Shown: in pieces, positions 1-64,000 of the stretch
How the letters are laid out: every line of letters starts with the position of its first letter
Numbering within the stretch: the first letter of the stretch is position 1
Program-made: the position numbers and the translations under genes
Notes under the pieces: generated by a model
Seen by the model: only the letters and a program-made list of their open reading frames with translations
Told to the model about the DNA's origin: nothing
Databases searched by the model: none
DNA from: Nocardioides nitrophenolicus
Lineage (GTDB): Bacteria > Actinomycetota > Actinomycetes > Propionibacteriales > Nocardioidaceae
NCBI RefSeq assembly: GCF_016907515.1
Contig: NZ_JAFBBY010000001.1
Coordinates: 5,208,001-5,272,000 of the forward strand
Reading direction: 5' to 3'
DNA: 64,000 bases

Positions 1-2
1 GC

Positions 3-545
3 ACCGGCCAGATCGCCCGCCACTTCGGCCTCCCGTTCCGCACCGGCGGCGGGCTCACCTCCTCGCAGGTGGCCGACGCCCAGGCCGGCTACGAGGCGCT
101 GATGACCATGCTGCCGACCTTCCTCGCCGGCGCGAACTGGGTGATGCACTCCGCCGGGTGGCTCGAGGGCGGCCTGGTCGCGGGCTACGAGAAGTTCATC
201 GTCGACATCGAGCTGCTGCAGATGATGCAGGCCGAGTTCACGCCGCTGGAGATCGACGAGGACTCGATGGCCTTCGGTGCGCACGAGGAGGTCGGTCACG
301 GCGGGCACTTCCTCGGCGCGATGCACACCATGGAGCGCTTCCGCACCTGCTTCTACCGCCCGCTGCTCTCCTCCTCGGAGAACTACGAGCGCTGGATGCG
401 CAACGGCGGCAAGGACGCCAACGCCCGCGCCGAGGAGATCTACCGCAAGCGGCTCGAGGACTACGAGCCGCCGCCGCTGGACGCCGCCATCGAGGAGGAG
501 CTGCGTGAGTACGTCGTCCGCCGCCGGGCCGAGCTCGGTGACTGA
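3..545 (+). CDS. MttB-family (trimethylamine/glycine betaine-type) methyltransferase, C-terminal part
   Basis: The reading frame is open from the window edge, so this is the last 180 codons of a gene that starts outside. Visible motifs are GQIARHFGLPFRTGGG, ANWVMHSAGWLEGG and, near the end, EEVGHGGHFLGAMHT, which are characteristic of the C-terminal half of MttB-family TIM-barrel methyltransferases. The family moves a methyl group from a quaternary or tertiary amine to a corrinoid protein. Most members lack pyrrolysine and use substrates such as glycine betaine. The pyrrolysine position lies upstream and cannot be checked. The next gene, purU, overlaps by 8 bases, tying the product to folate one-carbon metabolism. 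Choline and betaine genes follow, so betaine is the likely substrate (inference). Confidence 0.8.
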   Translation, partial: TGQIARHFGLPFRTGGGLTSSQVADAQAGYEALMTMLPTFLAGANWVMHSAGWLEGGLVAGYEKFIVDIELLQMMQAEFTPLEIDEDSMAFGAHEEVGHGGHFLGAMHTMERFRTCFYRPLLSSSENYERWMRNGGKDANARAEEIYRKRLEDYEPPPLDAAIEEELREYVVRRRAELGD

Positions 546-1437
546 GCGCGTGGCCGAGCGCGTCGGGGGCGTGGCCAGCGCCCCGGCCGGTGACTTCGTC
601 CTGGTCCTCACCTGTCCCGACCGGCCGGGCGTGGTGCACGCCGTGTCCGGCTTCCTGGTGGCCCACGGCGGCAACATCATCGAGAGCCAGCAGTTCGGCG
701 ACCAGATCACGGGCACCTTCTTCATGCGCCTGGACTTCGTCGTCGACGGCGCGGGGGTGAGCCCCGACGCGCTGCGCGCCGACTTCGCGGAGGTCGCCGC
801 GCGCTTCGAGATGACCTTCGAGCTGTGGGACGCGAAGGCGCCCTACCGCACGTTGATCATGGTCTCGAAGCACCTGCACTGCCTCAACGACCTGCTCTTC
901 CGCCACAGCACCGGGTCGCTCCAGATCGAGATCCCCGTCGTCGTGTCCAACCACCTCGACGCCGAGCCCCTCGCGAAGGCCCACGGCCTGGAGTTCGTGC
1001 ACATCCCGGTCACCTCCGACACCAAGGAGCAGGCCGAGGACCGGCTGCGCGAGCTGATCGCCCAGCACGACATCGACCTGGTGGTGCTGGCCCGCTACAT
1101 GCAGGTGCTGTCGGACCGGATGTGTGCCGAGCTCAGCGGCCGGGCGATCAACATCCACCACTCGTTCCTGCCGAGCTTCAAGGGCGCCAAGCCCTACCAC
1201 CAGGCCTTCGACCGAGGCGTGAAGCTGGTCGGCGCGACGGCCCACTACGTCACCGCCGACCTCGACGAGGGGCCGATCATCGAGCAGGACGTCGTACGGG
1301 TCGACCACGGCTACAACCAGGACCAGCTGGTGACCGCGGGCCGCGACGTGGAGGCTCAGGTGCTCTCCCGCGCCGTGCGGTGGCACGCCGAGTCCCGGGT
1401 CCTGCTGAACGGACACCGCACGGTGGTGTTCCGCTGA
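538..1437 (+). CDS. purU: Formyltetrahydrofolate deformylase
   Basis: About 299 residues, close to the usual 280-290. An N-terminal ACT domain (LTCPDRPGVVHAVSGF) is followed by a formyl-transferase domain with VVLARYMQVLS, INIHHSFLPSFKGAKPYHQA and TADLDEGPIIEQDV, which carry the catalytic Asn-His-Asp set. The enzyme hydrolyses 10-formyl-THF to formate and THF in the cytosol. I chose the GTG that overlaps the upstream stop; a second GTG lies 12 bases on. In this setting it probably regenerates free THF while methyl groups from betaine and dimethylglycine load the folate pool, rather than feeding purine synthesis. It is likely cotranscribed with the methyltransferase before it and the IclR gene after it (25-bp gap). 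Confidence 0.93.
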   Translation: MTERVAERVGGVASAPAGDFVLVLTCPDRPGVVHAVSGFLVAHGGNIIESQQFGDQITGTFFMRLDFVVDGAGVSPDALRADFAEVAARFEMTFELWDAKAPYRTLIMVSKHLHCLNDLLFRHSTGSLQIEIPVVVSNHLDAEPLAKAHGLEFVHIPVTSDTKEQAEDRLRELIAQHDIDLVVLARYMQVLSDRMCAELSGRAINIHHSFLPSFKGAKPYHQAFDRGVKLVGATAHYVTADLDEGPIIEQDVVRVDHGYNQDQLVTAGRDVEAQVLSRAVRWHAESRVLLNGHRTVVFR

Positions 1438-1462
1438 CCCGGGCCGGGCCTATCGTTGCGCC

Positions 1463-2233
1463 ATGAGCAACAGTGAGCCGGCCAGTGTCCAGTCGGTCGA
1501 CCGGGCGCTGACCATCCTCGAGGTGCTGGCCCGGCTCGGCACGGCCGGCGTCACCGAGATCGCGGCCGAGCTCGACGTCCACAAGTCCACGGCGTTCCGG
1601 CTGGTCTCGACGCTGGAGGCGCACCGGCTCGTCGAGCAGGCGGGGGACCGGGGGCGCTACTCGCTGGGCGTCGGCCTGCTCCGCCTCGCCGGCGCCACGA
1701 CCGCGCGCCTGGACCTGGTGCAGGAGGCGCGCCCGATCACCCGTCAGCTCGCGGCGGACACGGGGGAGACGGTCAACCTCACGGTGCGCGCCGAGCACGC
1801 CGCGCTCTACCTCGACCAGGTCGCGGGCTCCTCCGCGCTGCAGTCCCACAACTGGGTCGGGCAGCACATCCCGCTGCACGCGACGAGCAACGGCAAGGTG
1901 CTGCTCAGCGAGCTCACGCCCGAGCAGCTCGCCGAGGCGCTCGGCTCCCTCGCCCGGTTCACGCCGGCGACGATCACCAGCAAGGCCCAGCTGCGCAAGG
2001 AGCTGGCGACGATCCGCGAGCAGGGCTACTCGCTCGCGATCGACGAGCTCGAGGTCGGACTGACCGCCGTGGCCGCGCCGATCCGCAACGCCCACGGCGA
2101 CGTCATCGCCTCGATCAGCGTCTCCGGGCCCACCTTCCGGCTGTCCGCGGAGCGGCTGGATGCCGTCATCCCGCAGTGCCTGGCCGCCGCCGGAGAGATC
2201 TCCCACCGCCTCGGCTGGAGCTGGCGCGAGTGA
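1463..2233 (+). CDS. IclR-family transcriptional regulator
   Basis: 256 residues with the two IclR parts: an N-terminal winged HTH (about 9-70, SVDRALTILEVLARLG, then VHKSTAFRLVSTLE) and a C-terminal GAF-like effector domain (about 80-250, including HIPLHATSNGKVLL and GYSLAIDELEVGLTAVAAPI). Members bind a small molecule and control nearby catabolic operons. It sits 127 bases before the betaine aldehyde dehydrogenase start. A TGCG-N5-CGCA palindrome overlaps that promoter and recurs before the dimethylglycine operon at 10.2 kb, which makes this the best candidate regulator of both (inference). The ligand may be choline, betaine or a demethylation product. Family assignment is firm; targets are not proven. 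Confidence 0.93.
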   Translation: MSNSEPASVQSVDRALTILEVLARLGTAGVTEIAAELDVHKSTAFRLVSTLEAHRLVEQAGDRGRYSLGVGLLRLAGATTARLDLVQEARPITRQLAADTGETVNLTVRAEHAALYLDQVAGSSALQSHNWVGQHIPLHATSNGKVLLSELTPEQLAEALGSLARFTPATITSKAQLRKELATIREQGYSLAIDELEVGLTAVAAPIRNAHGDVIASISVSGPTFRLSAERLDAVIPQCLAAAGEISHRLGWSWRE

Positions 2234-2263
2234 ACCTCGGGTGAACTGGATCACACCGGGTCC

Positions 2264-2334
2264 TTGACGGGACGGCGGGATCGCAGCATTCTCAAAGCGT
2301 TGCGCAGCGAGAAGCGATGTGCGTCATACGCAAC
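2264..2334 (+). promoter_or_regulatory. Promoter and operator-like palindrome of the bet operon
   Basis: TTGACG (2264-2269), 17 bases, then CATTCT (2287-2292) form a plausible sigma70-type promoter. Six bases downstream begins a half site GTTGCGCA (2299-2306), followed by the palindrome TGCGTCATACGCA (2320-2332; arms TGCG/CGCA, 5-base centre). The order of elements matches that at 10124-10193 before the dimethylglycine operon. Binding downstream of the -10 would repress. The adjacent IclR protein is the natural candidate binder. Confidence 0.55.
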
Positions 2335-2360
2335 ACCGTTCCGTGAAAGGGGGTGGCGCG

Positions 2361-3839
2361 GTGCCCGATCTCTTCGTCGACGGCGAGTGGTGCGCCCCCG
2401 TCGCCGGTGGTCGCCGGGCGATCCACTGTCCCGCCGACGGCACCCTCGTCGCCGAGGTGGACGAGGCAGGAGCCGACGACACCCGGGCGGCCATCGCCGC
2501 CGCCCACCGGGCCTTCCACGCCGGCCCCTGGCCCGGTACGCCGGCCCGCGAGCGGGGCGACCTGCTGCTCCGGGTCGCCGACCTGCTCGTCCGCGACAAG
2601 GCCGAGCTGGCCCGGATGGAGTCGCTCGACACCGGCAAGCGGCTGGTCGAGTCGGAGTACGACATCGACGACGTCGTCGGCGTCTTCCGCCACTACGGCC
2701 GGATCGCGGCCGAGGACGCCGGCCGGGTGGTCGACACCGGGAACCCCGACGTCGTCAGCCGGATCGTCCACGAGCCGGTCGGCGTGTGCGGGCTGATCGC
2801 TCCCTGGAACTACCCGCTGCTGCAGGTCGCCTGGAAGGTCGCGCCCTGCCTCGCGGCCGGCAACACCTTCGTGCTCAAGCCCAGCGAGCTGACCCCCCAC
2901 ACCGCGATCCACCTGATGCGGCTGCTCACCGAGGCCGGGCTGCCGCCCGGCGTCGGCAACCTGGTCCTCGGCGCGGGCCCCGACGCCGGTGCGCCGCTGG
3001 CCGAGGACCCCCGGGTCGACCTGGTCTCCTTCACCGGCGGCCTGGCGACGGGACGGCGGCTGATGGCGGCCGCGGCCGGCACCGTGAAGAAGGTCGCCCT
3101 CGAGCTGGGTGGCAAGAACCCCAACATCGTCTTCGCCGACGCCGACCTCGAGGTCGCCCTCGACTTCGCGCTGACCGCGGTCTTCCTGCACTCCGGCCAG
3201 GTGTGCTCGGCCGGCGCCCGGCTGCTCGTGGAGGAGTCGATCCACGACGACTTCGTCGACGCGCTGGTCGCGCGTGCCGAGCGGATCCGGCTGGGCGGCC
3301 CCTTCGACGACGAGGCCGAGACCGGGCCGCTGACCAGCGGTGCCCACCGCGACAAGGTGGAGGCGTACGTCGCCGCCGGGCTCGCCGAGGGAGCGGTGCT
3401 GCGCTGCGGCGGCCGGCGTCCCGACGATGCTGAGCATCCCGGGCTGGCCGGCGGCTACTACTACCTCCCGACCGTGCTCGACGGCTGCAGCAGCGACATG
3501 TCGGTGACCCAGGACGAGTCCTTCGGCCCGGTGCTGACCGTCGAGACCTTCGCGGACGAGGACGAGGCGGTCCGGATCGCGAACGACAGCATCTACGGCC
3601 TCGCCGGTGCGGTGTGGACCCAGGACGCCGGCAAGGGGCAGCGCGTCGCCGGTCGGCTGCGGATGGGCACGGTGTGGATCAACGACTACCACCCGTACGT
3701 CCCCCAGGCGGAGTGGGGCGGCTTCAAGCAGTCCGGCACCGGGCGCGAGCTCGGCCTGGCCGGGCTGGAGGAGTACCGCGAGACCAAGCACGTGTGGCAC
3801 AACATCCGACCGGCCGAGCAGCGCTGGTTCGCCGGGTAG
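2361..3839 (+). CDS. betB: Betaine aldehyde dehydrogenase (NAD-dependent ALDH family)
   Basis: 492 residues when read from the GTG preceded by GAAAGGGGG; an ATG 42 bases earlier lies inside the operator and has no ribosome binding site. ALDH landmarks are all present: [21 protein letters not shown], general base Glu about 248 in LELGGKNP, nucleophile Cys about 282 in SGQVCSAG, and the C-terminal [14 protein letters not shown]. The common FTGS motif reads FTGG here. The reaction is oxidation of betaine aldehyde to glycine betaine in the cytosol. It is followed 16 bases later by the choline dehydrogenase gene, which supports the substrate. Other aminoaldehydes are possible substrates for this family. 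Confidence 0.82.
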
Positions 3840-3855
3840 ACGGGACGGGGCTCAG

Positions 3856-5580
3856 ATGGGTGCGGAGCGGTACGACTACGTGATCGTGGGGGGAGGCTCC
3901 GCGGGGTGCGCCCTGGCCAACCGGCTCTCCGCCGACCCCGGCACGACCGTGCTGGTGCTGGAGGCGGGCCGCTCCGACTACCGGATCGACCCCTTCATCC
4001 ACATGCCGGCGGCGCTGCCGATCCCGATCGGGAACCGGCTCTACGACTGGCGCTACGAGACCGACCCGGAGCCGCACCTGGGCGGGCGGCGGGTCTTCCA
4101 CGCCCGGGGCAAGGTGCTCGGCGGGTCGAGCAGCATCAACGGGATGATCTTCCAGCGGGGCAACCCGATGGACTACGAGCGCTGGGCCCGCGACCCGGGG
4201 ATGGAGAGCTGGGACTACCTGCACTGCCTGCCCTACTTCAAGCGGATGGAGACCCGCTACCTCGTCGACGGCAGCGTGGGGGCCGACGACTGGCGGGGAG
4301 GCGAGGGGCCGCTCCGGCTGGAGCAGGGCCCGGCGCGAAACCCGCTCTTCGCCGCCTTCTTCCAGGCAGCCCAGGAGGCGGGCTACCCGCTCACCGACGA
4401 CGTGAACGGCTACCGCCAGGAGGGCTTCGCCCGCTTCGACCGCAATGTCTACCGCGGGCGTCGCTGGTCGGCGGCCCGGGCCTACCTGCACCCGGTCAGG
4501 AGCCGCCCGAACCTCACCGTCAAGACCTACGCCTTCGTCACGAAGGTGAATTTCGAGGGCAGGCGGGCCGTCGGCGTGGACTACGCGCAGGCCCGGCGCG
4601 CCCACTCGGTCAGCGCCGGCGAGGTCATCCTGTGCGGGGGAGCGATCAACACCCCCCAGCTGCTCCAGCTCTCGGGGGTCGGCGACGAGGCGCTGCTGCG
4701 CCGGCACGGGATCCCCGTCGTGCACCACCTGCCCGGGGTGGGGGAGAACCTCCAGGACCACCTCGAGGTCTACATCCAGTACGCCTCGAAGCAGCCGGTC
4801 TCGATAGCGCCCGGCCTGCGGCTGCGCGAGCGGCCCCGGATCGGCTACCAGTGGCTCTTCCACCGCAGCGGTCTCGGCGCGACCAACCACTTCGAGGGTG
4901 GCGGCTTCTGCCGCAGCAACGACGAGGTGGACTACCCCAACCTGATGTTCCACTTCCTGCCGATCGCGATCCGGTACGACGGCTCGGCCCCCGCGAACCT
5001 GGAGAAGGGCGCGCACGGCTACCAGGTCCACATCGGCCCGATGTACGCCGACACCCGGGGCTGGGTGCGGATCAAGAGCCGGGACCCCCGGGTGCACCCG
5101 AGCCTGCAGTTCAACTACCTCTCCACCCCGACCGACCGCAAGGAGTGGGTCGAGGCGGTGCGGGTGGCCCGCGACATCCTCAACCAGCCCGCCTTCGCGC
5201 CGTACAACGCCGGCGAGCTGTCGCCCGGCCCGGCGGTGGAGACCGACGAGGAGATCCTGGACTGGGTGCGGGCCGACGCGGAGACGGCGCTGCACCCCTC
5301 GTGCACGGCGAAGATGGGCGTGGACGAGATGTCGGTGGTCGACCCCGCCTCGATGCGGGTGCACGGCACGGAGGGGCTGCGGGTCGTCGACGCCTCGGTG
5401 TTCCCCTACGTCACCAACGGCAACATCTACGCCCCGGTGATGATGGTCGCCGAGAAGGCCGCCGACCTCATCGCCGGCAACACGCCGCTGCCGGCGCTCG
5501 ACGTGCCGTACTACCGCTACCGCGACGACATGCCACTCCATCCACCCGGCGACAGCCGCAACCGTGAGGAGCACAGATGA
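3856..5580 (+). CDS. betA: Choline dehydrogenase-type GMC oxidoreductase
   Basis: 574 residues of a glucose-methanol-choline flavoprotein. FAD-binding [18 protein letters not shown] is at the N terminus, GMC signature 1 includes [15 protein letters not shown], signature 2 includes [16 protein letters not shown]. Catalytic His about 480 lies in [10 protein letters not shown], and the partner position about 523 is Asn in [10 protein letters not shown]. It would oxidise choline to betaine aldehyde and possibly on to betaine, passing electrons to the respiratory chain. The gene lies between betB and a betaine-type ABC transporter whose start overlaps its stop by 4 bases, so all are one operon. 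Some GMC enzymes accept other alcohols, but context favours choline. Confidence 0.85.
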
Positions 5581-6650
5581 GCGTGGCGACCGAGAAGGAC
5601 ACCGCGACCGAGGCGCTCGCCGAGAGCGCGCTGTCGGTGCGCGGCCTGTGGAAGATCTTCGGCCCCCGCGCCGACCGGATCATCGGCACGCCCGACGCGC
5701 AGCTCTCGCGCGCCGAGCTCAAGGCCAAGACGGGCTGCGTCGCCGGCGTGAAGGACGTGTCCTTCGAGGTGGCGCCCGGCGAGGTGTTCGTCGTGATGGG
5801 GCTCTCGGGCTCGGGCAAGTCGACCCTGGTGCGCTGCCTGACCCGGCTGATCGAGCCGACCGCCGGCTCGGTGCTGATCGACGGGATCGACGTCACGACC
5901 GCCTCCGCCGCCCAGCTCCGCGAGCTGCGCCGCAACCGGGTCTCCATGGTCTTCCAGCACTTCGGGCTGCTGCCGCACCGCCAGGTGATCGACAACATCG
6001 CCTACGGGCTGGAGATCCGCGGCATGAAGAAGAAGGAGCGACGGGCCAAGGCCGAGGAGGTCGTCTCGCTGGTCGGCCTCGACGGCTTCTCCCACTCCTA
6101 CCCCGACCAGCTCTCCGGCGGCATGCAGCAGCGCGTCGGCCTGGCCCGGGCGCTCGCGGGCGACCCGAGCATCCTGCTGTTCGACGAGCCCTTCTCGGCG
6201 CTCGACCCGCTGATCCGGCGGGACATGCAGAACGAGGTGATCCGGCTGCACCGCGACCTGCGCAAGACGATGGTCTTCATCACCCACGACCTCCAGGAGG
6301 CGCTCAAGCTCGGCGACCGGATCCTGATCATGCGCGACGGCGAGATCGTGCAGGTCGGCGCCCCCGACGAGGTGGTGGGCGCGCCGGTCGACGACTACGT
6401 GCGGGACTTCGTCTCCGAGGTGCCGCGCTCCCACGTCCTCACCCTGAAGTGGGTAATGCGCGAGCCGCGGCCCGACGACTCGATGGACGGTCCGGTGATG
6501 TCCTGCGACACCATCGTCCGGCAGGCCGCGAAGGCCGCGCTGGCCTCGGAGCACCCGGTGCGCGTCGTCGACGGCGACCGCGTCATCGGGATCGTCGACG
6601 ACGACGCGATCCTGCGCGTCGTGGTCGCGGAGGAACAGGCGCAGTCGTGA
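5577..6650 (+). CDS. Glycine betaine/choline ABC transporter, ATP-binding protein (ProV/OpuAA type)
   Basis: 357 residues. Walker [10 protein letters not shown] (about 75-83), Q-loop [12 protein letters not shown], signature LSGGMQQR, Walker [13 protein letters not shown] and the switch HDLQEA are all intact, so it should be an active ATPase. The long N-terminal lead ([23 protein letters not shown]) is typical of ProV/OpuAA. The C-terminal tail after EVPRSHVL holds only about one CBS-like unit ([19 protein letters not shown]); family members that sense ionic strength usually have two. It overlaps betA by 4 bases and the permease by 4. The likely role is powering uptake of betaine or choline for catabolism rather than for osmoprotection (inference). 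Confidence 0.92.
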
Positions 6651-8629
6651 CCGCCACCCTCGCCCCGGCCCCGCCGGCCTCCCGCTCGCTCGGCCCCGTG
6701 CCCCGGTGGGCCTGGGCGCTCGGCGTGGTGCTGCTCTGGGTGGCCGTGTGGGCACTGACGAAGGGCAGCCACACCCTGACGCCGGCCGGCCGCGAGCACA
6801 CCGACGTGCAGACCGCGCTCGGCAACTTCCGCGACGACGTCCTGGCCGGCCGGGCCGACAACCCGGTCATCCAGTTCACCTACGACATCGGCGCCTGGTT
6901 CACCTCGGTGGTCGACTGGTTCCAGCGGCTGGTGTCGGTCCCCGACTTCCCACGCCCGGTGCCGCAGATCGGCTGGCTCGGCGTCACCGCCGTCGCCACC
7001 TGGGTCGGGCTGGCCGTCGCCGGCTGGCGGATCGCCGTACTGGTGGCGCTCTCGTTCGTCTCGTTCGGCGCCTTCGGCTACTGGTCGGACGCCATCGACC
7101 TGCTGATCGTCACCTTCGTCGCGGTCGGTGTGTCGGTGCTGATCGGGATGCCGCTCGCGGTCCTGGTCGGCACGGGCAACCGGGCCGTCAACGCGGTGAC
7201 CAACACCGTGCTCGACATCTTCCAGACGATGCCGACCTTCGTGTACCTGCTGCCGATCGTGCTGTTCTTCGGCATCGGCGCCGCCGGCGCGGTCGTCTGC
7301 ACCCTGGTCTACGCGCTGCCGCCGATCATCCGGATCGCCGGCCACGGCATCCGCAACGTCTCGGGCACGACGATCGAGGCGACCGACTCCGCGGGCCAGA
7401 CCTGGTGGCAGCGGCTCACGAAGGTGCAGCTGCCGATGGCCCGCAAGACCATCGTCGTGGGGCTCAACCAGACGATCATGGCGGCGCTGTCGATGGCCAC
7501 CATCGCGTCGTACGTCGACGGCCCGGGGCTGGGCCAGCCGGTGCTGGACGCGCTGGTCAAGAACGACGTCGGCGGCGCGTTCGTGCCCGGCGCCCTGATC
7601 GTGGTGATGGCGGTGATGCTGGACCGCTCGACGACCGCGGCCAGCGAGCACTCCGAGAAGGCCGCCCGCGGCGGGCTGGACCTGCGCCGGCGCCGGATCG
7701 TGCTGGCCGGGGCCGCCGTGCCGGTCGTGGTCGCGCTCTACCTCTCGCGCACCTACCCGTGGGCGGCCGAGTTCGACGACCTCGGGTGGACGCCGAAGGT
7801 CGCCGACGGCGTCGACAGCTTCTTCGTGTGGTTCACCGACACCTTCCGCGGCTTCACCCAGGGCTTCAAGGACCTGGTCAGCTCGGTGCTGCTCGACCCG
7901 CTGCAGTCGCTGCTGGCCGAGTCGCCGTGGTGGCTGGCCGCCGGCGCCCTGCTCGCCCTCGCGGTGGTCGTGGGCGGGATCCGGGCCGCGCTGCCGACCG
8001 TGGTCTGCATCGCCGGCCTGCTCTTCTTCGGCCTGTGGCACGACGCGATGGTGACCCTCAACATGACCCTGGTCGGCACCGTCCTGGTGATGCTGATGGC
8101 GGTGGTCCTCGGCGTCGCGATGGCGCGCAGCCGGGCGGTCGACGTCGTGCTCCGCCCGACCCTCGACGCCGGCCAGACCATCCCGCCGTTCGTCTACCTG
8201 ATCCCGGTGCTGGCGCTCTTCGGCCCGACCCGGTTCACCGCGATCGTCGCGGGCGTCGTCTACGCCGCGCCGGTCGCGATCAAGCTGGTGGCCGACGGCG
8301 TACGCGCGGTGTCCCCGTCGACGATCGAGGCGGGCCGGTCCACCGGGTCCACGCGCTGGCAGGAGATCGTCAAGGTGCAGCTGCCTATGGCGCGCCCCTC
8401 GCTCGTGCTCGCCGCCAACCAGGGCCTGCTCTACGTCCTGGCGATGGCCGTCATCGGCGGCCTGGTCGGCGCCGGCGCGCTCGGGTACGACGTCGTGCTC
8501 GGCTTCGCGCGCTCGGAGGAGTGGGGCAAGGGCGCAGCGGCCGGCATCAGCATCGTCCTCCTCGGGATCATGGTCGACCGGATCGCCCGGGCGGCCGCGC
8601 ACCGCTCCGGGGCTCCGGCCTCTCGGTAG
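6647..8629 (+). CDS. Glycine betaine/choline ABC transporter permease, double-domain fusion (ProW type)
   Basis: 660 residues, about twice a usual ProW. It contains two complete ProW-like permease domains in tandem. Each has a DAI/DAM entry helix, a [11 protein letters not shown] / [11 protein letters not shown] helix and a cytoplasmic EAA loop: [20 protein letters not shown] in the first (about residues 240-265) and [20 protein letters not shown] in the second (about 565-585). The two halves are clearly homologous, so one polypeptide probably forms the whole transmembrane channel. The start is the GTG overlapping the ATPase stop. The substrate-binding lipoprotein gene follows. Both EAA loops look intact, so both can dock the ATPase dimer. 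Confidence 0.9.
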
Positions 8630-8673
8630 TGCCCAGCACGCATCACGTCCGACACGACAACCAAGGAGAAAGA

Positions 8674-9660
8674 GTGCGACACATCAGATGGAGGGCGACC
8701 GGCCTCACCTCGGTTGCGGCGTCCGTGGCGATCCTGCTCGCGGCCTGTGGCGGCGGTACGATCGACGAGCAGACCAAGGCCAACGAGTCCAAGGCCGGCG
8801 GCTCCGGCGACTGCGGCGAGCTCAACATCGCCGTGAACCCGTGGGTCGGCGACGAGGCCAGCAGCTACGTGGTCGGGCGCGTCGCGAGCGAGCAGCTCGG
8901 CTGCAAGGTCAACTACAAGGAGCTCAAGGAGGACGTCTCCTGGCAGGGCTTCGGCACCGGCGAGGTCGACGTCGTGATCGAGGACTGGGGCCACCCCGAC
9001 CTCGAGAAGAAGTTCTTCGCCGAGCAGGGCGACGGCAGTGCCGCGGACCTCGGCCCGAACGGCAACGTCGGCATCATCGGCTGGTACGTCCCGCCGTGGC
9101 TCGCCAAGGAGCATCCCGATATCCTGGACTGGAACAACCTCAACAAGTACGCCAAGGAGTTCGCCACCTCCGAGTCGGGCGGCAAGGGCCAGTTCCTGGG
9201 CGCGGACCCGTCGTACGTCCAGTTCGACGAGGCGATCATCAGCAACCTCAAGCTCGACTTCAAGGTGGTCTTCTCCGGCAGCGAGGCGGCCAGCATCACC
9301 GCCTTCCAGCAGGCCGAGAAGAACAAGGAGTTCCTGATCGGCTACTTCTACGAGCCGCAGTGGCTCTTCGCCGAGGTCCCGCTCGAGAAGGTGGCCCTGC
9401 CGCCGTACACCGACGGCTGCCAGGACGTCCCGGCCAAGGTCGCCTGCGACTACCCCGAGACGGAGCTGAAGAAGATCGTCTCCACGTCGTGGCAGAAGGA
9501 GGGCGGCCCGAGCGTCGGCCTGGTCACCAACTTCAAATGGACCAATGACGACCAGAACCAGGTCGCCAAGTACATCGCCGAGGACGACATGAAGCCCGAG
9601 GACGCCGCCGACAAGTGGATCGCCGACAACCAGGACAAGGTCGACGCCTGGCTGCAGTGA
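8674..9660 (+). CDS. Glycine betaine/choline ABC transporter substrate-binding lipoprotein (ProX/OpuAC type)
   Basis: 328 residues from a GTG with AAGGAGAA just upstream. The N terminus is a lipoprotein signal (basic RHIRWRATG, hydrophobic stretch, lipobox LLAAC), so it would be anchored outside the membrane. The OpuAC-type domain begins at LNIAVNPWVGDEAS. Aromatic residues useful for caging a quaternary ammonium group are plentiful, for example in GIIGWYVPPWLAK, FYEPQWLFAE and VDVVIEDWGHPD, but I cannot assign the exact box. It closes the bet operon. The 560 bases after it contain no gene but hold repeats. Confidence 0.88.
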   Translation: MRHIRWRATGLTSVAASVAILLAACGGGTIDEQTKANESKAGGSGDCGELNIAVNPWVGDEASSYVVGRVASEQLGCKVNYKELKEDVSWQGFGTGEVDVVIEDWGHPDLEKKFFAEQGDGSAADLGPNGNVGIIGWYVPPWLAKEHPDILDWNNLNKYAKEFATSESGGKGQFLGADPSYVQFDEAIISNLKLDFKVVFSGSEAASITAFQQAEKNKEFLIGYFYEPQWLFAEVPLEKVALPPYTDGCQDVPAKVACDYPETELKKIVSTSWQKEGGPSVGLVTNFKWTNDDQNQVAKYIAEDDMKPEDAADKWIADNQDKVDAWLQ

Positions 9661-9677
9661 CCTCGCGCTGAGTGGAG

Positions 9678-9733
9678 CCAGCCCCGCGTCCCTGTGGCTG
9701 GGTGGGGTGCGGGGGCGCGGGCTGGCGCGGGGC
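9678..9733 (+). terminator. GC-rich stem-loop after the bet operon (possible terminator)
   Basis: Two nested inverted repeats follow the stop codon of the substrate-binding protein: CCAGCC (9678-9683) with GGCTGG (9696-9701), and GCCCCGCG (9681-9688) with CGCGGGGC (9726-9733). They are alternatives rather than one stem. There is no U-tract, so this is only a candidate. Confidence 0.25.
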
Positions 9734-9772
9734 GATGTAACACGTTGTTCGCGGGTGTGGTGGGTGTGCGAC

Positions 9773-9888
9773 CGCTGTAACACGTTGTCTGCTGCTCCTC
9801 ACGACGTGGGTCGTCTGTAGCGGACCCGTACGGACCCCGTTTCGCGACGTCTCGGGTCCGGTAGGGCGGCGGACTCCGTGTTACAGCG
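9773..9888. repeat. 116-bp repeat with 12-bp inverted ends, copy 1
   Basis: The element begins CGCTGTAACACG and ends with its exact reverse complement CGTGTTACAGCG. Inside are smaller inverted repeats: ACGAC/GTCGT around a 4-base loop (9801-9814) and CGGACCCG (9821-9828) with CGGGTCCG (9853-9860). It matches copy 2 (9978-10093) at 111 of 116 positions by hand alignment. A further partial start, TGTAACACGTTGT, lies at 9736-9748. No coding capacity is apparent. It resembles a miniature mobile or REP-like element, but I cannot tell whether it occurs elsewhere in the genome. Confidence 0.85.
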
Positions 9889-9977
9889 CGACCCGACGCT
9901 GACGCCCGTGCCCCGGCCGGACGCCGCAGTGCGCCGACGTACGCCGACGTGCTGGTTCGAGCGCGCGAGTGTGCGAC

Positions 9978-10093
9978 CGCTGTAACACGTTGTCGGCTGC
10001 TCCTCACGACGCAGGTCGTCTGTAGCGGACCCGTACGGACCCCGTTTCGCGACGTCCCGGGCCCGGTAGGGCGGCGGACTCCGTGTTACAGCG
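9978..10093. repeat. 116-bp repeat with 12-bp inverted ends, copy 2
   Basis: Second copy, same orientation and same length as copy 1, starting 205 bases later; the 89 bases between copies are not repeated. The five differences include two in the loop of the ACGAC/GTCGT hairpin, whose arms are unchanged, and one that turns a stem pair into G:T. That pattern fits conservation of fold. The element ends 30 bases before the -35 box of the dimethylglycine operon, so it could affect transcription there. The rest of 9661-10122 shows no gene. Confidence 0.85.
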
Positions 10094-10123
10094 CGCCCCA
10101 AACTCGAGCGCCGATCCCGGGCA

Positions 10124-10193
10124 TTGACACCCGGCCGGGCGCGGGTGATTCTAGATCTGTCTCGTATGACGCATTCAGTTGCGCAATACGCAA
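10124..10193 (+). promoter_or_regulatory. Promoter and paired operator-like sites of the dimethylglycine operon
   Basis: TTGACA (10124-10129), 17 bases, then GATTCT (10147-10152). Downstream come CGTATGACGCA (10163-10173), which is the exact reverse complement of TGCGTCATACG at 2320-2330 before betB, and the palindrome TTGCGCAATACGCAA (10179-10193; arms TTGCG/CGCAA). The ribosome binding site AAGGAG follows at 10212. The shared layout with the bet promoter suggests control by one regulator. Confidence 0.6.
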
Positions 10194-10222
10194 CCCACCG
10201 ACTCACCTTCCAAGGAGTCCCC

Positions 10223-12745
10223 ATGGCCACCGTTCCCACCTCGGCCGGCGTCGTCGTGATCGGCGCGGGCATCGTCGGCAACAGCCTGGTGCACCACCTC
10301 GCGCGCCTGGGCTGGCGCGACATCGTGCAGATCGACAAGGGAGCGCTGCCCAACCCCGGCGGCTCCACCGGCCACGCGTCGAACTTCATCTTCCCGGTCG
10401 ACCACTCCCGCGAGATCACCGACCTCACCCTCGACTCGGTGCGGCAGTACCAGGAGATGGGCGTCTTCACGCAGTCCGGCGGCTTCGAGATCGCGCGCAC
10501 CGAGGAGCGGATGGAGGAGCTGCGCAGGCGCATGTCGAGCGCGAAGGCGTGGGGGATCGAGTCGGAGCTGGTGAGCCCGGAGTTCGTGAAGGAGAAGGTG
10601 CCCTTCATCGAGACCGACCAGTTCATCGGGGCGTTCTGGACGCCGAGCGTCGGCGTGGTCGACTCGCTGCGTGCCGGCACCATCATGCGGGAGGCGGCCC
10701 TCGCCACCGGCGAGCTGACCGTCGTGCCCACGGTCGAGGTGATCGGGATGGACACCGAGGAGGGCGCCGACGGCCACCGCAGGATCGTCCGCGTCCGCAC
10801 CGACGGCGGTGACATCGAGACCACCCACGTCGTGATCGCCGCCGGCGTGTGGAGCCCCAAGCTGGGCGACATGGCGGGCATCAGCATCCCGCTCACTCCG
10901 GCCGTGCACCAGATGATCAGCGTCGGCCCGTGCCCGCAGCTCGCCGAGCGGGAGGGCGAGATCTCCTTCCCGATCATCCGCGACATGGACACCTTCTGCT
11001 ACGAGCGCCAGCACGGCGCCGACATGGAGGTCGGTTCGTACGCCCACCGCGCGATCCTGCACGAGCCCGAGGACATCCCCTCGATCGAGCAGTCCAAGCT
11101 CTCGCCGACCGAGCTGCCGTTCACCTCCGAGGACTTCGACCCGCAGCTCGAGCAGGCCTACGAGCTGATGCCCGAGCTGCTCGGCGCCGAGGGTGCCGAG
11201 ATGCGCTACGCGATCAACGGCCTGCTGTCGCTGACCTGCGACGGCGCGCCCATCCTGGGCGAGAGCGAGGTCAAGGGACTGTGGACGGCGGCCGCGGTCT
11301 GGATCAAGGAGGGGCCGGGCGTCGGGCGTGCGGTCGCCGAGTGGATGACCCAGGGCTGGTCCGAGATCGACGTCCACCACAGCGACATCGCCCGCTTCCA
11401 CACCCACCAGATGCGCCGCGAGCACACCCGGCTACGCACCACCGAGTCGTTCATCAAGACCTACGGCATCGTGCACCCGGCCGAGCAGTACGAGTCGGAC
11501 CGCGACCAGCGGCTGGCCCCGATGCACGACGCCCAGGTCAAGCTCGGCGCCTTCTTCTTCGAGACCGCCGGCTGGGAGCGGCCGCACTGGTACGAGTCGA
11601 ACGCCCCGCTCCTGGAGGTGTACGGCGACGCGGTGATGCCGCGCGAGCACGAGTGGGACGCCCGCTGGTGGAGCCCGATCATCAACGCCGAGCACCTGCG
11701 CATGCGCGAGGCCGCCGGAGTGGTGGACCTGTCCGCGTTCGCGGTCTTCGACATCACCGGGCCCGGTGCGCTCGACACCGTGCAGCGCACCTGTGTCGCC
11801 CAGTGCGACGTCGCCGTCGGCAAGGTGATCTACACGCCGGTCCTCAACGCCCACGGTGGCTTCCTGTCCGACCTCACTGTGATGCGGCTGGGGGAGGACC
11901 GCTTCCGGGTGGTCACCGGCGGTGCGCACGGCATGGCCGACCGCAAGACGTTCAGCGACCAGATCACCGATCCCGCCACCACCCTGGCCGACGTCACCGA
12001 CCAGGTCTCCACGATCGGGCTGTGGGGGCCGCGCGCCCGCGACATCCTCGCGTCCCTGACCGGCGACGACGTGTCCGACGAGGGCTTCGGCTTCCTGACC
12101 TGTCGCGACATCACCGCTGCCGGCGTGCCGGTGCTCGCCTCGCGGATCTCGTACGTCGGCGAGCTGGGCTGGGAGCTCTACGTCGCCATGGACGACGCCG
12201 CCCGGCTGTGGGACGCGCTGCTCGAGGCGGGCCAGCCCCATGGCGCCGTGCCGGTCGGCATCGGCGTCTACGGCACCACCGGGAGGATCGAGAAGGGCTA
12301 CCGCGCCTACGGCTACGAGCTCGACTCGGAGCGCACCATCGTCGAGGCCGGCATGCAGCGCCCGAAGGTGAAGGCCGCCGACTTCGTCGGCAAGGCGGCC
12401 TATCTCGCCCAGCGCGACCAGGCGCCGGCCGCGGTGCTGTGCACGATGACGGTCGACGACCACACCTCGGCGTCGGGCATCAAGCGCTACATGCTGGGCG
12501 GTGAGCCGATCCTGACCCGCGACGGCGGCGCCCTCACCGACGGGCACGGGCATCACCCCTATGTGACCAGCGCGGGCTCCGCGCCCTCGCTCGGCAAGCA
12601 CGTGCTGCTGGCCTATCTCCCGCCCGACCAGGCGGTGCTCGGCAACCAGCTCGCGGTGTCCTACATGGAGGAGCTGTACCCGGTCACCGTCGCCTCGGTC
12701 GACGCCACGGCGCTGCTCGACCCGGGGAACGAGCGCATCCGATGA
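10223..12745 (+). CDS. Dimethylglycine/sarcosine-type dehydrogenase (FAD oxidoreductase fused to GcvT folate domain)
   Basis: 840 residues, matching the roughly 830 of Arthrobacter dimethylglycine oxidase. Domain order: DAO-type FAD domain (VVVIGAGIVGNSLVHHL at 10-26), an FAO_M segment, a GcvT aminomethyltransferase-like domain (from about 440) and its C-terminal barrel. His51 in GGSTGHA aligns with the histidine that covalently holds FAD in this family. GAFFFETAGWERPHW and YVGELGWELY are family motifs. The reaction removes an N-methyl group as formaldehyde equivalent, which the folate domain captures as 5,10-methylene-THF. ETF genes overlap its end, so it is probably a dehydrogenase using ETF rather than an oxidase using oxygen (inference). 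Start chosen for the AAGGAG 6 bases before the ATG. Confidence 0.88.
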   Translation: MATVPTSAGVVVIGAGIVGNSLVHHLARLGWRDIVQIDKGALPNPGGSTGHASNFIFPVDHSREITDLTLDSVRQYQEMGVFTQSGGFEIARTEERMEELRRRMSSAKAWGIESELVSPEFVKEKVPFIETDQFIGAFWTPSVGVVDSLRAGTIMREAALATGELTVVPTVEVIGMDTEEGADGHRRIVRVRTDGGDIETTHVVIAAGVWSPKLGDMAGISIPLTPAVHQMISVGPCPQLAEREGEISFPIIRDMDTFCYERQHGADMEVGSYAHRAILHEPEDIPSIEQSKLSPTELPFTSEDFDPQLEQAYELMPELLGAEGAEMRYAINGLLSLTCDGAPILGESEVKGLWTAAAVWIKEGPGVGRAVAEWMTQGWSEIDVHHSDIARFHTHQMRREHTRLRTTESFIKTYGIVHPAEQYESDRDQRLAPMHDAQVKLGAFFFETAGWERPHWYESNAPLLEVYGDAVMPREHEWDARWWSPIINAEHLRMREAAGVVDLSAFAVFDITGPGALDTVQRTCVAQCDVAVGKVIYTPVLNAHGGFLSDLTVMRLGEDRFRVVTGGAHGMADRKTFSDQITDPATTLADVTDQVSTIGLWGPRARDILASLTGDDVSDEGFGFLTCRDITAAGVPVLASRISYVGELGWELYVAMDDAARLWDALLEAGQPHGAVPVGIGVYGTTGRIEKGYRAYGYELDSERTIVEAGMQRPKVKAADFVGKAAYLAQRDQAPAAVLCTMTVDDHTSASGIKRYMLGGEPILTRDGGALTDGHGHHPYVTSAGSAPSLGKHVLLAYLPPDQAVLGNQLAVSYMEELYPVTVASVDATALLDPGNERIR

Positions 12746-13524
12746 GCGAGGCGCTCGACGTCCTGGTCTGCGTGAAGCGGGTCGTCGACTCCACGGGCGA
12801 GGTGGTGCTCACCGACGACGAGCAGTCGGTCGACGGGCGCTACGCCGGCTTCACGTTGAGCAACCACGAGGAGTGCGCGGTCGAGCTGGCGGTGCAGATC
12901 GCCACCGCGACGGGAGGCAGCGCCTCGGTGCTGACCCTGGGCGAGCCCGAGGCGGTCGACCAGCTGCGCTCGGCGCTCGCGGTGGGCTGTACCGCCGCGA
13001 CCCACGTCGAGGCCGACCCCGGCGGCTTCGGGCCGGCCGACGTGGCCCGCGAGATCGCGGCCGTGATCCGCGACCACGAGGCTGCCGGGCGGCCGCACGA
13101 CCTGGTGCTGCTCGGCAACGACGCCGCCGACACCGGCGACTTCCAGGTCGGGATCCGGCTCGCCTACGAGCTCGGCCGACCGGTGGTCAACGGGGCGGCG
13201 ACGATCGCGGTGGAGGACGGTCACGTCGTCGCCGGCGTCAAGGGGCCCGAGGGCAGGGAGACCTACCGGGTGCCGCTGCCCGCGGTGGTCACCGTGCTCG
13301 AGGGCGGCGTGGAGCCGCGCTATCCGACGGTCCCCGGGCGGATGAAGGCGAAGAAGGTCGAGATCGAGCGACGCGCGCCCAGCACCCAGCCGGTGGGCCC
13401 GAACCGGCGCCGGCTCCGGCTGCCTCCGCCGCAGCCGAGCGAGGTGCAGGTGCTCGGCAAGGGCGCCGACGCGGCCGCCGCGGTGGTCGACCTGTTCGAG
13501 CAGCTGGGAGTGGTGGCGCGATGA
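12742..13524 (+). CDS. etfB: Electron transfer flavoprotein beta subunit
   Basis: 260 residues, the normal EtfB length. It begins LDVLVCVKRVVDSTGEV, has the AMP-region motif (FTLSNHEECAVELAVQ), DLVLLGNDAADTGDFQVG and ends with a C-terminal arm (RYPTVPGRMKAKKVEIE). Such subunits pair with EtfA to carry electrons from flavin dehydrogenases to the ETF:quinone oxidoreductase. The ATG overlaps the stop of the dimethylglycine dehydrogenase gene (ATGA), and its own stop overlaps the etfA start, so the three are translated as a unit. This is most likely a dedicated paralogue, not the housekeeping fatty-acid ETF. Confidence 0.93.
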   Translation: MSEALDVLVCVKRVVDSTGEVVLTDDEQSVDGRYAGFTLSNHEECAVELAVQIATATGGSASVLTLGEPEAVDQLRSALAVGCTAATHVEADPGGFGPADVAREIAAVIRDHEAAGRPHDLVLLGNDAADTGDFQVGIRLAYELGRPVVNGAATIAVEDGHVVAGVKGPEGRETYRVPLPAVVTVLEGGVEPRYPTVPGRMKAKKVEIERRAPSTQPVGPNRRRLRLPPPQPSEVQVLGKGADAAAAVVDLFEQLGVVAR

Positions 13525-14510
13525 TCCTGGTCCTGGTCGAGACCGACGCGAGCGGCGCGGTCGAGGTGTCCCGCGAGACGCTGTCCTTCGCCCGCGACCT
13601 GTCCGCGTCGGGCGGCGGCGTACCCGTCGACGCGGTGGTCGTGGGCGAGCCGGCGTGCCCGGCGGGGGAGCTCGCGACCCAGCTGGCGGCGTACGGCGTG
13701 CGCGACGTGCACCACGCCACCGGCGACGCGTTCGGCTCCTACGGCGGCGCCGCCTGGGCGAGCGCCGTGCAGTCGGTGCGCGAGACCGCCGGCTCCGTGG
13801 TGGTGACCGCGGCGGGGACGCCCCGGGGGATGGAGGTGCTGGCCCACCTGGCCGCCCGCCTCGGCGTGGCGATGGCCGCCAACGTGGTGGCCTTCGACGG
13901 CCTGGCGCCGTTCACGGTGACCCGGCAGGTCGTCGGCGGCGCCGCGCTCGAGGACATGGTCCTGGGCGAGCGGCCGGCGATCTTCACCGTCGCCGGGCAT
14001 GCCGTCGAGGCGACGCCCGCAGCGAATCCGGGGGAGGGCCGCGTCGTCACGACGACGCCGGAGGTGGCGCCCGCCGACCTGGTGGCGCGCGTCGTGTCGG
14101 CCGAGCCCGCGCAGGAGGACCTCTCCGGCGGCCTGAAGTCGGCCCGCGTGGTGGTCGGCGCCGGTCGCGGCGCGGGCAGTGCCGACGGCTTCGGCGACCT
14201 GCTCGAGCTGGTCGACCTGCTCGACGGCGCGCTCGGTGTCTCGCGGGTGGTCACCAGCCTCGGCTGGCGCCCCCATCACGAGCAGGTCGGCCAGACGGGG
14301 AGCCGGATCTCGCCCGACCTGTACGTCGCCTGCGGCATCTCGGGTGCGATCCAGCACTGGGCGGGCTGCGCGAGCGCGAAGACGATCGTGGCGATCAACA
14401 CCGACCCGGACGCGCCGATGGTCGCCAAGGCCCACTACGCCGTGATCGGCGACCTGCACGAGATCGTGCCGGCGATCAACGAGGAGATCCGCCGCCGCCG
14501 GAGTGCTTAG
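13521..14510 (+). CDS. etfA: Electron transfer flavoprotein alpha subunit
   Basis: 329 residues starting at the ATG that overlaps etfB. The N-terminal half is the less conserved pseudo-symmetric domain. The C-terminal half carries the FAD-binding signature [19 protein letters not shown] followed by [18 protein letters not shown] and [20 protein letters not shown], typical of EtfA. It should bind FAD and shuttle electrons from the dimethylglycine dehydrogenase encoded two genes upstream. The stop codon overlaps the tail of the convergent TetR gene by 4 bases, leaving no room for a separate terminator. Confidence 0.93.
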
Positions 14511-15145
14511 TTCTTTGCGCTGCTCGGCAGGTCAGGCCGGGCCGGGATGACCCGGACTCCGGTGGCGGCGTAGGCATAGCTCGCCAGCTGCTGCTCGGCC
14601 CGCTCCAGGGTCAGCGAGGAGTTGTGGGCCAGCAGGTGCAGGCCGAAGGCGTCCTCGAGGGCCACGAAGTTGCGGGCGATGGCGTCGGCCTCGTCGGTGA
14701 GGGTGAACACCCCGGTGGCGCGGCCGACCTCGAGCACGGCGGTGTAGAGCGAGACCTCGCGGTCGAACAGCAGGGTCATCAGGGTGGCGTGCATGGGGCT
14801 GCGGCTGGCGCTCACCGAGATCTCGTCGAGCACCTGGCTGAGCAGCAGGTCCTCGCCGCGGGGCAGGCCCGAGTGCATGAGCCGGGCGAGCTTGTCGACG
14901 GGGGAGAGGTCGCCGGCGACCACCTGCTGGCGAGACCAGTAGTAGCGGTCGGTCGCGGCCTGGTGGGCCGCCTCGACCAGCCCGTCGAGGTCGGGGTAGT
15001 AGTACGCCACCAGGCGCGGCGAGATGCCGGCCTGCTCGGCGATGTTCTTCATGGTGACGCCGCTCAGGCCGTGCTCGGCGATCACCGTCAGGGTCGCGGC
15101 GATCAGGTGCTCGCGGCGGGCCGCCTGGTCCTTGCGTCGTGCCAT
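14507..15145 (-). CDS. TetR-family regulator divergent from the histamine operon
   Basis: About 212 residues from the ATG; an in-frame GTG lies 9 bases earlier. The N terminus is a TetR DNA-binding domain: RREHLIAATLTVIAEHGLSGVTMKNIAEQAG, with the recognition segment ISPRLVAYYYPDLDGLVEAAH. The remainder is the usual helical ligand domain with no recognisable sub-family. It is divergent from the aldehyde dehydrogenase - permease - histamine dehydrogenase operon, with about 100 bases between. An 18-bp perfect palindrome there overlaps the expected transcription start, so the protein probably represses that operon and is released by histamine or an imidazole product (inference). Confidence 0.9.
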   Translation of the reverse strand: MARRKDQAARREHLIAATLTVIAEHGLSGVTMKNIAEQAGISPRLVAYYYPDLDGLVEAAHQAATDRYYWSRQQVVAGDLSPVDKLARLMHSGLPRGEDLLLSQVLDEISVSASRSPMHATLMTLLFDREVSLYTAVLEVGRATGVFTLTDEADAIARNFVALEDAFGLHLLAHNSSLTLERAEQQLASYAYAATGVRVIPARPDLPSSAKN

Positions 15146-15185
15146 GGCGCCCACCGTAGCGCCCGGTCCTGATTCCGGACCGTCG

Positions 15186-15231
15186 TTGACAGCGATGGGT
15201 GACCCGGGTCATATTTGCGCTGAAGCGCAAA
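15186..15231 (+). promoter_or_regulatory. Promoter plus 18-bp palindromic operator of the histamine operon
   Basis: TTGACA (15186-15191), spacer of 17, TCATAT (15209-15214), near consensus for sigma70. The palindrome TTTGCGCTGAAGCGCAAA (15214-15231) has perfect 7-base arms with a 4-base centre. It starts at the last base of the -10 and covers the predicted start site, a classic repressor position. A strong ribosome binding site (AAGAAAGGA) follows before the GTG at 15245. The divergent TetR protein is the expected binder. Confidence 0.7.
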
Positions 15232-15244
15232 GAAAGGATCCCGC

Positions 15245-16729
15245 GTGCGCACTCACCAGGACTGGCTCGCCGAGGCCGCCAAGGTCGTCCTCCCGACCCG
15301 CCCCTTCGTCGGCGGCGGCTTCGTCGACGCCGGCACGGCGACCTTCGAGAACCGCAACCCGGCCACGGGCGCCCTGCTCGCCGAGGTCGCCGACGCCGGC
15401 GCCGAGGGCGTGGACCACGCCGTCCGCGCGGCCCGGGCCACCTTCGACTCCGGGGTCTGGAGCCGCGCGGGCGTGGCCTTCCGCCGTGCGCGGATGCTCC
15501 GCTTCGCGGACCTGCTCGCCGAGCATGCCGCGGAGCTCGCCGTGCTCGACTCGCTCGACATGGGCAAGCGGGTGGTCGACGCCCACGAGCTCGACCTGCC
15601 GTTCTCCGTCGACCTGTTCCGCTACTACGCCGAGGCGATCGACAAGGTCAACGACGAGGTCGCGCCGACCCCGCCGGGCACCACCGCCCTCGTCCGCCGG
15701 GTCCCGCTGGGCGTCGTCGGCGCGGTCGTGCCGTGGAACTACCCCGTCGACATGCTCGCCTGGAAGGTCGCCCCGGCGATGGCGGCCGGCAACAGCGTGG
15801 TCCTCAAGCCCGCCGAGCAGTCGCCCTCCTCGGCGCTGCGGATCGCCGAGCTCGCCGTCGAGGCCGGCATCCCCGAGGGCGTCCTCAACGTCGTGCCCGG
15901 ACTCGGCGAGACCACCGGTCGGGCGCTCGGCCTGCACCCGGACGTCGACGTCCTCGCGTTCACCGGCTCGACCGAGGTGGGCGCCTACTTCCTGCAGTAC
16001 GCCGGCCAGTCCAACCTCAAGCAGGTCTGGCTCGAGTGCGGCGGCAAGAGCCCCCACGTCGTCTTCGCGGACGCCGAGGACCTCGCCGCCACCGCGAAGC
16101 AGACCGCCTTCGGCATCTGGTTCAACCAGGGCGCCGTCTGCTCGGCGCACTCCCGCGTGCTCGTGCAGCGCGAGGTGCACGACGAGTTCGTCTCGCTCGT
16201 CGCGGCCGAGGCGGCGGCGTACGCGCCCGGCGACCCGCTCGACCCCGCCGCCGGCATGGGCGCGATCGTCTCGCCCGAGCAGACCGACCGGATCATGCGC
16301 TTCGTCGACGAGGCCCGGGGCTCCGGTGCCCGCCTGGTCACCGGTGGCGAGCGGGTCACCCGCGACGGCAGCGACTGCTACGTGCAGCCGACCGTGTTCG
16401 ACGGCGTCGACCCGGCGTCCACGCTCGCCCGCGAGGAGGTGTTCGGGCCGGTGCTCGCGATCACGCCCTTCGACACCGAGGACGAGGCGGTCGCGCTCGC
16501 CAACGGCACGGCGTACGGCCTCGCCGCGTCCGTCGCCACCAGCAGCCTCGGCCGGGCGCACCGCCTCGCCGATCGGATCCACGCGGGGACCGTCACGGTC
16601 AACGGGGTGGACGCCTTCAGCGCCTGGACCCCGTTCGGCGGGTTCAAGGGCTCCGGGTTCGGCCGCGACCTCTCGCTGCACGCCCTCGACAAGTACGTCG
16701 GTCTGAAGACCGTCTGGATCAACCACTGA
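15245..16729 (+). CDS. Aldehyde dehydrogenase, probably imidazole-4-acetaldehyde dehydrogenase
   Basis: 494 residues, GTG start with AAGAAAGGA. Core ALDH motifs: VPWNYPVDMLAWK, LKPAEQSP, FTGSTEVGAYFLQY, Glu264 in LECGGKSP, Cys299 in NQGAVCSAH, and FGGFKGSGFGRDLS. The closest general type is the aminoaldehyde/gamma-glutamyl-aminobutyraldehyde group. It is the first gene of an operon with a permease and a histamine dehydrogenase, whose product is imidazole acetaldehyde, so oxidation of that aldehyde to imidazole-4-acetate with NAD is the likely job. Family is certain; the substrate comes from context. Confidence 0.85.
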   Translation: MRTHQDWLAEAAKVVLPTRPFVGGGFVDAGTATFENRNPATGALLAEVADAGAEGVDHAVRAARATFDSGVWSRAGVAFRRARMLRFADLLAEHAAELAVLDSLDMGKRVVDAHELDLPFSVDLFRYYAEAIDKVNDEVAPTPPGTTALVRRVPLGVVGAVVPWNYPVDMLAWKVAPAMAAGNSVVLKPAEQSPSSALRIAELAVEAGIPEGVLNVVPGLGETTGRALGLHPDVDVLAFTGSTEVGAYFLQYAGQSNLKQVWLECGGKSPHVVFADAEDLAATAKQTAFGIWFNQGAVCSAHSRVLVQREVHDEFVSLVAAEAAAYAPGDPLDPAAGMGAIVSPEQTDRIMRFVDEARGSGARLVTGGERVTRDGSDCYVQPTVFDGVDPASTLAREEVFGPVLAITPFDTEDEAVALANGTAYGLAASVATSSLGRAHRLADRIHAGTVTVNGVDAFSAWTPFGGFKGSGFGRDLSLHALDKYVGLKTVWINH

Positions 16730-16746
16730 ACGACCAGGGGGTCATC

Positions 16747-18249
16747 GTGTCCAACCAGCCCACCGAGCTCGCCGCCGAGCAGCACGCCCTGCTGCACAAG
16801 TCGCTGCGACGCTTCGACATCGTCTTCCTGCTGATCGCCGCCGTCGTCGGCCTCGAAACCCTCGGCCAGGTCTCCGGGTACGGCGCCGAGGCGTTCACCT
16901 GGGCCCTCGTGCTCGCCGTATTCTTCCTGGTCCCCTACGGGCTGATCTTCGCCGAGACCGGCGCGGCCTTCAGCGAGGAGGGCGGTGCCTACACCTGGGT
17001 CCGCGACGCCTTCGGGCGGCCCGCGGCGGCCGTCGCCGCGATCCTGACCTGGATCACCCAGCCGGTCTGGGTCGGCGGGTCGATGGCCTTCCTCGCCGCG
17101 GAGACCGTCAGCAGCTACCTGACCCCCATCGAGCACGGCTCCCTCGGCGACTACGTGTTCAAGGTCGTCTTCATCTGGATCACCGTGCTCGCCGCGGTGG
17201 TGAGCCTGCAGAAGGGCAAGTGGCTGCCGACCAGCGGCGCCCTGCTCAAGGTCGGCCTGCTGGTGTTCTTCGTGCTGACCACCGTCGTCTACGCCATCCA
17301 GAACGGCGTCGTCGCCCTCCATCCGGGCGACTTCAGCCCCACCCTGCTCGGACTCTTCGGCTCGGTGCCGATCCTGCTCTTCGCCTACCTCGGCTTCGAG
17401 TCCTCCAACAGCGCCGCCGGAGAGATGGAGAACCCCGCCCGCGACGTCCCGGTCTCGATCCTCCGGTCCTGCGCGACCGCCGCCGCCTGCTACCTGGTGC
17501 CGATCATGGCGATCCTGCTCGTCGTACCGGCCGAGGACATCACGGGCATCGGCGGCCTCTTCGACGCCGTCGGCACGGTCTACTCAGTCTACGGCGGCGC
17601 GGCCGACGTGCTGCTCAAGCTCACCGCCGTCGTCTTCGTCTACATCCTGATGAGCCAGGGCGCGGCGTGGATGATCATCTCCGACCGCATGCAGGCGATG
17701 ACCGCGGCCGACGGCTCGTTCTTCGGCGGCTTCTTCGGCCGCTTCCACCCCGGCCTCGGCACCCCGGTCCGCGTCAACATGCTCTCCGGCGTCGTGTCCA
17801 CCACGTTCATGCTCGTCGCGATGCAGGTCACCGGCGACGGCGCGTCGATCTTCGGGGTGGTGCTGACCATCTCGATCTCGACCTTCCTGCTCAGCTACCT
17901 GCTCGTCATCCCGGCGGCGATCCGGCTGCGCACCCGCTACCCGGACAAGGAGCGCCCGTTCCGCGTACCCGTCTCGGACCGCCAGTTCGCCGTGCTCGGC
18001 TGGATCGCCTTCGCCTGGGTGCTGCTGGGGTCGTGGGTGGCCGTCTTCCCCGGCACCCTGGAGCGGCTGTTCGGCGAGGACTACCCGTTCGAGGAGTACT
18101 GGGGCGTCAGCCAGGCCACGTTCGAGGTCTTCACGCTCGGCACCCTGGCCTTCCTGCTCGCCCTCTGCGCCGTGGGCTACGCCCTCGGTGCCCCCGTGCG
18201 CGCCTCCGGTGCCACCATCACGCCCGACACCGAGGAGATCTCCCGATGA
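16747..18249 (+). CDS. APC-superfamily amino acid/amine permease, probable histamine transporter
   Basis: 500 residues with about 12 hydrophobic segments, the first being FDIVFLLIAAVVGLETLG. The APC features are FAETGAAFSEEGGAYTWVRDAFG near TM2-3 and LFAYLGFESSNSAAGEMENPARDVP around TM6. The GTG start follows CAGGGGG by 5 bases and lies 17 bases after the dehydrogenase stop; the end overlaps the next gene by 4 bases. Sitting between the two enzymes of histamine oxidation, it most likely imports histamine by a cation-coupled mechanism. Members of the family also carry glutamate, GABA, putrescine and ethanolamine, so the substrate is inferred. Confidence 0.85.
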   Translation: MSNQPTELAAEQHALLHKSLRRFDIVFLLIAAVVGLETLGQVSGYGAEAFTWALVLAVFFLVPYGLIFAETGAAFSEEGGAYTWVRDAFGRPAAAVAAILTWITQPVWVGGSMAFLAAETVSSYLTPIEHGSLGDYVFKVVFIWITVLAAVVSLQKGKWLPTSGALLKVGLLVFFVLTTVVYAIQNGVVALHPGDFSPTLLGLFGSVPILLFAYLGFESSNSAAGEMENPARDVPVSILRSCATAAACYLVPIMAILLVVPAEDITGIGGLFDAVGTVYSVYGGAADVLLKLTAVVFVYILMSQGAAWMIISDRMQAMTAADGSFFGGFFGRFHPGLGTPVRVNMLSGVVSTTFMLVAMQVTGDGASIFGVVLTISISTFLLSYLLVIPAAIRLRTRYPDKERPFRVPVSDRQFAVLGWIAFAWVLLGSWVAVFPGTLERLFGEDYPFEEYWGVSQATFEVFTLGTLAFLLALCAVGYALGAPVRASGATITPDTEEISR

Positions 18250-20318
18250 CCGAGCAGCCCGCCGTGGCCGCGCCGTACGACGTCCTGTTCGAGCCCGTGC
18301 AGATCGGCCCGTTCACGACGAAGAACCGCTTCTACCAGGTGCCCCACTGCAACGGCATGGGCTACCGCGACCCCAGCGCGCAGGCCTCGATGCGCAAGAT
18401 CAAGGCCGAGGGCGGCTGGTCGGTCGTGTGCACCGAGCAGGTGGAGATCCACGCGACGTCCGACATCGCGCCGTTCATCGAGCTGCGGATCTGGGACGAC
18501 CAGGACCTGCCCGCGCTCAAGCGGATCGCCGACGCGATCCACGAGGGCGGCGGCCTGGCCGGCATCGAGCTGGCCCACAACGGCATGAACGCGCCCAACC
18601 AGCTCAGCCGCGAGACCCCGCTCGGGCCGCAGCACCTGCCGGTCGCGCCCGACACGATCGCGCCGGTGCAGGCGCGGGCGATGTCGAAGCAGGACATCGA
18701 CGACCTGCGGCGCTGGCACCGCAACGCCGTACGCCGCTCGCTCGAGGCGGGCTACGACGTCGTCTACGTCTACGGCGCCCACGGCTACGGCGCCCCCCAC
18801 CACTTCCTCTCGCGCCGCTACAACAACCGCACGGACGAGTACGGCGGCTCGCTGGAGAACCGGATGCGGCTGCTGAAGGAGCTGCTGGAGGACACGATCG
18901 AGGAGGTCGCCGGCCGCGCCGCCGTTGCCTGCCGGATCACGGTCGAGGAGGAGATCGACGGCGGCATCACCCGCGAGGACATCGAGGGCGTGCTGCGCGA
19001 GCTCGGCGAGCTGCCCGACCTGTGGGACTTCGCGATGGGCAGCTGGGAGGGCGACTCGGTCACCTCCCGGTTCGCGCCCGAGGGCCGTCAGGAGGAGTTC
19101 GTCGCCGGGCTGAAGAAGCTCACCACCAAGCCCGTCGTCGGCGTCGGTCGGTTCACCTCGCCCGACGCGATGGTGCGCCAGGTCAAGGCCGGGATCCTCG
19201 ACCTGATCGGCGCCGCCCGTCCCTCGATCGCGGACCCCTTCCTCCCCAACAAGATCCGCGACGGCCGGCTCAACCTGATCCGCGAGTGCATCGGCTGCAA
19301 CATCTGCGTCTCCGGCGACCTCACCATGTCGCCGATCCGCTGCACCCAGAACCCCAGCATGGGCGAGGAGTGGCGCCGTGGCTGGCACCCGGAGCGGATC
19401 CGGGCCAAGGAGAGCGACAAGCGCGTGCTCGTCGTCGGAGCGGGCCCGTCCGGCCTCGAGGCGGCGCGGGCGCTCGGCGTACGTGGCTACGAGGTCGTGC
19501 TGGCCGAGGCCGGACGCGACCTCGGCGGCCGGGTCGCTGCCGAGTCGCGGCTGCCCGGGCTGTCGGCCTGGGGCCGGGTCAAGGAGTACCGCGAGGCGGT
19601 GCTCGCCGAGCTGCCCAACGTCGAGATCTACCGCGAGAGCCCGATGTCGGGCGACGACATCGTCGAGTTCGGCTTCGAGCACGTCATCACGGCGACCGGC
19701 GCCTCGTGGCGCACCGACGGCGTCGCGCGCTTCCACACCACCCCGCTGCCGATCGCCGAGGGCGCGCAGGTGCTCGGCCCGGACGACCTGTTCGCCGGCC
19801 GGCTGCCCGAGGGCAGGAAGGTCGTCGTGTACGACGACGACCACTACTACCTGGGTGGCGTCGTCGCCGAGCTGCTCGCCCAGCAGGGCTACGACGTCTC
19901 CATCGTCACCCCGGCCCCGCAGGTCTCGTCGTGGACCAACAACACCTTCGAGATCAACCGGATCCAGCGCCGGATCATCGAGAACGGCATCACCCGGGTC
20001 CTCGACCACGCCGTCGTCGCCGTCGGTGCGGGCGGCGTGACGGTCCGCGAGACCTACACCGGCGCCGAGCGCGACCTCGACTGCGACGCCGTCGTCATGG
20101 TGACGGCCCGGTTGCCGCGCGAGGAGCTCTACCTGGACCTGGTCGCGCGTCGCGAGGCCGGCGAGATCGCGTCGGTGCGGGGGATCGGCGACGCCTGGGC
20201 CCCCGGCACCATCGCCGCGGCGGTGTGGTCGGGCCGACGCGCGGCCGAGGAGTTCGACGCGGTCCTGCCCTCGAACGACGAGGTCCCGTTCCGGCGGGAG
20301 GTCACGGCACTGGCCTGA
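18246..20318 (+). CDS. Histamine dehydrogenase (6-S-cysteinyl-FMN, 4Fe-4S; TMADH family)
   Basis: 690 residues, the length of Nocardioides simplex histamine dehydrogenase. An FMN TIM-barrel has Cys35 in FYQVPHCNG, the attachment site of 6-S-cysteinyl FMN. The cluster ligands are Cys348, 351, 354 (CIGCNIC) and Cys366. A dinucleotide-fold half follows (VLVVGAGPSGLEAARALG). In trimethylamine dehydrogenase the amine is held by Tyr60, Trp264 and Trp355; in histamine dehydrogenase these are Gln65, Trp267 and Asp358. By counting from Met1, this protein has Gln65, Trp267 and Asp358 at exactly those numbers. It would deaminate histamine to imidazole acetaldehyde, ammonia and electrons. The physiological acceptor is unknown; etfBA lie 4 kb upstream. 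Confidence 0.93.
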   Translation: MTEQPAVAAPYDVLFEPVQIGPFTTKNRFYQVPHCNGMGYRDPSAQASMRKIKAEGGWSVVCTEQVEIHATSDIAPFIELRIWDDQDLPALKRIADAIHEGGGLAGIELAHNGMNAPNQLSRETPLGPQHLPVAPDTIAPVQARAMSKQDIDDLRRWHRNAVRRSLEAGYDVVYVYGAHGYGAPHHFLSRRYNNRTDEYGGSLENRMRLLKELLEDTIEEVAGRAAVACRITVEEEIDGGITREDIEGVLRELGELPDLWDFAMGSWEGDSVTSRFAPEGRQEEFVAGLKKLTTKPVVGVGRFTSPDAMVRQVKAGILDLIGAARPSIADPFLPNKIRDGRLNLIRECIGCNICVSGDLTMSPIRCTQNPSMGEEWRRGWHPERIRAKESDKRVLVVGAGPSGLEAARALGVRGYEVVLAEAGRDLGGRVAAESRLPGLSAWGRVKEYREAVLAELPNVEIYRESPMSGDDIVEFGFEHVITATGASWRTDGVARFHTTPLPIAEGAQVLGPDDLFAGRLPEGRKVVVYDDDHYYLGGVVAELLAQQGYDVSIVTPAPQVSSWTNNTFEINRIQRRIIENGITRVLDHAVVAVGAGGVTVRETYTGAERDLDCDAVVMVTARLPREELYLDLVARREAGEIASVRGIGDAWAPGTIAAAVWSGRRAAEEFDAVLPSNDEVPFRREVTALA

Positions 20319-21108
20319 GGTCCAGCTCGAGGATCCGGTGGTCCGAGACCTCCGGCTCCGCCCGGACCCGGAAGCCCGCGACGGCTTCCGGGTCCGAGAC
20401 GAGCAGGTAGCTCGCGTGCCGCACCGGCTTGGGGTACGCCGAGGTGCGGGTGTCGGCCGTGCCGACCAGGTCGTGCAGCCCGACCCCGCGCAGCACCTCG
20501 AAGGTCGAGCTGTCGGGCAGCAGGTTGAGGTCGCCGGCGAGCACCACGAGGTCGCCGGGATCCCGGGTCGCCTCCACGAAGTCGGCGATCCGCTCGGCCT
20601 GCTCCTTGCGCGCCGGGGTGTCCCCCTTGCCGGCGGGGTCGCGCAGGCCGTGCAGCTGGACGACGCACACGGTGCGGCCGGCGGCCCGGTCGACGACGCG
20701 CACCGCCTGCACCGCTCGCGGCCGGTCGGCGATCGTCCACTCGTCGTGGTCGACGAAGCCGCCGTGCACGAAGCCGCCCGCCATCCCGACGACGGGCAGC
20801 CGCTCGCTCAGGTAGGTGCCGAGCCCGAAGTCCTGCTGGTGCCGGTGGCCGGCGTCGTCGGTGACCGGGCCGGCGTCACTGGCCAGGAACAGCGCCTCGT
20901 AGGACGGCAGCAGGCGGCGTACGTCGGCGTGCAGGTCGGCGCGCTGGGGGAGGGAGCGCTCGCCGTCGGCGAAGGAGGTCCAGCCGGCCAGGCCGGGGGT
21001 GCGGGTGACCTCCTGGAGGCAGACGACGTCGGCACCGGAGGCGGGCAGCCAAGCCGCGAGGTCGTCGTAGCGGGCACCGCCCCAGGCGTTGACCGAGACG
21101 ATGCGCAT
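20302..21108 (-). CDS. Endonuclease/exonuclease/phosphatase-family hydrolase
   Basis: 268 residues of the EEP fold. Metal and catalytic motifs are in order: SVNAWGG (Asn), CLQEV (Glu), QLHGLRD, GDLNLLPDS (Asp/Asn) and the terminal SDHRILEL (Asp-His). No signal peptide is evident, so the product is cytosolic. The family covers DNA repair nucleases, sphingomyelinase-like and inositol-phosphate phosphatases; nothing here picks one. It begins 12 bases after the nitrilase-type gene, so the two form a minus-strand operon. The 3' end runs 17 bases into the convergent histamine dehydrogenase gene. Confidence 0.82.
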   Translation of the reverse strand: MRIVSVNAWGGARYDDLAAWLPASGADVVCLQEVTRTPGLAGWTSFADGERSLPQRADLHADVRRLLPSYEALFLASDAGPVTDDAGHRHQQDFGLGTYLSERLPVVGMAGGFVHGGFVDHDEWTIADRPRAVQAVRVVDRAAGRTVCVVQLHGLRDPAGKGDTPARKEQAERIADFVEATRDPGDLVVLAGDLNLLPDSSTFEVLRGVGLHDLVGTADTRTSAYPKPVRHASYLLVSDPEAVAGFRVRAEPEVSDHRILELDLRPVP

Positions 21109-21120
21109 GCGCCGAGTCTG

Positions 21121-21948
21121 TCAGAGGGCGTAGAGCTCCGGCCGGGTGTCCGTCCACAGTGCGGCGTTGTGGGCGTCGGCGTCGGCGATCCCGGCGGCCA
21201 GGTCGACCGTGCAGGTCACGACCGCCGGTCCGCCCGCGTCGTGGCGGGGTGCCTCGACGACGCCGCTGCCGTCGGGCGCGATCACCCGGCTGCGGCCGAA
21301 CATCGCGGCGTCGCCCTCGCCGCCCGCCTGGTTGACGGTGATCCACCACTGGCCGTTGGCGAGCGCGTGCGCCGGGTGCAGCAGCTCCCACCAGCGCTCG
21401 GCGCCGGCCTCGTACGCCGCGGGCATGACCACCAGCCGGGCACCCCGCTCGCGCAGCGCCCGGGCGTACGCCGCGTGGTCGCCGTCGAAGCAGGTCGCCA
21501 TGCCGACCCGGCCGAAGGGCTCGGTGTCGAGGACGGTGGCCTCCGATCCGGCCGCGAAGACGGCGTCCTCGGCGGTGGGGCGGTAGAGGTGTGCCTTGCG
21601 GTGCCGGGCGACGATCTGGCCGGCCGGGTCGTAGACCACCGTGGTGTTGTACGTCGACCCGTCGGCGAGCTCCGGGACGGACCCGGCGAACAGCCACACC
21701 CGGTGGGTGCGCGCCGCCGCGGCCAACGCGTCGCTGCGCGGGCCGGGGACCGGCTCGGCGGCCGCGGCGACGATCGCGCCGAGCCGCGGGGCGTCGTAGC
21801 CACTGGCCCACAGCTCCGGCAGCACCACCAGCTCGGCGCCCTGGCCGGCCGCCTCGGCGATCAGCGCGAGCGCGGTCGCGAGGTTGGTGGCGGGCTCGCC
21901 GGGGACGGCGTGCCACTGCACCAGCCCGATGGTGACGCGGTCCTGCAT
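21121..21948 (-). CDS. Carbon-nitrogen hydrolase (nitrilase superfamily amidase)
   Basis: 275 residues with the full catalytic set: Glu45 in VVLPELWASG, Lys118 in HRKAHLYRP and Cys153 in GMATCFDGDH. Such enzymes hydrolyse amides, carbamoyl groups or nitriles by a cysteine acyl intermediate. The tail after the catalytic core (MPAAYE, FGRSRVIAPDG) is that of the amidase/N-carbamoyl-type branches. It is divergent from the NCS1 permease operon with 165 bases between, so it is probably part of the same catabolic system. A formyl- or formimino-amide formed during imidazole ring breakdown is a possible substrate, but this is inference. Confidence 0.85.
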   Translation of the reverse strand: MQDRVTIGLVQWHAVPGEPATNLATALALIAEAAGQGAELVVLPELWASGYDAPRLGAIVAAAAEPVPGPRSDALAAAARTHRVWLFAGSVPELADGSTYNTTVVYDPAGQIVARHRKAHLYRPTAEDAVFAAGSEATVLDTEPFGRVGMATCFDGDHAAYARALRERGARLVVMPAAYEAGAERWWELLHPAHALANGQWWITVNQAGGEGDAAMFGRSRVIAPDGSGVVEAPRHDAGGPAVVTCTVDLAAGIADADAHNAALWTDTRPELYAL

Positions 21949-22022
21949 GGCTGCTCCTTCGCGACGGTGGAGCCCTCATCCCATGCGGCGGCCCAGGTGA
22001 TGTCAATGCGTCAGGTCATCGC

Positions 22023-22035
22023 TTTTGTCGATGCT
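22023..22035. promoter_or_regulatory. Candidate operator in the nitrilase/permease divergent region
   Basis: TTTTGTCGATGCT here matches TTTCGCCGATGCT at 27525-27537 in 11 of 13 positions. Both lie in divergent intergenic regions of the 20-32 kb cluster. The GCTGAGC that follows is an imperfect centre with TTTTG and CGAAAA flanks. The LysR regulator at 31271 is the only regulator in the cluster. No promoter hexamers could be assigned with confidence. Confidence 0.35.
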
Positions 22036-22113
22036 GAGCAACGAAAACCGGTGTTGGTCGGCGGCCTCCCGCGCGCCTTACGGTGAGCGGGATCACGGCC
22101 CAGAGGGGGACCC

Positions 22114-23535
22114 ATGCACGACGAGGCGATCGAGACCACGCTGACGGTCGAGAAGCGCACCATCGACCACATCCCGGTGACCGAGCGGCACGGCAAGGCG
22201 CGGGACCTGTTCACGATCTGGTTCGGGTCCAACATCATGCTGCTCACCGTCGCCACCGGGGTCGTCGCGACGGCCGTCTACGGCCTGCCGGTGTGGGCCG
22301 CCGTCATCGCGCTGGTCGTCGGTCACGCGCTGGGTGGCGTCGTGATGGCGCTGCACGCGGCGCAGGGCCCGCAGATGGGCGTGCCCCAGATGCTCCAGAC
22401 GCGGGCCCAGTTCGGCTCCTACGGCAGCCTGCTCGTGGTCATCCTGGTGATCTTCATGTACGTCGGCTTCTTCGCCTCCAACATGGTCCTCGGCGGCCAG
22501 GCGGTCTCCAGCCTGTTCCATCTCGACGAGACCGTCTCGATCATCCTGATCGGCCTGGTGAGCGTGGTCGGCGCGATCGTCGGCTACCGGATGATCCACG
22601 CCCTGACCGGCCTGATGAGCCTGGTCTCGGGCGTGGTGCTCGCCCTCGCGTTCGTGTGGATCCTCGCGGTCAACGACCTGCCGACCGGCACCTTCCACTC
22701 CGACGGCGCCACCCTGGCCGGGTTCATGGGCACCATCTCGCTGGCCGCGCTGTGGCAGATCGCCTACGCGCCGTACGTCTCCGACTACACCCGCTACATG
22801 CCGCGCGACACCGGCGTCCGGCCGGCGTTCTGGGCGACCTACGCCGGCGCGGTCCTCGGCTCGCTGTTCCCGATGATCCTCGGCGCGATCGTCGGTGCGG
22901 CCCTGCCGGAGTCCGACACCGTCTCCGGCCTGCAGGACCTGACCCACGGCGTGGGCGGCCTGGTGATCGCGGTCTTCGGCATCGGCATCGCCTGCACCAA
23001 CGCGATGAACCTCTACTGCGGCGCGCTCTCCACGATCACCGTCGGACAGACCCTCTTCCCGCGGTGGGTGCCGGGCGCCGCCGCGCGCGGCGTCGTCTCG
23101 GGTGTCCTCTTCCTCGCCGCGGTCGTGATGGCACTCGCCGGCAAGGACGACTTCCTGGTCAACTTCACCAACTTCATGCTCCTGCTGCTGTGCGTGCTGG
23201 TGCCGTGGACCGCGGTGAACCTGGTCGACTACTACCTGCTCAAGCACGGCGAGTACGACATCGACTCGCTCTTCGAGCGCGACGGTGGCCGCTACGGCCG
23301 GTTCAACCTGATCGCCGTCGCCTGCTACTTCCTCGGCATCGCGGTCCAGATCCCGTTCCTGGTCACCACCAAGTACACCGGCCCGATCGGCGAGCGGCTC
23401 GACTACGTCGACATCTCGTGGATCGTCGGGCTCGCGGTGATCTGCCCGCTCTACCTGTTCCTGATGCGGCGCTTCGCCCGCTTCTCCGGCCATCGCCCGG
23501 TCGTGGAGGCGGCCGCGCAGGGCGGCGTCGCATGA
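22114..23535 (+). CDS. NCS1-family (purine/cytosine/allantoin-type) permease
   Basis: 473 residues with about 12 membrane segments. Typical NCS1 pieces are RDLFTIWFGSNIMLLTVATG (TM1), GPQMGVPQMLQTRAQFG after TM2, APYVSDYTRYMP and PWTAVNLVDYYLLKHGEYDI. The ATG follows AGAGGGGG. The family imports nucleobases, hydantoin, allantoin, thiamine and related N-heterocycles with H+ or Na+. The gene overlaps a GMC oxidoreductase gene by 4 bases and is divergent from the nitrilase-type amidase. With a histamine operon next door, an imidazole compound such as imidazoleacetate is a reasonable candidate substrate, but sequence alone does not show it. Confidence 0.88.
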   Translation: MHDEAIETTLTVEKRTIDHIPVTERHGKARDLFTIWFGSNIMLLTVATGVVATAVYGLPVWAAVIALVVGHALGGVVMALHAAQGPQMGVPQMLQTRAQFGSYGSLLVVILVIFMYVGFFASNMVLGGQAVSSLFHLDETVSIILIGLVSVVGAIVGYRMIHALTGLMSLVSGVVLALAFVWILAVNDLPTGTFHSDGATLAGFMGTISLAALWQIAYAPYVSDYTRYMPRDTGVRPAFWATYAGAVLGSLFPMILGAIVGAALPESDTVSGLQDLTHGVGGLVIAVFGIGIACTNAMNLYCGALSTITVGQTLFPRWVPGAAARGVVSGVLFLAAVVMALAGKDDFLVNFTNFMLLLLCVLVPWTAVNLVDYYLLKHGEYDIDSLFERDGGRYGRFNLIAVACYFLGIAVQIPFLVTTKYTGPIGERLDYVDISWIVGLAVICPLYLFLMRRFARFSGHRPVVEAAAQGGVA

Positions 23536-25055
23536 CCGACTTCGACTACCTGGTCGTCGGGGGCGGTACGTCGGGCAGCCTGCTCGCAGCGCGCCTCAGC
23601 GAGGACCCGGACGTCACCGTCGGGCTCCTCGAGTGGGGGCCCGACGACGAGCACGAGCCGCGGGCCCGCGAGCTGCGCCGCTGGGCGGAGATGCTCGAGG
23701 GCGAGTACGACCTCGACTACCGCAGCGTCGCCCAGGAGCGCGGGAACTCCGCGATCCGTCAGGCCCGGCTGCGGATCCTCGGCGGCTGCTCGAACGGCAA
23801 CACGATGATCTCGTGGCGCACGCTCGCCGCCGACCTCGACGAGTGGGTCGAGCGTGGCGCGGCGGGCTGGGACGCCGCGACGGTGCAGCCGTACTACGAC
23901 CGGCTGCGGACGCCGATCCAGCCGGTCGCTCCCGAGGACCGCAACCCGATGGTCGCCGACATGGTCACCGCGGCCGCGGCGGCGCTCGACGTACCGCTCC
24001 AGGAGGCCTGGAACGACGGCCGGCTCGACGAGCGTGCCGAGGGCGCCGGCTTCTTCGAGGTCGGCTACACGCCCGAGGGCAACGTCCGGTCCTCGACCTC
24101 GATCCACTACCTCCACCCCGCCCGGGCGACCCGCGACAACCTGCACGTCGTCCTGGACGCGCGGGTGGAGCGGGTCGACGTCGTCGACGGCCGCGCCGTG
24201 GGCGTCGAGGCGCGGGTCGACGGCGCGCTGGTCCGGTTCGGTGCGCGGCGCGAGGTGGTCCTGTGCGCCGGCGCGATCGACACGCCGCGGCTGCTGCAGC
24301 TGTCCGGCATCGGGCCGCGCGACGTGCTGGAGGCCGCGGGAGTGCCGGTGGTGCTCGACCTGCCCGGCGTGGGGGAGAACCTGATGGACCACGCCGAGGG
24401 CCTGGTCGTCTGGGAGCTCGCGGACGCGCCCCCGGACACCTGTGCGAGCGGGTGGGACGCCGGCGCGCTGGTGAGCGTCATGGAGCCCGACGACCGCCCC
24501 GACGTGCTCATGCACTTCCCGGTCGAGCCCTGGGCCGTCCACGCCGAGGCGTACGGCGCCGTCCTGCCCGAGCGGATCGTCTCGATCGCCCCCAACGTCG
24601 CCCGCCCCGCCTCCCGCGGCCGGGTCTGGATCACCTCGGCCGACCCCGAGGTCGCGCCCTCGATCGACTACCGCTACTTCACCGACCCATCCGGGCAGGA
24701 CGAGGCCGTGCTGGTCGCCGGCATCCGGCTCGCCCGCCGGATCGGCGAGGCCGAGCCGTTCGCCTCGCGGCTGGTCCGTGAGGTCTTCCCCGGCCCGGAC
24801 GTGCAGAGCGACGAGCAGATCAGCGCGGTCGCCCGCGCCACGCACCAGACCGTCTACCACGTCTCCGGCACCTGCCGGATCGGCGCGGACGACGACCCGG
24901 GCGCCGTGCTGCGTCCCGACCTCACGGTGCGCGGGATCGAGGGCCTGCGGGTGGTCGACGCCTCGGTGTTCCCGCAGCTGGTCGCCACCAACCCGGTCGT
25001 GACCGTGATGATGGTGGCCGAGCGGGCGGCGGACCTGATCTCGGGCCGGGTCTGA
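23532..25055 (+). CDS. GMC-family FAD alcohol oxidoreductase
   Basis: 507 residues, shorter than the choline dehydrogenase at 3856. FAD-binding DYLVVGGGTSGSLLAARLSED, GMC motifs RILGGCSNGNTMISWR and CAGAIDTPRLLQLSGIG, catalytic His in YHVSGTCRIG and an Asn partner in LVATNPVVTVMM. It should oxidise a primary or secondary alcohol to the carbonyl. Overlap with the permease gene (ATGA) implies that its substrate enters by that permease. Imidazole-ethanol type alcohols would fit a histamine locus; this is speculation. Its 3' end converges on the deacetylase-like gene 16 bases away. Confidence 0.87.
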   Translation: MTDFDYLVVGGGTSGSLLAARLSEDPDVTVGLLEWGPDDEHEPRARELRRWAEMLEGEYDLDYRSVAQERGNSAIRQARLRILGGCSNGNTMISWRTLAADLDEWVERGAAGWDAATVQPYYDRLRTPIQPVAPEDRNPMVADMVTAAAAALDVPLQEAWNDGRLDERAEGAGFFEVGYTPEGNVRSSTSIHYLHPARATRDNLHVVLDARVERVDVVDGRAVGVEARVDGALVRFGARREVVLCAGAIDTPRLLQLSGIGPRDVLEAAGVPVVLDLPGVGENLMDHAEGLVVWELADAPPDTCASGWDAGALVSVMEPDDRPDVLMHFPVEPWAVHAEAYGAVLPERIVSIAPNVARPASRGRVWITSADPEVAPSIDYRYFTDPSGQDEAVLVAGIRLARRIGEAEPFASRLVREVFPGPDVQSDEQISAVARATHQTVYHVSGTCRIGADDDPGAVLRPDLTVRGIEGLRVVDASVFPQLVATNPVVTVMMVAERAADLISGRV

Positions 25056-25071
25056 CGGGAGCCGGTACCCC

Positions 25072-26190
25072 TCAGGAGCCCAGCTCGGCGGCCAGCTCGG
25101 CCACGATCTCCAGCTGGTGGCGCACGGTCCGCTCCGACGGCTGCTGGGCGACGAAGGTCTCCTCGAACGGGTCGACGACCTCGGTGCGGATGCCGGACAG
25201 CGTCTCGACGATGGCCAGCCCGCAGAACGGGACCTCCGACTCGGCGTACCCTCCCTCGTGGACGGCCACCACGCGGCCCTCGCAGACCTCGTCGGCCACC
25301 TCCATGACCATCGCGGTCAGCTGGCGGAAGCTGTCGGCGTACAGCAGCTGGCGGGCCAGCGGGTCGACCATGTTGGCGTCGAGGCCGCTGGCGATCACGA
25401 TCAGGTCGGGGGAGTAGGCGCGCAGTGCGGGCAGCACGATCTCGCGCATCGCCGCCAGGTAGGTCTCGTGTCCCGAGCCCGGCGGCAGCGGCACGTTGAG
25501 GTTGTGGCCGAGCCCGGCGCCGGCGCCGCGCTCCTCGGTGCCGCCGGAGTCCACCGGGAAGCAGTTCTCCTGGTGGATCGAGATGGTGAGCACGTCGTCG
25601 CGCTCGTAGTAGACGGCCTGGGTGCCGTTGCCGTGGTGCACGTCCCAGTCGAGGACGGCGACCTTGCCCAGGCCGTGCTCGGCCTTCGCCGCCTCGATCG
25701 CGATCGCGATGTTGGCGAGCAGGCAGAAGCCCATCCCCTCGTCGGGGAGGCAGTGGTGGCCCGGCGGCCGGGACAGGGCGTAGGCATTGCGGTAGCGACC
25801 GGTCACGACGTCGGCGACCGCGCGCTTGGCGAGGCCGGCGGACAGCGCGGCGATCTCGAAGCCACCGTGCGAGAACAGCGCCTCGGGCCCGATCTCGCCA
25901 CCGCGGCCGGCGGAGAGCTCGCGGAAGTTGTCGACGTACGACTCCGGGTGCACCCGCAGCAGGTCCTCCCGGGTGACCGGCTCGGCGCTGTGCACGGCGA
26001 GCTGGTCGGTCAGGCCGGAGACGTCCATCAGCGACTTGAACCGTCGCTTGGACTCGGGGGACTCGGGGTGTCCTCCGGTCGCCAGCGGCTGCAGCCAGCC
26101 GCCGACCGGGAGGAAGAGCACGGCCTCGCCGGTGCTGTGCCACAGGCACCGCTCGTCGTGGTAGAACGCGGTCCGCGTCTGCTCGCTCAT
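25072..26190 (-). CDS. HDAC-superfamily deacetylase/amidohydrolase (class II-like)
   Basis: 372 residues of the arginase-deacetylase fold. RPPGHHCLPDEGMGFC supplies the His145/His146 pair; zinc ligands are Asp183 and His185 in DWDVHHGNG and Asp271 in SGLDANMVDP; the HEGGY motif gives a further conserved glycine loop near the end. All catalytic residues are present. Bacterial relatives remove acetyl groups from polyamines or other amines. The start overlaps the stop of the monooxygenase gene (ATGA on the minus strand), so both are on one transcript. It could act on an acylated amine intermediate, including an N-acetylated or N-formylated one. The exact substrate is not shown. Confidence 0.85.
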   Translation of the reverse strand: MSEQTRTAFYHDERCLWHSTGEAVLFLPVGGWLQPLATGGHPESPESKRRFKSLMDVSGLTDQLAVHSAEPVTREDLLRVHPESYVDNFRELSAGRGGEIGPEALFSHGGFEIAALSAGLAKRAVADVVTGRYRNAYALSRPPGHHCLPDEGMGFCLLANIAIAIEAAKAEHGLGKVAVLDWDVHHGNGTQAVYYERDDVLTISIHQENCFPVDSGGTEERGAGAGLGHNLNVPLPPGSGHETYLAAMREIVLPALRAYSPDLIVIASGLDANMVDPLARQLLYADSFRQLTAMVMEVADEVCEGRVVAVHEGGYAESEVPFCGLAIVETLSGIRTEVVDPFEETFVAQQPSERTVRHQLEIVAELAAELGS

Positions 26191-27461
26191 GCGGTCGGCG
26201 CCTCGTAGGTCAGGTAGCTGCGCTGGGTCGCGATGTGCCCGGCGACGTGCTTCGCATCGTGCCAGACGCCCCAGATGAAGCTCGACCCGCGACGCGAGAG
26301 CCAGGGCAGGCCGACGAAGTAGATGCCGGGCTCGGCGGAGACGCCGCGGCGGTGCGCGGGCCGGCCGCTCTCGTCGAGCGCGCCGGCGGGGAGCCAGGAG
26401 TAGTCGGTGGCGAAGCCGGTGGCCCACACGATCGAGGTGATGCCGGCCTCGGCGAGGTCGAGGGCGAGCAGCGGGTCGGTCACGCTGGCGGGGTCGGCGC
26501 CGAGCACCCGGGCCTCGGGCTCCTCGGGCAGGTCCATCCCGTTGGCCTCGACCCAGGCGTCGGCCTGGTCGAGCAGCGCCAGCAGGTTGGCGTCGCCGGC
26601 GGCGATGTTGGCGGCGAGGTCGCCGCGGAAGGTGAGCACGCCGTCGGCGTACCGGTCGGTCATGCCGACCAGCGTGATGCCCTGCGCGGCGAGCGCGCGG
26701 AAGTCGACGGTGTGCCCGCCGCGCGCGCCGCTGACGGCGATGGTGACGTGCTCGGCGCCGGCGGCCGGCGTCTCGAGGTCCCACAGGCCCAGCACGCCCA
26801 GCCACCAGCAGAAGTCGCGGCCGCGGTAGCTGCGCGGCGGGCGGTCGTGCGGGCCGACGGAGAGGTACACCTGGCGGCCCGAGCGCTGCAGCTCGTCGGC
26901 GATCTGGACGCCGGACGAGCCGGCGCCGACCACCAGCACGTTGCCCTCGGGCAGCTGCGCGGGGTTGCGGTAGTCGCTGGAGTGGATCTGCACGGGCACG
27001 GGACCGTCGGGGCCCTCGGGCACGATCGGCGGGAACACCGGCTTCTGGAACGGGCCGGTGGCGGCCACGACGTACCTGGCCTCGACGATGCCGTCGGAGG
27101 TCTCCACCCGGAAGCCGGGGCGGCCCTGGTTGCGGATCACCGAGGTGACCTCGACGCCGGTGCGGATCGGCGCGGCGATCTTCTCGGCGTACGCCTCGAA
27201 GTAGGCGGCGACCTGGTCCTTGGTGGCGAACTCGTCGGGCGCGACGTCGGGGAACTCCAGGCCGGGGAAGCGGTCGTGCCAGGCGGGGCCGTTGGCGACC
27301 AGCGAGTCCCAGCGCATGGTGCGCCACCGCTCGGCGATCCGCTCGCGCTCGAGGACGAGGTGGGGGATGCCGTTGTCGCTGAGGTGCTCGCTCATCGCGA
27401 CGCCGGCCTGACCGGCGCCGACGACGAGGACCTCGACCCGCTGGGGTTCCTGGTGGGACAT
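26187..27461 (-). CDS. FAD/NAD(P)-binding flavin monooxygenase (CzcO/FMO-like)
   Basis: 424 residues from the ATG of MSHQEPQRVEV; an earlier in-frame ATG lies inside the regulatory repeats and was not used. There are two dinucleotide folds: FAD-binding VLVVGAGQAGVAMSEHL near the N terminus and NADPH-binding NVLVVGAGSSGVQIADEL near residue 180, with ATG-type motifs (VVAATGPFQKP, IVWATGFATDY). The fold is that of class B monooxygenases (N-hydroxylating, Baeyer-Villiger and related). It is first in a minus-strand operon with the deacetylase-like gene and divergent from RidA. In the histamine-route hypothesis it would be the imidazoleacetate monooxygenase; note that the Pseudomonas enzyme of that name need not be of this class. 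Confidence 0.85.
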   Translation of the reverse strand: MSHQEPQRVEVLVVGAGQAGVAMSEHLSDNGIPHLVLERERIAERWRTMRWDSLVANGPAWHDRFPGLEFPDVAPDEFATKDQVAAYFEAYAEKIAAPIRTGVEVTSVIRNQGRPGFRVETSDGIVEARYVVAATGPFQKPVFPPIVPEGPDGPVPVQIHSSDYRNPAQLPEGNVLVVGAGSSGVQIADELQRSGRQVYLSVGPHDRPPRSYRGRDFCWWLGVLGLWDLETPAAGAEHVTIAVSGARGGHTVDFRALAAQGITLVGMTDRYADGVLTFRGDLAANIAAGDANLLALLDQADAWVEANGMDLPEEPEARVLGADPASVTDPLLALDLAEAGITSIVWATGFATDYSWLPAGALDESGRPAHRRGVSAEPGIYFVGLPWLSRRGSSFIWGVWHDAKHVAGHIATQRSYLTYEAPTA

Positions 27462-27492
27462 GGGACGATCGTCGGTCGAGCCGATTGGTCCT

Positions 27493-27623
27493 GTCCAACA
27501 GATCTTCTTGGTCCACTGCATTGGTTTCGCCGATGCTCGGCGGCAGTGTCCGGGCTACATCTGCTCGATTGATGCCCGATGCCGGAAAGATCTGTTGGAC
27601 ACATGGCCGGGTGTCCAGTGGAC
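27493..27623. promoter_or_regulatory. Divergent control region with long perfect inverted repeats
   Basis: GTCCAACAGATCTT (27493-27506) recurs as its exact reverse complement AAGATCTGTTGGAC (27587-27600). A second pair, GTCCACTG (27511-27518) and CAGTGGAC (27616-27623), follows in the same order on each side, and the last lies in the palindrome GTCCAGTGGAC (27613-27623). Each side therefore carries two GTCCA/TGGAC boxes. The region separates the minus-strand monooxygenase operon from the plus-strand ridA-to-LysR operon, so a dimeric or tetrameric regulator, perhaps looping DNA, is expected. Confidence 0.65.
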
Positions 27624-27631
27624 TGGTGCGC

Positions 27632-28069
27632 ATGAGCAGCATCGTCGTCGGCGGCCACACCCGCATCCGTCCGTTCAACACCAGCGTCACCTACCCCGAG
27701 CAGAACCTCGACAACGACCTGTGCCAGGCCGTGGTCGCGGGCAACACGGTGTACGTGCGCGGCCAGATCGGCCAGGACCTGGACACCAGTGAGTCCGTGG
27801 GCATCGGCGACGTCGAGGCCCAGACCGAGCAGGCGATGGCCAACATCAAGATGCTGCTCGAGGAGGCCGGGGCCCGGATGGAGCACCTGGTCAAGCTCAC
27901 CATCTACATCGTCGACCCGCGCTACCGCGAGACCGTCTACCGGACCATCGGCCGCTGGACCAAGGGCGTGCACCCGATCTCCACCGGCATCGTCGTCTCC
28001 GCGCTCGCCCGCCCGGAGTGGCTGGTCGAGGTGGACGCGATCGCGGTGATCTCGGAGGACGCGCAGTGA
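27632..28069 (+). CDS. RidA-family (YjgF/UK114) enamine/imine deaminase-like protein
   Basis: 145 residues, slightly longer than typical RidA (about 130) because of an N-terminal extension (SSIVVGGHTRIRPFNTSVTYPEQN). The family core is VVAGNTVYVRGQIGQD, a QAMANIKMLLEEAGARMEHLVKLTIYI helix-strand block and the end ARPEWLVEVDAIAVI with the conserved Glu. The typical active-site Arg before the final strand reads SALARPEW here. RidA proteins hydrolyse reactive enamines/imines or act in ring-opening pathways. It starts a seven-kilobase chain of overlapping genes ending in aspartase, so an imine-type intermediate such as formiminoaspartate could be its target (inference). Confidence 0.85.
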   Translation: MSSIVVGGHTRIRPFNTSVTYPEQNLDNDLCQAVVAGNTVYVRGQIGQDLDTSESVGIGDVEAQTEQAMANIKMLLEEAGARMEHLVKLTIYIVDPRYRETVYRTIGRWTKGVHPISTGIVVSALARPEWLVEVDAIAVISEDAQ

Positions 28070-28734
28070 CGTTCTCGGTCCTCGGCACCGACGGCAAGGG
28101 CGCCGTCGGCATCGCCGTGACGTCGTCCAGCCCGGCCGTGGCCGCGCGCTGCATCCACCTGCGCCCCGGCGTGGGCGGCGCGTCGTCCCAGAACATCACC
28201 GACCCCCGCCTCGGAACGGCGCTCCTGGACGCGCTCCAGAGCGGCCTCGACGCCCGCGCCGCGCTCGCGAGCGTCACCGAGGGCCGCGAGCACATCGAGC
28301 ATCGCCAGCTCACGGTGCTCACCCTCGACGGCCGGGGCGCGGCGTACTCCGGCGCCGGGTCGCTCGGCGTCCACCACCAGGTCGTGGGCGACCAGGTCGT
28401 CGCGGCCGGCAACCTGCTGGCCACGACCGAGGTCGTCGACGCGGTCGCGGCGGGCTTCGCGGCCGCCTCCGGCGAGCTCGAGGAGCGGCTGCTCGCCGCG
28501 CTGGAGGCCGGACTGGCCGCCGGCGGCGAGGCCGGACCGGTCCGCTCGGCGGGCCTGTCCGTCGTCCGCGACGTCGACTGGCGCGAGACCGACCTGCGGG
28601 TCGACTGGAGCGACGACCCGATCGGTCAGCTCCGCGAGCTGCTGGGAGTCTGGCTGCCGCAGCGCGACGACTACGTGACGCGCGGGATCGACCCCACCAC
28701 CGCCCCGTCGTACGGCGTCCCCGGGGACGAGTGA
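28066..28734 (+). CDS. DUF1028-family protein (Ntn-hydrolase-like)
   Basis: 222 residues beginning VTFSVLGTDGKGAVGIAVTSSSPAVAARC, the diagnostic N terminus of DUF1028 (TFSI/VxxxDxxTGxxGxAVxS pattern), continuing with GVGGASSQNITDPRLG and LTVLTLDGRGAAYSGAG. The GTG overlaps the ridA stop by 4 bases. The fold is related to N-terminal nucleophile hydrolases, but no reaction is established that I can cite. The chemistry is therefore open; a role in amide hydrolysis beside RidA and an M20 amidohydrolase would fit. Confidence 0.85.
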   Translation: MTFSVLGTDGKGAVGIAVTSSSPAVAARCIHLRPGVGGASSQNITDPRLGTALLDALQSGLDARAALASVTEGREHIEHRQLTVLTLDGRGAAYSGAGSLGVHHQVVGDQVVAAGNLLATTEVVDAVAAGFAAASGELEERLLAALEAGLAAGGEAGPVRSAGLSVVRDVDWRETDLRVDWSDDPIGQLRELLGVWLPQRDDYVTRGIDPTTAPSYGVPGDE

Positions 28735-29851
28735 TGAGGGACCAGGCCGCCGCCACCGTCGCCGCCGACGCCGAGCGCCTGATCCGGCTCTCCGAGCAGC
28801 TCCACGCCCACCCCGAGCTCGGCTGGGAGGAGCACGACTCGTCGCGCTGGGTCGCCGAGACGCTCGCCGAGGTCGGGTACGACGTCACGCCGGCCTATCT
28901 GGGCCTCGAGACGGCGTTCCACGCCACCATCGGCAGCGGCCCGTTCCGCCTCGGCCTGTGCGCCGAGTACGACGCCCTGCCGGGCCTGGGCCACGCCTGC
29001 GGCCACAACCTCATCTCCGCGATCACCGTCGGCGCCGCCCGCGCGCTGGCACCGCTGGCCGACCTGGCCGGCCTGACCATCGAGGTCTACGGCACCCCGG
29101 CCGAGGAGGGCGGCGGCGGCAAGATCGAGCTGCTCGAGCGCGGCGCCTTCCAGGGCCTGGACCTGGCGATGATGGCCCACCCGGCGCCGGTCGACGTCGC
29201 CGAGGCGGAGCCGTTCGCGGTGTCCCACTCCCACGTGGAGTACCGCGGCAAGGCGGCCCACGCGGCGGCGTACCCGGAGCAGGGGGTCAACGCCGCCGAC
29301 GCGTTCACCATCGCCCAGGTGGCGATCGGGCTGCTGCGCCAGCAGCTTCCCCCCACGGTCCGGGTGCACGGCGTGATGACCAACGGGGGAGAGGCGCCCA
29401 ACGCCATCCCCGCGCGCACTGAGGGCCGCTGGTACGTCCGGGCCGAGTCGCTCGCCCAGCTCGCCGAGACCGAGGAGCGGGTCTGGCGCTGCTTCGAGGC
29501 CGGCGCGCTCGCCACCGGCGCCACGCTCGAGGTGACGCCGGAGAGCAAGCCCTATGCGGAGTTCCGCACCTTCCAGCCCGCGCTCGACGCCTACAAGCGC
29601 AATGCCGTCGAGCTGGGTCGGACCTTCGACGAGACCTCGCCCGCACGCCGGATGAACCGCGCGTCCACCGACATGGGCAACGTCTCCCAGGTGGTGAACG
29701 CGATCCACCCCTACATCGGCATCAACTCGGGCACCGCGCTCAACCACCAGCCCGAGTTCGCGGCGCACTGCGTCGGCGGGGACGCCGAGAAGGCGCTGCT
29801 CGACGCGGCCACCGCGCTCGCCTGGACCGCGCTCGACGTCGCGGCGGCGCG

Positions 29852-29855
<4 letters not shown>
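28734..29855 (+). CDS. M20-family amidohydrolase (peptidase M20D-like deacylase)
   Basis: 373 residues. Metal-binding and catalytic motifs of the M20D/amidohydrolase group are present: LSEQLHAHPELGWEE, CAEYDALPGLGHACGHN, TPAEEGGGGKIELLERG and a dimerisation domain starting HSHVEYRGKAAHAAAYPEQG. Such enzymes cleave N-acyl or N-carbamoyl amino acids. The ATG overlaps the DUF1028 stop; a GTG one codon earlier is an alternative. The 3' end overlaps the aspartase gene by 4 bases, so its product may be aspartate: N-formyl-aspartate to aspartate plus formate would complete the imidazoleacetate route (inference). Confidence 0.87.
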
Positions 29856-31243
<1,388 letters not shown>

Positions 31244-31270
31244 CCACCGGGACCCGGGAGGTACGGCAGG

Positions 31271-32194
31271 ATGGCCGTCATGGCGGAGGTCGGCTTCACG
31301 CTCACCCAGCTGCGGTACTTCGCCGCGGCGGCGGAGCTCGGCTCGATGACCGCGGCCTCGAAGGAGCTGATGGTCTCCCAGTCGGCCGTGTCGACGGCGG
31401 TCGCCCAGCTGGAGAAGGAGCTCGGCGTCCAGCTGCTGCTGCGTCACCACGCCCGGGGGCTCACCCTGACCGCGGCCGGCGAGGCCTTCCAGCGCGAGCT
31501 GCGCAGCTATCTGGTCCACACCAGCGAGCTCGCCGAGGTGGCCCGGTCCGCCGGTCAGGCGCTCACCGGTGAGCTGACCGTCGGCTGCTTCACCAGCCTC
31601 GGCCCGTTCGAGCTGCCCCGGCTGCTCGCCGCCTGCGCCGCCGACCACCCCGGCATCCGGATCTCGGTGGTCGAGGACGAGCACGCCGCGCTCAAGCAGG
31701 CGCTGCGCTCGGGGCGCTGCGAGCTGGCGCTGATGTACGGCTACGACCTCGACGACGACATCGACCACGTCCGGGTGGGCGGCGCGCCGCCCTACGTCCT
31801 GCTGGCGCGCGACCACCGGCTCGCGCGGCGCAGGCGGATCGCGCTCAAGGAGCTCGCCGACGAGCCGATGGTGCTGCTCGACCTGCCCCACAGCCGGCAG
31901 TACTTCGAGCGCATCCTCGCCGCGGCCGGCGTCCGCCCGACCGTGCGGCACCGCAGCTCCGGCTTCGAGACGGTGCGCGCGCTGGTCGCCAACGGGCAGG
32001 GCTGGTCGGTCCTCAACCAGCGGCCGGCGAGCGACACGACGTACGACGGAGCGGAGGTCGTCACCCTCGAGATCGCCGACCCGGTCGAGTCGCTCGAGGT
32101 GGTCGTCGCCTCGATGAAGGACGTGCGGCTGACCGCGCGGGCTCAGGCGTTCGTGAGGTCCGCCGTCGCCACCCGGCGCCGGCCGAGGGCGTAG
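31271..32194 (+). CDS. LysR-family transcriptional regulator
   Basis: 307 residues. N-terminal winged HTH FTLTQLRYFAAAAELGSMTAASKELMVSQSAVSTAVAQLEKELGVQL is classic LysR; the remainder is a substrate-binding domain starting about residue 95 (GELTVGCFTSLGPFELPRLL). The ATG is 9 bases after GGGAGG. It is the last gene of the ridA-DUF1028-M20-aspA chain, and the only regulator within the 20-32 kb cluster. It may act at the repeat-rich divergent region at 27.5 kb and perhaps at 22.0 kb. An atypical location for a LysR gene (end of operon, not divergent) would make its expression self-reinforcing. Confidence 0.92.
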   Translation: MAVMAEVGFTLTQLRYFAAAAELGSMTAASKELMVSQSAVSTAVAQLEKELGVQLLLRHHARGLTLTAAGEAFQRELRSYLVHTSELAEVARSAGQALTGELTVGCFTSLGPFELPRLLAACAADHPGIRISVVEDEHAALKQALRSGRCELALMYGYDLDDDIDHVRVGGAPPYVLLARDHRLARRRRIALKELADEPMVLLDLPHSRQYFERILAAAGVRPTVRHRSSGFETVRALVANGQGWSVLNQRPASDTTYDGAEVVTLEIADPVESLEVVVASMKDVRLTARAQAFVRSAVATRRRPRA

Positions 32195-32700
32195 AGCGCG
32201 AAGCCGGTCGCCAGCAGCAGGCCGAGCAGCACCGCGATCCGCTGCCCGAACTGCGCCGGGTGGGCGGCGTCGAGGGCGGCGTAGACGGCGAGGTCGTCGC
32301 CGACGTACCAGAGCAGGTAGGCCGTCGGCGGGACCAGCCACGACAGCGGGTGCCACCAGCGCACGGCGTGGTGGTTGCGGCCGACGAGGACGAAGTCGAG
32401 GACGACCAGCGACGGCGTCACGACGTGCTCGAGCAGCGACCAGGCGTGCCACAGGTTGCCGTTCTGCATCGGCACGTAGGCCAGGCCGACCAGCACCATC
32501 AGCGTGGTCAGCGCGCCGCGCAGCCAGGGGGAGCGGGGCTCGCGGACCGCCAGCGCGAGGAAGCACCCGGCCACGGCCAGGTTGGAGAGCTGGGAGAGCG
32601 CGGTCCACCACACGTCGTACTCCCGCGCCGCGAGGACCACCCCGGTCGCGGCGCTGGCCGCGACGAGGAGGCGCCAGAGCGCGACAGGGAGGGTGTTCAC
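32143..32700 (-). CDS. Pr6Pr-like integral membrane protein
   Basis: 185 residues, six hydrophobic segments, GTG start. Segments include LPVALWRLLVAASAATGVVLA, LSQLSNLAVAGCFLALAV and TYVPMQNG-like loop AYVPMQNGNLWHAWSLLEHVVTPSLVVLDF, then WWHPLSWLVPPTAYLLWY. The pattern of Asn, His and Trp in the third to fifth segments is what I associate with Pr6Pr-type membrane proteins of actinobacteria, function unknown. The 3' end overlaps the convergent LysR gene by 52 bases. Confidence 0.7.
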   Translation of the reverse strand: MNTLPVALWRLLVAASAATGVVLAAREYDVWWTALSQLSNLAVAGCFLALAVREPRSPWLRGALTTLMVLVGLAYVPMQNGNLWHAWSLLEHVVTPSLVVLDFVLVGRNHHAVRWWHPLSWLVPPTAYLLWYVGDDLAVYAALDAAHPAQFGQRIAVLLGLLLATGFALYALGRRRVATADLTNA

Positions 32701-32772
32701 CGAGGCATGGTGTCACGTTCACCTCCCGTTCACCGAGCCCGCCCGGCGGGCCGGGCTCGATAGGGTCGGGCC

Positions 32773-33114
32773 ATGAGCGCTGACTGGCGGGCCGACACCG
32801 TCGAGAAGATCCGGTCCCTGATCGTGACGGCGGAGCCCGCCGTCGTCGAGGAGGCCAAGTGGAAGAAGGCGTCCAACCCCGACGGGGTGCCGACCTTCTC
32901 CGCCGACGGGCTGATCTGCACCGTCGAGACCTACAAGGACAAGGTCAAGGTCACCTTCGCGAAGGGCGCCTCGCTCGAGGACCCGACGGGGATCTTCAAC
33001 GCCAGCCTCGACGCCGGCACCCGGCGCGCCGTCGACGTGTTCGAGGGCGAGTCCCTCGACGACGAGGCGTTCGTCGCACTGGTCCGCGAGGCCGTCGCCC
33101 TCAACCGCGGCTGA
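32773..33114 (+). CDS. DUF1801-family small protein
   Basis: 113 residues. The pattern EEAKWKKASNPDGVPTFSADGLICTVETYKDKVKVTF, followed by GIFNASLDAGTRRAVDVFEG, fits the DUF1801 (YdhG-like) domain, a small alpha-beta fold of unknown role. It lies 8 bases before the RelZ-like gene and probably shares its transcript. No catalytic residues can be named. Confidence 0.72.
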   Translation: MSADWRADTVEKIRSLIVTAEPAVVEEAKWKKASNPDGVPTFSADGLICTVETYKDKVKVTFAKGASLEDPTGIFNASLDAGTRRAVDVFEGESLDDEAFVALVREAVALNRG

Positions 33115-33122
33115 CCGGCCGC

Positions 33123-34877
33123 ATGCACTTCGTCGGGATCGACCTCGCCTGGGGCGACCGCAGGCCCACCGGGCTGGCGGTCGTCGACGGCGACGGCACC
33201 CTCGTCGCGGTCTGCGCCGTCCAGGACGACGACGAGATCGTCGCCGCGCTGGCGCCGTACGTCGAGGGGGAGTGCCTGGTCGCGATCGACGCGCCGATCG
33301 TGGTCGCCAACGCCACCGGGAACCGGCCGGCGGAGGCGGCGCTCAACAAGGACTTCGCCCGCTTCGACGCCGGCGCCCACCCGGCCAACACCGGCAAGCC
33401 GGAGTTCCGCGAGCAGCCGCGCGCGGCCCGGGTCGCCGCCCGGCTGGGCCTCGACGTCAACCCGCGCTCGCGCCGGCCGCGACGGGCGATCGAGGTCTAC
33501 CCCCACCCGGCGACGGTCGCGCTGTTCCGGCTCGGGCGCACCCTGAAGTACAAGGACAAGCCCGGTCGCGACCTCGAGCAGCTGCGCGCCGAGCTGGTCG
33601 TCCTCATCGGCCTGGTCGAGGGCCTGGTCGCCGCCGAGCCGCCGCTGCACGTCGCCTCGCTGGCCGCCTGGCAGGAGCTGCGTGCCGCCGCCGAGACCGC
33701 GACCCGCAAGAGCGAGCTGCGCGTCGTCGAGGACCAGGTCGACGCCGTCGTGTGCGCCTACGTCGGGCTCTTCGCCGAGCACCGGCCCGAGCACACCACG
33801 ACCTACGGCGACCTGCAGACCGGCTACATCGTGACGCCCACGCTGCCGCCCGACCTCGAGCCGACCCCGCGCCCCCGCCGGGGTGCCCCGCCACTCGACG
33901 TGGGCTCCGCCGTACGCCGCTATGCCGAGCTGCAGCCCGGCCTGCGTCCCGTCACCGAGGGCTTCGTGGCGCTGGTGACCTCGATCCTCGACGAGGCCGG
34001 CATCAACTACCTGACCGTGACCGGCCGCACCAAGTCGGTGTCCTCGTTCGCCGCGAAGGCCGCCCGCACCGTCGACGGCCGCCCGCTCTACACCGACCCG
34101 CTCCACGAGATCACCGACCAGATCGGCGTCCGGGTGATCACCTACGTCCACAGCGACGTGCAGGCCGTGGTCGACCTGCTCGACGACCAGGTGGTCGTCC
34201 ACGACGACCGCGACCTCGGCCAGGAGATCGCCAGCGAGGGCCGCTTCGGCTACTCCAGCCGGCACCTGCTGGTCGGTCTCGAGCCCGGGTCCGACGGGCC
34301 GCTGCAGGGACACCAGGCCGCGATCCAGATCCGCACCGTGCTCCAGCACGCCTGGGCCGAGTTCGAGCACGACATCCGCTACAAGGGGACCGTCCCGCCC
34401 GAGCACGTCCGCGAGCTGGACCGCCGCTTCACCCTCGCCGCCGGCCTGCTCGAGCTCGCCGACCGCGAGTTCTCCACCATCCGCGACCTGCTCCAGGGCC
34501 CGGCCGGCCCGGCCGGCGCCGAGGCCGAGCCCCTCGACGAGGACGACCCACGGATCAGTCCCCGCGAGCTGGCCGCCTTCCTCGCCGGCCAGTACGCCGA
34601 CGCCGGCTGGTCGCGTACCGACCACTACGCCTGGATCTCCGCCCTCCTCCTCGAGCTCGGCATCACCTCGCTCGCCGCTCTCGGCGACACCCTCCGCTCG
34701 GTCGACGAGGTCGCGCTGCGCGAGCGGATGGGCTACCGCTACCCACCCGGCGCCGTGCGCCGCCTCGACGACGCGCTGCTCTGGGTGCACGGCGAGCGGT
34801 ACGCCGACCTGCGCGGCAACGCCCACCGCGCCGCGGCCCTGCGGGCGCGCTGGGCGAAGATGCGCGGCGAGGACTGA
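33123..34877 (+). CDS. relZ: RelZ-like fusion: DUF429 (RNase HII-like) plus RelA/SpoT (p)ppGpp synthetase
   Basis: 584 residues with two unrelated domains. Residues 1 to about 235 are DUF429 (MHFVGIDLAWGDRRPTG, CLVAIDAPIVVANATG, AIEVYPHPATVALF, EDQVDAVVCAYVGLF), an RNase H-like fold. Residues about 285-440 are a RelA/SpoT synthetase domain: GRTKSVSSFAAKA near 301, QIGVRVITY, FGYSSRHLLV and AAIQIRTVLQHAWAEFEHD near 400. There is no HD hydrolase domain. A 130-residue C-terminal helical part follows. The architecture matches Mycobacterium smegmatis MS_RHII-RSD (RelZ), a dual RNase HII and alarmone synthetase, linking R-loop or replication stress to the stringent response. Activity of either half is not proven here. 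Confidence 0.85.
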   Translation: MHFVGIDLAWGDRRPTGLAVVDGDGTLVAVCAVQDDDEIVAALAPYVEGECLVAIDAPIVVANATGNRPAEAALNKDFARFDAGAHPANTGKPEFREQPRAARVAARLGLDVNPRSRRPRRAIEVYPHPATVALFRLGRTLKYKDKPGRDLEQLRAELVVLIGLVEGLVAAEPPLHVASLAAWQELRAAAETATRKSELRVVEDQVDAVVCAYVGLFAEHRPEHTTTYGDLQTGYIVTPTLPPDLEPTPRPRRGAPPLDVGSAVRRYAELQPGLRPVTEGFVALVTSILDEAGINYLTVTGRTKSVSSFAAKAARTVDGRPLYTDPLHEITDQIGVRVITYVHSDVQAVVDLLDDQVVVHDDRDLGQEIASEGRFGYSSRHLLVGLEPGSDGPLQGHQAAIQIRTVLQHAWAEFEHDIRYKGTVPPEHVRELDRRFTLAAGLLELADREFSTIRDLLQGPAGPAGAEAEPLDEDDPRISPRELAAFLAGQYADAGWSRTDHYAWISALLLELGITSLAALGDTLRSVDEVALRERMGYRYPPGAVRRLDDALLWVHGERYADLRGNAHRAAALRARWAKMRGED

Positions 34878-34890
34878 GGACGCGCCCTCG

Positions 34891-35589
34891 ATGTCCGGGA
34901 GCCTGTACCTGCTGGAGCTCGACGACATGCAGCAGTCGGCGGTCGACCTCGCCGACCCGACCCGCCTGGTCTTCGACTACGTGCGCCGGATCGGCGACCT
35001 GCTCGACGTACGCCCGCCGGGGCCGCTGCGCGTCCTCCATGTCGGCGGCGCGGCGATGACCCTGCCGCGCTACGTCGCCGCCACCCGGCCGCGCTCGGCG
35101 CAGATCGTGCTGGAGCCGGCCGCCGAGGTGATCGAACGGGTCCGCGCGGAGGCGCCGCTGCCGCCGCGCAGCGGGATCAAGGTGCGTCCGGTCGACGGCG
35201 AGACCGGCATCCTCGCGGTCCGCGACGACTCCCAGGACGTCGTCATCCTGGACGCCTTCGCCGGCGGCGAGGTCCCGGAGTCGCTGACCTCGGAGGCGTT
35301 CGTGGCGGAGGTCGGCCGGGTGCTGGCCCCGGGCGGGATGCTCGTCGCGAACCTCGTTGACCGGCCGCCGTACCCGCGGGTGCGCGCCTTCGTCGCCGGG
35401 GTCCGCTCGCTCGGCGAGGTCGTCGTCGGCGCGGAGCCGGCCACCCTCAAGGGCCGCCGTCCCGGCAACCTGATCATCGCCGCCGGCGCCGTCCCGGCCG
35501 ACGCCTTCGGCGAGCCGTCGCCGCTGGAGTACCGGGTGTTCCGCGGTCAGGCGGTGGCGGATGCCTTCGGTGGTGGCCGGCGCGGGTGA
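34891..35589 (+). CDS. SAM-dependent methyltransferase / spermidine synthase-like protein
   Basis: 232 residues with a Rossmann methyltransferase core: RVLHVGGAAMTLPRYV (SAM loop), IVLEPAAEVIERVR (acidic end of strand 2), DSQDVVILDAFAGGEVPESLTSEAF and VLAPGGMLVANL. The last two resemble the spermidine synthase-like group, but the usual N-terminal tetramerisation part is missing and polyamine-binding residues cannot be seen, so a plain methyltransferase is possible. It follows the RelZ-like gene by 13 bases. Its 3' end overlaps the convergent membrane gene by 43 bases. Confidence 0.72.
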   Translation: MSGSLYLLELDDMQQSAVDLADPTRLVFDYVRRIGDLLDVRPPGPLRVLHVGGAAMTLPRYVAATRPRSAQIVLEPAAEVIERVRAEAPLPPRSGIKVRPVDGETGILAVRDDSQDVVILDAFAGGEVPESLTSEAFVAEVGRVLAPGGMLVANLVDRPPYPRVRAFVAGVRSLGEVVVGAEPATLKGRRPGNLIIAAGAVPADAFGEPSPLEYRVFRGQAVADAFGGGRRG

Positions 35590-35984
35590 GCCCGGCCGGC
35601 CGCCACCGCGAGCACCCACGGTGCCGCCACTGCCGACCATCCGCCGAGGTCGGCGGTCGCCGCCACCGCCGGTGCGACCCCGTCGAACACCGCGGCCGGT
35701 TCTCGAGCGGCGCGGAGCAGCAGCGCGGCCGAGCCGCTCGCGCCCGCCGCGAGCAGACCGCACAGCGTGTGCGCCGCCGCGGGTGGCCGGCGTGGCCGCC
35801 CGATCCGAGTCGTCACCACGAGCGTCTCCGTGGCCAACAGAACTGGATAGATGGCCGACCACGGCGGCAGACCGGCGTACCGGACCGGGATGTCGCCGTA
35901 GGTCACCCACGGCTGGAGGAAGGTCACCGCGGTCAGGCCCGCGCCCGTGAGCAGCACCGCGATGCCAGGACGAGTTTCGGTCAT
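35547..35984 (-). CDS. Small integral membrane protein, function unknown
   Basis: 145 residues from the ATG preceded by GAAGGGATGG on the minus strand; an upstream GTG-like extension has no support. Four hydrophobic stretches are visible (GIAVLLTGAGLTAVTFLQPWV, LPPWSAIYPVLLATETLVV, HTLCGLLAAGASGSAALLL, WSAVAAPWVLAVAAG). I do not recognise the family; the layout resembles small Trp-associated actinobacterial membrane proteins. The tail is basic and proline-rich and probably cytosolic. Confidence 0.6.
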   Translation of the reverse strand: MTETRPGIAVLLTGAGLTAVTFLQPWVTYGDIPVRYAGLPPWSAIYPVLLATETLVVTTRIGRPRRPPAAAHTLCGLLAAGASGSAALLLRAAREPAAVFDGVAPAVAATADLGGWSAVAAPWVLAVAAGRAHPRRPPPKASATA

Positions 35985-36350
35985 CGTCCATCCCTTCGAG
36001 AGCTGTCGCTTCGTCCGAGAAGGACCGGACAAAGCAGGCGCCCCGCTGGATGTCTCCGACGCAAGGGTCGAGGTCGCCGTGGCCCAGCGTCCTCCGACCT
36101 GCAGTCGACGCGGCCTACTCGGCCGATGGTGTTCGCGGATCGACGATCAGCCGACCGGATCCGCTGTCGGCGGTTTCCGCCAGCGCCAGCATCGCGTTCG
36201 GGTGGAACGCCCGGACCCGTCCGCGTGGGCCGCCGCCTCCGTCGTACCCGGCATCCGGGTCGCGTTCAGCCGCGATCGGCTACCGGAATGCCGGGTGCGA
36301 CGCAGTCGACGACCCACCCCGCCTCACTCCGTCAGACCTGCCCCGTCCCG
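35985..36350. other. 366-base stretch without a confident gene
   Basis: Lies between two minus-strand genes. The only reading frame with protein-like composition is on the minus strand between stops at 36280-36282 and 36115-36117 (55 codons, containing GYDGGGGPRG and AMLALAETADSGSG); it has no good start or ribosome binding site and looks like a gene remnant. The promoter of the small membrane protein gene must lie at the left end. No repeats, RNA or mobile element were seen. Confidence 0.4.
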
Positions 36351-37301
36351 TCAGCCCCGCCGCACCCCCGGCAGCACCTGCTCGCCGTAGAACTCGATCA
36401 TCTCCCGGTAGTACGGCCCCATGTTGGCCACGTACACCTCGTCGTACCCCGCCTCGGCGTAGGCCCGCACCGCAGCGACGTGCTCGCCCGCGGCCGACCC
36501 GGCGACCACGCTGTCGGCCGTGGCCTGCCTCGTCACGAGCTGGGAGGCCTGCTCGAAGTGGCGGGGCGAGGGGAGCACCTGGGCCAGCTCGCCCGGCAGG
36601 CCGGCGTTGGCCCACAGCCGGTGGGCGTGCTCGACGCCCTCCTCCTTGCTGGGCGCGTACGCGACCTTCAACCCGGCGGAGGTGGGCCGGCCGCCCGACT
36701 CCTCGCTGAACAGCGCGCGCAGCTCGGCGCCGGGCGCGGTGTTGACGTAGCCGTCCGCGATCTCGGCGGCGACCCGGGTGGCCTTCTCGCCGAAGCCCGA
36801 CATCCAGATCTCCGGCGGTGTGCCGGGCAGGGTCCACAGCCGCGCGTCGTCCACCGTGAACCACCGGCCGCGGTGGTCGACGGTCTCGCCGGTCCACAGC
36901 GCCCGGATCAGGCCGACCGCTTCGCGCAGCATCTCGATGCGTACGTCGAAGGACGGCCACACCGCGCCGGTCAGGTGCTCGTTGAGCGCCTCGCCCGTGC
37001 CGACCCCGAGCCGGAAGCCGGGGTTGAGCACGGCGCAGGTCGCGGCCGCGTGGGCGACCAGGAGCGGGCTCTGCCGGCCGATCGGGCAGGTCACCGCGGT
37101 CATGATCGGCAGCGCGGTGACCTGCGCGATCGCCCCGATCATCGGCCAGACCATCGGGCTCTGGCCCTGCGTCGAGTTCCAGGGCTGGATGTGGTCGCTG
37201 ATCCACAGCCCGTCGAACCCGGCGTCCTCGGCGGCCAGGGCCTGCTCGGTGAGCTGCGCGGGCGTGTACTCCTCGCTGGACAGGAAGTAGCCGATCCTCA
37301 C
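36351..37301 (-). CDS. LLM-class F420-dependent oxidoreductase
   Basis: 316 residues, GTG start one base after the stop of the hemerythrin gene. The bacterial luciferase-like TIM barrel begins RIGYFLSSEEYTPAQLTEQALAAEDAGFDGLWISDH, with FRLGVGTGEALNEHLTG and PPEIWMSGFGEKATRVAAE. This wording is that of the F420-dependent glucose-6-phosphate dehydrogenase-like branch (TIGR03557-type), common in actinobacteria. It would transfer hydride between an unknown substrate and F420. The pairing with a hemerythrin-like protein suggests an oxygen- or redox-related role (inference). Confidence 0.85.
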   Translation of the reverse strand: MRIGYFLSSEEYTPAQLTEQALAAEDAGFDGLWISDHIQPWNSTQGQSPMVWPMIGAIAQVTALPIMTAVTCPIGRQSPLLVAHAAATCAVLNPGFRLGVGTGEALNEHLTGAVWPSFDVRIEMLREAVGLIRALWTGETVDHRGRWFTVDDARLWTLPGTPPEIWMSGFGEKATRVAAEIADGYVNTAPGAELRALFSEESGGRPTSAGLKVAYAPSKEEGVEHAHRLWANAGLPGELAQVLPSPRHFEQASQLVTRQATADSVVAGSAAGEHVAAVRAYAEAGYDEVYVANMGPYYREMIEFYGEQVLPGVRRG

Positions 37302-37302
37302 G

Positions 37303-37857
37303 TCACGACTCCGCTTCGTCCTCGAGGGTCTGCTTCAGCTCGGACTTGCTCATCGACGACGCACCGGGGACGCCGGCGTTGGCGGCCTGCTGGTCGAGCT
37401 CGGCCTTGGTGATGTCGGCCGGCTGCTCGCCGAGGTGCTCCTCGCGGGCGGCGAGGAAGGCCTCGCCCAGCTCGGCCCGCCGGGTCTCGTCGAGACGCTC
37501 GCGCATGCCCGGCAGCACGGTCTGCTCCTCCTCCTCGACGTGGTGGCTGACCGCGTCGACCAGCTTCTGCAGCGCGGCCGGGAAGTCGGGGGAGGACGGG
37601 TCGGTCTCGGACAGCGCGAGCGCGAGCTGGTCGGCCTCGAGGTGCTCCTTCTGGCTGTGCTCGACGTCGTCGGCGCCGCCGGCCTCCCGCGCCGCGGGGT
37701 AGACCTCGGACTCCTCGGCGCGGCTGTGCGCGGTGAGGAGGGTGGTCATCACCGGCACCAGGGCCGCGCGCTTGTCGGGCTCGTTCAGCAGCGTGTCGAA
37801 GAGCTTCTCGAGCTCCCGGTGGTCGTTCATGATGAGGTCGACGACGTCCTTGCTCAT
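37303..37857 (-). CDS. Hemerythrin-domain protein with C-terminal Rho-N/SAP-like tail
   Basis: 184 residues, ATG after GAGGAG. The four-helix hemerythrin domain holds the expected His and Glu ligands: LIMNDHRELEKLF, HSRAEESEVYP, HSQKEHLEAD and SHHVEEEEQTVLPGM. The tail from residue 150 (KAELDQQAANAGVPGASSMSKSELKQTLEDE) resembles a Rho-N or SAP-like helix-loop motif often found at the ends of actinobacterial proteins. A diiron or oxygen-sensing role is usual for the family. It is directly upstream of, and surely cotranscribed with, the F420-dependent enzyme. Confidence 0.85.
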   Translation of the reverse strand: MSKDVVDLIMNDHRELEKLFDTLLNEPDKRAALVPVMTTLLTAHSRAEESEVYPAAREAGGADDVEHSQKEHLEADQLALALSETDPSSPDFPAALQKLVDAVSHHVEEEEQTVLPGMRERLDETRRAELGEAFLAAREEHLGEQPADITKAELDQQAANAGVPGASSMSKSELKQTLEDEAES

Positions 37858-37946
37858 GGCTTGCTCCTCGTGCGTTGCGGGGGAGCCCCAGCCGTACCCA
37901 GGGCCTCGGCGCCGATACGGCACCGCACCCCGGCAGTCCCGGCCGC

Positions 37947-38615
37947 TCAGGCGTCGGCGGGTCGCTCGTTGTAGGCGCCGGCGAGCTCCTGGCCGGTGAG
38001 CGCGTGGATCGCGTCCATGATCTCGTCGGTCGCCTCGCGCCGAGCCCTCCCGGGCGCCACGCCCGCGAAGCGGCCGGTGAAGTCGATCGGCCGGCCGAAG
38101 CGCACGGTCACCTTGGCCCGGCGCGGGAACCGCGCGTCGACCGGCTGCAGCTCGTCGGTGCCGGTCAGGCCCACCGGCACCACCGGTACGCCGGCCGTCA
38201 GCGCGAGCTGGGCGACGCCGGTCCGGCCGCGGTACAGCCGCCCGTCGCGCGAGCGGGTGCCCTCCGGGTAGATGCCGAACGCGTCGCCCCTGCCGAGCAC
38301 CTCGAGCGCCACGTCGAGGGAGTTGAGCGCCGCCCGGGTATCGTTGCGGTCGACCGGCACCATGCCGAGTCCCTCGAACCAGGCCTTGCTGAGGCGGCCC
38401 TTGAGGCCGGTCCCGGTGAAGTACTCCGCCTTCGCCAGGAACACCACCTTGCGCGGGGCCACGATCGGGATCACGACGCTGTCGGCGAAGCTGAGGTGGT
38501 TGCTCGCGAAGAGGACCGGGCCGGTCAGGGGCACGTTCGCGACGCCCTCGATCGTCGGCCGCCACACCGCGCGAGCCAACGGCGGGACCACGGAGTGGAG
38601 GACCTCGTACAGCAC
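37947..38615 (-). CDS. 1-acyl-sn-glycerol-3-phosphate acyltransferase
   Basis: 222 residues, GTG start. PlsC-family motifs are complete: FASNHLSFADSVVIP (HX4D catalytic), GMVPVDRND, FGIYPEGTRSRDGRLYRGRTG (glycerol-phosphate binding) and VPVVPVGLTG. It acylates lysophosphatidate to phosphatidate at the membrane in phospholipid synthesis. The N-terminal segment VLYEVLHSVVPPLARAVW is amphipathic and may sit on the membrane. No operon partner: 89 bases separate it from the hemerythrin gene, and it is divergent from the FAD-linked oxidase. Confidence 0.88.
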   Translation of the reverse strand: MLYEVLHSVVPPLARAVWRPTIEGVANVPLTGPVLFASNHLSFADSVVIPIVAPRKVVFLAKAEYFTGTGLKGRLSKAWFEGLGMVPVDRNDTRAALNSLDVALEVLGRGDAFGIYPEGTRSRDGRLYRGRTGVAQLALTAGVPVVPVGLTGTDELQPVDARFPRRAKVTVRFGRPIDFTGRFAGVAPGRARREATDEIMDAIHALTGQELAGAYNERPADA

Positions 38616-38691
38616 GGCTCCAGACTAGAGATCCGCCCGGGCGTTTCCCCATTCCACGGGATGCCGATCGGCGCCGCGCCGAGGATCGTGA

Positions 38692-40038
38692 GTGGACATG
38701 ACGACGTGGTGCGGCCCTGGCGACGCCGAGTACGACGAGCGGCGGGCACTGTTCAACGCGATGATCGACAGGCGACCGCGGCTGATCGCGGCGTGTGCCG
38801 GCCCGGACGACGTCCGCGAGGCGCTGGACCGCGCCGCGCGCGACGGGCTCGCCGTCGCGGTGCGCTCGGGCGGGCACTCGGTGGCCGGGCAGTCCACCAA
38901 CGACGACGGCCTGGTGGTCGACGTACGGCCGATGAAGGCGATCGAGATCGACGCCGCCGCGCGCCGGGCCCGGGTCGGCGCGGGCTGCACCTGGGGCGAG
39001 TTCGACGCGGCCGCGCAGGAGCACGGCCTCGCCACCACCGGGGGCCGGGTCTCCACCACCGGCGTCGCCGGGCTGACCCTCGGCGGCGGGTCGGGCTGGC
39101 TGGAGCGCCAGTACGGCCTGAGCTGCGACAACCTGCTGGCCGTCGAGCTGGTCACGGCCGACGGCACCCTGGTCCGCGCCGACGAGCACCAGCACCCGGA
39201 CCTGCTGTGGGCCAGCAAGGGCGGTGGCGGCAACTTCGGCGTCGTCACGGCCCTGGAGCTCCGGCTGCACCCGGTCGGGCCGACGATCCTGGGCGGCCTG
39301 ATGCTGTGGCCCTTCGACCGGGCCGGCGAGGTGGCGCACACCTACCGCGACTGGGCCGACGACGCTCCCGAGGAGCTCGGCTCCGCGCTGGTCGTGATCA
39401 GCGGCCCGCCCGAGGAGTTCGTCCCGGCGTACCTCCAGGGCCGGCCGGCGGTCGGGCTAGCGGTGTGCTGGAACGGCGACCACGCCGTGGGCGCGGAGCT
39501 GGTGCAGGTGATGCGCGACCTCGACCCCGCGGTCGACCTGGTCGGCCCGATGCCGTACGCCGCCCTCCAGGCGATGATCGACGACCCGCCCGGCCTGCGC
39601 CAGTACTGGAGCGCCGACTACCACGACAGCTTCCCCGACGACGCTCTCGAGGTCTTCCTCGACGCCGGCGCCCGGCGTCCCTCCCCGCTGACCCAGCACC
39701 TCCTCCTCCCGTGGGGCGGCGCCCTCGCCCGGGTCGACGCGGACGCCACGCCGCTCAGCCAGCGCGCCGCCCGCTGGGTCAGCCACCCCTTCGCGACCTG
39801 GGAGGACCCCGCCGACGACGACGCCAACATCGCCTGGGTCCGCGACTACCGCCGCGCCAACGCCCCCTTCACCACCGGCGGCGTCTATCTCAACTTCATC
39901 GGCGACGAGGGCGACGAGCGGATCCGGGCCGCCTTCGGCGCGGAGAAGTACGAGCGCCTGGTCGCCATCAAGTCCGAGTACGACCCCGGGAACGTCTTCG
40001 CCGGCAACCAGAACATCCGGCCCCGGGCCACCGTCTGA
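38692..40038 (+). CDS. FAD-linked oxidase with berberine-bridge (BBE) C terminus
   Basis: About 448 residues from GTG (an ATG two codons on is possible). The PCMH-type FAD domain starts RPRLIAACAGPDDVREAL; AVRSGGHSVAGQSTND contains the His that usually forms a covalent FAD bond. The second covalent residue, a Cys in the GxC..xGxxG motif of bicovalent enzymes, is absent: the segment reads GRVSTTGVAGLTLGGG. The C terminus YDPGNVFAGNQNI is the BBE motif. It should oxidise an alcohol, sugar or amine-type metabolite with oxygen. A small cupin gene follows 36 bases later. Confidence 0.86.
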   Translation: MDMTTWCGPGDAEYDERRALFNAMIDRRPRLIAACAGPDDVREALDRAARDGLAVAVRSGGHSVAGQSTNDDGLVVDVRPMKAIEIDAAARRARVGAGCTWGEFDAAAQEHGLATTGGRVSTTGVAGLTLGGGSGWLERQYGLSCDNLLAVELVTADGTLVRADEHQHPDLLWASKGGGGNFGVVTALELRLHPVGPTILGGLMLWPFDRAGEVAHTYRDWADDAPEELGSALVVISGPPEEFVPAYLQGRPAVGLAVCWNGDHAVGAELVQVMRDLDPAVDLVGPMPYAALQAMIDDPPGLRQYWSADYHDSFPDDALEVFLDAGARRPSPLTQHLLLPWGGALARVDADATPLSQRAARWVSHPFATWEDPADDDANIAWVRDYRRANAPFTTGGVYLNFIGDEGDERIRAAFGAEKYERLVAIKSEYDPGNVFAGNQNIRPRATV

Positions 40039-40073
40039 ACCACCGTCCGACCCACCGAGCTGAGGAGAGGCTC

Positions 40074-40427
40074 ATGTCCGACACGCAGAGCATCGACAGC
40101 CCGCACGAGCGCCGGGACTTCCGGGACCACGGGCACATGGACGTCGTCACGCTCGGTGACTTCACCCTCGGCCGCGGCACCTTCGAGCCCGGCTGGCGCT
40201 GGTCCGAGGACGTCAAGCCGATCGCCGGCACCGAGTCCTGCCAGGTCCACCACACCGGCATCTGCCTGTCCGGCAGGATGACCATCAAGCCCGACGCCGG
40301 CGAGGAGTTCGCCATCGGCCCCGGTGACGTCATCGACCTCGACCCGGGCCACGACGCGTGGACCGTCGGCGACGAGGCATGCGTCATCCTCGACACCGGG
40401 GTGGCGGCGTACGCCAAGCCGAGCTGA
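40074..40427 (+). CDS. Cupin-domain protein
   Basis: 117 residues with ATG after GAGGAG. A single cupin barrel: WRWSEDVKPIAGTESCQVHHTGICLSG, AIGPGDVIDLDPGHDAWTVGDEACVILD. The typical metal-binding His pair of the first cupin motif is reduced to QVHHTG, so metal binding is uncertain. It probably shares a transcript with the FAD-linked oxidase. No defined function. Confidence 0.75.
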   Translation: MSDTQSIDSPHERRDFRDHGHMDVVTLGDFTLGRGTFEPGWRWSEDVKPIAGTESCQVHHTGICLSGRMTIKPDAGEEFAIGPGDVIDLDPGHDAWTVGDEACVILDTGVAAYAKPS

Positions 40428-40517
40428 GCGGAGACCCGACTGCCGCGCCCGCGGGCTTCCCGGTGACGGATTCCTGCATCCCCGAGGCCCGACCCGTTCG
40501 TCCTCTACGTTCGGCCC

Positions 40518-41840
40518 ATGGTCGACGAGCTGCCCGCGCGCATCCGCCGCGGCTACGCGCTGGGCGGGGTCGCCACCGGCGTCTACGGCACGGTGCCCTC
40601 CCTGCTGCTGATGCCGTACCTCACCGAGGAGCTGGGGGTCGGCGCGCTGCTCGCGGGCCTGGTCGTGTTCGCGCCCAAGGCGTGGGACTTCGTGTGCAAC
40701 CCGCTGGCCGGCCGCCTCAGCGACCGGGTACGACGCCACGACCGGCGCCGTCCGTTCCTGCTGGTCGCCGGCCCGCTCATGGGGGTGGGACTGGCCTTCG
40801 TGTTCACCGGCCCGAGCACGCCCTTCCTGCTCGCCCTGGCCTGGGTGCTGGTCGCGAACCTGGCCGCCGCGACGGCGTACGCGTTCTTCCAGGTGCCCTA
40901 TCTCGCGATGTCGGCGGAGGTGACGGCCGACTACGGCGTGCGCACCCAGATGATGGCGTGGCGGGTCGGGGTGGTGACCTCGGCGATCGCGGTGTCGGGC
41001 GTGGTGGCGCCCTGGCTGGCGACCACGGCCGGCGGCTACCGCGCGATGGGCGCGGTGGCCGGGCTGGTGGTGGTCGCGGGCTCGCTCGCGGTGTGGTGGT
41101 GCACCCGCGGCGCGCCGGTGGTCCGCGCGGAGCCGGCCGGAGGTGGCCTGCGCGACCAGCTGCGGGTCGTCCTCGGCGACGCCCACGCCCGGCCGCTCGT
41201 CGTCGCGCTGGTGCTCCAGGCCGCGGGCACGAGCATGCTGCTCGCGGCGGTCGCGTACGCCGCCCGGGTGCTGCTCGGCGACCCGGCGACCGGGAGCTAT
41301 CTGTTCGCCGCCTTCGTCCTGCCCGGCGTGCTGTCCGCGCCGCTGTGGGCCTGGCTCGGCCGCCGTCACGGCAAGAAGGGCGGCTACCTGATCGCGACCT
41401 CCGTCCTCGGCGGCGGCCTGGTCGCGTTGGTCGGCGCCGGGACCGGGAGCCTGGGCTGGTGCCTGGTCTGGTCGGCCGTCACCGGGGCCGGGTACGCCGG
41501 CATCCAGGTGTTCCCGCTGGCGATGCTCCCCGACGTGGCCGCCCACGACGCGCGCCTGTCCGGACGCAACCGGATCGGCCTGTTCTCCGGCGTGTGGGCG
41601 GGCTGCGAGCTGCTCGGCTTCGCCCTCGGGCCCGGCCTGCTCGGCGTGGTGCTGGCGCTCGGCGGCTATCGCGGCGGCCTCGACGCGTACGACGCACCTG
41701 CACGGCTCGCCGTGCTCGCCGGCACCTCCGTGGTGCCTGCCGCGCTGGTGCTGCTCAGCCTGCTCGCGATCCGCGCCTACCGCCTCGACGAGGTGCTGCG
41801 CGCCGCCCCGACGCATCCAGCAGCAGCCCCTGGCGCTTGA
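40518..41840 (+). CDS. MFS transporter, GPH/MFS_2-like
   Basis: 440 residues, about 12 membrane segments. The first helices and loops (GYALGGVATGVYGTVPSLLLMPYL, APKAWDFVCNPLAGRLSDRVRRHDRRRPFLLV) are typical of the glycoside-pentoside-hexuronide/sodium-symporter type, including the DP/NP-LxGxxSD motif of loop 2-3. FFQVPYLAMSAEVTADYGVRTQMMAWR is another family hallmark. The substrate cannot be read from sequence. The tail overlaps the convergent Lrp-type regulator by 86 bases. Confidence 0.83.
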   Translation: MVDELPARIRRGYALGGVATGVYGTVPSLLLMPYLTEELGVGALLAGLVVFAPKAWDFVCNPLAGRLSDRVRRHDRRRPFLLVAGPLMGVGLAFVFTGPSTPFLLALAWVLVANLAAATAYAFFQVPYLAMSAEVTADYGVRTQMMAWRVGVVTSAIAVSGVVAPWLATTAGGYRAMGAVAGLVVVAGSLAVWWCTRGAPVVRAEPAGGGLRDQLRVVLGDAHARPLVVALVLQAAGTSMLLAAVAYAARVLLGDPATGSYLFAAFVLPGVLSAPLWAWLGRRHGKKGGYLIATSVLGGGLVALVGAGTGSLGWCLVWSAVTGAGYAGIQVFPLAMLPDVAAHDARLSGRNRIGLFSGVWAGCELLGFALGPGLLGVVLALGGYRGGLDAYDAPARLAVLAGTSVVPAALVLLSLLAIRAYRLDEVLRAAPTHPAAAPGA

Positions 41841-42780
41841 CCGGGCGCAGCACGGTCTGCCGGCTGCGCACCCGCCAGCCCGGGGCGAGGGCGGCCAGCT
41901 CGGCCTCGGTCCGCGGCAGGTGGGCGAGCGAGGCCAGCCGGACGCCGAGGGTGAGGTTGCCGGCGCCGACGGTCTGCACGCAGCGGTGCACCGCTCCCGC
42001 CGCCGCGAGGGCTCGGCCGGACCGGTCCGGGTCGTCGACCTCGACCTCCAGCAGCACCCCGCGGCCCAGACCCGCGGCCGGCGTCGCGAGGTCGCAGCCG
42101 AGCTGCAGCGCCCCGGAGCGCAGCGCCCGGTCCAGGGCCCGGCGCACGGTCGGCTCCGAGCCGCCGACCCGGGCCGCGAGCTCCTGGCCGCTGAGCCGGG
42201 CATCGTCGCCGAGCGCGGCCAGCAGCTCGTCGACCACCTCCGATCGCGGCGGCGTCGGCACCGGCCGGTCGGCGCGGGGGAGCAGCGCGCGGCGCTGGGC
42301 GGCCGAGCAGATCCCCAGCCGCCAGCCGGAGTCCTCGGCGTGGACGGCCGCCACCACCCGGCGCTCGACCACCTCGCCGCCGGTCAGTGCCGCCAGCTCG
42401 TCGACGCGCCGGTGCACCTCGGCCAGGCCGGATCCGAGCACCACGACGCCCAGGTCCGCGCTGCCGGACAGCAGGTCGACGGTGTGCGCCCACTCCGGGA
42501 CCGCGGCCCGCTCGGCCGCACTCGCCGGGCAGCGCAGCAGCGCCAGGGTCGCGTCGAGGTAGGGGGAGAGCCGGGCCGCGGACGGGCGGACCACCCACCA
42601 GGCCAGCCGCTCGTCGTACAGCCGCCGCCAGCGGCGGGCCGCGGTCACCGCGTCGATGTCGAGCACCGACGCGATGGTCGTCCACGGCGCCCGGGGATGG
42701 ACCTGGAGTGCGTCGATCAGCGCGAGGTCGATCTCGGGCAGGATCGCGAGCTGATCGATCTCGTCATCGGGGGACGTCAC
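41755..42780 (-). CDS. Lrp/AsnC-family regulator with duplicated HTH-ligand units
   Basis: About 341 residues, twice a normal Lrp. First AsnC HTH at about 20-60 (EIDLALIDALQVHPRAPWTTIASVLDID), a ligand/oligomerisation region, then a second HTH (VVDELLAALGDDARLSGQELAARVGGSEPTVRRALDR) and a second RAM-like region with TVGAGNLTLGVRLASLAHLPRTEAELAALAP. Start is ambiguous: I use the GTG at 42780; another in-frame GTG lies 18 bases upstream. It is divergent from the M28-like peptidase gene 86 bases away and may control it. Confidence 0.8.
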   Translation of the reverse strand: MTSPDDEIDQLAILPEIDLALIDALQVHPRAPWTTIASVLDIDAVTAARRWRRLYDERLAWWVVRPSAARLSPYLDATLALLRCPASAAERAAVPEWAHTVDLLSGSADLGVVVLGSGLAEVHRRVDELAALTGGEVVERRVVAAVHAEDSGWRLGICSAAQRRALLPRADRPVPTPPRSEVVDELLAALGDDARLSGQELAARVGGSEPTVRRALDRALRSGALQLGCDLATPAAGLGRGVLLEVEVDDPDRSGRALAAAGAVHRCVQTVGAGNLTLGVRLASLAHLPRTEAELAALAPGWRVRSRQTVLRPVKRQGLLLDASGRRAAPRRGGRRGSRAG

Positions 42781-42866
42781 GCGACCATTCTCTCGCACTC
42801 GATGCCCGTTGCCGGAGTTTCCCGGCGTGAGATCCGCCGAACCTGACGAAGTCCTAGGGTCGAGCC

Positions 42867-44318
42867 ATGAGCTGGCCCACCGCCGATGTCGCCGCCACGC
42901 ACGAGCTGCTGGCCACCGTCGACGACCTGGTGGCGATGGCGCCCCGCGCCACCGGCACGCCCGGCGGCGCGAAGGCCGCGGACTACGTCGCCGACCGCCT
43001 CCGCGGCGCGGGGCTCGACGAGGTGTGGGTCGAGGAGACCGACTCCTTCGCCTGGGAGCCGCGGCTGACGACGCTCCACGTCGACGGGGTCGAGCTCCCG
43101 TGCGCCCCGATCCGGCACTGCGCGCTGCCCGGCCACGAGCACGTCGGCGTGCTCGGCACCGGCCCCGACGGCGTCGCGGCGGAGCTGGTCGACATCGGTG
43201 CCGGGCGGGTCGGCGAGCACGACGTCGCGGGCCGGATCGTGCTCTTCGACCTGACCTTCGACCTGCCGCAGTGGGCGCTGCTGCCGCTGAGCGAGTACGT
43301 GCACGACCCGGAGCGGCGGCTGCTCAACCGCGAGGCGCTCGGCTCGCGCAACCCGTATCTCACCTCGCTCACCCGCACCGTGCGGGAGGCGGCGGCCGCG
43401 GGCGCGGTGGGGGTGGTCGGCGTGCTGCGCGACTACCCGGAGTCGCTGGGCTACCACAACGAGTACTACCGGCGGACCCTCCTCACCCTGCCGGGTGCAT
43501 GGCTCACCCGCCGGGCCGGCGAGGCGCTCCGGGCGCGGCTGCGTCCCGGGTCGCGGGCCTGCCTGCGGCTGGTCGCCGAGCGCCGCCGGGTGAGCGCGCG
43601 GACGGTCATCGGGGTGCTCCACGGCGAGAGCCGGGAGACCGTGATGGTCCAGTCCCACCACGACTCGATCGGTCCCGGAGCCGTCGAGGACGCCACCGGC
43701 ACGGCCGAGGTGATCGCCCTCGCCGAGCACGCCGTCGCCCGCTTCCAGGCCGGCCGGCCGTGGCGCAAGACGCTGATGTTCGTGTCCTTCGACAGCCACT
43801 TCACCGGCTACCAGGCGCACCGGGCGTTCGCGCGCCGCTACACGATCGACCCGGACTCGCCGTACCGGCTGGCGCTCAACCTGACCGTCGAGCACGTCGG
43901 GCTGCGGGCTCGGCGTACCGCCGACGGGTCGTTCGAGACCCTGGACCACAGCGAGCCGCGGGCCTTCTTCGAGAACGTCTCGCTCCCGATGAAGCGCGCG
44001 GTGGCGCGCGCCATCCGGCGCCACGGCCTGGGCGCGACCTCGATGCTCAACGCCAGCCTGCTGGAGTTCACCCTCGACGGCATCCCGACCGACGCGTCCT
44101 TCACCCTGACCGCCGGGGTGCCGACGATCAGCCTGGTCTCCGGCCCGCTCTACCTGTACGACGACGCCGACACCGTCGACAAGGTCGACGTCGACCAGCT
44201 GGTGCCCGTCGCCAACGCCTTCGCCGAGCTGATGGCGGCCGCCGACGCCCGCCCCGCCGAACGGCTCGGGCTGATCCCGCGCCGGGTGCGCCGGCTGCTG
44301 CCTCGGGGCCGCTGGTGA
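42867..44318 (+). CDS. M28-family peptidase-like protein with altered metal site
   Basis: 483 residues. Overall M28 layout: cap with a PA-like insert (AGRIVLFDLTFDLPQW), then VMVQSHHDSIGPGAVEDATGTAEVIALAEH, which matches the first zinc motifs. The second motif, usually GEE-GL-GS, reads VSFDSHFTGYQAHRAF, lacking the Glu pair; the third reads LNLTVEHVGL; the final motif, usually a His before DTxD, reads YLYDDADTVDKVD. Several ligands therefore differ, so it may use another metal site or be non-catalytic. It is followed with a 4-base overlap by an alpha/beta hydrolase. No signal peptide was found. Confidence 0.75.
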   Translation: MSWPTADVAATHELLATVDDLVAMAPRATGTPGGAKAADYVADRLRGAGLDEVWVEETDSFAWEPRLTTLHVDGVELPCAPIRHCALPGHEHVGVLGTGPDGVAAELVDIGAGRVGEHDVAGRIVLFDLTFDLPQWALLPLSEYVHDPERRLLNREALGSRNPYLTSLTRTVREAAAAGAVGVVGVLRDYPESLGYHNEYYRRTLLTLPGAWLTRRAGEALRARLRPGSRACLRLVAERRRVSARTVIGVLHGESRETVMVQSHHDSIGPGAVEDATGTAEVIALAEHAVARFQAGRPWRKTLMFVSFDSHFTGYQAHRAFARRYTIDPDSPYRLALNLTVEHVGLRARRTADGSFETLDHSEPRAFFENVSLPMKRAVARAIRRHGLGATSMLNASLLEFTLDGIPTDASFTLTAGVPTISLVSGPLYLYDDADTVDKVDVDQLVPVANAFAELMAAADARPAERLGLIPRRVRRLLPRGRW

Positions 44319-45376
44319 GCGCGATCGTGGTCCGCGAGCCGGCGCGGGGCCGGGCGGCGCTTGCCGCCGCGGAGGAGTCGTGGCGGGTGTCCTACGACTC
44401 GGGCGGGGAGGTGCTCACCGGGCTGGTCCACCTGCCCGCCGGCGCGCCGCCCTCCGGCGGCTGGCCGGTCGCCACCTACGGCCACATGACGACCGGCGGC
44501 GGTGACCGCTCCGCGCCGAGCACCGCCGTCGACGGGCACCCGGAGCTGCGCCGGATGACCCAGGGCGACGCCTTCGTCTCGCACCTGCTGCGCGCCGGCA
44601 TCGCCGTGCTGCGCCCCGACTACCCGGGGCTCGGCAGCCCCGGCCCGCATCCCTACCTGATCGGTCCGGCGCTGGCCACCTCGGTACTCGACCTGCTCGT
44701 CGCCGCGCGCTCGACCTTCCCGCTCGCCGACCGCTGGGTCTCGACCGGCCACTCCGAGGGCGCGGTCGCCGCCCTCCACGCCGCCGCGCTGGGCGCGCCG
44801 CCGGGTGTGGAGCTGGCGGGCTGTGCGGTGTTCGCCCCCGTCACCCGGATGGACCAGACCATCGGCCTCTCGCTGCGGTGGCCGCGCACGCCACCGGGCT
44901 TCGGCGTCGTCCCGGCGCTGATCGCGCTGATGGTCAGCGGCGCCGCCACGGCCGACCCCGACCTCGCCCGGCTCGTGGCCGGCGACGGGCTGAGCCATCG
45001 CGCTCGCGAGCTCTGGCCCCGGCTCGGCGAGCTCACGCTCACCGAGCTCGCCCGTCGTACGTCGTGGGGCGGGCTGGCGCCGGCGGCGATCCTCGGTCCC
45101 GACGGCCCGCTCGTCCGCGCGCGCCTGCTGTCCTCGCTCCGTGCCCACGACGTCGCCCGGCTCGACCTGCCCCGGGGACTGCCGGTGCGGATCGACGCCG
45201 CCGCCGTCGACGAGGTCGCGCCCTGGTGGCTCACCCGCTCGCTGGTCCGCCGCTACCGCGCTGTCGGCGTACCGGTCGAGACGCGGTGGTGGCCCACGGG
45301 CCACTCCGGCGTGCTGGCCGCGGGACGCGCGCCGGCGCCGGCCGCCGGGTGGGTGGCCCGGTTGCTGACCCGTTGA
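44315..45376 (+). CDS. Alpha/beta hydrolase (secretory-lipase-like)
   Basis: 353 residues, GTG overlapping the previous stop. Nucleophile elbow GHSEGA (Ser about 146), LRPDYPGLGSPGPHPY and ATYGHMTTGGGDRSAPS resemble the secretory lipase (LIP)/ester hydrolase group; the acid is probably Asp in IDAAAVDEVAPW and the His in PTGHSGVL near the C terminus. There is no signal peptide, so secretion is unlikely. The M28-like partner gene is translationally coupled. The substrate is unknown; esters or acyl peptides are possible. Confidence 0.8.
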   Translation: MSAIVVREPARGRAALAAAEESWRVSYDSGGEVLTGLVHLPAGAPPSGGWPVATYGHMTTGGGDRSAPSTAVDGHPELRRMTQGDAFVSHLLRAGIAVLRPDYPGLGSPGPHPYLIGPALATSVLDLLVAARSTFPLADRWVSTGHSEGAVAALHAAALGAPPGVELAGCAVFAPVTRMDQTIGLSLRWPRTPPGFGVVPALIALMVSGAATADPDLARLVAGDGLSHRARELWPRLGELTLTELARRTSWGGLAPAAILGPDGPLVRARLLSSLRAHDVARLDLPRGLPVRIDAAAVDEVAPWWLTRSLVRRYRAVGVPVETRWWPTGHSGVLAAGRAPAPAAGWVARLLTR

Positions 45377-45408
45377 CGCCGGCCACCGCGCGACGTCCCG
45401 GGGGGCGG

Positions 45409-45981
45409 TCAGTCGCCGGCAGCCACGGATCGGTACTCCAGGGCGACCGCTCCCGACCGGAACTCATGACGATCGACGAGCTCGAGCCGGATCCGCTCGC
45501 GCAGCCCGGCGAGCAGGGTCGGCCCGTGTCCCGCGACGACCGGCTGGACGAGGAACACGTACTCGTCGATCAGGCCGAGGTCCGCCAGCCCCCGGGGGAG
45601 GGTCACGCCGCCGACGAAGACGCTGCCCTCGCCCGGTTCGTCCTTCAGCCGCCGGACCGCCCGCGCCAGGTCGCCGTCGATCAGGTCGGCGTTCCAGTCG
45701 ACGCTGCCCAGCGTCTTCGACACGACGTGCTTCGGGGCGCGGTCGATGGCCTCGGCGAACGGGATCTCCCACCCGCTCATCCAGTCGGGCCAGCCGCCCG
45801 AGTCGGGCCGGCGCCACGCTGCCTCCATCATCTCGTAGGTCACCCGGCCGAAGAGCAGGTCGTCGGCACGTGCGATCTCGTCGGTCCAGTACTGCATCGA
45901 CTCCTCGTCGGGCGGGATCCCGGCCTCGTGGTGGCAGCAGCCGTCGAGGGTGACATTGATGGCGTACCGGAGCGGTCTCAT
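45409..45981 (-). CDS. RibD_C/dihydrofolate reductase-like protein
   Basis: 190 residues of the RibD C-terminal/DHFR fold widely found in actinobacteria: RPLRYAINVTLDGCCHHEAG at the N terminus, DDLLFGRVTYEMMEAAW, HVVSKTLGSVDWNADLI, GSVFVGGVTLPRGL and LVQPVVAGHGPTLLAG. The family binds NADPH but often has no known substrate. A single gene with no clear partner; the WYL-type regulator ends 49 bases upstream of its start and may share the transcript. Confidence 0.85.
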   Translation of the reverse strand: MRPLRYAINVTLDGCCHHEAGIPPDEESMQYWTDEIARADDLLFGRVTYEMMEAAWRRPDSGGWPDWMSGWEIPFAEAIDRAPKHVVSKTLGSVDWNADLIDGDLARAVRRLKDEPGEGSVFVGGVTLPRGLADLGLIDEYVFLVQPVVAGHGPTLLAGLRERIRLELVDRHEFRSGAVALEYRSVAAGD

Positions 45982-46030
45982 ACCGCGATCAGACCCGCGC
46001 CGGTGTCATTTCTCATCGGTGCCGCTGCGG

Positions 46031-46984
46031 TCAAGGTCCTCCGGGTCGCGAAGGTCTGACCACCCGCGCGAACCGCTCCGCCAGGACGCCGAACGCGTCC
46101 CTGAGCTCGACCGGCCGGACGTCGACGAGGTCGGCGTCGAAGCGGGTGAGGAGCGCCGCGAGACCGACCCACGACCAGGCGCCGGCGCGCACGCGGCAGC
46201 GGTCCGGACCCAGGTCCTCCACGGCGCCGTCGAGCAGGTACGGCGCGACCTCGGTCGCCGGGCACGCCAGCACCGCCTCGCCGGTGCACGGCCAGGCGTC
46301 CGGTCCGGTGGAGCCCTTGAACCGCGCCGCCACGAAGGTCCCCACGTCGGGCGCGGGCAGCTCGCGCGGCGCGAACCGCGGACCGTTCGGCGTCCGGGGC
46401 CGGACCCGGTCCAGCCGGAACACCCGCCAGTCCGCGCGGTCGAGATCCCAGGCGACGAGATACCAGCGCCCCCGGCGGGCGACCACGTGGTGCGGCTCGG
46501 CCCGCCGCGGGTGGCCGGCGTGGTCGAAGCGGAGCACCTCGCGGCGTCGTACGGCGTCGGTGACGGCATCGAGGACCGCGGGGTCGACCGGGTCCGGCGC
46601 AGGCACCGAATGGAAGTCGGTGCGGTCGACGCGGTGCCGCAGCCGCGACGGCAGGACCTGCCGCATCGTCGCCAGTGCCCGCTCGGCCGCCTCGGTCAGG
46701 TCCGCCCCCGAGACCGGGGTCGCTCGGAGCGCCACCGCGAGCGCGACCGCCTGGTCGTCGTCGAAGAGGAGCGGGGGCAGCTCGGAGCCCGCGTCCAGCC
46801 GGTAGCCACCGTCCGGCCCCATCACCGCGGTCACCTGGTAGCCGAGCTCGCGGAGCCGGTCGACGTCGCGACGCAGCGTCCGCGCGCTCACCTCCAGCCG
46901 CTCGGCCAGCACCCGGCCCGGCCACTCCCGGCGGGTCTGCAGCAGCGAGAGCAGGGCGAGCATCCGCGCCGAGGTTCCGGTCAT
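46031..46984 (-). CDS. WYL-domain (YafY-type) transcriptional regulator
   Basis: 317 residues, ATG after GGAGAAT. HTH_11 N terminus: MLALLSLLQTRREWPGRVLAERLEVSARTLRRDVDRLRELGYQV. A WYL domain follows (LRFDHAGHPRRAEPHHVVARRGRWYLVAWDLDRADWRVFRLDRV), with the WYL motif in RGRWYLVAWD, and a C-terminal WCX-like extension. Such proteins often repress an adjacent gene. It is divergent from a glyoxalase-fold gene whose start lies 91 bases away, the likely target. No palindrome was clear in the gap. Confidence 0.9.
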   Translation of the reverse strand: MTGTSARMLALLSLLQTRREWPGRVLAERLEVSARTLRRDVDRLRELGYQVTAVMGPDGGYRLDAGSELPPLLFDDDQAVALAVALRATPVSGADLTEAAERALATMRQVLPSRLRHRVDRTDFHSVPAPDPVDPAVLDAVTDAVRRREVLRFDHAGHPRRAEPHHVVARRGRWYLVAWDLDRADWRVFRLDRVRPRTPNGPRFAPRELPAPDVGTFVAARFKGSTGPDAWPCTGEAVLACPATEVAPYLLDGAVEDLGPDRCRVRAGAWSWVGLAALLTRFDADLVDVRPVELRDAFGVLAERFARVVRPSRPGGP

Positions 46985-47075
46985 TGCCCGATTCTCCTCC
47001 AGTGGCGGACAGAATCCGGCCGCTATTGCTGCGAGCGTCCTTCCTGTCCGAGAAGGTCCCAGCACAGGAGCACTC

Positions 47076-47492
47076 ATTTCGATCGACGTCACCCCCCACC
47101 TGAACTTCCGCGGCCAGGCCCGCGCCGCGCTCGAGCACTACCGCTCGGTCTTCGGCGGCGATCTGGTCGTCATCACCCACGCCGAGATGGGCGGCACCGA
47201 CCCGGCCACCGCCGACCAGGTCGCCTGGGGCCAGGTCGCCTCCCCGGCCGGCTTCCGGGTGATGGCCTACGACGCCTACCCGCACCTGGCCTGGGACCGG
47301 GGCGAGGATCCCTTCTTCGTCTCCGTCCGCGGCACCGACGTGGAGGAGCTGCGCGGCTACTGGGCGAGCCTGGCCGAGGGCGCCGTCGTCCGGGCGCCCC
47401 TGGCGCCGGCCGCGTGGGCGCCGCTCTACGGCATGCTGACCGACCGGTTCGGGGTGACCTGGGTGCTGGACCTCGCGGCCTCCGCGGGGTGA
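47076..47492 (+). CDS. VOC/PhnB-like glyoxalase-fold protein, probable ATT start
   Basis: 138 residues when started at ATT (47076), preceded by AGGAG with 5 bases spacing. The family N terminus VTPHLNFRGQARAALEHYRSVFGGDL is encoded in this frame, yet no ATG, GTG or TTG precedes it; the first ATG is inside helix 2 and would remove the first beta-alpha-beta unit. The rest (FRVMAYDAY, VSVRGTDVEELRGYWASLAEGA, YGMLTDRFGVTWVLDL) is PhnB/3-demethylubiquinone-methyltransferase-like VOC. Function unknown. It is divergent from the WYL regulator. Confidence 0.75.
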   Translation: MSIDVTPHLNFRGQARAALEHYRSVFGGDLVVITHAEMGGTDPATADQVAWGQVASPAGFRVMAYDAYPHLAWDRGEDPFFVSVRGTDVEELRGYWASLAEGAVVRAPLAPAAWAPLYGMLTDRFGVTWVLDLAASAG

Positions 47493-47510
47493 GCGTCGCC
47501 GCACCCCGGG

Positions 47511-47981
47511 TCAGGCCTCGGTGTCCCCGACCTCCGCCGCGTGGCGGCGGTTGATCTCGACCGCGGTCGCCAGGAAGCGCACGCAGGTTTCGAGCTCGGC
47601 GGTGCTCAGGCTCTCCAGGAAGGACTGCCAGTCCGCGCCGACACCCGCGTAGAGCGGCCCGATCCGCCGGCCGACCTCCTCGAGCACGGGGGTGACGAGC
47701 ACGCGGCGCCGGTCCTGCTCGCTGCGCTCCCGGGTGACGAAGCCGGCCTTCACCAGCCGGTCGACGAGCTGGGTGATGCCGCCGCCCGTGCTGATGCCGG
47801 TGCGGGCGGCGAGCTCACCGGGGGAGCGTGGTCCCTCGCTGACCAGGACGCCGAGCGTCTGCAGGTCGCTGGCGGTCAGCCCGGCGGCCCGGGCGACGAC
47901 GTCCTGGAAGAAGACCGCCGAGCTCATGAAGTCGCGCATCAGCCGCGCGGAGTCGTCGAGCAGGGTCGCCCGCTTGGCCAC
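47511..47981 (-). CDS. MarR-family transcriptional regulator
   Basis: 156 residues from GTG after AAGGAG. The winged HTH is LTASDLQTLGVLVSEGPRSPGELAARTGISTGGGITQLVDRLVKAGFVTRERSEQDRRRVLVT with the conserved D-x-R-R wing. It is divergent from an FAD-dependent monooxygenase gene, with an inverted repeat TCTCTC-N5-GAGAGA between. It probably represses the monooxygenase gene and itself, and responds to a phenolic or antibiotic-like ligand (inference). Confidence 0.92.
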   Translation of the reverse strand: MAKRATLLDDSARLMRDFMSSAVFFQDVVARAAGLTASDLQTLGVLVSEGPRSPGELAARTGISTGGGITQLVDRLVKAGFVTRERSEQDRRRVLVTPVLEEVGRRIGPLYAGVGADWQSFLESLSTAELETCVRFLATAVEINRRHAAEVGDTEA

Positions 47982-48000
47982 AGTTGTCTCCTTCGCATAG

Positions 48001-48017
48001 TCTCTCGCTCAGAGAGA
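48001..48017. promoter_or_regulatory. Inverted repeat, likely MarR operator
   Basis: TCTCTC-N5-GAGAGA sits between the divergent MarR gene (start 47981) and the monooxygenase gene (start 48062). GATAAT at 48016-48021 could be a plus-strand -10 element overlapping the repeat. Position and symmetry fit an autoregulated MarR site. Confidence 0.5.
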
Positions 48018-48061
48018 TAATCTGATGGCGAGTGATCGCCTCACTGTAGAGGAGACGGACC

Positions 48062-49237
48062 ATGCCCAAGGCCCTGGTCGTCGGCGGCGGAGTCGCCGGA
48101 CCGGCTGTCGCTGCCCTGCTCACCCGGATCGGCTGGGAGGCGCCGGTCTTCGAGGCGCGGACCGCGCCGGACCCGTTCGAGGGGCTCTTCCTCAACGTGG
48201 CGGTCAACGGCCGCCGGGTGCTGCGCACCCTGGGCTGGGAGGATCGGCTGCTCGCGGACGCGCATCCCGCCGCGGAGATGGTGATGTGGAGCGGGCGCGG
48301 CAAGCAGCTCGGCGTGGTGCCCAACGGTCCTGCCGGCCGGCCCGACGACGGCGGTGTCGTCGTCCGGCGCTCGTGGCTGCACGAGGTGATCCGGGACGGC
48401 GCCGAGGACGCCGGCGTGACGGTGTCCTACGGCCGCCGGCTGGTCGACGTACGCGAGACGGGGGAGGGGGTGCTCGCCCGGTTCGACGACGGCTCCGAGG
48501 AGCACGGCGACGTCGTGGTCGGCGCCGACGGCGTCGGCTCGGCCGTACGACGACAGGTCGCGCCGGAGGTCGTCCCCGCCTTCAGCGGCCTGCTCGGCAG
48601 CGGCGGCTTCGCCCGGGTCCCGGGGCTCGCCCCGACGCCGGGCCGGCAGCACTTCGTGTTCGGCACGCGCTCGTTCTTCGGCTACCTGGTCCGCGCGGAC
48701 GGCACGGTCTTCTGGTTCGCCAACCTCACGGCCGACGAGCCGCCGGCCGCCGGCATCGCCACCTCGACCGACTGGCTGGCCCGGCTGCGTGAGCTCCACG
48801 CCGACGACCCGGCTCCGGTGCCGCAGATCCTCGACGCCACCGCCGGCCCGATCACGGTCTACCCGATCTTCCGGCTCCCACGGGTCGAGCCGTGGTGGCG
48901 GGGCCGTGCCGTGCTGGTGGGCGACGCCGTCCACGCGACCAGCCCGTCGGCCGGCCAGGGCGCGTCGATGGCGCTCGAGGACGCGATCGTGCTCGCGTCC
49001 TCGCTCCGCGCGGACCCCGACCCCGCGGTCGCCTTCACGGCCTACGAGGACGCCCGCCGGGCGCGCGCCGAGGCGCTGGTCGCCTATGCGGCCGGCATCG
49101 ACAAGCAGAAGCGGGTGGCCCGGTCCCGGGTCGCGATCGCGATGCGCGACCTGATGCTGCCGATCTTCCTGCGCAAGGCGGGCAGTGACCGTCGTACCGA
49201 CTGGATCTTCGACTACGACGTGCCGTGGGTGCGGTGA
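48062..49237 (+). CDS. FAD-dependent monooxygenase (class A, PHBH-like)
   Basis: 391 residues, ATG after GAGGAG. FAD motifs: KALVVGGGVAGPAVAALLTR at the N terminus, GDVVVGADGVGSAVRRQV (DG motif) in the middle, GRAVLVGDAVHATSPSAGQGASMALEDAIVLA (GD motif) later. This is the group-A aromatic hydroxylase/TetX-like fold. With a divergent MarR and a following multicopper oxidase (GTG overlapping its stop), it may detoxify or hydroxylate an aromatic compound or drug. The substrate is unknown. Confidence 0.87.
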   Translation: MPKALVVGGGVAGPAVAALLTRIGWEAPVFEARTAPDPFEGLFLNVAVNGRRVLRTLGWEDRLLADAHPAAEMVMWSGRGKQLGVVPNGPAGRPDDGGVVVRRSWLHEVIRDGAEDAGVTVSYGRRLVDVRETGEGVLARFDDGSEEHGDVVVGADGVGSAVRRQVAPEVVPAFSGLLGSGGFARVPGLAPTPGRQHFVFGTRSFFGYLVRADGTVFWFANLTADEPPAAGIATSTDWLARLRELHADDPAPVPQILDATAGPITVYPIFRLPRVEPWWRGRAVLVGDAVHATSPSAGQGASMALEDAIVLASSLRADPDPAVAFTAYEDARRARAEALVAYAAGIDKQKRVARSRVAIAMRDLMLPIFLRKAGSDRRTDWIFDYDVPWVR

Positions 49238-50730
49238 GGAGGCTCGCGAAGCCGCTCGCGGTCGTGCTCGCGGTGGTGCTCGCGGCCGGGGTCGGCTTCG
49301 TCGCCTGGATCGTGGTGGCGACTCTGCGGGTCACCGTCGACACCGTCGGCGAGGTCGAGTTCGACACGCCGCTGGCCATCCCACCGCTGGCCGGCTCCCG
49401 GCTGGTCGACGGCGAGCGGGTCTTCGACCTCGACCTCGACGAGGGCGTCAGCGATTTCGGTCGCGGGCGTACGCCGACCTGGGGCGTCAACGGCGACTAC
49501 CTGGGTCCGACCATCCGGGTGACCCGCGGGGAGCGGGTGCGGATGCGGGTGCGCAACGACCTGCCCGAGACGACCACGCTGCACTGGCACGGCATGCACC
49601 TGCCCGCCGAGGCCGACGGCGGCCCGCACCAGGTGGTCGAGCCCGGCGCGGTGTGGGAGCCCGGCTGGACGGTGGACCAGCCGGCCGCCACGCTCTGGTA
49701 CCACCCGCATCTGCACGGCGCGACCGCCGCGCACGTCTACCGCGGCCTCGCCGGCCTGCTGCTCGTCGACGACCCGGTGCCCGCCACGGGCCTGCCGGCG
49801 ACGTACGGCGTCGACGACGTCCCGGTGATCCTGCAGGACAAGAAGCTCCAGGACGACGGCACCCTCGACGAGGACCCGGGCTCCTTCCAGTCGGCGGGCC
49901 TCACCGGCGACACCATCGTCGTCAACGGGACCGTCGGCCCCTATCTCGACGTGACCACCGAGCTGGTCCGGCTCCGGCTGCTCAACGCCTCCTCGACCCG
50001 TCCGTACGCCGTCGCCCTGTCCTCGGGCGACTCGTTCACCATGGTGGCGAGCGACGGTGGCCTGCTCACCGCGCCGGTCGAGCTCGACCGGATCCAGCTC
50101 TCGCCCGGCGAGCGCGCGGAGATCGTCGTCCGGCTGGAGCCGGGGGAGATCGCGACCCTGCGCTCCGGCCCCAGCGACACCGGCGACCGGATGGCGGGTG
50201 GCGCCGACCGCCTCGACCTCCTCCAGCTCCGCGCCGGGGACCGGTTGACGCCCTCCGTCCCGCTGCCCGCCCGGCTCGCCGATCCCGAGCTTCCCGACCC
50301 GGGCGCCGCCACCCGCACCCGCACCTTCGAGCTCTCCGGCTACGCGATCAACGACCGCCCGATGGACCTCGGTCGCATCGACGACGTGGTCACCCTCGGC
50401 GACACCGAGATCTGGGAGATCACCAATGCCGACGGCGGCAGCCACAGCTTCCACGTCCACGACGTCCAGTTCCGCGTCGTCGACGTCGACGGCACGCCAC
50501 CGCCCCCGGAGCTGGCCGGCCGCAAGGACACCGTCTGGGTCCGGCCCGACGAGACGGTGCGGATCGCCCTGAGCTTCACCGACCATGCCTCGGCCCGGTG
50601 GCCGTACATGTACCACTGCCACACCCTGCGCCACGAGGACAACGGGATGATGGGTCAGTTCGTCGTCGTCCGCCCGGGGGAGGAGCCAGCCTCCGACGTG
50701 GGCGCACCCGGTGGGCACGCCCACCACTGA
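49234..50730 (+). CDS. Multicopper oxidase
   Basis: 498 residues from the GTG overlapping the previous stop (a GTG 9 bases earlier is possible). An uncleaved or Sec signal-anchor (LAKPLAVVLAVVLAAGVGFVAWIVV) leads to three cupredoxin domains. Copper motifs: HWHGMHLP (117-124), WYHPHLHG (155-162), HSFHVHDVQF (404-413) and YHCHTLRHEDNGMM (460-473) with Cys462 for type 1 copper and an axial Met. All four cluster motifs are intact, so it should oxidise phenols, bilirubin or metal ions with oxygen outside the membrane. The C-terminal GGHAHH is His-rich. Confidence 0.9.
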   Translation: MRRLAKPLAVVLAVVLAAGVGFVAWIVVATLRVTVDTVGEVEFDTPLAIPPLAGSRLVDGERVFDLDLDEGVSDFGRGRTPTWGVNGDYLGPTIRVTRGERVRMRVRNDLPETTTLHWHGMHLPAEADGGPHQVVEPGAVWEPGWTVDQPAATLWYHPHLHGATAAHVYRGLAGLLLVDDPVPATGLPATYGVDDVPVILQDKKLQDDGTLDEDPGSFQSAGLTGDTIVVNGTVGPYLDVTTELVRLRLLNASSTRPYAVALSSGDSFTMVASDGGLLTAPVELDRIQLSPGERAEIVVRLEPGEIATLRSGPSDTGDRMAGGADRLDLLQLRAGDRLTPSVPLPARLADPELPDPGAATRTRTFELSGYAINDRPMDLGRIDDVVTLGDTEIWEITNADGGSHSFHVHDVQFRVVDVDGTPPPPELAGRKDTVWVRPDETVRIALSFTDHASARWPYMYHCHTLRHEDNGMMGQFVVVRPGEEPASDVGAPGGHAHH

Positions 50731-50809
50731 GCCGGGGTGGGGAGATCCCCACCCCCGCCGGGGGCCTGGGCTCCTCGCGGACGCCGCCGCCGGCGACGAG
50801 CGTGGAGTC

Positions 50810-51961
50810 ATGACCACCACCGCTCTCGGGCCCACCCGACGTGGCGAGCGTGCGCTCGCCCCCGACCTGATCCGCGGCGTGATGCTGCTCTTCATCGCGC
50901 TCGCGAACGCCGGCAACTGCGCCTTCGCCGGCCAGCCCGGCCTCGACCCCGACCCGCACGGCCCCGCCCGGGTCCTCAACCTCGGGCTCTCCCTGTTCGT
51001 CGACAGCCGCGCCTATCCCGTCTTCGCGATCATGTTCGGCTACGGCCTGGTCCAGATCGCCCGGCGCCAGGAGGCCGCCGGCGGTGACGCTCGACGAGTC
51101 CTGGTCCGTCGCAACGCGTGGCTGGTCGGCTTCGGCCTCGTGCACGCGACCCTGCTCTACTTCGGGGACTTCCTCGGTGCCTACGGCCTGATCGGCCTCG
51201 CCGCGACCTTCCTGCTCGTCCGTCGCTCCGACCGCTTCCACCGGGCCGTGCTGTGGGTGTGGGGGCTGCAGTCGATCTACCTCGTCGTCCTCCCGATCCT
51301 CGCCGTGACCCACGACTGGTCCGGCAGCGCCGGGCTCGTCAACACGCCGAACCCGTCGCTCGCCGCGGACTCCTACCGCGCCTCCATCGGCGACCGGCTC
51401 GCCGAGTGGCCCGGCCACACCCTCTCCGTGCTGCCCGCCATCGTCATCGTCTGGCTCGGCGTCTGGGCCGCCCGGCGCGGGATCCTCGAGGACGTCGACC
51501 AGCACCGGACCCTCCTGGTCCGCACCGCCGTCGTCGGCCTCGGCATCGCGGTCCTCGGCGGCCTGCCCTACGCCCTCGTCGCCGCCGGCGTCCTCCATCC
51601 CGCCGCCGGCACCGTCGACCTCCTCGCCCTGCTCCACGACGTCAGCGGTGAGTACGCCGGCCCCGGCTACATCGCCGCCCTCGCCCTCCTCTGCGCCCGC
51701 CTCACCCGGACTGGTCGGGCCGCCGCCATCGCCGCGCTCGGCCAGCGCTCCCTCTCCGGCTACCTCCTCCAGTCGGGGTGCTGGCTCGTGCTCTTCGCCC
51801 CGTTCGCCCTCGACCTCGGCGGCCACACCACCTTCGCCGTCCTCGCCGCGGTCGGCGTCTGGCTGGGCTCGGTCGCCGTCGCGGTGGCTCTCCAGACCCC
51901 GAACCATCCCGGGCCGGCCGAGCAGGTGCTGCGTCGGCTCACCTACGGGCGTTCGTCCTGA
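50810..51961 (+). CDS. DUF418-family membrane protein
   Basis: 383 residues from ATG after GTGGAG. About 8-9 membrane segments. DUF418 features: RALAPDLIRGVMLLFIALANA at the start, LFVDSRAYPVFAIMFGYGLVQIARR, RRNAWLVGFGLVHATLLYFGDFLGAYGLIG and the C-terminal SLSGYLLQSGCWLVLF. Function is unknown; members are often beside acyltransferase or transporter genes. The 3' end overlaps the convergent MFS gene by 19 bases. Confidence 0.85.
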   Translation: MTTTALGPTRRGERALAPDLIRGVMLLFIALANAGNCAFAGQPGLDPDPHGPARVLNLGLSLFVDSRAYPVFAIMFGYGLVQIARRQEAAGGDARRVLVRRNAWLVGFGLVHATLLYFGDFLGAYGLIGLAATFLLVRRSDRFHRAVLWVWGLQSIYLVVLPILAVTHDWSGSAGLVNTPNPSLAADSYRASIGDRLAEWPGHTLSVLPAIVIVWLGVWAARRGILEDVDQHRTLLVRTAVVGLGIAVLGGLPYALVAAGVLHPAAGTVDLLALLHDVSGEYAGPGYIAALALLCARLTRTGRAAAIAALGQRSLSGYLLQSGCWLVLFAPFALDLGGHTTFAVLAAVGVWLGSVAVAVALQTPNHPGPAEQVLRRLTYGRSS

Positions 51962-53541
51962 GGTGCGCCGAGGCTCGGCCCGCCAGACGACCCGCGGGGA
52001 CCACGGGCGAGCACGTATCCGAACAGCACGGCCATCACGGCGGCTCCGGCCCACATCGCGTGCTGCCACCCCTCGACGAATGAGTCCTGTGCGGCACGGA
52101 CGACGACCTGGGCGGGGGCTCCGGCCGGGTCCGCTGCGGCGACCGCGTTCGCGACGCCCTCGCGTGCGGTGTCCGCGAGGTCGCGCGGGACGCCGGCCAG
52201 CCGCTCGTCGATGGCGCTCCGGTAGCCGGCGGACAGGATGGCTCCGAGGAGGGCGACCCCCAGCGCGGTGCCGAACTCGCGGGTGACGTCGTTGAGGGCG
52301 GACGCGACGCCTTGGCGTTCGCGGGGCAGCGAACCGGTGATCGCCTCGGTGGAGGGCGTCATGGACAGGCCCATGCCGAGACCCATCGCGAGCATCCCGG
52401 GCAGCACCGCGAGGTAGCCGCCGTCGACGGACACCAGGCCGGCCATGAGGGCGAGGCCGACCCCGCCGAGGAGGATCCCGGTGGCCATGGTGGCTCGGGC
52501 TCCGATGCGAGCGGCGACCTGCGGGGCCAGGCCGGAGGCGAGCATCATCAGCAACGCCATGGGCATCATCGCCAACGTTGCTCGAAGTGCCGACCACCCG
52601 AGCACGGCCTGGAGGAAGGGGAAGAGCACCACGAAGATCCCGGCCTGTACGCCGAAGACCGCGAGCAGGGTGACCGATCCGCTGGCCAGGCCACGCCCGC
52701 CGAAGAGCCGGACGTCGAGCAGCGGCGCCATCTGGCGCAGCTCCGCCACGACGAAGGCGACCGCGGCGAGGGTGCCACCGAAGAGGCCCACCAGCGTCGC
52801 CGGCTCGGTCCAACCGTGGACCGGGCCCTCGTGGAGGGCGTAGATCAGTCCGAGGACCGCGAGGACCGAGGTGGCCGAGCCGACGACGTCGAAGCGGTGC
52901 TCGCTGTGTTCGCGGGAGTTGGGCACCGAGCGTCCGATCAGCGCGACCGCGACGAGGACGAGCACGACGGGCAGGACGAAGAGCCAGCGCCAGGTGGCGA
53001 CGTCGACGAGCAGGGCGGACAGGTACATGCCGAGGATGCCGCCGCCACCGGCGACCCCGGTCCACACCCCGATTCCCTTGGCGCGTTCCTCCTCGGGGAA
53101 GGTCGAGGTGATCACTGCGAGGGTGACCGGCATGATCATCGCCGCGCCCACGCCCGAGACGAAGCGCGAGGCGAGCATCAGCTCCGAGGAGGTAGCCAGC
53201 CCGGCGGCCACGTTCGCGGCGCCGAAGACGATCAGGCCGGCGACCAGGACGGGCTTGCGACCGAGCCGGTCACCGAGGGCGCCCAGCGGCAGGAGCAGCG
53301 CGGCGAGGCTGATCGTGTACAGGTTGATGAACCACAGCACGGTGGTCTGCGACGCGTCGAACTCGACGGCGAGCTCGGGCTGCGCCACGTTCAGTCCGGT
53401 GACCGAGGCGATGACGGCCATCAGCGCGATGCAGACCGCGATCAGGATCGCGCGGCGTTGCCGCGCGTCGTGGACCGTGGGGTCGGGGTCGGCGGCGGGG
53501 GTGCTGTGGCCGGTGTCGGCCATGGGTGGGTTGGAGCTCAC
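51943..53541 (-). CDS. MFS drug efflux transporter, DHA2 family (14 TM)
   Basis: 532 residues starting at GTG with AGAGGA 8 bases before. Fourteen hydrophobic segments. Hallmarks: IASVTGLNVAQPELAVEF (helix 1), LPLGALGDRLGRKPVLVAGL (motif A), SRFVSGVGAAMIMPVTLAVITSTFPEEERAKGIGVWTGVAGGGGILG (motif C region). It likely exports a toxic or antibiotic compound by H+ antiport. The methyltransferase gene 46 bases upstream is probably on the same transcript, with an XRE-cupin regulator divergent from that pair. Confidence 0.87.
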   Translation of the reverse strand: MSSNPPMADTGHSTPAADPDPTVHDARQRRAILIAVCIALMAVIASVTGLNVAQPELAVEFDASQTTVLWFINLYTISLAALLLPLGALGDRLGRKPVLVAGLIVFGAANVAAGLATSSELMLASRFVSGVGAAMIMPVTLAVITSTFPEEERAKGIGVWTGVAGGGGILGMYLSALLVDVATWRWLFVLPVVLVLVAVALIGRSVPNSREHSEHRFDVVGSATSVLAVLGLIYALHEGPVHGWTEPATLVGLFGGTLAAVAFVVAELRQMAPLLDVRLFGGRGLASGSVTLLAVFGVQAGIFVVLFPFLQAVLGWSALRATLAMMPMALLMMLASGLAPQVAARIGARATMATGILLGGVGLALMAGLVSVDGGYLAVLPGMLAMGLGMGLSMTPSTEAITGSLPRERQGVASALNDVTREFGTALGVALLGAILSAGYRSAIDERLAGVPRDLADTAREGVANAVAAADPAGAPAQVVVRAAQDSFVEGWQHAMWAGAAVMAVLFGYVLARGPRGSSGGPSLGAPQDERP

Positions 53542-53587
53542 GTGATTCCTCTCGCTGCCCTCGTGGAGGCAGGATGGTGGGGATGGG

Positions 53588-54220
53588 TCAGTGCCGCCGC
53601 GTCGCCCGGACGACCACGTCGTGGAGCGCGACCTCGCTGACTCCATGAGCCGCGAGAGTGCGGCTCGGCTCCTCCGCCGTCGCGACGACCCAGCGGTCGG
53701 GGTCGAGTCGCGCCACGATGTCGTCGGCGCGCACCGACGCGGCGGCGGGCGGCTCACCCGCACCGTGGCCGGGACCGTGGTGCAGGTGGCCGACGATGAG
53801 AAGCGTGCCGCCGGCAGCGACCCAGGACGCGACCTGGTCGTAGAACTCGAGCTGCGGCATCGCCGGGTGGGCGTAGCTCGTCGTCACCAGGTCGTACGAC
53901 ACGTCCGGCTCCCAGGTGGTCAGGTCGGCCTGGACCCACCGCACCCGATCCGCGACGCCGCTCGCGGCGGCGCGCTCGGCCGCACGGACCAGCGCGTCGT
54001 GCGCGAGGTCGGCGCCGGTGACCTGCCAGCCACGGGCGGCGAGCCAGAGCGCCTCTGCTCCCGCGCCGCAGCCCGCATCAAGTGCCGTGCCCGGCTCGAG
54101 GTCGTCCAGCTCGCGAACCAGGTACGGGTGGGGAGGGCTGACGGCCATCGCCGACGGGGCACCGGTCGGGTCGGGGCGCCAGTGCTGGTCCCAGTAGTCC
54201 TGATCGAACGAGTGCGTCAT
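53588..54220 (-). CDS. Class I SAM-dependent methyltransferase
   Basis: 210 residues from the ATG after GGAGGGG. Motif I is LDAGCGAGAEALWLAARGW; motif II GADLAHDALVRAAER; then WVQADLTTWEPDVSYDLVTTSYAH (motif IV) and GGTLLIVGHL. Its N terminus (DQDYWDQHW) is common in small-molecule/tellurite-type (TehB/Ubie-like) enzymes. It likely modifies a small compound later exported by the MFS pump encoded downstream. The start faces the XRE-cupin regulator. Confidence 0.86.
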   Translation of the reverse strand: MTHSFDQDYWDQHWRPDPTGAPSAMAVSPPHPYLVRELDDLEPGTALDAGCGAGAEALWLAARGWQVTGADLAHDALVRAAERAAASGVADRVRWVQADLTTWEPDVSYDLVTTSYAHPAMPQLEFYDQVASWVAAGGTLLIVGHLHHGPGHGAGEPPAAASVRADDIVARLDPDRWVVATAEEPSRTLAAHGVSEVALHDVVVRATRRH

Positions 54221-54310
54221 CGGTTGATCCCCTCCGCGTCGATGGTGGGCCCTCGTCGACGGGCCACTCGGTTCGATGGTGTGCGGGAGCAGGCGGATTC
54301 GCAAAGGTTC

Positions 54311-54324
54311 TTGCCAAATGGCAA
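54311..54324. promoter_or_regulatory. 14-bp palindrome before the XRE-cupin gene
   Basis: TTGCCAAATGGCAA has perfect 6-base arms with a 2-base centre and ends 9 bases before the regulator's ATG, in the region divergent from the methyltransferase-MFS operon. It is a strong candidate for autoregulatory binding by the XRE protein and for control of the divergent pair. Confidence 0.5.
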
Positions 54325-54333
54325 TCTGGGCAG

Positions 54334-54951
54334 ATGGACGACTCGACCGACCGCACTCTCGACGCGGTGGGGCCGCGACTCAGGCGCCTGCGCCAACGTC
54401 TCGACATCACCCTCAGCGACCTGTCCGAGAGGACCGGGATCTCGACCAGCACGCTGTCCCGGCTCGAGGCAGGTCTGCGCCGCCCCACGCTGGAGCAGCT
54501 GCTCCCGCTCGCGCGGACCTACGGCGTCACTCTCGACGAGCTCGTCGACGCACCACCGACCGGCGACCCACGGGTCAACCTGCGGCCGATCCCGTGTGCG
54601 GACGGCTCCACGGTCCTGCCCCTGACGCGCAGGCCCGGCGGCATCCAGGCCTACAAGTTCGTCCTGCCTGCCGGTCATGACGACGCCGAGCCGGACCTGC
54701 GGACGCATGAGGGATACGACTGGGCCTACGTGCTCAGCGGCAGGCTCCGGCTCGTGCTCGGCGAGCACGACCTCATCCTCGAGCCCGGTGAGGCAGCGGA
54801 GTTCGATACCCGCACGCCGCACTGGTTCGCCGCCACCAGCTCGGGACCGGTCGAGTTCCTCAGCCTGATCGGCAAGCAAGGCGAACGCGCTCACGTCCGG
54901 GCCGCACCCAAGGGTGCCCCGGCCGCGTTGGCGCCCCCAGTCCCTAGGTGA
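54334..54951 (+). CDS. XRE-family regulator with cupin effector domain
   Basis: 205 residues. HTH_3 domain RLRRLRQRLDITLSDLSERTGISTSTLSRLEAGLRRPTLEQLLPLARTYGVTLDELV (about 10-70), a linker, then a cupin barrel (GYDWAYVLSGRLRLVLGEHDLILEPGEAAEFDTRTPHWFAATSSGPVEFLSLI). The two-domain type is widespread (PuuR/SutR-like). It is divergent from the methyltransferase and efflux pump genes; a 14-bp palindrome lies just ahead of its start. Little leader precedes the ATG, so it may be nearly leaderless. Its end overlaps the convergent DHDPS-like gene by 8 bases. Confidence 0.9.
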   Translation: MDDSTDRTLDAVGPRLRRLRQRLDITLSDLSERTGISTSTLSRLEAGLRRPTLEQLLPLARTYGVTLDELVDAPPTGDPRVNLRPIPCADGSTVLPLTRRPGGIQAYKFVLPAGHDDAEPDLRTHEGYDWAYVLSGRLRLVLGEHDLILEPGEAAEFDTRTPHWFAATSSGPVEFLSLIGKQGERAHVRAAPKGAPAALAPPVPR

Positions 54952-55810
54952 CCAGCGCGTCGCTCAGCCCGGACAGGAAGCCCGGGTACGGCAGCTGCGG
55001 CGCGCGGACCGCGGCACAGGCGATGGTTCCGGCGCGGCGCCAGTGCTCCTTGCGGATGGCGATGCTGGTCCCCGGCTGGGTCTCCACGCCCACGCGCGCC
55101 GAGAACCGCGCGACCTCCGGTAGAGCAGCGGGCATGCCGCCGGAGGTCCAGGCGCGGGTGGCGGCCACTAGGTCCGACGGCCGGGAGATGCCGCACGCCA
55201 CCGCGCTCGCGCCCGCGACGAGATCCTCGACGAGGTTGGCTCCACCGAGCCCACTGAGCAGCTGGAGGTGTGGGAGGGCCCGGGCCAGGCCGTGGATGCG
55301 GCGGAAGGTCGGCGGCGCCTCGCACTTGACCGCGACGACGGCGGGAGCCGCTCGCAAGGCGTCGACCAGGTCGTCGTACGCGATCGAGACCCCGGTCGGT
55401 CCGGGATAGTCCTGCACCCAGACCGGCAGTCCGCACTCGTCATGGGCAGCCTGGAGCCGCTGCGCCACGAGCGCGGGGTCGGGCGAGTGGATCGGCAGCA
55501 TGACCGCGGCGAGCCGGTCGGCCCGAGGGCGGATCAGGGTCCGCAGCTCGTCGCGGTGGCGCTCGTCGTCGAGCGCCATGACGGTGGCCACGACCGGGCG
55601 GCCGCGTGCGCTGTCCAGCACCGTGTCGAGCACGGCGGCCCGTTCGTCGCGCGTCAGCGCGCCGGGCTCCGCGATCACCGCCAGGGCGACGACGCCGTGG
55701 ACTCCCTGCTCGAGCAGGGAGCGGACGTGCGCGGCCAACGACGCGTGGTCGACGCTCAGCTCGGGAGTGAACGGCGTCAGGACCATGCCCCACACGGGCA
55801 GCTCGGGCAT
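54944..55810 (-). CDS. DHDPS/NAL-family aldolase (DapA-like)
   Basis: 288 residues from the ATG after AGGAGAG (an ATG seven codons earlier exists). TIM-barrel motifs: WGMVLTPFTPELSVDHASLAAHVRSLLEQGVHGVVALAV, then the catalytic Tyr in VWVQDYPGPTGVSI and the Schiff-base Lys in VVAVKCEAPP. The usual GTTGE loop that follows the first strand reads AVIAEPGAL, so the alpha-keto acid site differs from true DapA, and a biosynthetic lysine role is unlikely. It may cleave or condense a keto acid in the catabolic cluster. It is divergent from the cupin-hydrolase operon across GntR-type sites. Confidence 0.82.
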   Translation of the reverse strand: MPELPVWGMVLTPFTPELSVDHASLAAHVRSLLEQGVHGVVALAVIAEPGALTRDERAAVLDTVLDSARGRPVVATVMALDDERHRDELRTLIRPRADRLAAVMLPIHSPDPALVAQRLQAAHDECGLPVWVQDYPGPTGVSIAYDDLVDALRAAPAVVAVKCEAPPTFRRIHGLARALPHLQLLSGLGGANLVEDLVAGASAVACGISRPSDLVAATRAWTSGGMPAALPEVARFSARVGVETQPGTSIAIRKEHWRRAGTIACAAVRAPQLPYPGFLSGLSDALVT

Positions 55811-55839
55811 CTGGTCTCTCCTCGGCGTCATGTGATTAG

Positions 55840-55864
55840 ATGCAATTCAGACAATACTGCATCC
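55840..55864. promoter_or_regulatory. GntR-type motif pair between dapA-like and cupin genes
   Basis: ATGCAAT (55840-55846, within GATGCAATT) and the inverted TGCATCC (55858-55864, reading GGATGCA on the minus strand) face each other with 11 bases between. They resemble the GGATGCAATC copies at 57888 and 59776. The location fits coordinated control of both divergent units by the GntR protein of the cluster. Confidence 0.5.
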
Positions 55865-55902
55865 AATCCGGTGTGATGGAGTGGGAGACCGAGGAGGCCA
55901 CC

Positions 55903-56295
55903 GTGACCGAGAACGACCGAAGCCGACAGGTAGGGACGGAGCTGTTGTTCGAGAACGACGTCGTGCGGGTGTGGCGCATGCGCCTCGCGCCGGGGGAGTC
56001 GTGCTCACCGCACATGCACGCCAACGACCACGTCCTGGTGTACGCCAACCCGTCGAAGATGGAGGCGCGCGAGGAGGGCGGCGACGGCGTCATCCGTCAG
56101 CCCTCGGACGAGGGCTTCGTGCTCTACCGCGAGGTCGGCGTCGACGGCCTGCCCGCCGACCACTGGATCACCAACGTCGGCGACACCGAGAGCACCCACT
56201 ACATCGTCGAGCTGCTCGGCCAGAGCCGCAGCGCCGTCGCCCAGCCCCCGGTGCACAACGGCCGGGTGATCCCCGGGATGGAGACCGACTGGTGA
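55903..56295 (+). CDS. Small cupin-like protein
   Basis: 130 residues from GTG after GAGGAGG; the longer ATG options have no ribosome binding site. A one-barrel cupin: TELLFENDVVRVWRMRLAPGESCSPHMHANDHVLVYANPSKM, with two His (PHMHAND) of the metal motif, and later HWITNVGDTESTHYIVELLGQSR. It could be an isomerase, dioxygenase or simply a ligand-binding barrel. The stop overlaps the GTG of the epoxide-hydrolase-like gene (4 bases), so the two products probably act in the same step series. Confidence 0.78.
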   Translation: MTENDRSRQVGTELLFENDVVRVWRMRLAPGESCSPHMHANDHVLVYANPSKMEAREEGGDGVIRQPSDEGFVLYREVGVDGLPADHWITNVGDTESTHYIVELLGQSRSAVAQPPVHNGRVIPGMETDW

Positions 56296-57185
56296 GCGAG
56301 CTGTGGCGGGTCAACGGGGTCGAGCTCGCGGTCGACGCGGCCGGTGACGGTCCCGTGGTGCTGCTGGTCCATGGCTTCCCGGATCTCGGGATCACCTGGC
56401 ACCGGCAGGTGCCCACGCTCGTCGAGGCCGGCTACCGGGTGCTCGTTCCCGACCTGCGCGGGTACGGCGACAGCTCGCGCCCGGCCGGGCGCTCGTCGTA
56501 CGCGGCAAGCGAGATCGGCCGGGACCTGATCGGACTCCTCGACCACGAGGGTGTCGACCGGGCGCACGTCGTCGGTCACGACTGGGGCGCGCAGTGCGTC
56601 TGGGCGCTCGGCCTGGACCACCCGGACCGCCTGCTCTCGCTGACCGGCCTGAGCGTGCCGCACACGCGTCCCGCGCCGGCGCCCCCGATCGAGATCCTCC
56701 GGCGGCGACTGGGGGAGGAGTTCTACCAGGTCCGCTTCCAGGCGGAGGGGGTGGCCGAGCAGGCGTTGGAGCGCGACGTCGCGGCGACGCTCGCCGCCGC
56801 GTTCGACGACGACTTCGAGGCCATCGGCCGGCCGGTCGGGCCGAGGGATCGTCCGGCGTGGATGAGCGCGGAGCTGTTCGACCACCTCGTCGCGGTGTTC
56901 CGGCGCACGGGATTCGCCGGCGGGCTGTCGTACTACCGCAACATCGACGACAACTGGCGTGCGGCGTCCGCACGTGACCTGGACCGGATCGAGGCGCCCT
57001 CCCTGTTCCTGACCGGCAGCACCGATCCGGTCGCGGCCTTCATGCGCGTCGACGAGAGCCTGTTCGCCGACCTTCGGGTCGTCGTGGTCGAGGGCGCCGG
57101 GCACTGGGTGCACCAGCAGGCGCCCGACCGCGTCGGGGCGGCGCTCCTGGAGCACCTGCGCCGCGCGGACGAGCTGGCCGCCTAG
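56292..57185 (+). CDS. Alpha/beta hydrolase, epoxide hydrolase-like
   Basis: 297 residues. The oxyanion motif HGFPD (28-32), RGYGDSSRP, and the nucleophile elbow GHDWGA with Asp97 define an epoxide hydrolase/haloalkane dehalogenase-type enzyme with Asp as nucleophile; the general base is the His in GAGHWVHQQAP near 275, and the acid likely in STDPVAAF. Cap-domain Tyr (GLSYYRNIDDNW) is typical of epoxide hydrolases. The gene is coupled to the cupin. The 3' end overlaps the gntR stop by 4 bases. Real substrate unknown. Confidence 0.85.
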   Translation: MSELWRVNGVELAVDAAGDGPVVLLVHGFPDLGITWHRQVPTLVEAGYRVLVPDLRGYGDSSRPAGRSSYAASEIGRDLIGLLDHEGVDRAHVVGHDWGAQCVWALGLDHPDRLLSLTGLSVPHTRPAPAPPIEILRRRLGEEFYQVRFQAEGVAEQALERDVAATLAAAFDDDFEAIGRPVGPRDRPAWMSAELFDHLVAVFRRTGFAGGLSYYRNIDDNWRAASARDLDRIEAPSLFLTGSTDPVAAFMRVDESLFADLRVVVVEGAGHWVHQQAPDRVGAALLEHLRRADELAA

Positions 57186-57856
57186 GAGCTCCGCTCGATC
57201 CAGTGCGCCGCGGCCTCCACCGAGCTGCGGATGTGCTCGCTCATCAGGGCGCGGGCTCGCTCGGCGTCCTGGGCGAGGATCGCGTCGGCGATGGCCTGGT
57301 GCTCCGCCATGTTCCGCGCGATCAGGCGCGAGCTCCCGGCGTAGGCGCCGAAGGAGATGTTGTGCGGCAGCTTGCGCCGCAGGTCGGCGATCGCCTGCTG
57401 GAGGTAGCGATTGCCCGACGCCTCGAGGATCGTCGAGTGGAACGCCTCGTTCGACTCCATCCACCGCTCGGCGAGCTGCTCGCCCGGGCCGGTCACCTCG
57501 AACGCCGCCTCGAAGTCCTGCCAGGCCACCGTCATCCGCTCCGCCTGGGCGTCGTCGATGTGGGCGGCGGCGAGGGACGCCGCCAGCCCCTCCAGCTCGG
57601 CGCGCACGACGCCGATCTCGCGCACGTCCTGGCTCGACTGGCCGTTGACCCGCGCGCCGCGGTTGGGCTCGATGGTCACCAGGTCCTGGGCGGCCATGAT
57701 GCGCAGCGCCTCCCGGACGGGAGTCCGGCTGATCCCGAACTCGCGGGCGATGGCGTCGTGACGCAGCCACGTGCCCACCGGGATGGTCCCGACGATGATG
57801 CGGTGCTGGAGCTCGGCCGCGACGCGCTCGCTCATCGACTCGCTGTTGCTGCTCAC
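57182..57856 (-). CDS. GntR-family (FadR subfamily) transcriptional regulator
   Basis: 224 residues from GTG after GAGGAG; an upstream ATG lies inside the putative operator and is unlikely. The winged HTH (RVAAELQHRIIVGTIPVGTWLRHDAIAREFGISRTPVREALRIMAAQDLVTIEPNRGARV) and the FCD ligand domain (EGLAASLAAAHIDDAQAERM, SNEAFHSTILEASGNRYLQ, AEHQAIADAILAQDAERARALMSEHI) are clear. The FCD domain usually binds a metal and an organic acid. A 10-base motif identical to one before the ABC operon lies 31 bases upstream of the start, suggesting autoregulation and control of the whole 55-64 kb cluster. Confidence 0.92.
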   Translation of the reverse strand: MSSNSESMSERVAAELQHRIIVGTIPVGTWLRHDAIAREFGISRTPVREALRIMAAQDLVTIEPNRGARVNGQSSQDVREIGVVRAELEGLAASLAAAHIDDAQAERMTVAWQDFEAAFEVTGPGEQLAERWMESNEAFHSTILEASGNRYLQQAIADLRRKLPHNISFGAYAGSSRLIARNMAEHQAIADAILAQDAERARALMSEHIRSSVEAAAHWIERSS

Positions 57857-57887
57857 CGCTCGCTCCTCGTTCCGCTGGTCGTCCGAT

Positions 57888-57897
57888 GATTGCATCC
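57888..57897 (-). promoter_or_regulatory. GntR-type site upstream of gntR
   Basis: On the minus strand this reads GGATGCAATC, identical to 59776-59785. It lies 31 bases before the chosen GTG of the GntR gene, placing it in the promoter region, so autorepression is likely. Confidence 0.5.
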
Positions 57898-57939
57898 CAC
57901 CAGGCCCGGACTGCACGGACCCGCCGGGCGCCGTCGTCC

Positions 57940-59724
57940 TCACCGGCCGACCGCGTAGCCCTGCGCGCCGCGCGGGTTGGCGGCCGCGGACACCCGACCG
58001 GTGTCGTCGTGGGCGGCCAGCGACAGCCGGCCCAGCGACCATCCGGCTGACGTCGTCACCACGTGACCTCGGGACCGGAGCTCCTCGACGAGTCGCGGGT
58101 CGAACCGGTCCTCGAGCACCGCGCCTCCGGGCGTCCAGGTGCGGGGCCAGAAGCTCCCGGGCGCGCTCGTCGTGTGGAACATCGGCGCCTCGATCGCCGC
58201 CTGGGGGGACTGGCCGGCCACCAGGAGGCGGAGCAGCAGCACCAGCTGCCACTGGTCCTGCTGGTCGCCGCCGGGGCTGCCCATCGCGATCACCCTCCCG
58301 GGGGCCGTCACGATCGTCGGGGTCAAGGTCGTGCGCGGTCGCGCGCCCGGTCGCAGTGCCGAGGGGCTCGTCGCGTCGAGGTGGCTCATCTGCAGCCGGG
58401 TCCCGAGCGCGAAGCCCAGCTCGGGGATCGTCGGCGAGGACTGCAGCCATCCGCCCGACGGGGTGGCCGAGACGGCGTTGCCCCAGCGATCGACGACGTC
58501 GACATGGCAGGTGTCGCCTCGGGTGTCGCCGTTCCACTGCACCGTCGGCTCCCCGGTCGTGGGGAGGGTCAGCTCGCCGGCCTCGGCGACGACCAGGGGC
58601 GGACGGTACGTGCCGAGCCCGGCCCCCGTCCCCGGCCGGAAGTCGTGCGACGCGGTGTCGAGCACCAGCCGCCGGCGCTGCTCGGCGTACGCGGTCGAGA
58701 GCAGGGTCGCGAGTCCCTCGGCGCCGAGCCCCTCGCCGTAGTGCGCGTCGCGGTCGGCCAAGGCCAGCTTCAGTGCCTCGAGCGTGCGGTGCACGCCGCC
58801 GGCGGTGTCGAGGTCGAGCTCGTGGTCGTCGTACTGCTCGAGGACGGCGAGGGCCTGGAGCAGTACCGGGCCCTGCGTCCAGGGGCCGGCCTTGTGCACG
58901 CGGTGGCCCCGGAACTCGCGGCTCACGCTCGGCTCCCAGTGGGCGACGTACGCCGCCAGGTCGGCCGCGTCGAGGACGCCGCGGTGCTCCCGGCCGTCCG
59001 AGTGGGCGTGCGCGGAGCCGGCCACGAAGGCCGCGACGGTCTCGGCGACGAAGCCCGAGCGCCACTGGGCCCGTGCCGCCTCGATCTCCTCCTCGCGGCG
59101 TGCGCCCGGCCTCGCCGACCCCTCGCGCAGGCGCCGGAGGGTCGCGGCCCAGGCCTGGTTCCTCACCACGTCCCCGGCGCGCGGGACGCGCCCGTCGGGC
59201 AGCCACTGCTGCGCCGAGGTCGGCCACGAGGTGCGGAAGAGGTCCTCGACCTCGCCGATGACCCGCGCGGCCGACGCCAGCAGCGGATGCCCGTGCTCGG
59301 CGTAGTGGACGGCGAACTCCAGCACGTCGCCCAGCCGCCAGGTCCCGTGGTCGCGCAGCAGGAGCAGCCACGCGTCGACCGCGCCCGGCACTGCGGCGGC
59401 CAGGGCGCCGGATCCGGGCACCGCGGAGAAGCCCTCCGAGCGCAGGTGCTGGATGCTCGCTCCGCGAGGGGCCGGCCCCTGCCCGCACAGGACCCGCGGC
59501 TCCGCGCCGGGCAGGGCGATCATGGCGACGAGATCGCCGCCCGGGCCGTTGAGGTGCGGCTCCACCACCTGGAGCACGAAGCCGGCGGCGACCGCGGCGT
59601 CGAAGGCGTTGCCGCCGCGCTCGAGCACGGCCTGCCCGACCGCGGACGCGACCCAGTGCGTCGAGGCGCACATGCCGAAGGTGCCTTCGAGCTCGGGTCT
59701 GGCCAGGAAGGCGGGTGCGTGCAT
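57940..59724 (-). CDS. ggt: Gamma-glutamyltransferase-family Ntn-hydrolase
   Basis: 594 residues, ATG after AAGGAG. Large subunit region begins MHAPAFLARPELEGTFGMCASTHWVASAVGQAVLERGGNAFDAAVAAGFVLQV-type motifs. The autocatalytic cleavage/nucleophile is Thr405 in RGDTCHVDVVDRWGNAVS, with SPGGDQQDQWQ near the C terminus in place of GSPGG. No signal peptide is present, so unlike many GGTs it should be cytosolic. It could process a gamma-glutamyl or similar amide, or act as a cephalosporin-acylase-like amidase. It is divergent from the ABC transporter across the GntR-type site. Confidence 0.83.
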   Translation of the reverse strand: MHAPAFLARPELEGTFGMCASTHWVASAVGQAVLERGGNAFDAAVAAGFVLQVVEPHLNGPGGDLVAMIALPGAEPRVLCGQGPAPRGASIQHLRSEGFSAVPGSGALAAAVPGAVDAWLLLLRDHGTWRLGDVLEFAVHYAEHGHPLLASAARVIGEVEDLFRTSWPTSAQQWLPDGRVPRAGDVVRNQAWAATLRRLREGSARPGARREEEIEAARAQWRSGFVAETVAAFVAGSAHAHSDGREHRGVLDAADLAAYVAHWEPSVSREFRGHRVHKAGPWTQGPVLLQALAVLEQYDDHELDLDTAGGVHRTLEALKLALADRDAHYGEGLGAEGLATLLSTAYAEQRRRLVLDTASHDFRPGTGAGLGTYRPPLVVAEAGELTLPTTGEPTVQWNGDTRGDTCHVDVVDRWGNAVSATPSGGWLQSSPTIPELGFALGTRLQMSHLDATSPSALRPGARPRTTLTPTIVTAPGRVIAMGSPGGDQQDQWQLVLLLRLLVAGQSPQAAIEAPMFHTTSAPGSFWPRTWTPGGAVLEDRFDPRLVEELRSRGHVVTTSAGWSLGRLSLAAHDDTGRVSAAANPRGAQGYAVGR

Positions 59725-59775
59725 GAGCGACTCCTTGCGCGAGTGATTCAAATGGAATCCGACTAGTGACAGATA

Positions 59776-59785
59776 GGATGCAATC
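59776..59785 (+). promoter_or_regulatory. GntR-type site between ggt and the ABC operon
   Basis: GGATGCAATC, identical to the reverse-strand copy before gntR. A looser inverted relative, ATGGAATCC (59752-59760), lies just to the left. The location between divergent units allows control of both. No firm promoter hexamers were assigned. Confidence 0.5.
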
Positions 59786-59850
59786 TGATTAGAGTGTAGT
59801 GCAACATCCACTTGCGGAGCTCCGGGACCGCGCACGAGAGCCGAGGAACA

Positions 59851-61038
59851 ATGACTCGATCGAGGATCCGCCAGGGCGTCCTGGCCATCGCCGCACTGGC
59901 CGTCGTCTCCGTGGCATCGGGCTGCAGCGACGATGCCCGCGACGGGGGCACCGACGAGGTGCTCAACGAGACCGTCTCCGCCGACGAGGCCGATGCCATC
60001 CTCGACGAGCTCGGCGCCGGCCCCGCCGAGGCGTGCACCAGCGGAGCGGGGCTGACCCTCGGGTACGCCGCCGTGTGGAGCTCCAACGCCGGCGGCAAGG
60101 CCGGCAACGACGCCTTCAGGGCCGCCGCCGAGGCGTGCGGCGCGACGCCGATGATCGTCGAGGCGAAGGCGGACGACCCGCTCAACACGATGATCACGGC
60201 GATGGACCAGATCGTGGCGCAGCAGGCCGACGCCGTGTCCTTCTTCCCGCTGAGCGCCGACGTGATGACCGCGCCCAGCGAGCGCGCGGTCAAGGCCGGG
60301 ATCCCGGTCGTCGCGGGTGAGATCACGAACTTCGACGGCGCCGCCACGACCTTCCACCAGGACCGGCTCACGGCGTCGGTGAACGCCGCGCGGCTGTTCT
60401 GCGAGAAGTTCCCCGACGGTGGAGAGCTGGTCTACGGCGCCTACGGCAACCCGCAGCAGGACCTGATCGACATGCAGTCGCGCTTCGAGAAGGAGCTGGC
60501 CGCCTGCAGCGACGGCCGGCTGAGCGTCGTGGGCACCTACTCCAACAAGACCGACGACATCGCCGGCGGCCTGAGCACGGCGCAGGCCGTCCTGCAGCAG
60601 CACCCCGACGCCGTCGGCGTGGTCGCCTACAGCGACACCAACGCGGTCGCGGCGTCCCGCGCGGCCGACAACCTCGGCATGCGGGACCAGCTCACGATCG
60701 TCGGCTACAACGCGGACGCGATCGGACTCGACGCCCTGGCGAAGGGCACCATCGACTACACCTTCGCCTGGGGCCTGCCCGAGCAGCAGCAGAAGGCGGT
60801 GGAGGTCATGATCGCTCTCGCCAAGGGCGAGCCCGCCCCCCGCTACGTCACCGTCTATCCCAAGTGCCTCAGCAAGGCGACGGTCAAGGAGATGCCGTCG
60901 ATCGCGGTGCGGACCGCGGGCATCGCGGAGGGCCGTGACCTCGAGCCGACCGGCATCCAGCCGCTCGTCGAGAGCGACGAGCCGCTGCTCGAGGCGAGTG
61001 CCGAGCAGCGCGAGGCGGTCGCGTGTCCGCTCGACTGA
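59851..61038 (+). CDS. CUT2-type (RbsB-like) ABC substrate-binding lipoprotein
   Basis: 395 residues from ATG after GAGGAAC. Lipoprotein signal with lipobox VASGC (Cys about 29). A periplasmic-binding-protein type 1 fold follows: LTLGYAAVWSSNAGGKAGNDAFRAAAEACGATPMIVEAKADD, VAQQADAVSFFPLSADVMTAPSERAVKAGIPVVA, and VGVVAYSDTNAVAASRAADNLG. Such proteins bind sugars, AI-2, polyols or amine-type solutes. The ligand is not evident. It is the first gene of a three-gene transporter operon that runs into a hydrolase gene at the window edge. Confidence 0.88.
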   Translation: MTRSRIRQGVLAIAALAVVSVASGCSDDARDGGTDEVLNETVSADEADAILDELGAGPAEACTSGAGLTLGYAAVWSSNAGGKAGNDAFRAAAEACGATPMIVEAKADDPLNTMITAMDQIVAQQADAVSFFPLSADVMTAPSERAVKAGIPVVAGEITNFDGAATTFHQDRLTASVNAARLFCEKFPDGGELVYGAYGNPQQDLIDMQSRFEKELAACSDGRLSVVGTYSNKTDDIAGGLSTAQAVLQQHPDAVGVVAYSDTNAVAASRAADNLGMRDQLTIVGYNADAIGLDALAKGTIDYTFAWGLPEQQQKAVEVMIALAKGEPAPRYVTVYPKCLSKATVKEMPSIAVRTAGIAEGRDLEPTGIQPLVESDEPLLEASAEQREAVACPLD

Positions 61039-61081
61039 CCGGTCACGCCGGAGAACGTACCGAGAAGGGAGCGCACGGACG

Positions 61082-62629
61082 ATGAGCAGCACGGACGGCG
61101 GGGGCGACCTCCTGCTGAGGATGACCGCGGTGAGCAAGCGCTTCCCCGGCGTCCAGGCGCTGGACGGCGTCCACCTCGACGTACGACGTGGCGAGGTGGT
61201 CGGGCTGGTGGGGGAGAACGGCTCCGGGAAGTCGACCCTGCTCAAGATCGCCGCAGGGCGGTACGCCGCCGACGCCGGGGAGGTGTGGTTCGACGGACAC
61301 TCCCGCTCCGCCTACTCACCGGCGACGGCGCTCGACCTCGGCATCGCCCTGATCGCCCAGGAGGTGCAGGTGCAGCCGCGGCTCACCGTCGCCGAGAACC
61401 TGCTCGACGGCCGCCCGCCGCGGCGCCTGGGGCTGATCGACTGGCGACGGGCGAACCGGGCCGCGGAGCGCGAGCTCGCCGAGCTCGACCTGCCGCTGAG
61501 CCCCACCGCCCTCGTCGGGGACCTGCCGTTGCACCAGCAGCAGATGCTCGCCATCGCGCGCGTCGTACGCCGGCAGCCGCGCCTGGTCCTGTTCGACGAG
61601 CCGACCAGCTCGCTGACCGGCCAGGAGACCGAGCACGTGTACGCGATGATCCGGGGCCTCGCGGAGCGTGGCGCGGGCGTCGTCTACATCACCCACCGAC
61701 TGCGGGAGTACTTCGACCTCACCGACCGGGTGACCGTGCTGCGCGACGGACGCGATGTGGGGGTCCGTGAGACGGCCTCGGTCGACGAGTCCGAGCTGGT
61801 CCGGCTGATGGTGGGTCGGCAGCAGGTGGCGATCTTCGAGCGCCCCGCGGCCAAGGACACCGAGGACCTGTCCGCCGCGCCGCCGCTGCTCGAGGTGGCC
61901 GGTCTGTGCAGCACTCGGCTGACCGACGTCGACCTCCAGGTGCGCGCCGGCGAGATCGTGGGCATCGCCGGACAGGCCGGAGCGGGGCGCACCAGCCTCG
62001 CGGAGACCCTCTTCGGGCGCTGGCCGCACACCGGCACCGTGCGGGTCGACGGCCGCCAGGTCGCGCTGAGCTCACCGCGGACGGCGATCGACGCCGGCAT
62101 CGCGCTCGTGCCCGAGGACCGCAAGCGGGCAGGCCTGGTGCTGTCGATGTCGGTCCAGGAGAACCTGGCGATGGCGTCCCTGGCCCGGCGGGGCAGGTGG
62201 GGGATCCGGCGCCCGGCGCCGGAGCGGGCCCACACGTCGCGGGTCGCGCGTGAGCTGTCCATCAAGGCGGCGAGCCCGGACGTGGCCGCGGGGACGCTCA
62301 GCGGCGGCAACCAGCAGAAGATCGCCATCGGCAAGTGGCTTCTCAACGACCCGCGGGTGCTGGTGCTCGACGAGCCGACGCGAGGCGTCGACGTCGGGGC
62401 CAAGGCCGAGATCTACGCCCTCGTCGAGGAGCTCGCCCGCCGCGGGCTGGCCGTCGTGGTCGTGTCCTCCGAGCTCCTGGAGGTGCTCCGGCTGGCCCAC
62501 CGCGTCGTCGTGATGGCCAAGGGCCGCGTCGTCGGCGAGGAGCCCGGCGCGGTGGCAACGGAGGAGTCGATCACCCGGCTGGCGTTCACCGCACCGGAAC
62601 CCGAACACCACAGGAAGGCAGCACGATGA
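61082..62629 (+). CDS. CUT2-type ABC transporter ATP-binding protein (RbsA-like, two ATPase domains)
   Basis: 515 residues, ATG after AAGGGAG. Two ATPase domains: the first has Walker A GENGSGKST, a signature region LVGDLPLHQQQMLAIARV and Walker B LVLFDEPTSSL; the second has a degenerate Walker A (GIAGQAGAGRTS) as usual for RbsA, an intact signature LSGGNQQK and Walker B VLVLDEPTRGVDVG. The first signature lacks the LSGG form (reads GDLPLHQQQ), a small deviation also seen in some family members. It overlaps the permease gene by 4 bases. Confidence 0.92.
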   Translation: MSSTDGGGDLLLRMTAVSKRFPGVQALDGVHLDVRRGEVVGLVGENGSGKSTLLKIAAGRYAADAGEVWFDGHSRSAYSPATALDLGIALIAQEVQVQPRLTVAENLLDGRPPRRLGLIDWRRANRAAERELAELDLPLSPTALVGDLPLHQQQMLAIARVVRRQPRLVLFDEPTSSLTGQETEHVYAMIRGLAERGAGVVYITHRLREYFDLTDRVTVLRDGRDVGVRETASVDESELVRLMVGRQQVAIFERPAAKDTEDLSAAPPLLEVAGLCSTRLTDVDLQVRAGEIVGIAGQAGAGRTSLAETLFGRWPHTGTVRVDGRQVALSSPRTAIDAGIALVPEDRKRAGLVLSMSVQENLAMASLARRGRWGIRRPAPERAHTSRVARELSIKAASPDVAAGTLSGGNQQKIAIGKWLLNDPRVLVLDEPTRGVDVGAKAEIYALVEELARRGLAVVVVSSELLEVLRLAHRVVVMAKGRVVGEEPGAVATEESITRLAFTAPEPEHHRKAAR

Positions 62630-63669
62630 GCTCGAGCGAGGACACCACGGTGCGGACGGACGTCGAGCCGCCCGCCGCCGAACGGCCGGCCACCGGCGCG
62701 GGCTGGCGACGCCATCTCACCGGGAGCAGCGCACCGGCGTACGCCGTCGCGGGTCTGCTCGTGGTCGTGGTGGTGGTCGAGCTCCTGACCGAGCCGAACT
62801 TCTCCTCGTCCTCCAACCTCACCAACCTGCTGCGCACCGGCGCGGTGCCGATGCTGCTGTGTGTCGGGATGACGATGGTCATCCTCACCGGCGGGATCGA
62901 CCTGTCGATGGGCGCGATCCTCAGCGTCTGCGGGATCGCCTACGCCAAGCTGGTGATGGGCGGCCTGGCTCCCGAGCCGGCTCTCCTGCTCACCGTGCTG
63001 CTGGGAGCCGCGATCGGCTTCCTCGTCAACGGACTGCTGATCGGGAGGGTGGGGCTCTCGTTCTTCGTGGTCACCCTGGCGAGCGCCTCGCTGCTGAGCG
63101 GGTTCGCGCTGCTCTGGTCGGGCAACCGCCAGTACGACCTGTCCTGGGACGGCCTCGCCCGGACCCTCGGCAACGACGCGCTCGGCGGGGTGCTGCCGTA
63201 CGGCGCCATGATCGCCGTACTGGTCGTCGTCGTCGCCGGCGTGGTGCTGACCTACACGGTGTTCGGCCGCTCCGTGTACGCGATCGGTGGGAACCCGGAG
63301 GCCGCGCAGCTCTCCGGCATCCGGTCGCAGTGGGTGGTTCCGGCCGTGTACGGCGTCAGCGGCGCCTGCGCCGGCCTCGCCGGCGTGATGATGATCGGCC
63401 GCCAGACGATCGCCGACCCGACGGCCGGCAACAACACGATCGTGCTCTACGTCGTGGCGGCGACCTTGCTGGCCGGCGTCTCGATCACCGGGGGCAGCGG
63501 GTCCGTCTTCGCCGCGCTGGTCGGGACCGCCTTCCTCCAGGTGCTCGCGAACGCGCTCGCCCTCCGCGGGTTCAACAACTCCTGGCAGATGGTCGTCACC
63601 GGCGCGATCCTGCTCGTGGCCGTCTACCTCGACCGCGTACGGCAACGCCTCCTGGCCCGCAGGGCCTGA
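62626..63669 (+). CDS. CUT2-type ABC transporter permease (RbsC-like)
   Basis: 347 residues with about nine to ten membrane segments. The family signature is LTGGIDLSMGAILSVCGIAYAKLV, preceded by LLRTGAVPMLLCVGMTMVI, and later TYTVFGRSVYAIGGNPEAAQLSGI and the LAGVSITGGSGSVFAALVGTAFLQVLANAL loop. The N terminus is a hydrophilic extension of about 35 residues. It completes a CUT2-type importer with the lipoprotein and double ATPase encoded upstream. The substrate is unknown. Confidence 0.92.
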   Translation: MSSSEDTTVRTDVEPPAAERPATGAGWRRHLTGSSAPAYAVAGLLVVVVVVELLTEPNFSSSSNLTNLLRTGAVPMLLCVGMTMVILTGGIDLSMGAILSVCGIAYAKLVMGGLAPEPALLLTVLLGAAIGFLVNGLLIGRVGLSFFVVTLASASLLSGFALLWSGNRQYDLSWDGLARTLGNDALGGVLPYGAMIAVLVVVVAGVVLTYTVFGRSVYAIGGNPEAAQLSGIRSQWVVPAVYGVSGACAGLAGVMMIGRQTIADPTAGNNTIVLYVVAATLLAGVSITGGSGSVFAALVGTAFLQVLANALALRGFNNSWQMVVTGAILLVAVYLDRVRQRLLARRA

Positions 63670-63701
63670 CCCCGACTCCCACGATGAGAAAGGCAGAATC
63701 C

Positions 63702-64000
63702 GTGAGCTCCACCGAGACGCCCGACGACGGCGTCGCCGAGATGACGGCAGCGACCCGCTCCCGCGCGGTCGCGGCGGGCATCGACGTCCACGAGTACGAC
63801 GCCGTGACCGGCGCGCTGACCTCGCTCGACCGCTGGAGCGACAGCTTCCGCGACGTCGCGGCAGGCTATGTGCGCACCGCCGTCGCGGCCCGCGAGCAGG
63901 GTCTGGCCGTCACCAGCGGCGAGGCCTTCCTGACCGCGTCGGCCTGGTACTACTTCGCCGGGTCGTGGCCGAGCCCCCGCACCAGCACCTACCAGGAGGC
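63702..64000 (+). CDS. Alpha/beta hydrolase, C-C hydrolase-like (dihydroxypseudooxynicotine hydrolase/FrsA type), N-terminal part
   Basis: The frame is open at the window edge; about 99 codons are visible. GTG is chosen because GAGAAAGG precedes it; an in-frame ATG 18 bases earlier has no ribosome binding site. The N-terminal helical cap (LDRWSDSFRDVAAGYVRTAVAAREQG, GEAFLTASAWYYFAGSW, PSPRTSTYQEA) resembles the start of the 2,6-dihydroxypseudooxynicotine hydrolase/esterase-like family that cleaves C-C bonds of keto-substituted compounds. The catalytic core is outside the window. It probably belongs to the ABC operon. Confidence 0.6.
   Translation, partial: MSSTETPDDGVAEMTAATRSRAVAAGIDVHEYDAVTGALTSLDRWSDSFRDVAAGYVRTAVAAREQGLAVTSGEAFLTASAWYYFAGSWPSPRTSTYQE

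Follow-up and report, generated by a model that had tools for sequence, protein, structure and literature searches.

A genomic island in Nocardioides nitrophenolicus that very probably encodes a complete route from histamine to fumarate

Results

The genes beside a histamine operon in Nocardioides nitrophenolicus raise the question of whether the lower part of histamine breakdown is encoded next to the upper part. An initial annotation of our window, the stretch of 64,000 nucleotides that was analyzed, had read positions 20302-32194 as the lower pathway, from imidazoleacetate to fumarate. It had also suggested that the gene set differs from that of Pseudomonas and may be an undescribed actinobacterial version. 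We compared the island with the hin genes (hinFLHG, hinI, hinD, hinA, and hinK) of Pseudomonas putida U and P. aeruginosa.

The upper pathway contains a histamine dehydrogenase. The protein encoded at 18246-20318 (plus strand) scored 1479.8 bits against PDB 3k30, "Histamine dehydrogenase," with 1559.9 bits for its self-comparison. It scored 507 bits against trimethylamine dehydrogenase and is thus nearer histamine dehydrogenase (HADH). We saw no notable difference from 3k30, to which it is almost identical, and its translation contains a cysteine pattern that we take to be the 4Fe-4S motif. By this sequence match, it is a true histamine dehydrogenase. An APC-type permease, assigned to its family by eye and by position (16747-18249, plus strand), overlaps the HADH gene and is a probable histamine importer; such permeases adjoin HADH in loci L086, L088-L092, L096, and L105. 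Farther upstream lie a HinD-like aldehyde dehydrogenase (15245-16729, plus strand; PF00171) and, divergent from the operon, a TetR-family regulator (14507-15154, minus strand; PF00440). The aldehyde dehydrogenase reached no NCBIfam equivalog cut-off among the 25 models shown. It is 86-90% identical to its counterparts in HADH islands L088-L094, where the TetR gene (78-85%) also adjoins the aldehyde dehydrogenase-HADH pair.

The lower genes match the hin families. Family models and coordinates confirmed every gene that had been named in 20302-32194, but three had been missed: a GMC oxidoreductase (23532-25055), a LysR regulator (31271-32194), and an endonuclease/phosphatase-family gene (20302-21108, minus strand). 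The flavin monooxygenase (FMO; 26187-27461, minus strand) was 74% identical over 415 amino acids to the co-linear gene of P. aeruginosa PA7 (L085), and the RidA-like (27632-28069, plus strand; PF01042) and DUF1028 (28066-28734, plus strand; PF06267) proteins were 67% and 54% identical to their PA7 counterparts. An M20 amidohydrolase (28731-29855, plus strand) and an aspartase (29852-31243, plus strand) follow, and PA7 has the hin families in the same order. ATGA or GTGA overlaps join genes at six borders of the island: RidA-DUF1028, DUF1028-M20, M20-aspartase, permease-HADH, NCS1-GMC (ATGA), and FMO-HDAC (ATGA). The aspartase passed NF008909 (660.8 bits; cut-off, 510) and stayed under the cut-off of TIGR00839 (580.7 bits; cut-off, 681.2). 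Among named models, TIGR04046 (MSMEG_0569 family) matched the FMO best, but it was rejected as its identity because the score of 348 bits stays under the cut-off of 498; FMO matches of 39-44% in our genome survey may belong to that family. The LysR regulator (plus strand; PF03466/PF00126), which also occurs in sister clusters, is HinK-like by position, HinK being the Pseudomonas LysR regulator that responds to imidazoleacetate, and shares 26-42% identity with LysR genes in proteobacterial loci.

Because FMO, RidA, DUF1028, M20, and aspartase match hinF-L-H-G and hinI, the gene set is not unknown, and only the M20 subfamily separates these five from Pseudomonas. The reading as a lower histamine pathway held in outline; nitrosuccinate-type and vitamin B6-type pathways, prompted by the gene list, were set aside on the hin match. 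The aldehyde dehydrogenase, APC-type permease, and LysR families are also common to both systems. Unlike the Pseudomonas genes, those of the window form a single island, with HADH in place of the aminotransferase HinC and with additional NCS1, GMC, nitrilase, and HDAC-like genes. In the available text of PMC8231116 and PMC6467879, hinFLHG is PA5393-PA5390, HinI is the aspartase, and histamine induces the P. aeruginosa histamine-metabolism genes 240- to 2200-fold. "Undescribed in actinobacteria" was too strong a claim, because PMC6467879, in the portion available, reports Hin homologues in Brevibacterium strains L261, S111, and S22, which grow on histamine. According to the same text, their HinF, HinL, HinH, HinI, and HinD homologues have neighboring locus numbers, and rather than HADH the strains carry a homologue of copper-type histamine oxidase and a weakly matching HinC homologue.

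We surveyed 245 Nocardioidaceae genomes for hinF (at least 70% identity) and HADH (at least 72%). The initial annotation had proposed looking for HADH strains that lack the cluster; hinF was present in 14 of 14 HADH genomes, within 9 kb in 13, and so the reading was not refuted. This grouping is not due to chance (naive Fisher P = 4e-17, which ignores the kinship of the genomes). Seven sister islands (L088-L094) share the arrangement LysR-aspartase-M20-DUF1028-RidA-FMO-HADH together with aldehyde dehydrogenase and TetR, and in five of them we also detected the permease. Among the best 80 of at least 588 FMO relatives, FMO, RidA, and DUF1028 occurred together in 76 loci, in Actinobacteria and Proteobacteria alike. 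HADH homologues (56-58%) were found in 12 proteobacterial loci of this best-80 set, 11 of them from Mesorhizobium, and no aspartase was found in several of its actinobacterial loci within the DNA fetched around them, a point against the pathway reading.

The GMC protein of the NCS1-GMC module departs from choline oxidase in its residues. The NCS1 permease (22114-23535, plus strand; PF02133; 123.5 bits against TIGR00800, under the cut-off) is a candidate importer of imidazole compounds. It overlaps the GMC oxidoreductase (plus strand; PF00732/PF05199), which belongs to a choline-oxidase-like subfamily. The module could be a second choline uptake and oxidation unit of the choline/betaine island, unrelated to hin: choline/betaine-type genes occupy 1-13.5 kb of the window, upstream of the histamine operon, and the closest solved structures to the GMC protein are choline oxidases (382-394 bits). 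Two observations speak against this. Of the genomes with GMC orthologues, 9 of 9 in the family and 5 of 6 in the class also have hinF. In addition, residues of choline oxidase are replaced, with numbering and roles as we assume them (His99, presumably the flavin link, Ser101, Asn510, and Trp331). In 15 of 15 GMC proteins, Ser101 is Thr, Asn510 is Val or Met, and the Trp331 column is Gly or Asp, although the adjacent next column retains Trp; 13 of the 15 also lack His99. The window's own protein has G, T, and V at His99, Ser101, and Asn510 and thus lacks the choline oxidase residues. We therefore regard the choline reading as rather unlikely, at perhaps one chance in a few. Linkage of the module to hin genes, a new observation, recurs across five families, including some genomes without HADH, and the module is possibly an entry point for an imidazole alcohol. 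Against a GMC-hin link, genome G523 encodes a GMC protein at 59% while its search for hinF at E ≤ 1e-150 was negative, although that assembly is split into about 230 contigs, and a GMC group at 48-52% occurs in 24 further genomes of the class without hinF.

We also considered that the hin-like genes act on a different N-heterocycle and adjoin HADH by chance, given that HADH is missing from 9 of the family's 23 genomes with hinF and that NCS1 permeases transport nucleobases and hydantoins. The constant presence of hinF in HADH genomes, and the histamine induction and mutant work published for the same families in Pseudomonas, as far as the available text goes, make this highly improbable.

The deformylase position holds different M20 subfamilies. 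The M20 protein of the island scored 193.3 bits against TIGR01891 (cut-off, 153.75) and 25.4 bits against Pseudomonas HinG (L069), whereas that HinG passes the acetylornithine-deacetylase model TIGR01892 with 403.9 bits. Across the loci of the best 80 of at least 588 FMO relatives, the swap was clean: TIGR01891-type M20 in Actinobacteria and ArgE-type HinG in Proteobacteria, with one or the other present in 77. This subfamily swap is a new observation. Because only about 25 bits are shared with Pseudomonas-type HinG, we argue from position that the M20 protein is the N-formylaspartate deformylase. Best-hit hin annotation might thus miss the true deformylase in Actinobacteria. The HinG homologue reported for Brevibacterium (40-43%) has a distant locus number in the available text of PMC6467879, and we suspect that the true deformylase there is a clustered M20 gene.

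The nitrilase-type gene (21121-21948, minus strand; PF00795), which the initial annotation had offered for deformylation, is divergent from NCS1 and recurs beside it in L110, L113, L114, and L117 (42-56%). The HDAC-like gene (25072-26190, minus strand; PF00850) lies behind hinF and scored 505 bits against propanil hydrolase 9gku. The search of eight sister islands, L088-L095, turned up neither gene; both are therefore unlikely to be core steps and look accessory, and the assignment of the remaining steps (monooxygenase, RidA/DUF1028, M20, and aspartase) stood. That one of these amide hydrolases, rather than M20, deformylates formylaspartate in this strain is very doubtful, despite their place in the island and the coupling of the HDAC-like gene to hinF, since the sister islands keep M20 and 77 of the best 80 FMO loci have a window-type M20 or an ArgE-type HinG. 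HDAC-like proteins at 79% or more occurred, within the family, only in HADH strains (5/5). Homologues at 49-53% occur in G243, G065, and G519, in the first more than 4 Mb from hinF, which argues against an HDAC-hin link. A role as N-acylhistamine deacylase is speculative.

HinH is probably an N-terminal-threonine hydrolase. The predicted model of the DUF1028 protein is a proteasome/HslV-like sandwich (Ntn hydrolase fold) with the nucleophile exposed once Met is removed, and Thr2 was present in 94 of 94 readable starts. On this fold and the conserved Thr2, we propose that activity; our literature search found no paper on DUF1028. HinL has Ser117 in place of the Arg105 (E. coli numbering) of archetypal RidA imine deaminases. 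This Ser117 is conserved: of the 96 rows in the alignment, counting repeats, at least 97% have it.

A conserved operator precedes hinF and hinL. One copy, TGTCCAACAGATCTT, lies before hinF (27492-27506, plus strand), and its perfect inverted repeat lies before hinL (27587-27601, minus strand). The operator was found before hinF in 42 of 53 actinobacterial loci and 0 of 46 proteobacterial loci. This conserved actinobacterial operator is a new observation. In the organism's own genome, the exact operator occurs only at the hinF and hinL sites, with two one-mismatch sites elsewhere. Of the 42 hinF sites, 39 have A(G/C)GAT at −10 spacing, against 0 of 19 hinL sites; a generic sigma-70 scan of 20000-32800 found no promoter. 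Within 300 bases upstream of other genes, at up to two mismatches and with repeats included, the operator was found before aldehyde dehydrogenase (2/49), permease (2/25), and LysR (4/59), where some of the hits could be the operator of an adjacent hinF. It was not found there before NCS1 (0/33), GMC (0/10), aspartase (0/31), TetR (0/27), or HDAC-like genes (0/5), nor before HADH (0/26) even at up to three mismatches. The lack of the operator upstream of HADH gives no support to common regulation of the upper and lower parts. The LysR regulator probably binds this operator.

Discussion

We consider it very probable that the island encodes a complete histamine-to-fumarate pathway, with NCS1-GMC, nitrilase, and HDAC-like genes as add-on modules. 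We infer all substrates and the order of steps from the observed families, synteny, co-occurrence, operator, and residue patterns, using the intermediates of the classical imidazoleacetate pathway. The permease would import histamine, HADH would deaminate it to imidazole acetaldehyde, and the aldehyde dehydrogenase would yield imidazoleacetate. HinF, the putative imidazoleacetate monooxygenase, would oxygenate the ring to give imidazolone acetate. HinH may then open the lactam to N-formiminoaspartate and HinL, a predicted deaminase, remove the imino nitrogen to give N-formylaspartate, if the two steps are divided in this way. The M20 enzyme in the HinG role would deformylate this product, and the aspartase HinI would release fumarate and ammonia. 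The LysR protein would probably act in front of hinF and hinL, and the add-on modules would channel further imidazole compounds into this route.

Lower histamine breakdown thus gains genes beside an HADH whose near-twin is the solved structure 3k30. Histamine dehydrogenases are of interest for food testing, as stated in the available text of PMC10180351. DUF1028 gains a concrete, model-based catalytic hypothesis, and the operator is a ready handle for defining the regulon. More tentatively, and with the odds against it, actinobacterial hin islands may be a hub for several imidazole compounds. The GMC enzyme, together with NCS1 and often an aldehyde dehydrogenase, would oxidize a cationic imidazole alcohol, such as imidazole ethanol or histaminol, toward imidazoleacetate, and the HDAC-like enzyme would free histamine from N-acylhistamine. 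Judged by titles and the beginnings of abstracts, no literature on bacterial catabolism of histaminol or imidazole ethanol was found. Such a hub would be an undescribed catabolic route, and if GMC does oxidize an imidazole alcohol, strains without HADH could still feed the pathway.

The lower pathway beside the histamine operon is the known hin pathway

The genome of the window is 5.8 Mb in a single contig. We called genes by combining open reading frames with codon-position GC and protein-family scans. On the upper side of the island lie a TetR gene (14507-15154, minus strand), an aldehyde dehydrogenase (15245-16729, plus), a permease (16747-18249, plus), and histamine dehydrogenase (HADH; 18246-20318, plus). 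These are followed by an endonuclease/phosphatase-family gene (20302-21108) and a nitrilase-type gene (21121-21948), both minus, and by NCS1 (22114-23535) and GMC (23532-25055) genes, both plus. An HDAC-like gene (25072-26190) and the flavin monooxygenase (FMO; 26187-27461) are on the minus strand, and RidA (27632-28069), DUF1028 (28066-28734), M20 (28731-29855), aspartase (29852-31243), and LysR (31271-32194) are on the plus strand. The permease was placed by reading frame and translation. At six gene borders, the stop codon of one gene overlaps the start codon of the next. These overlaps suggest that NCS1-GMC, FMO-HDAC, and RidA-DUF1028-M20-aspartase(-LysR) form units in addition to the HADH operon. 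DUF429 and RelA/SpoT domains share one open frame at 32859-34877, which may be two genes.

We observed the order FMO, RidA, DUF1028, M20, as in hinFLHG, in Pseudomonas aeruginosa PA7 (L085), whose FMO is 74% identical to that of the window. From this order, the families, and the flanking genes, which we take to be those beside PA5393-PA5390, it follows that the PA7 locus would be PA5393-PA5390. PMC8231116 and PMC6467879 equate hinFLHG with PA5393-PA5390 and describe hinF as an FAD monooxygenase (EC 1.14.13.5), hinL as an enamine deaminase, hinH as an amidase, hinG as an EC 3.5.1.8 amidase, and hinI as aspartase. FMO, RidA, and DUF1028 occur together in 76 of the 80 closest FMO loci (the best 80 of at least 588 relatives in the genome collection). 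Thus, the lower pathway of the window is the known hin pathway, and the initial annotation was wrong that the gene set differs from that of Pseudomonas. Nor is an actinobacterial version undescribed, as it had suggested might be the case: PMC6467879 proposes one for Brevibacterium, three strains of which use histamine as the sole carbon source. PMC8231116 credits 2018 work with finding no hin genes in Gram-positives. In three Pseudomonas loci (L027, L028, and L034), LysR and aldehyde dehydrogenase genes separate DUF1028-HinG from FMO-RidA.

Actinobacterial and proteobacterial loci carry different M20 proteins

We split the same 80 loci (best 80 of at least 588) by organism name into 34 actinobacterial and 46 proteobacterial. 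The window-type M20 was found in 32/34 actinobacterial loci, and none of the 34 had ArgE-type HinG at ≥40% (two had 31 to 33% matches). HinG (≥43%) was found in 45/46 proteobacterial loci, and none of the 46 had window-type M20 at ≥40% (one had a 33% match). Neither type was seen within the stretches examined of L023, L038, and L054. The window M20 scores 25.4 bits against a Pseudomonas HinG (L069:12484-13725), and its best solved relatives are Xaa-Arg dipeptidases (240 bits). By its position, we infer that it is the N-formylaspartate deformylase. The same Pseudomonas HinG exceeds the NCBIfam cutoff of TIGR01892, acetylornithine deacetylase; therefore, automatic annotation may mislabel HinG.

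HADH occurs together with hinF

The window HADH scores 1,479.8 bits against the solved enzyme 3k30 and 507 bits against trimethylamine dehydrogenase; judged by sequence, it is nearly 3k30. Reading counts off the listed places in 245 Nocardioidaceae genomes, we found FMO (≥70% identity) in 23 and HADH (≥72%) in 14, all 14 of which also have FMO. Thirteen pairs lie on one contig ≤9 kb apart, and the fourteenth is split over two contigs of a fragmented genome. Four genomes with 41 to 43% HADH-like matches, none among the 23, were left out of the HADH count.

We fetched 20 family stretches (L086 to L105), of which L086, L095, and L098 duplicate already-named loci. In L088 to L094, the genes are tightly packed in the order LysR-aspartase-M20-DUF1028-RidA-FMO-HADH-(permease)-aldehyde dehydrogenase-TetR, and an NCS1 gene of 39 to 49% identity stands at the far end; the permease was undetected in L093 and L094 and present in the others. 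Among the fetched HADH islands, GMC, HDAC-like, and nitrilase genes are confined to the window, its closest relatives (L086/L087), and partly L096, which has GMC and HDAC-like genes in a different order and no nitrilase.

A choline/glycine-betaine/dimethylglycine-type island (69-13524) adjoins the histamine island, with an MTTB-family end, a formyltransferase with an ACT domain, IclR, aldehyde dehydrogenase, GMC, OpuA-type transport, and a dimethylglycine-dehydrogenase-like protein. Electron transfer flavoprotein genes (12742-14510) lie between it and the HADH operon and could encode electron acceptors for either dehydrogenase.

A putative operator separates hinF and hinL

Between the divergent FMO and RidA genes, TGTCCAACAGATCTT at 27492-27506 has a perfect inverted copy at 27587-27601, each 30 bp from its start codon. 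At ≤3 mismatches, the window holds three matches (0.27 expected), the third at 35831 with three mismatches. With repeats included, the 13-base core CATCTGTTGGACA (≤2 mismatches) precedes FMO in 45/100 loci (0.2 in letter shuffles); with repeats dropped, it does so in 42/53 actinobacterial and 0/46 proteobacterial loci. Of these 42 sites, 39 have A(G/C)GAT at −10 spacing and 33 have an upstream half site (loose pattern). The core precedes RidA in 19/49 actinobacterial loci, with a −10 element at 0/19. The repeat reads as a putative operator over the −35 box.

An NCS1-GMC module travels with hinF

The HDAC-like gene (≥79%) was found in 5/245 family genomes, all with HADH, hinF, and GMC, a weak co-occurrence, since all but one of these genomes are closely related. 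Its amidase relatives would allow the guess that it cleaves N-acylhistamine.

GMC orthologues (≥60%) occur in 9/245 family genomes, all nine with hinF and four without HADH (naive P = 1e-10 for GMC-hinF). Searching 325 genomes across the class Actinomycetes for GMC and hinF, we found GMC (≥58%) in six and hinF in 14. Five of the six, from five families, have hinF (naive P = 4e-7), in four genomes on one contig ≤15 kb away. In eight fetched GMC stretches (L110 to L117), NCS1 is near GMC in seven, aldehyde dehydrogenase directly adjoins in four, and a nitrilase-type gene is beside NCS1 in four. TetR and permease genes are also in four, three of these with an Amidohydro_3 gene and one with a class-III aminotransferase. 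Such an aminotransferase or hydrolase accompanies permease and TetR in some hin-linked islands (L112:11938-13374; L117:7736-9508) in which HADH was not found; these enzymes are perhaps alternative deaminating or histamine-releasing steps.

The GMC enzyme is nearest choline oxidase (382 to 394 bits). With residue roles and numbering as we take them to be in choline oxidase, Glu312, His351, and His466 are kept in 15/15 proteins, Ser101 and Asn510 in 0/15, and His99 is lost in 13/15. A cationic alcohol distinct from choline, e.g., imidazole ethanol, would fit as the substrate.
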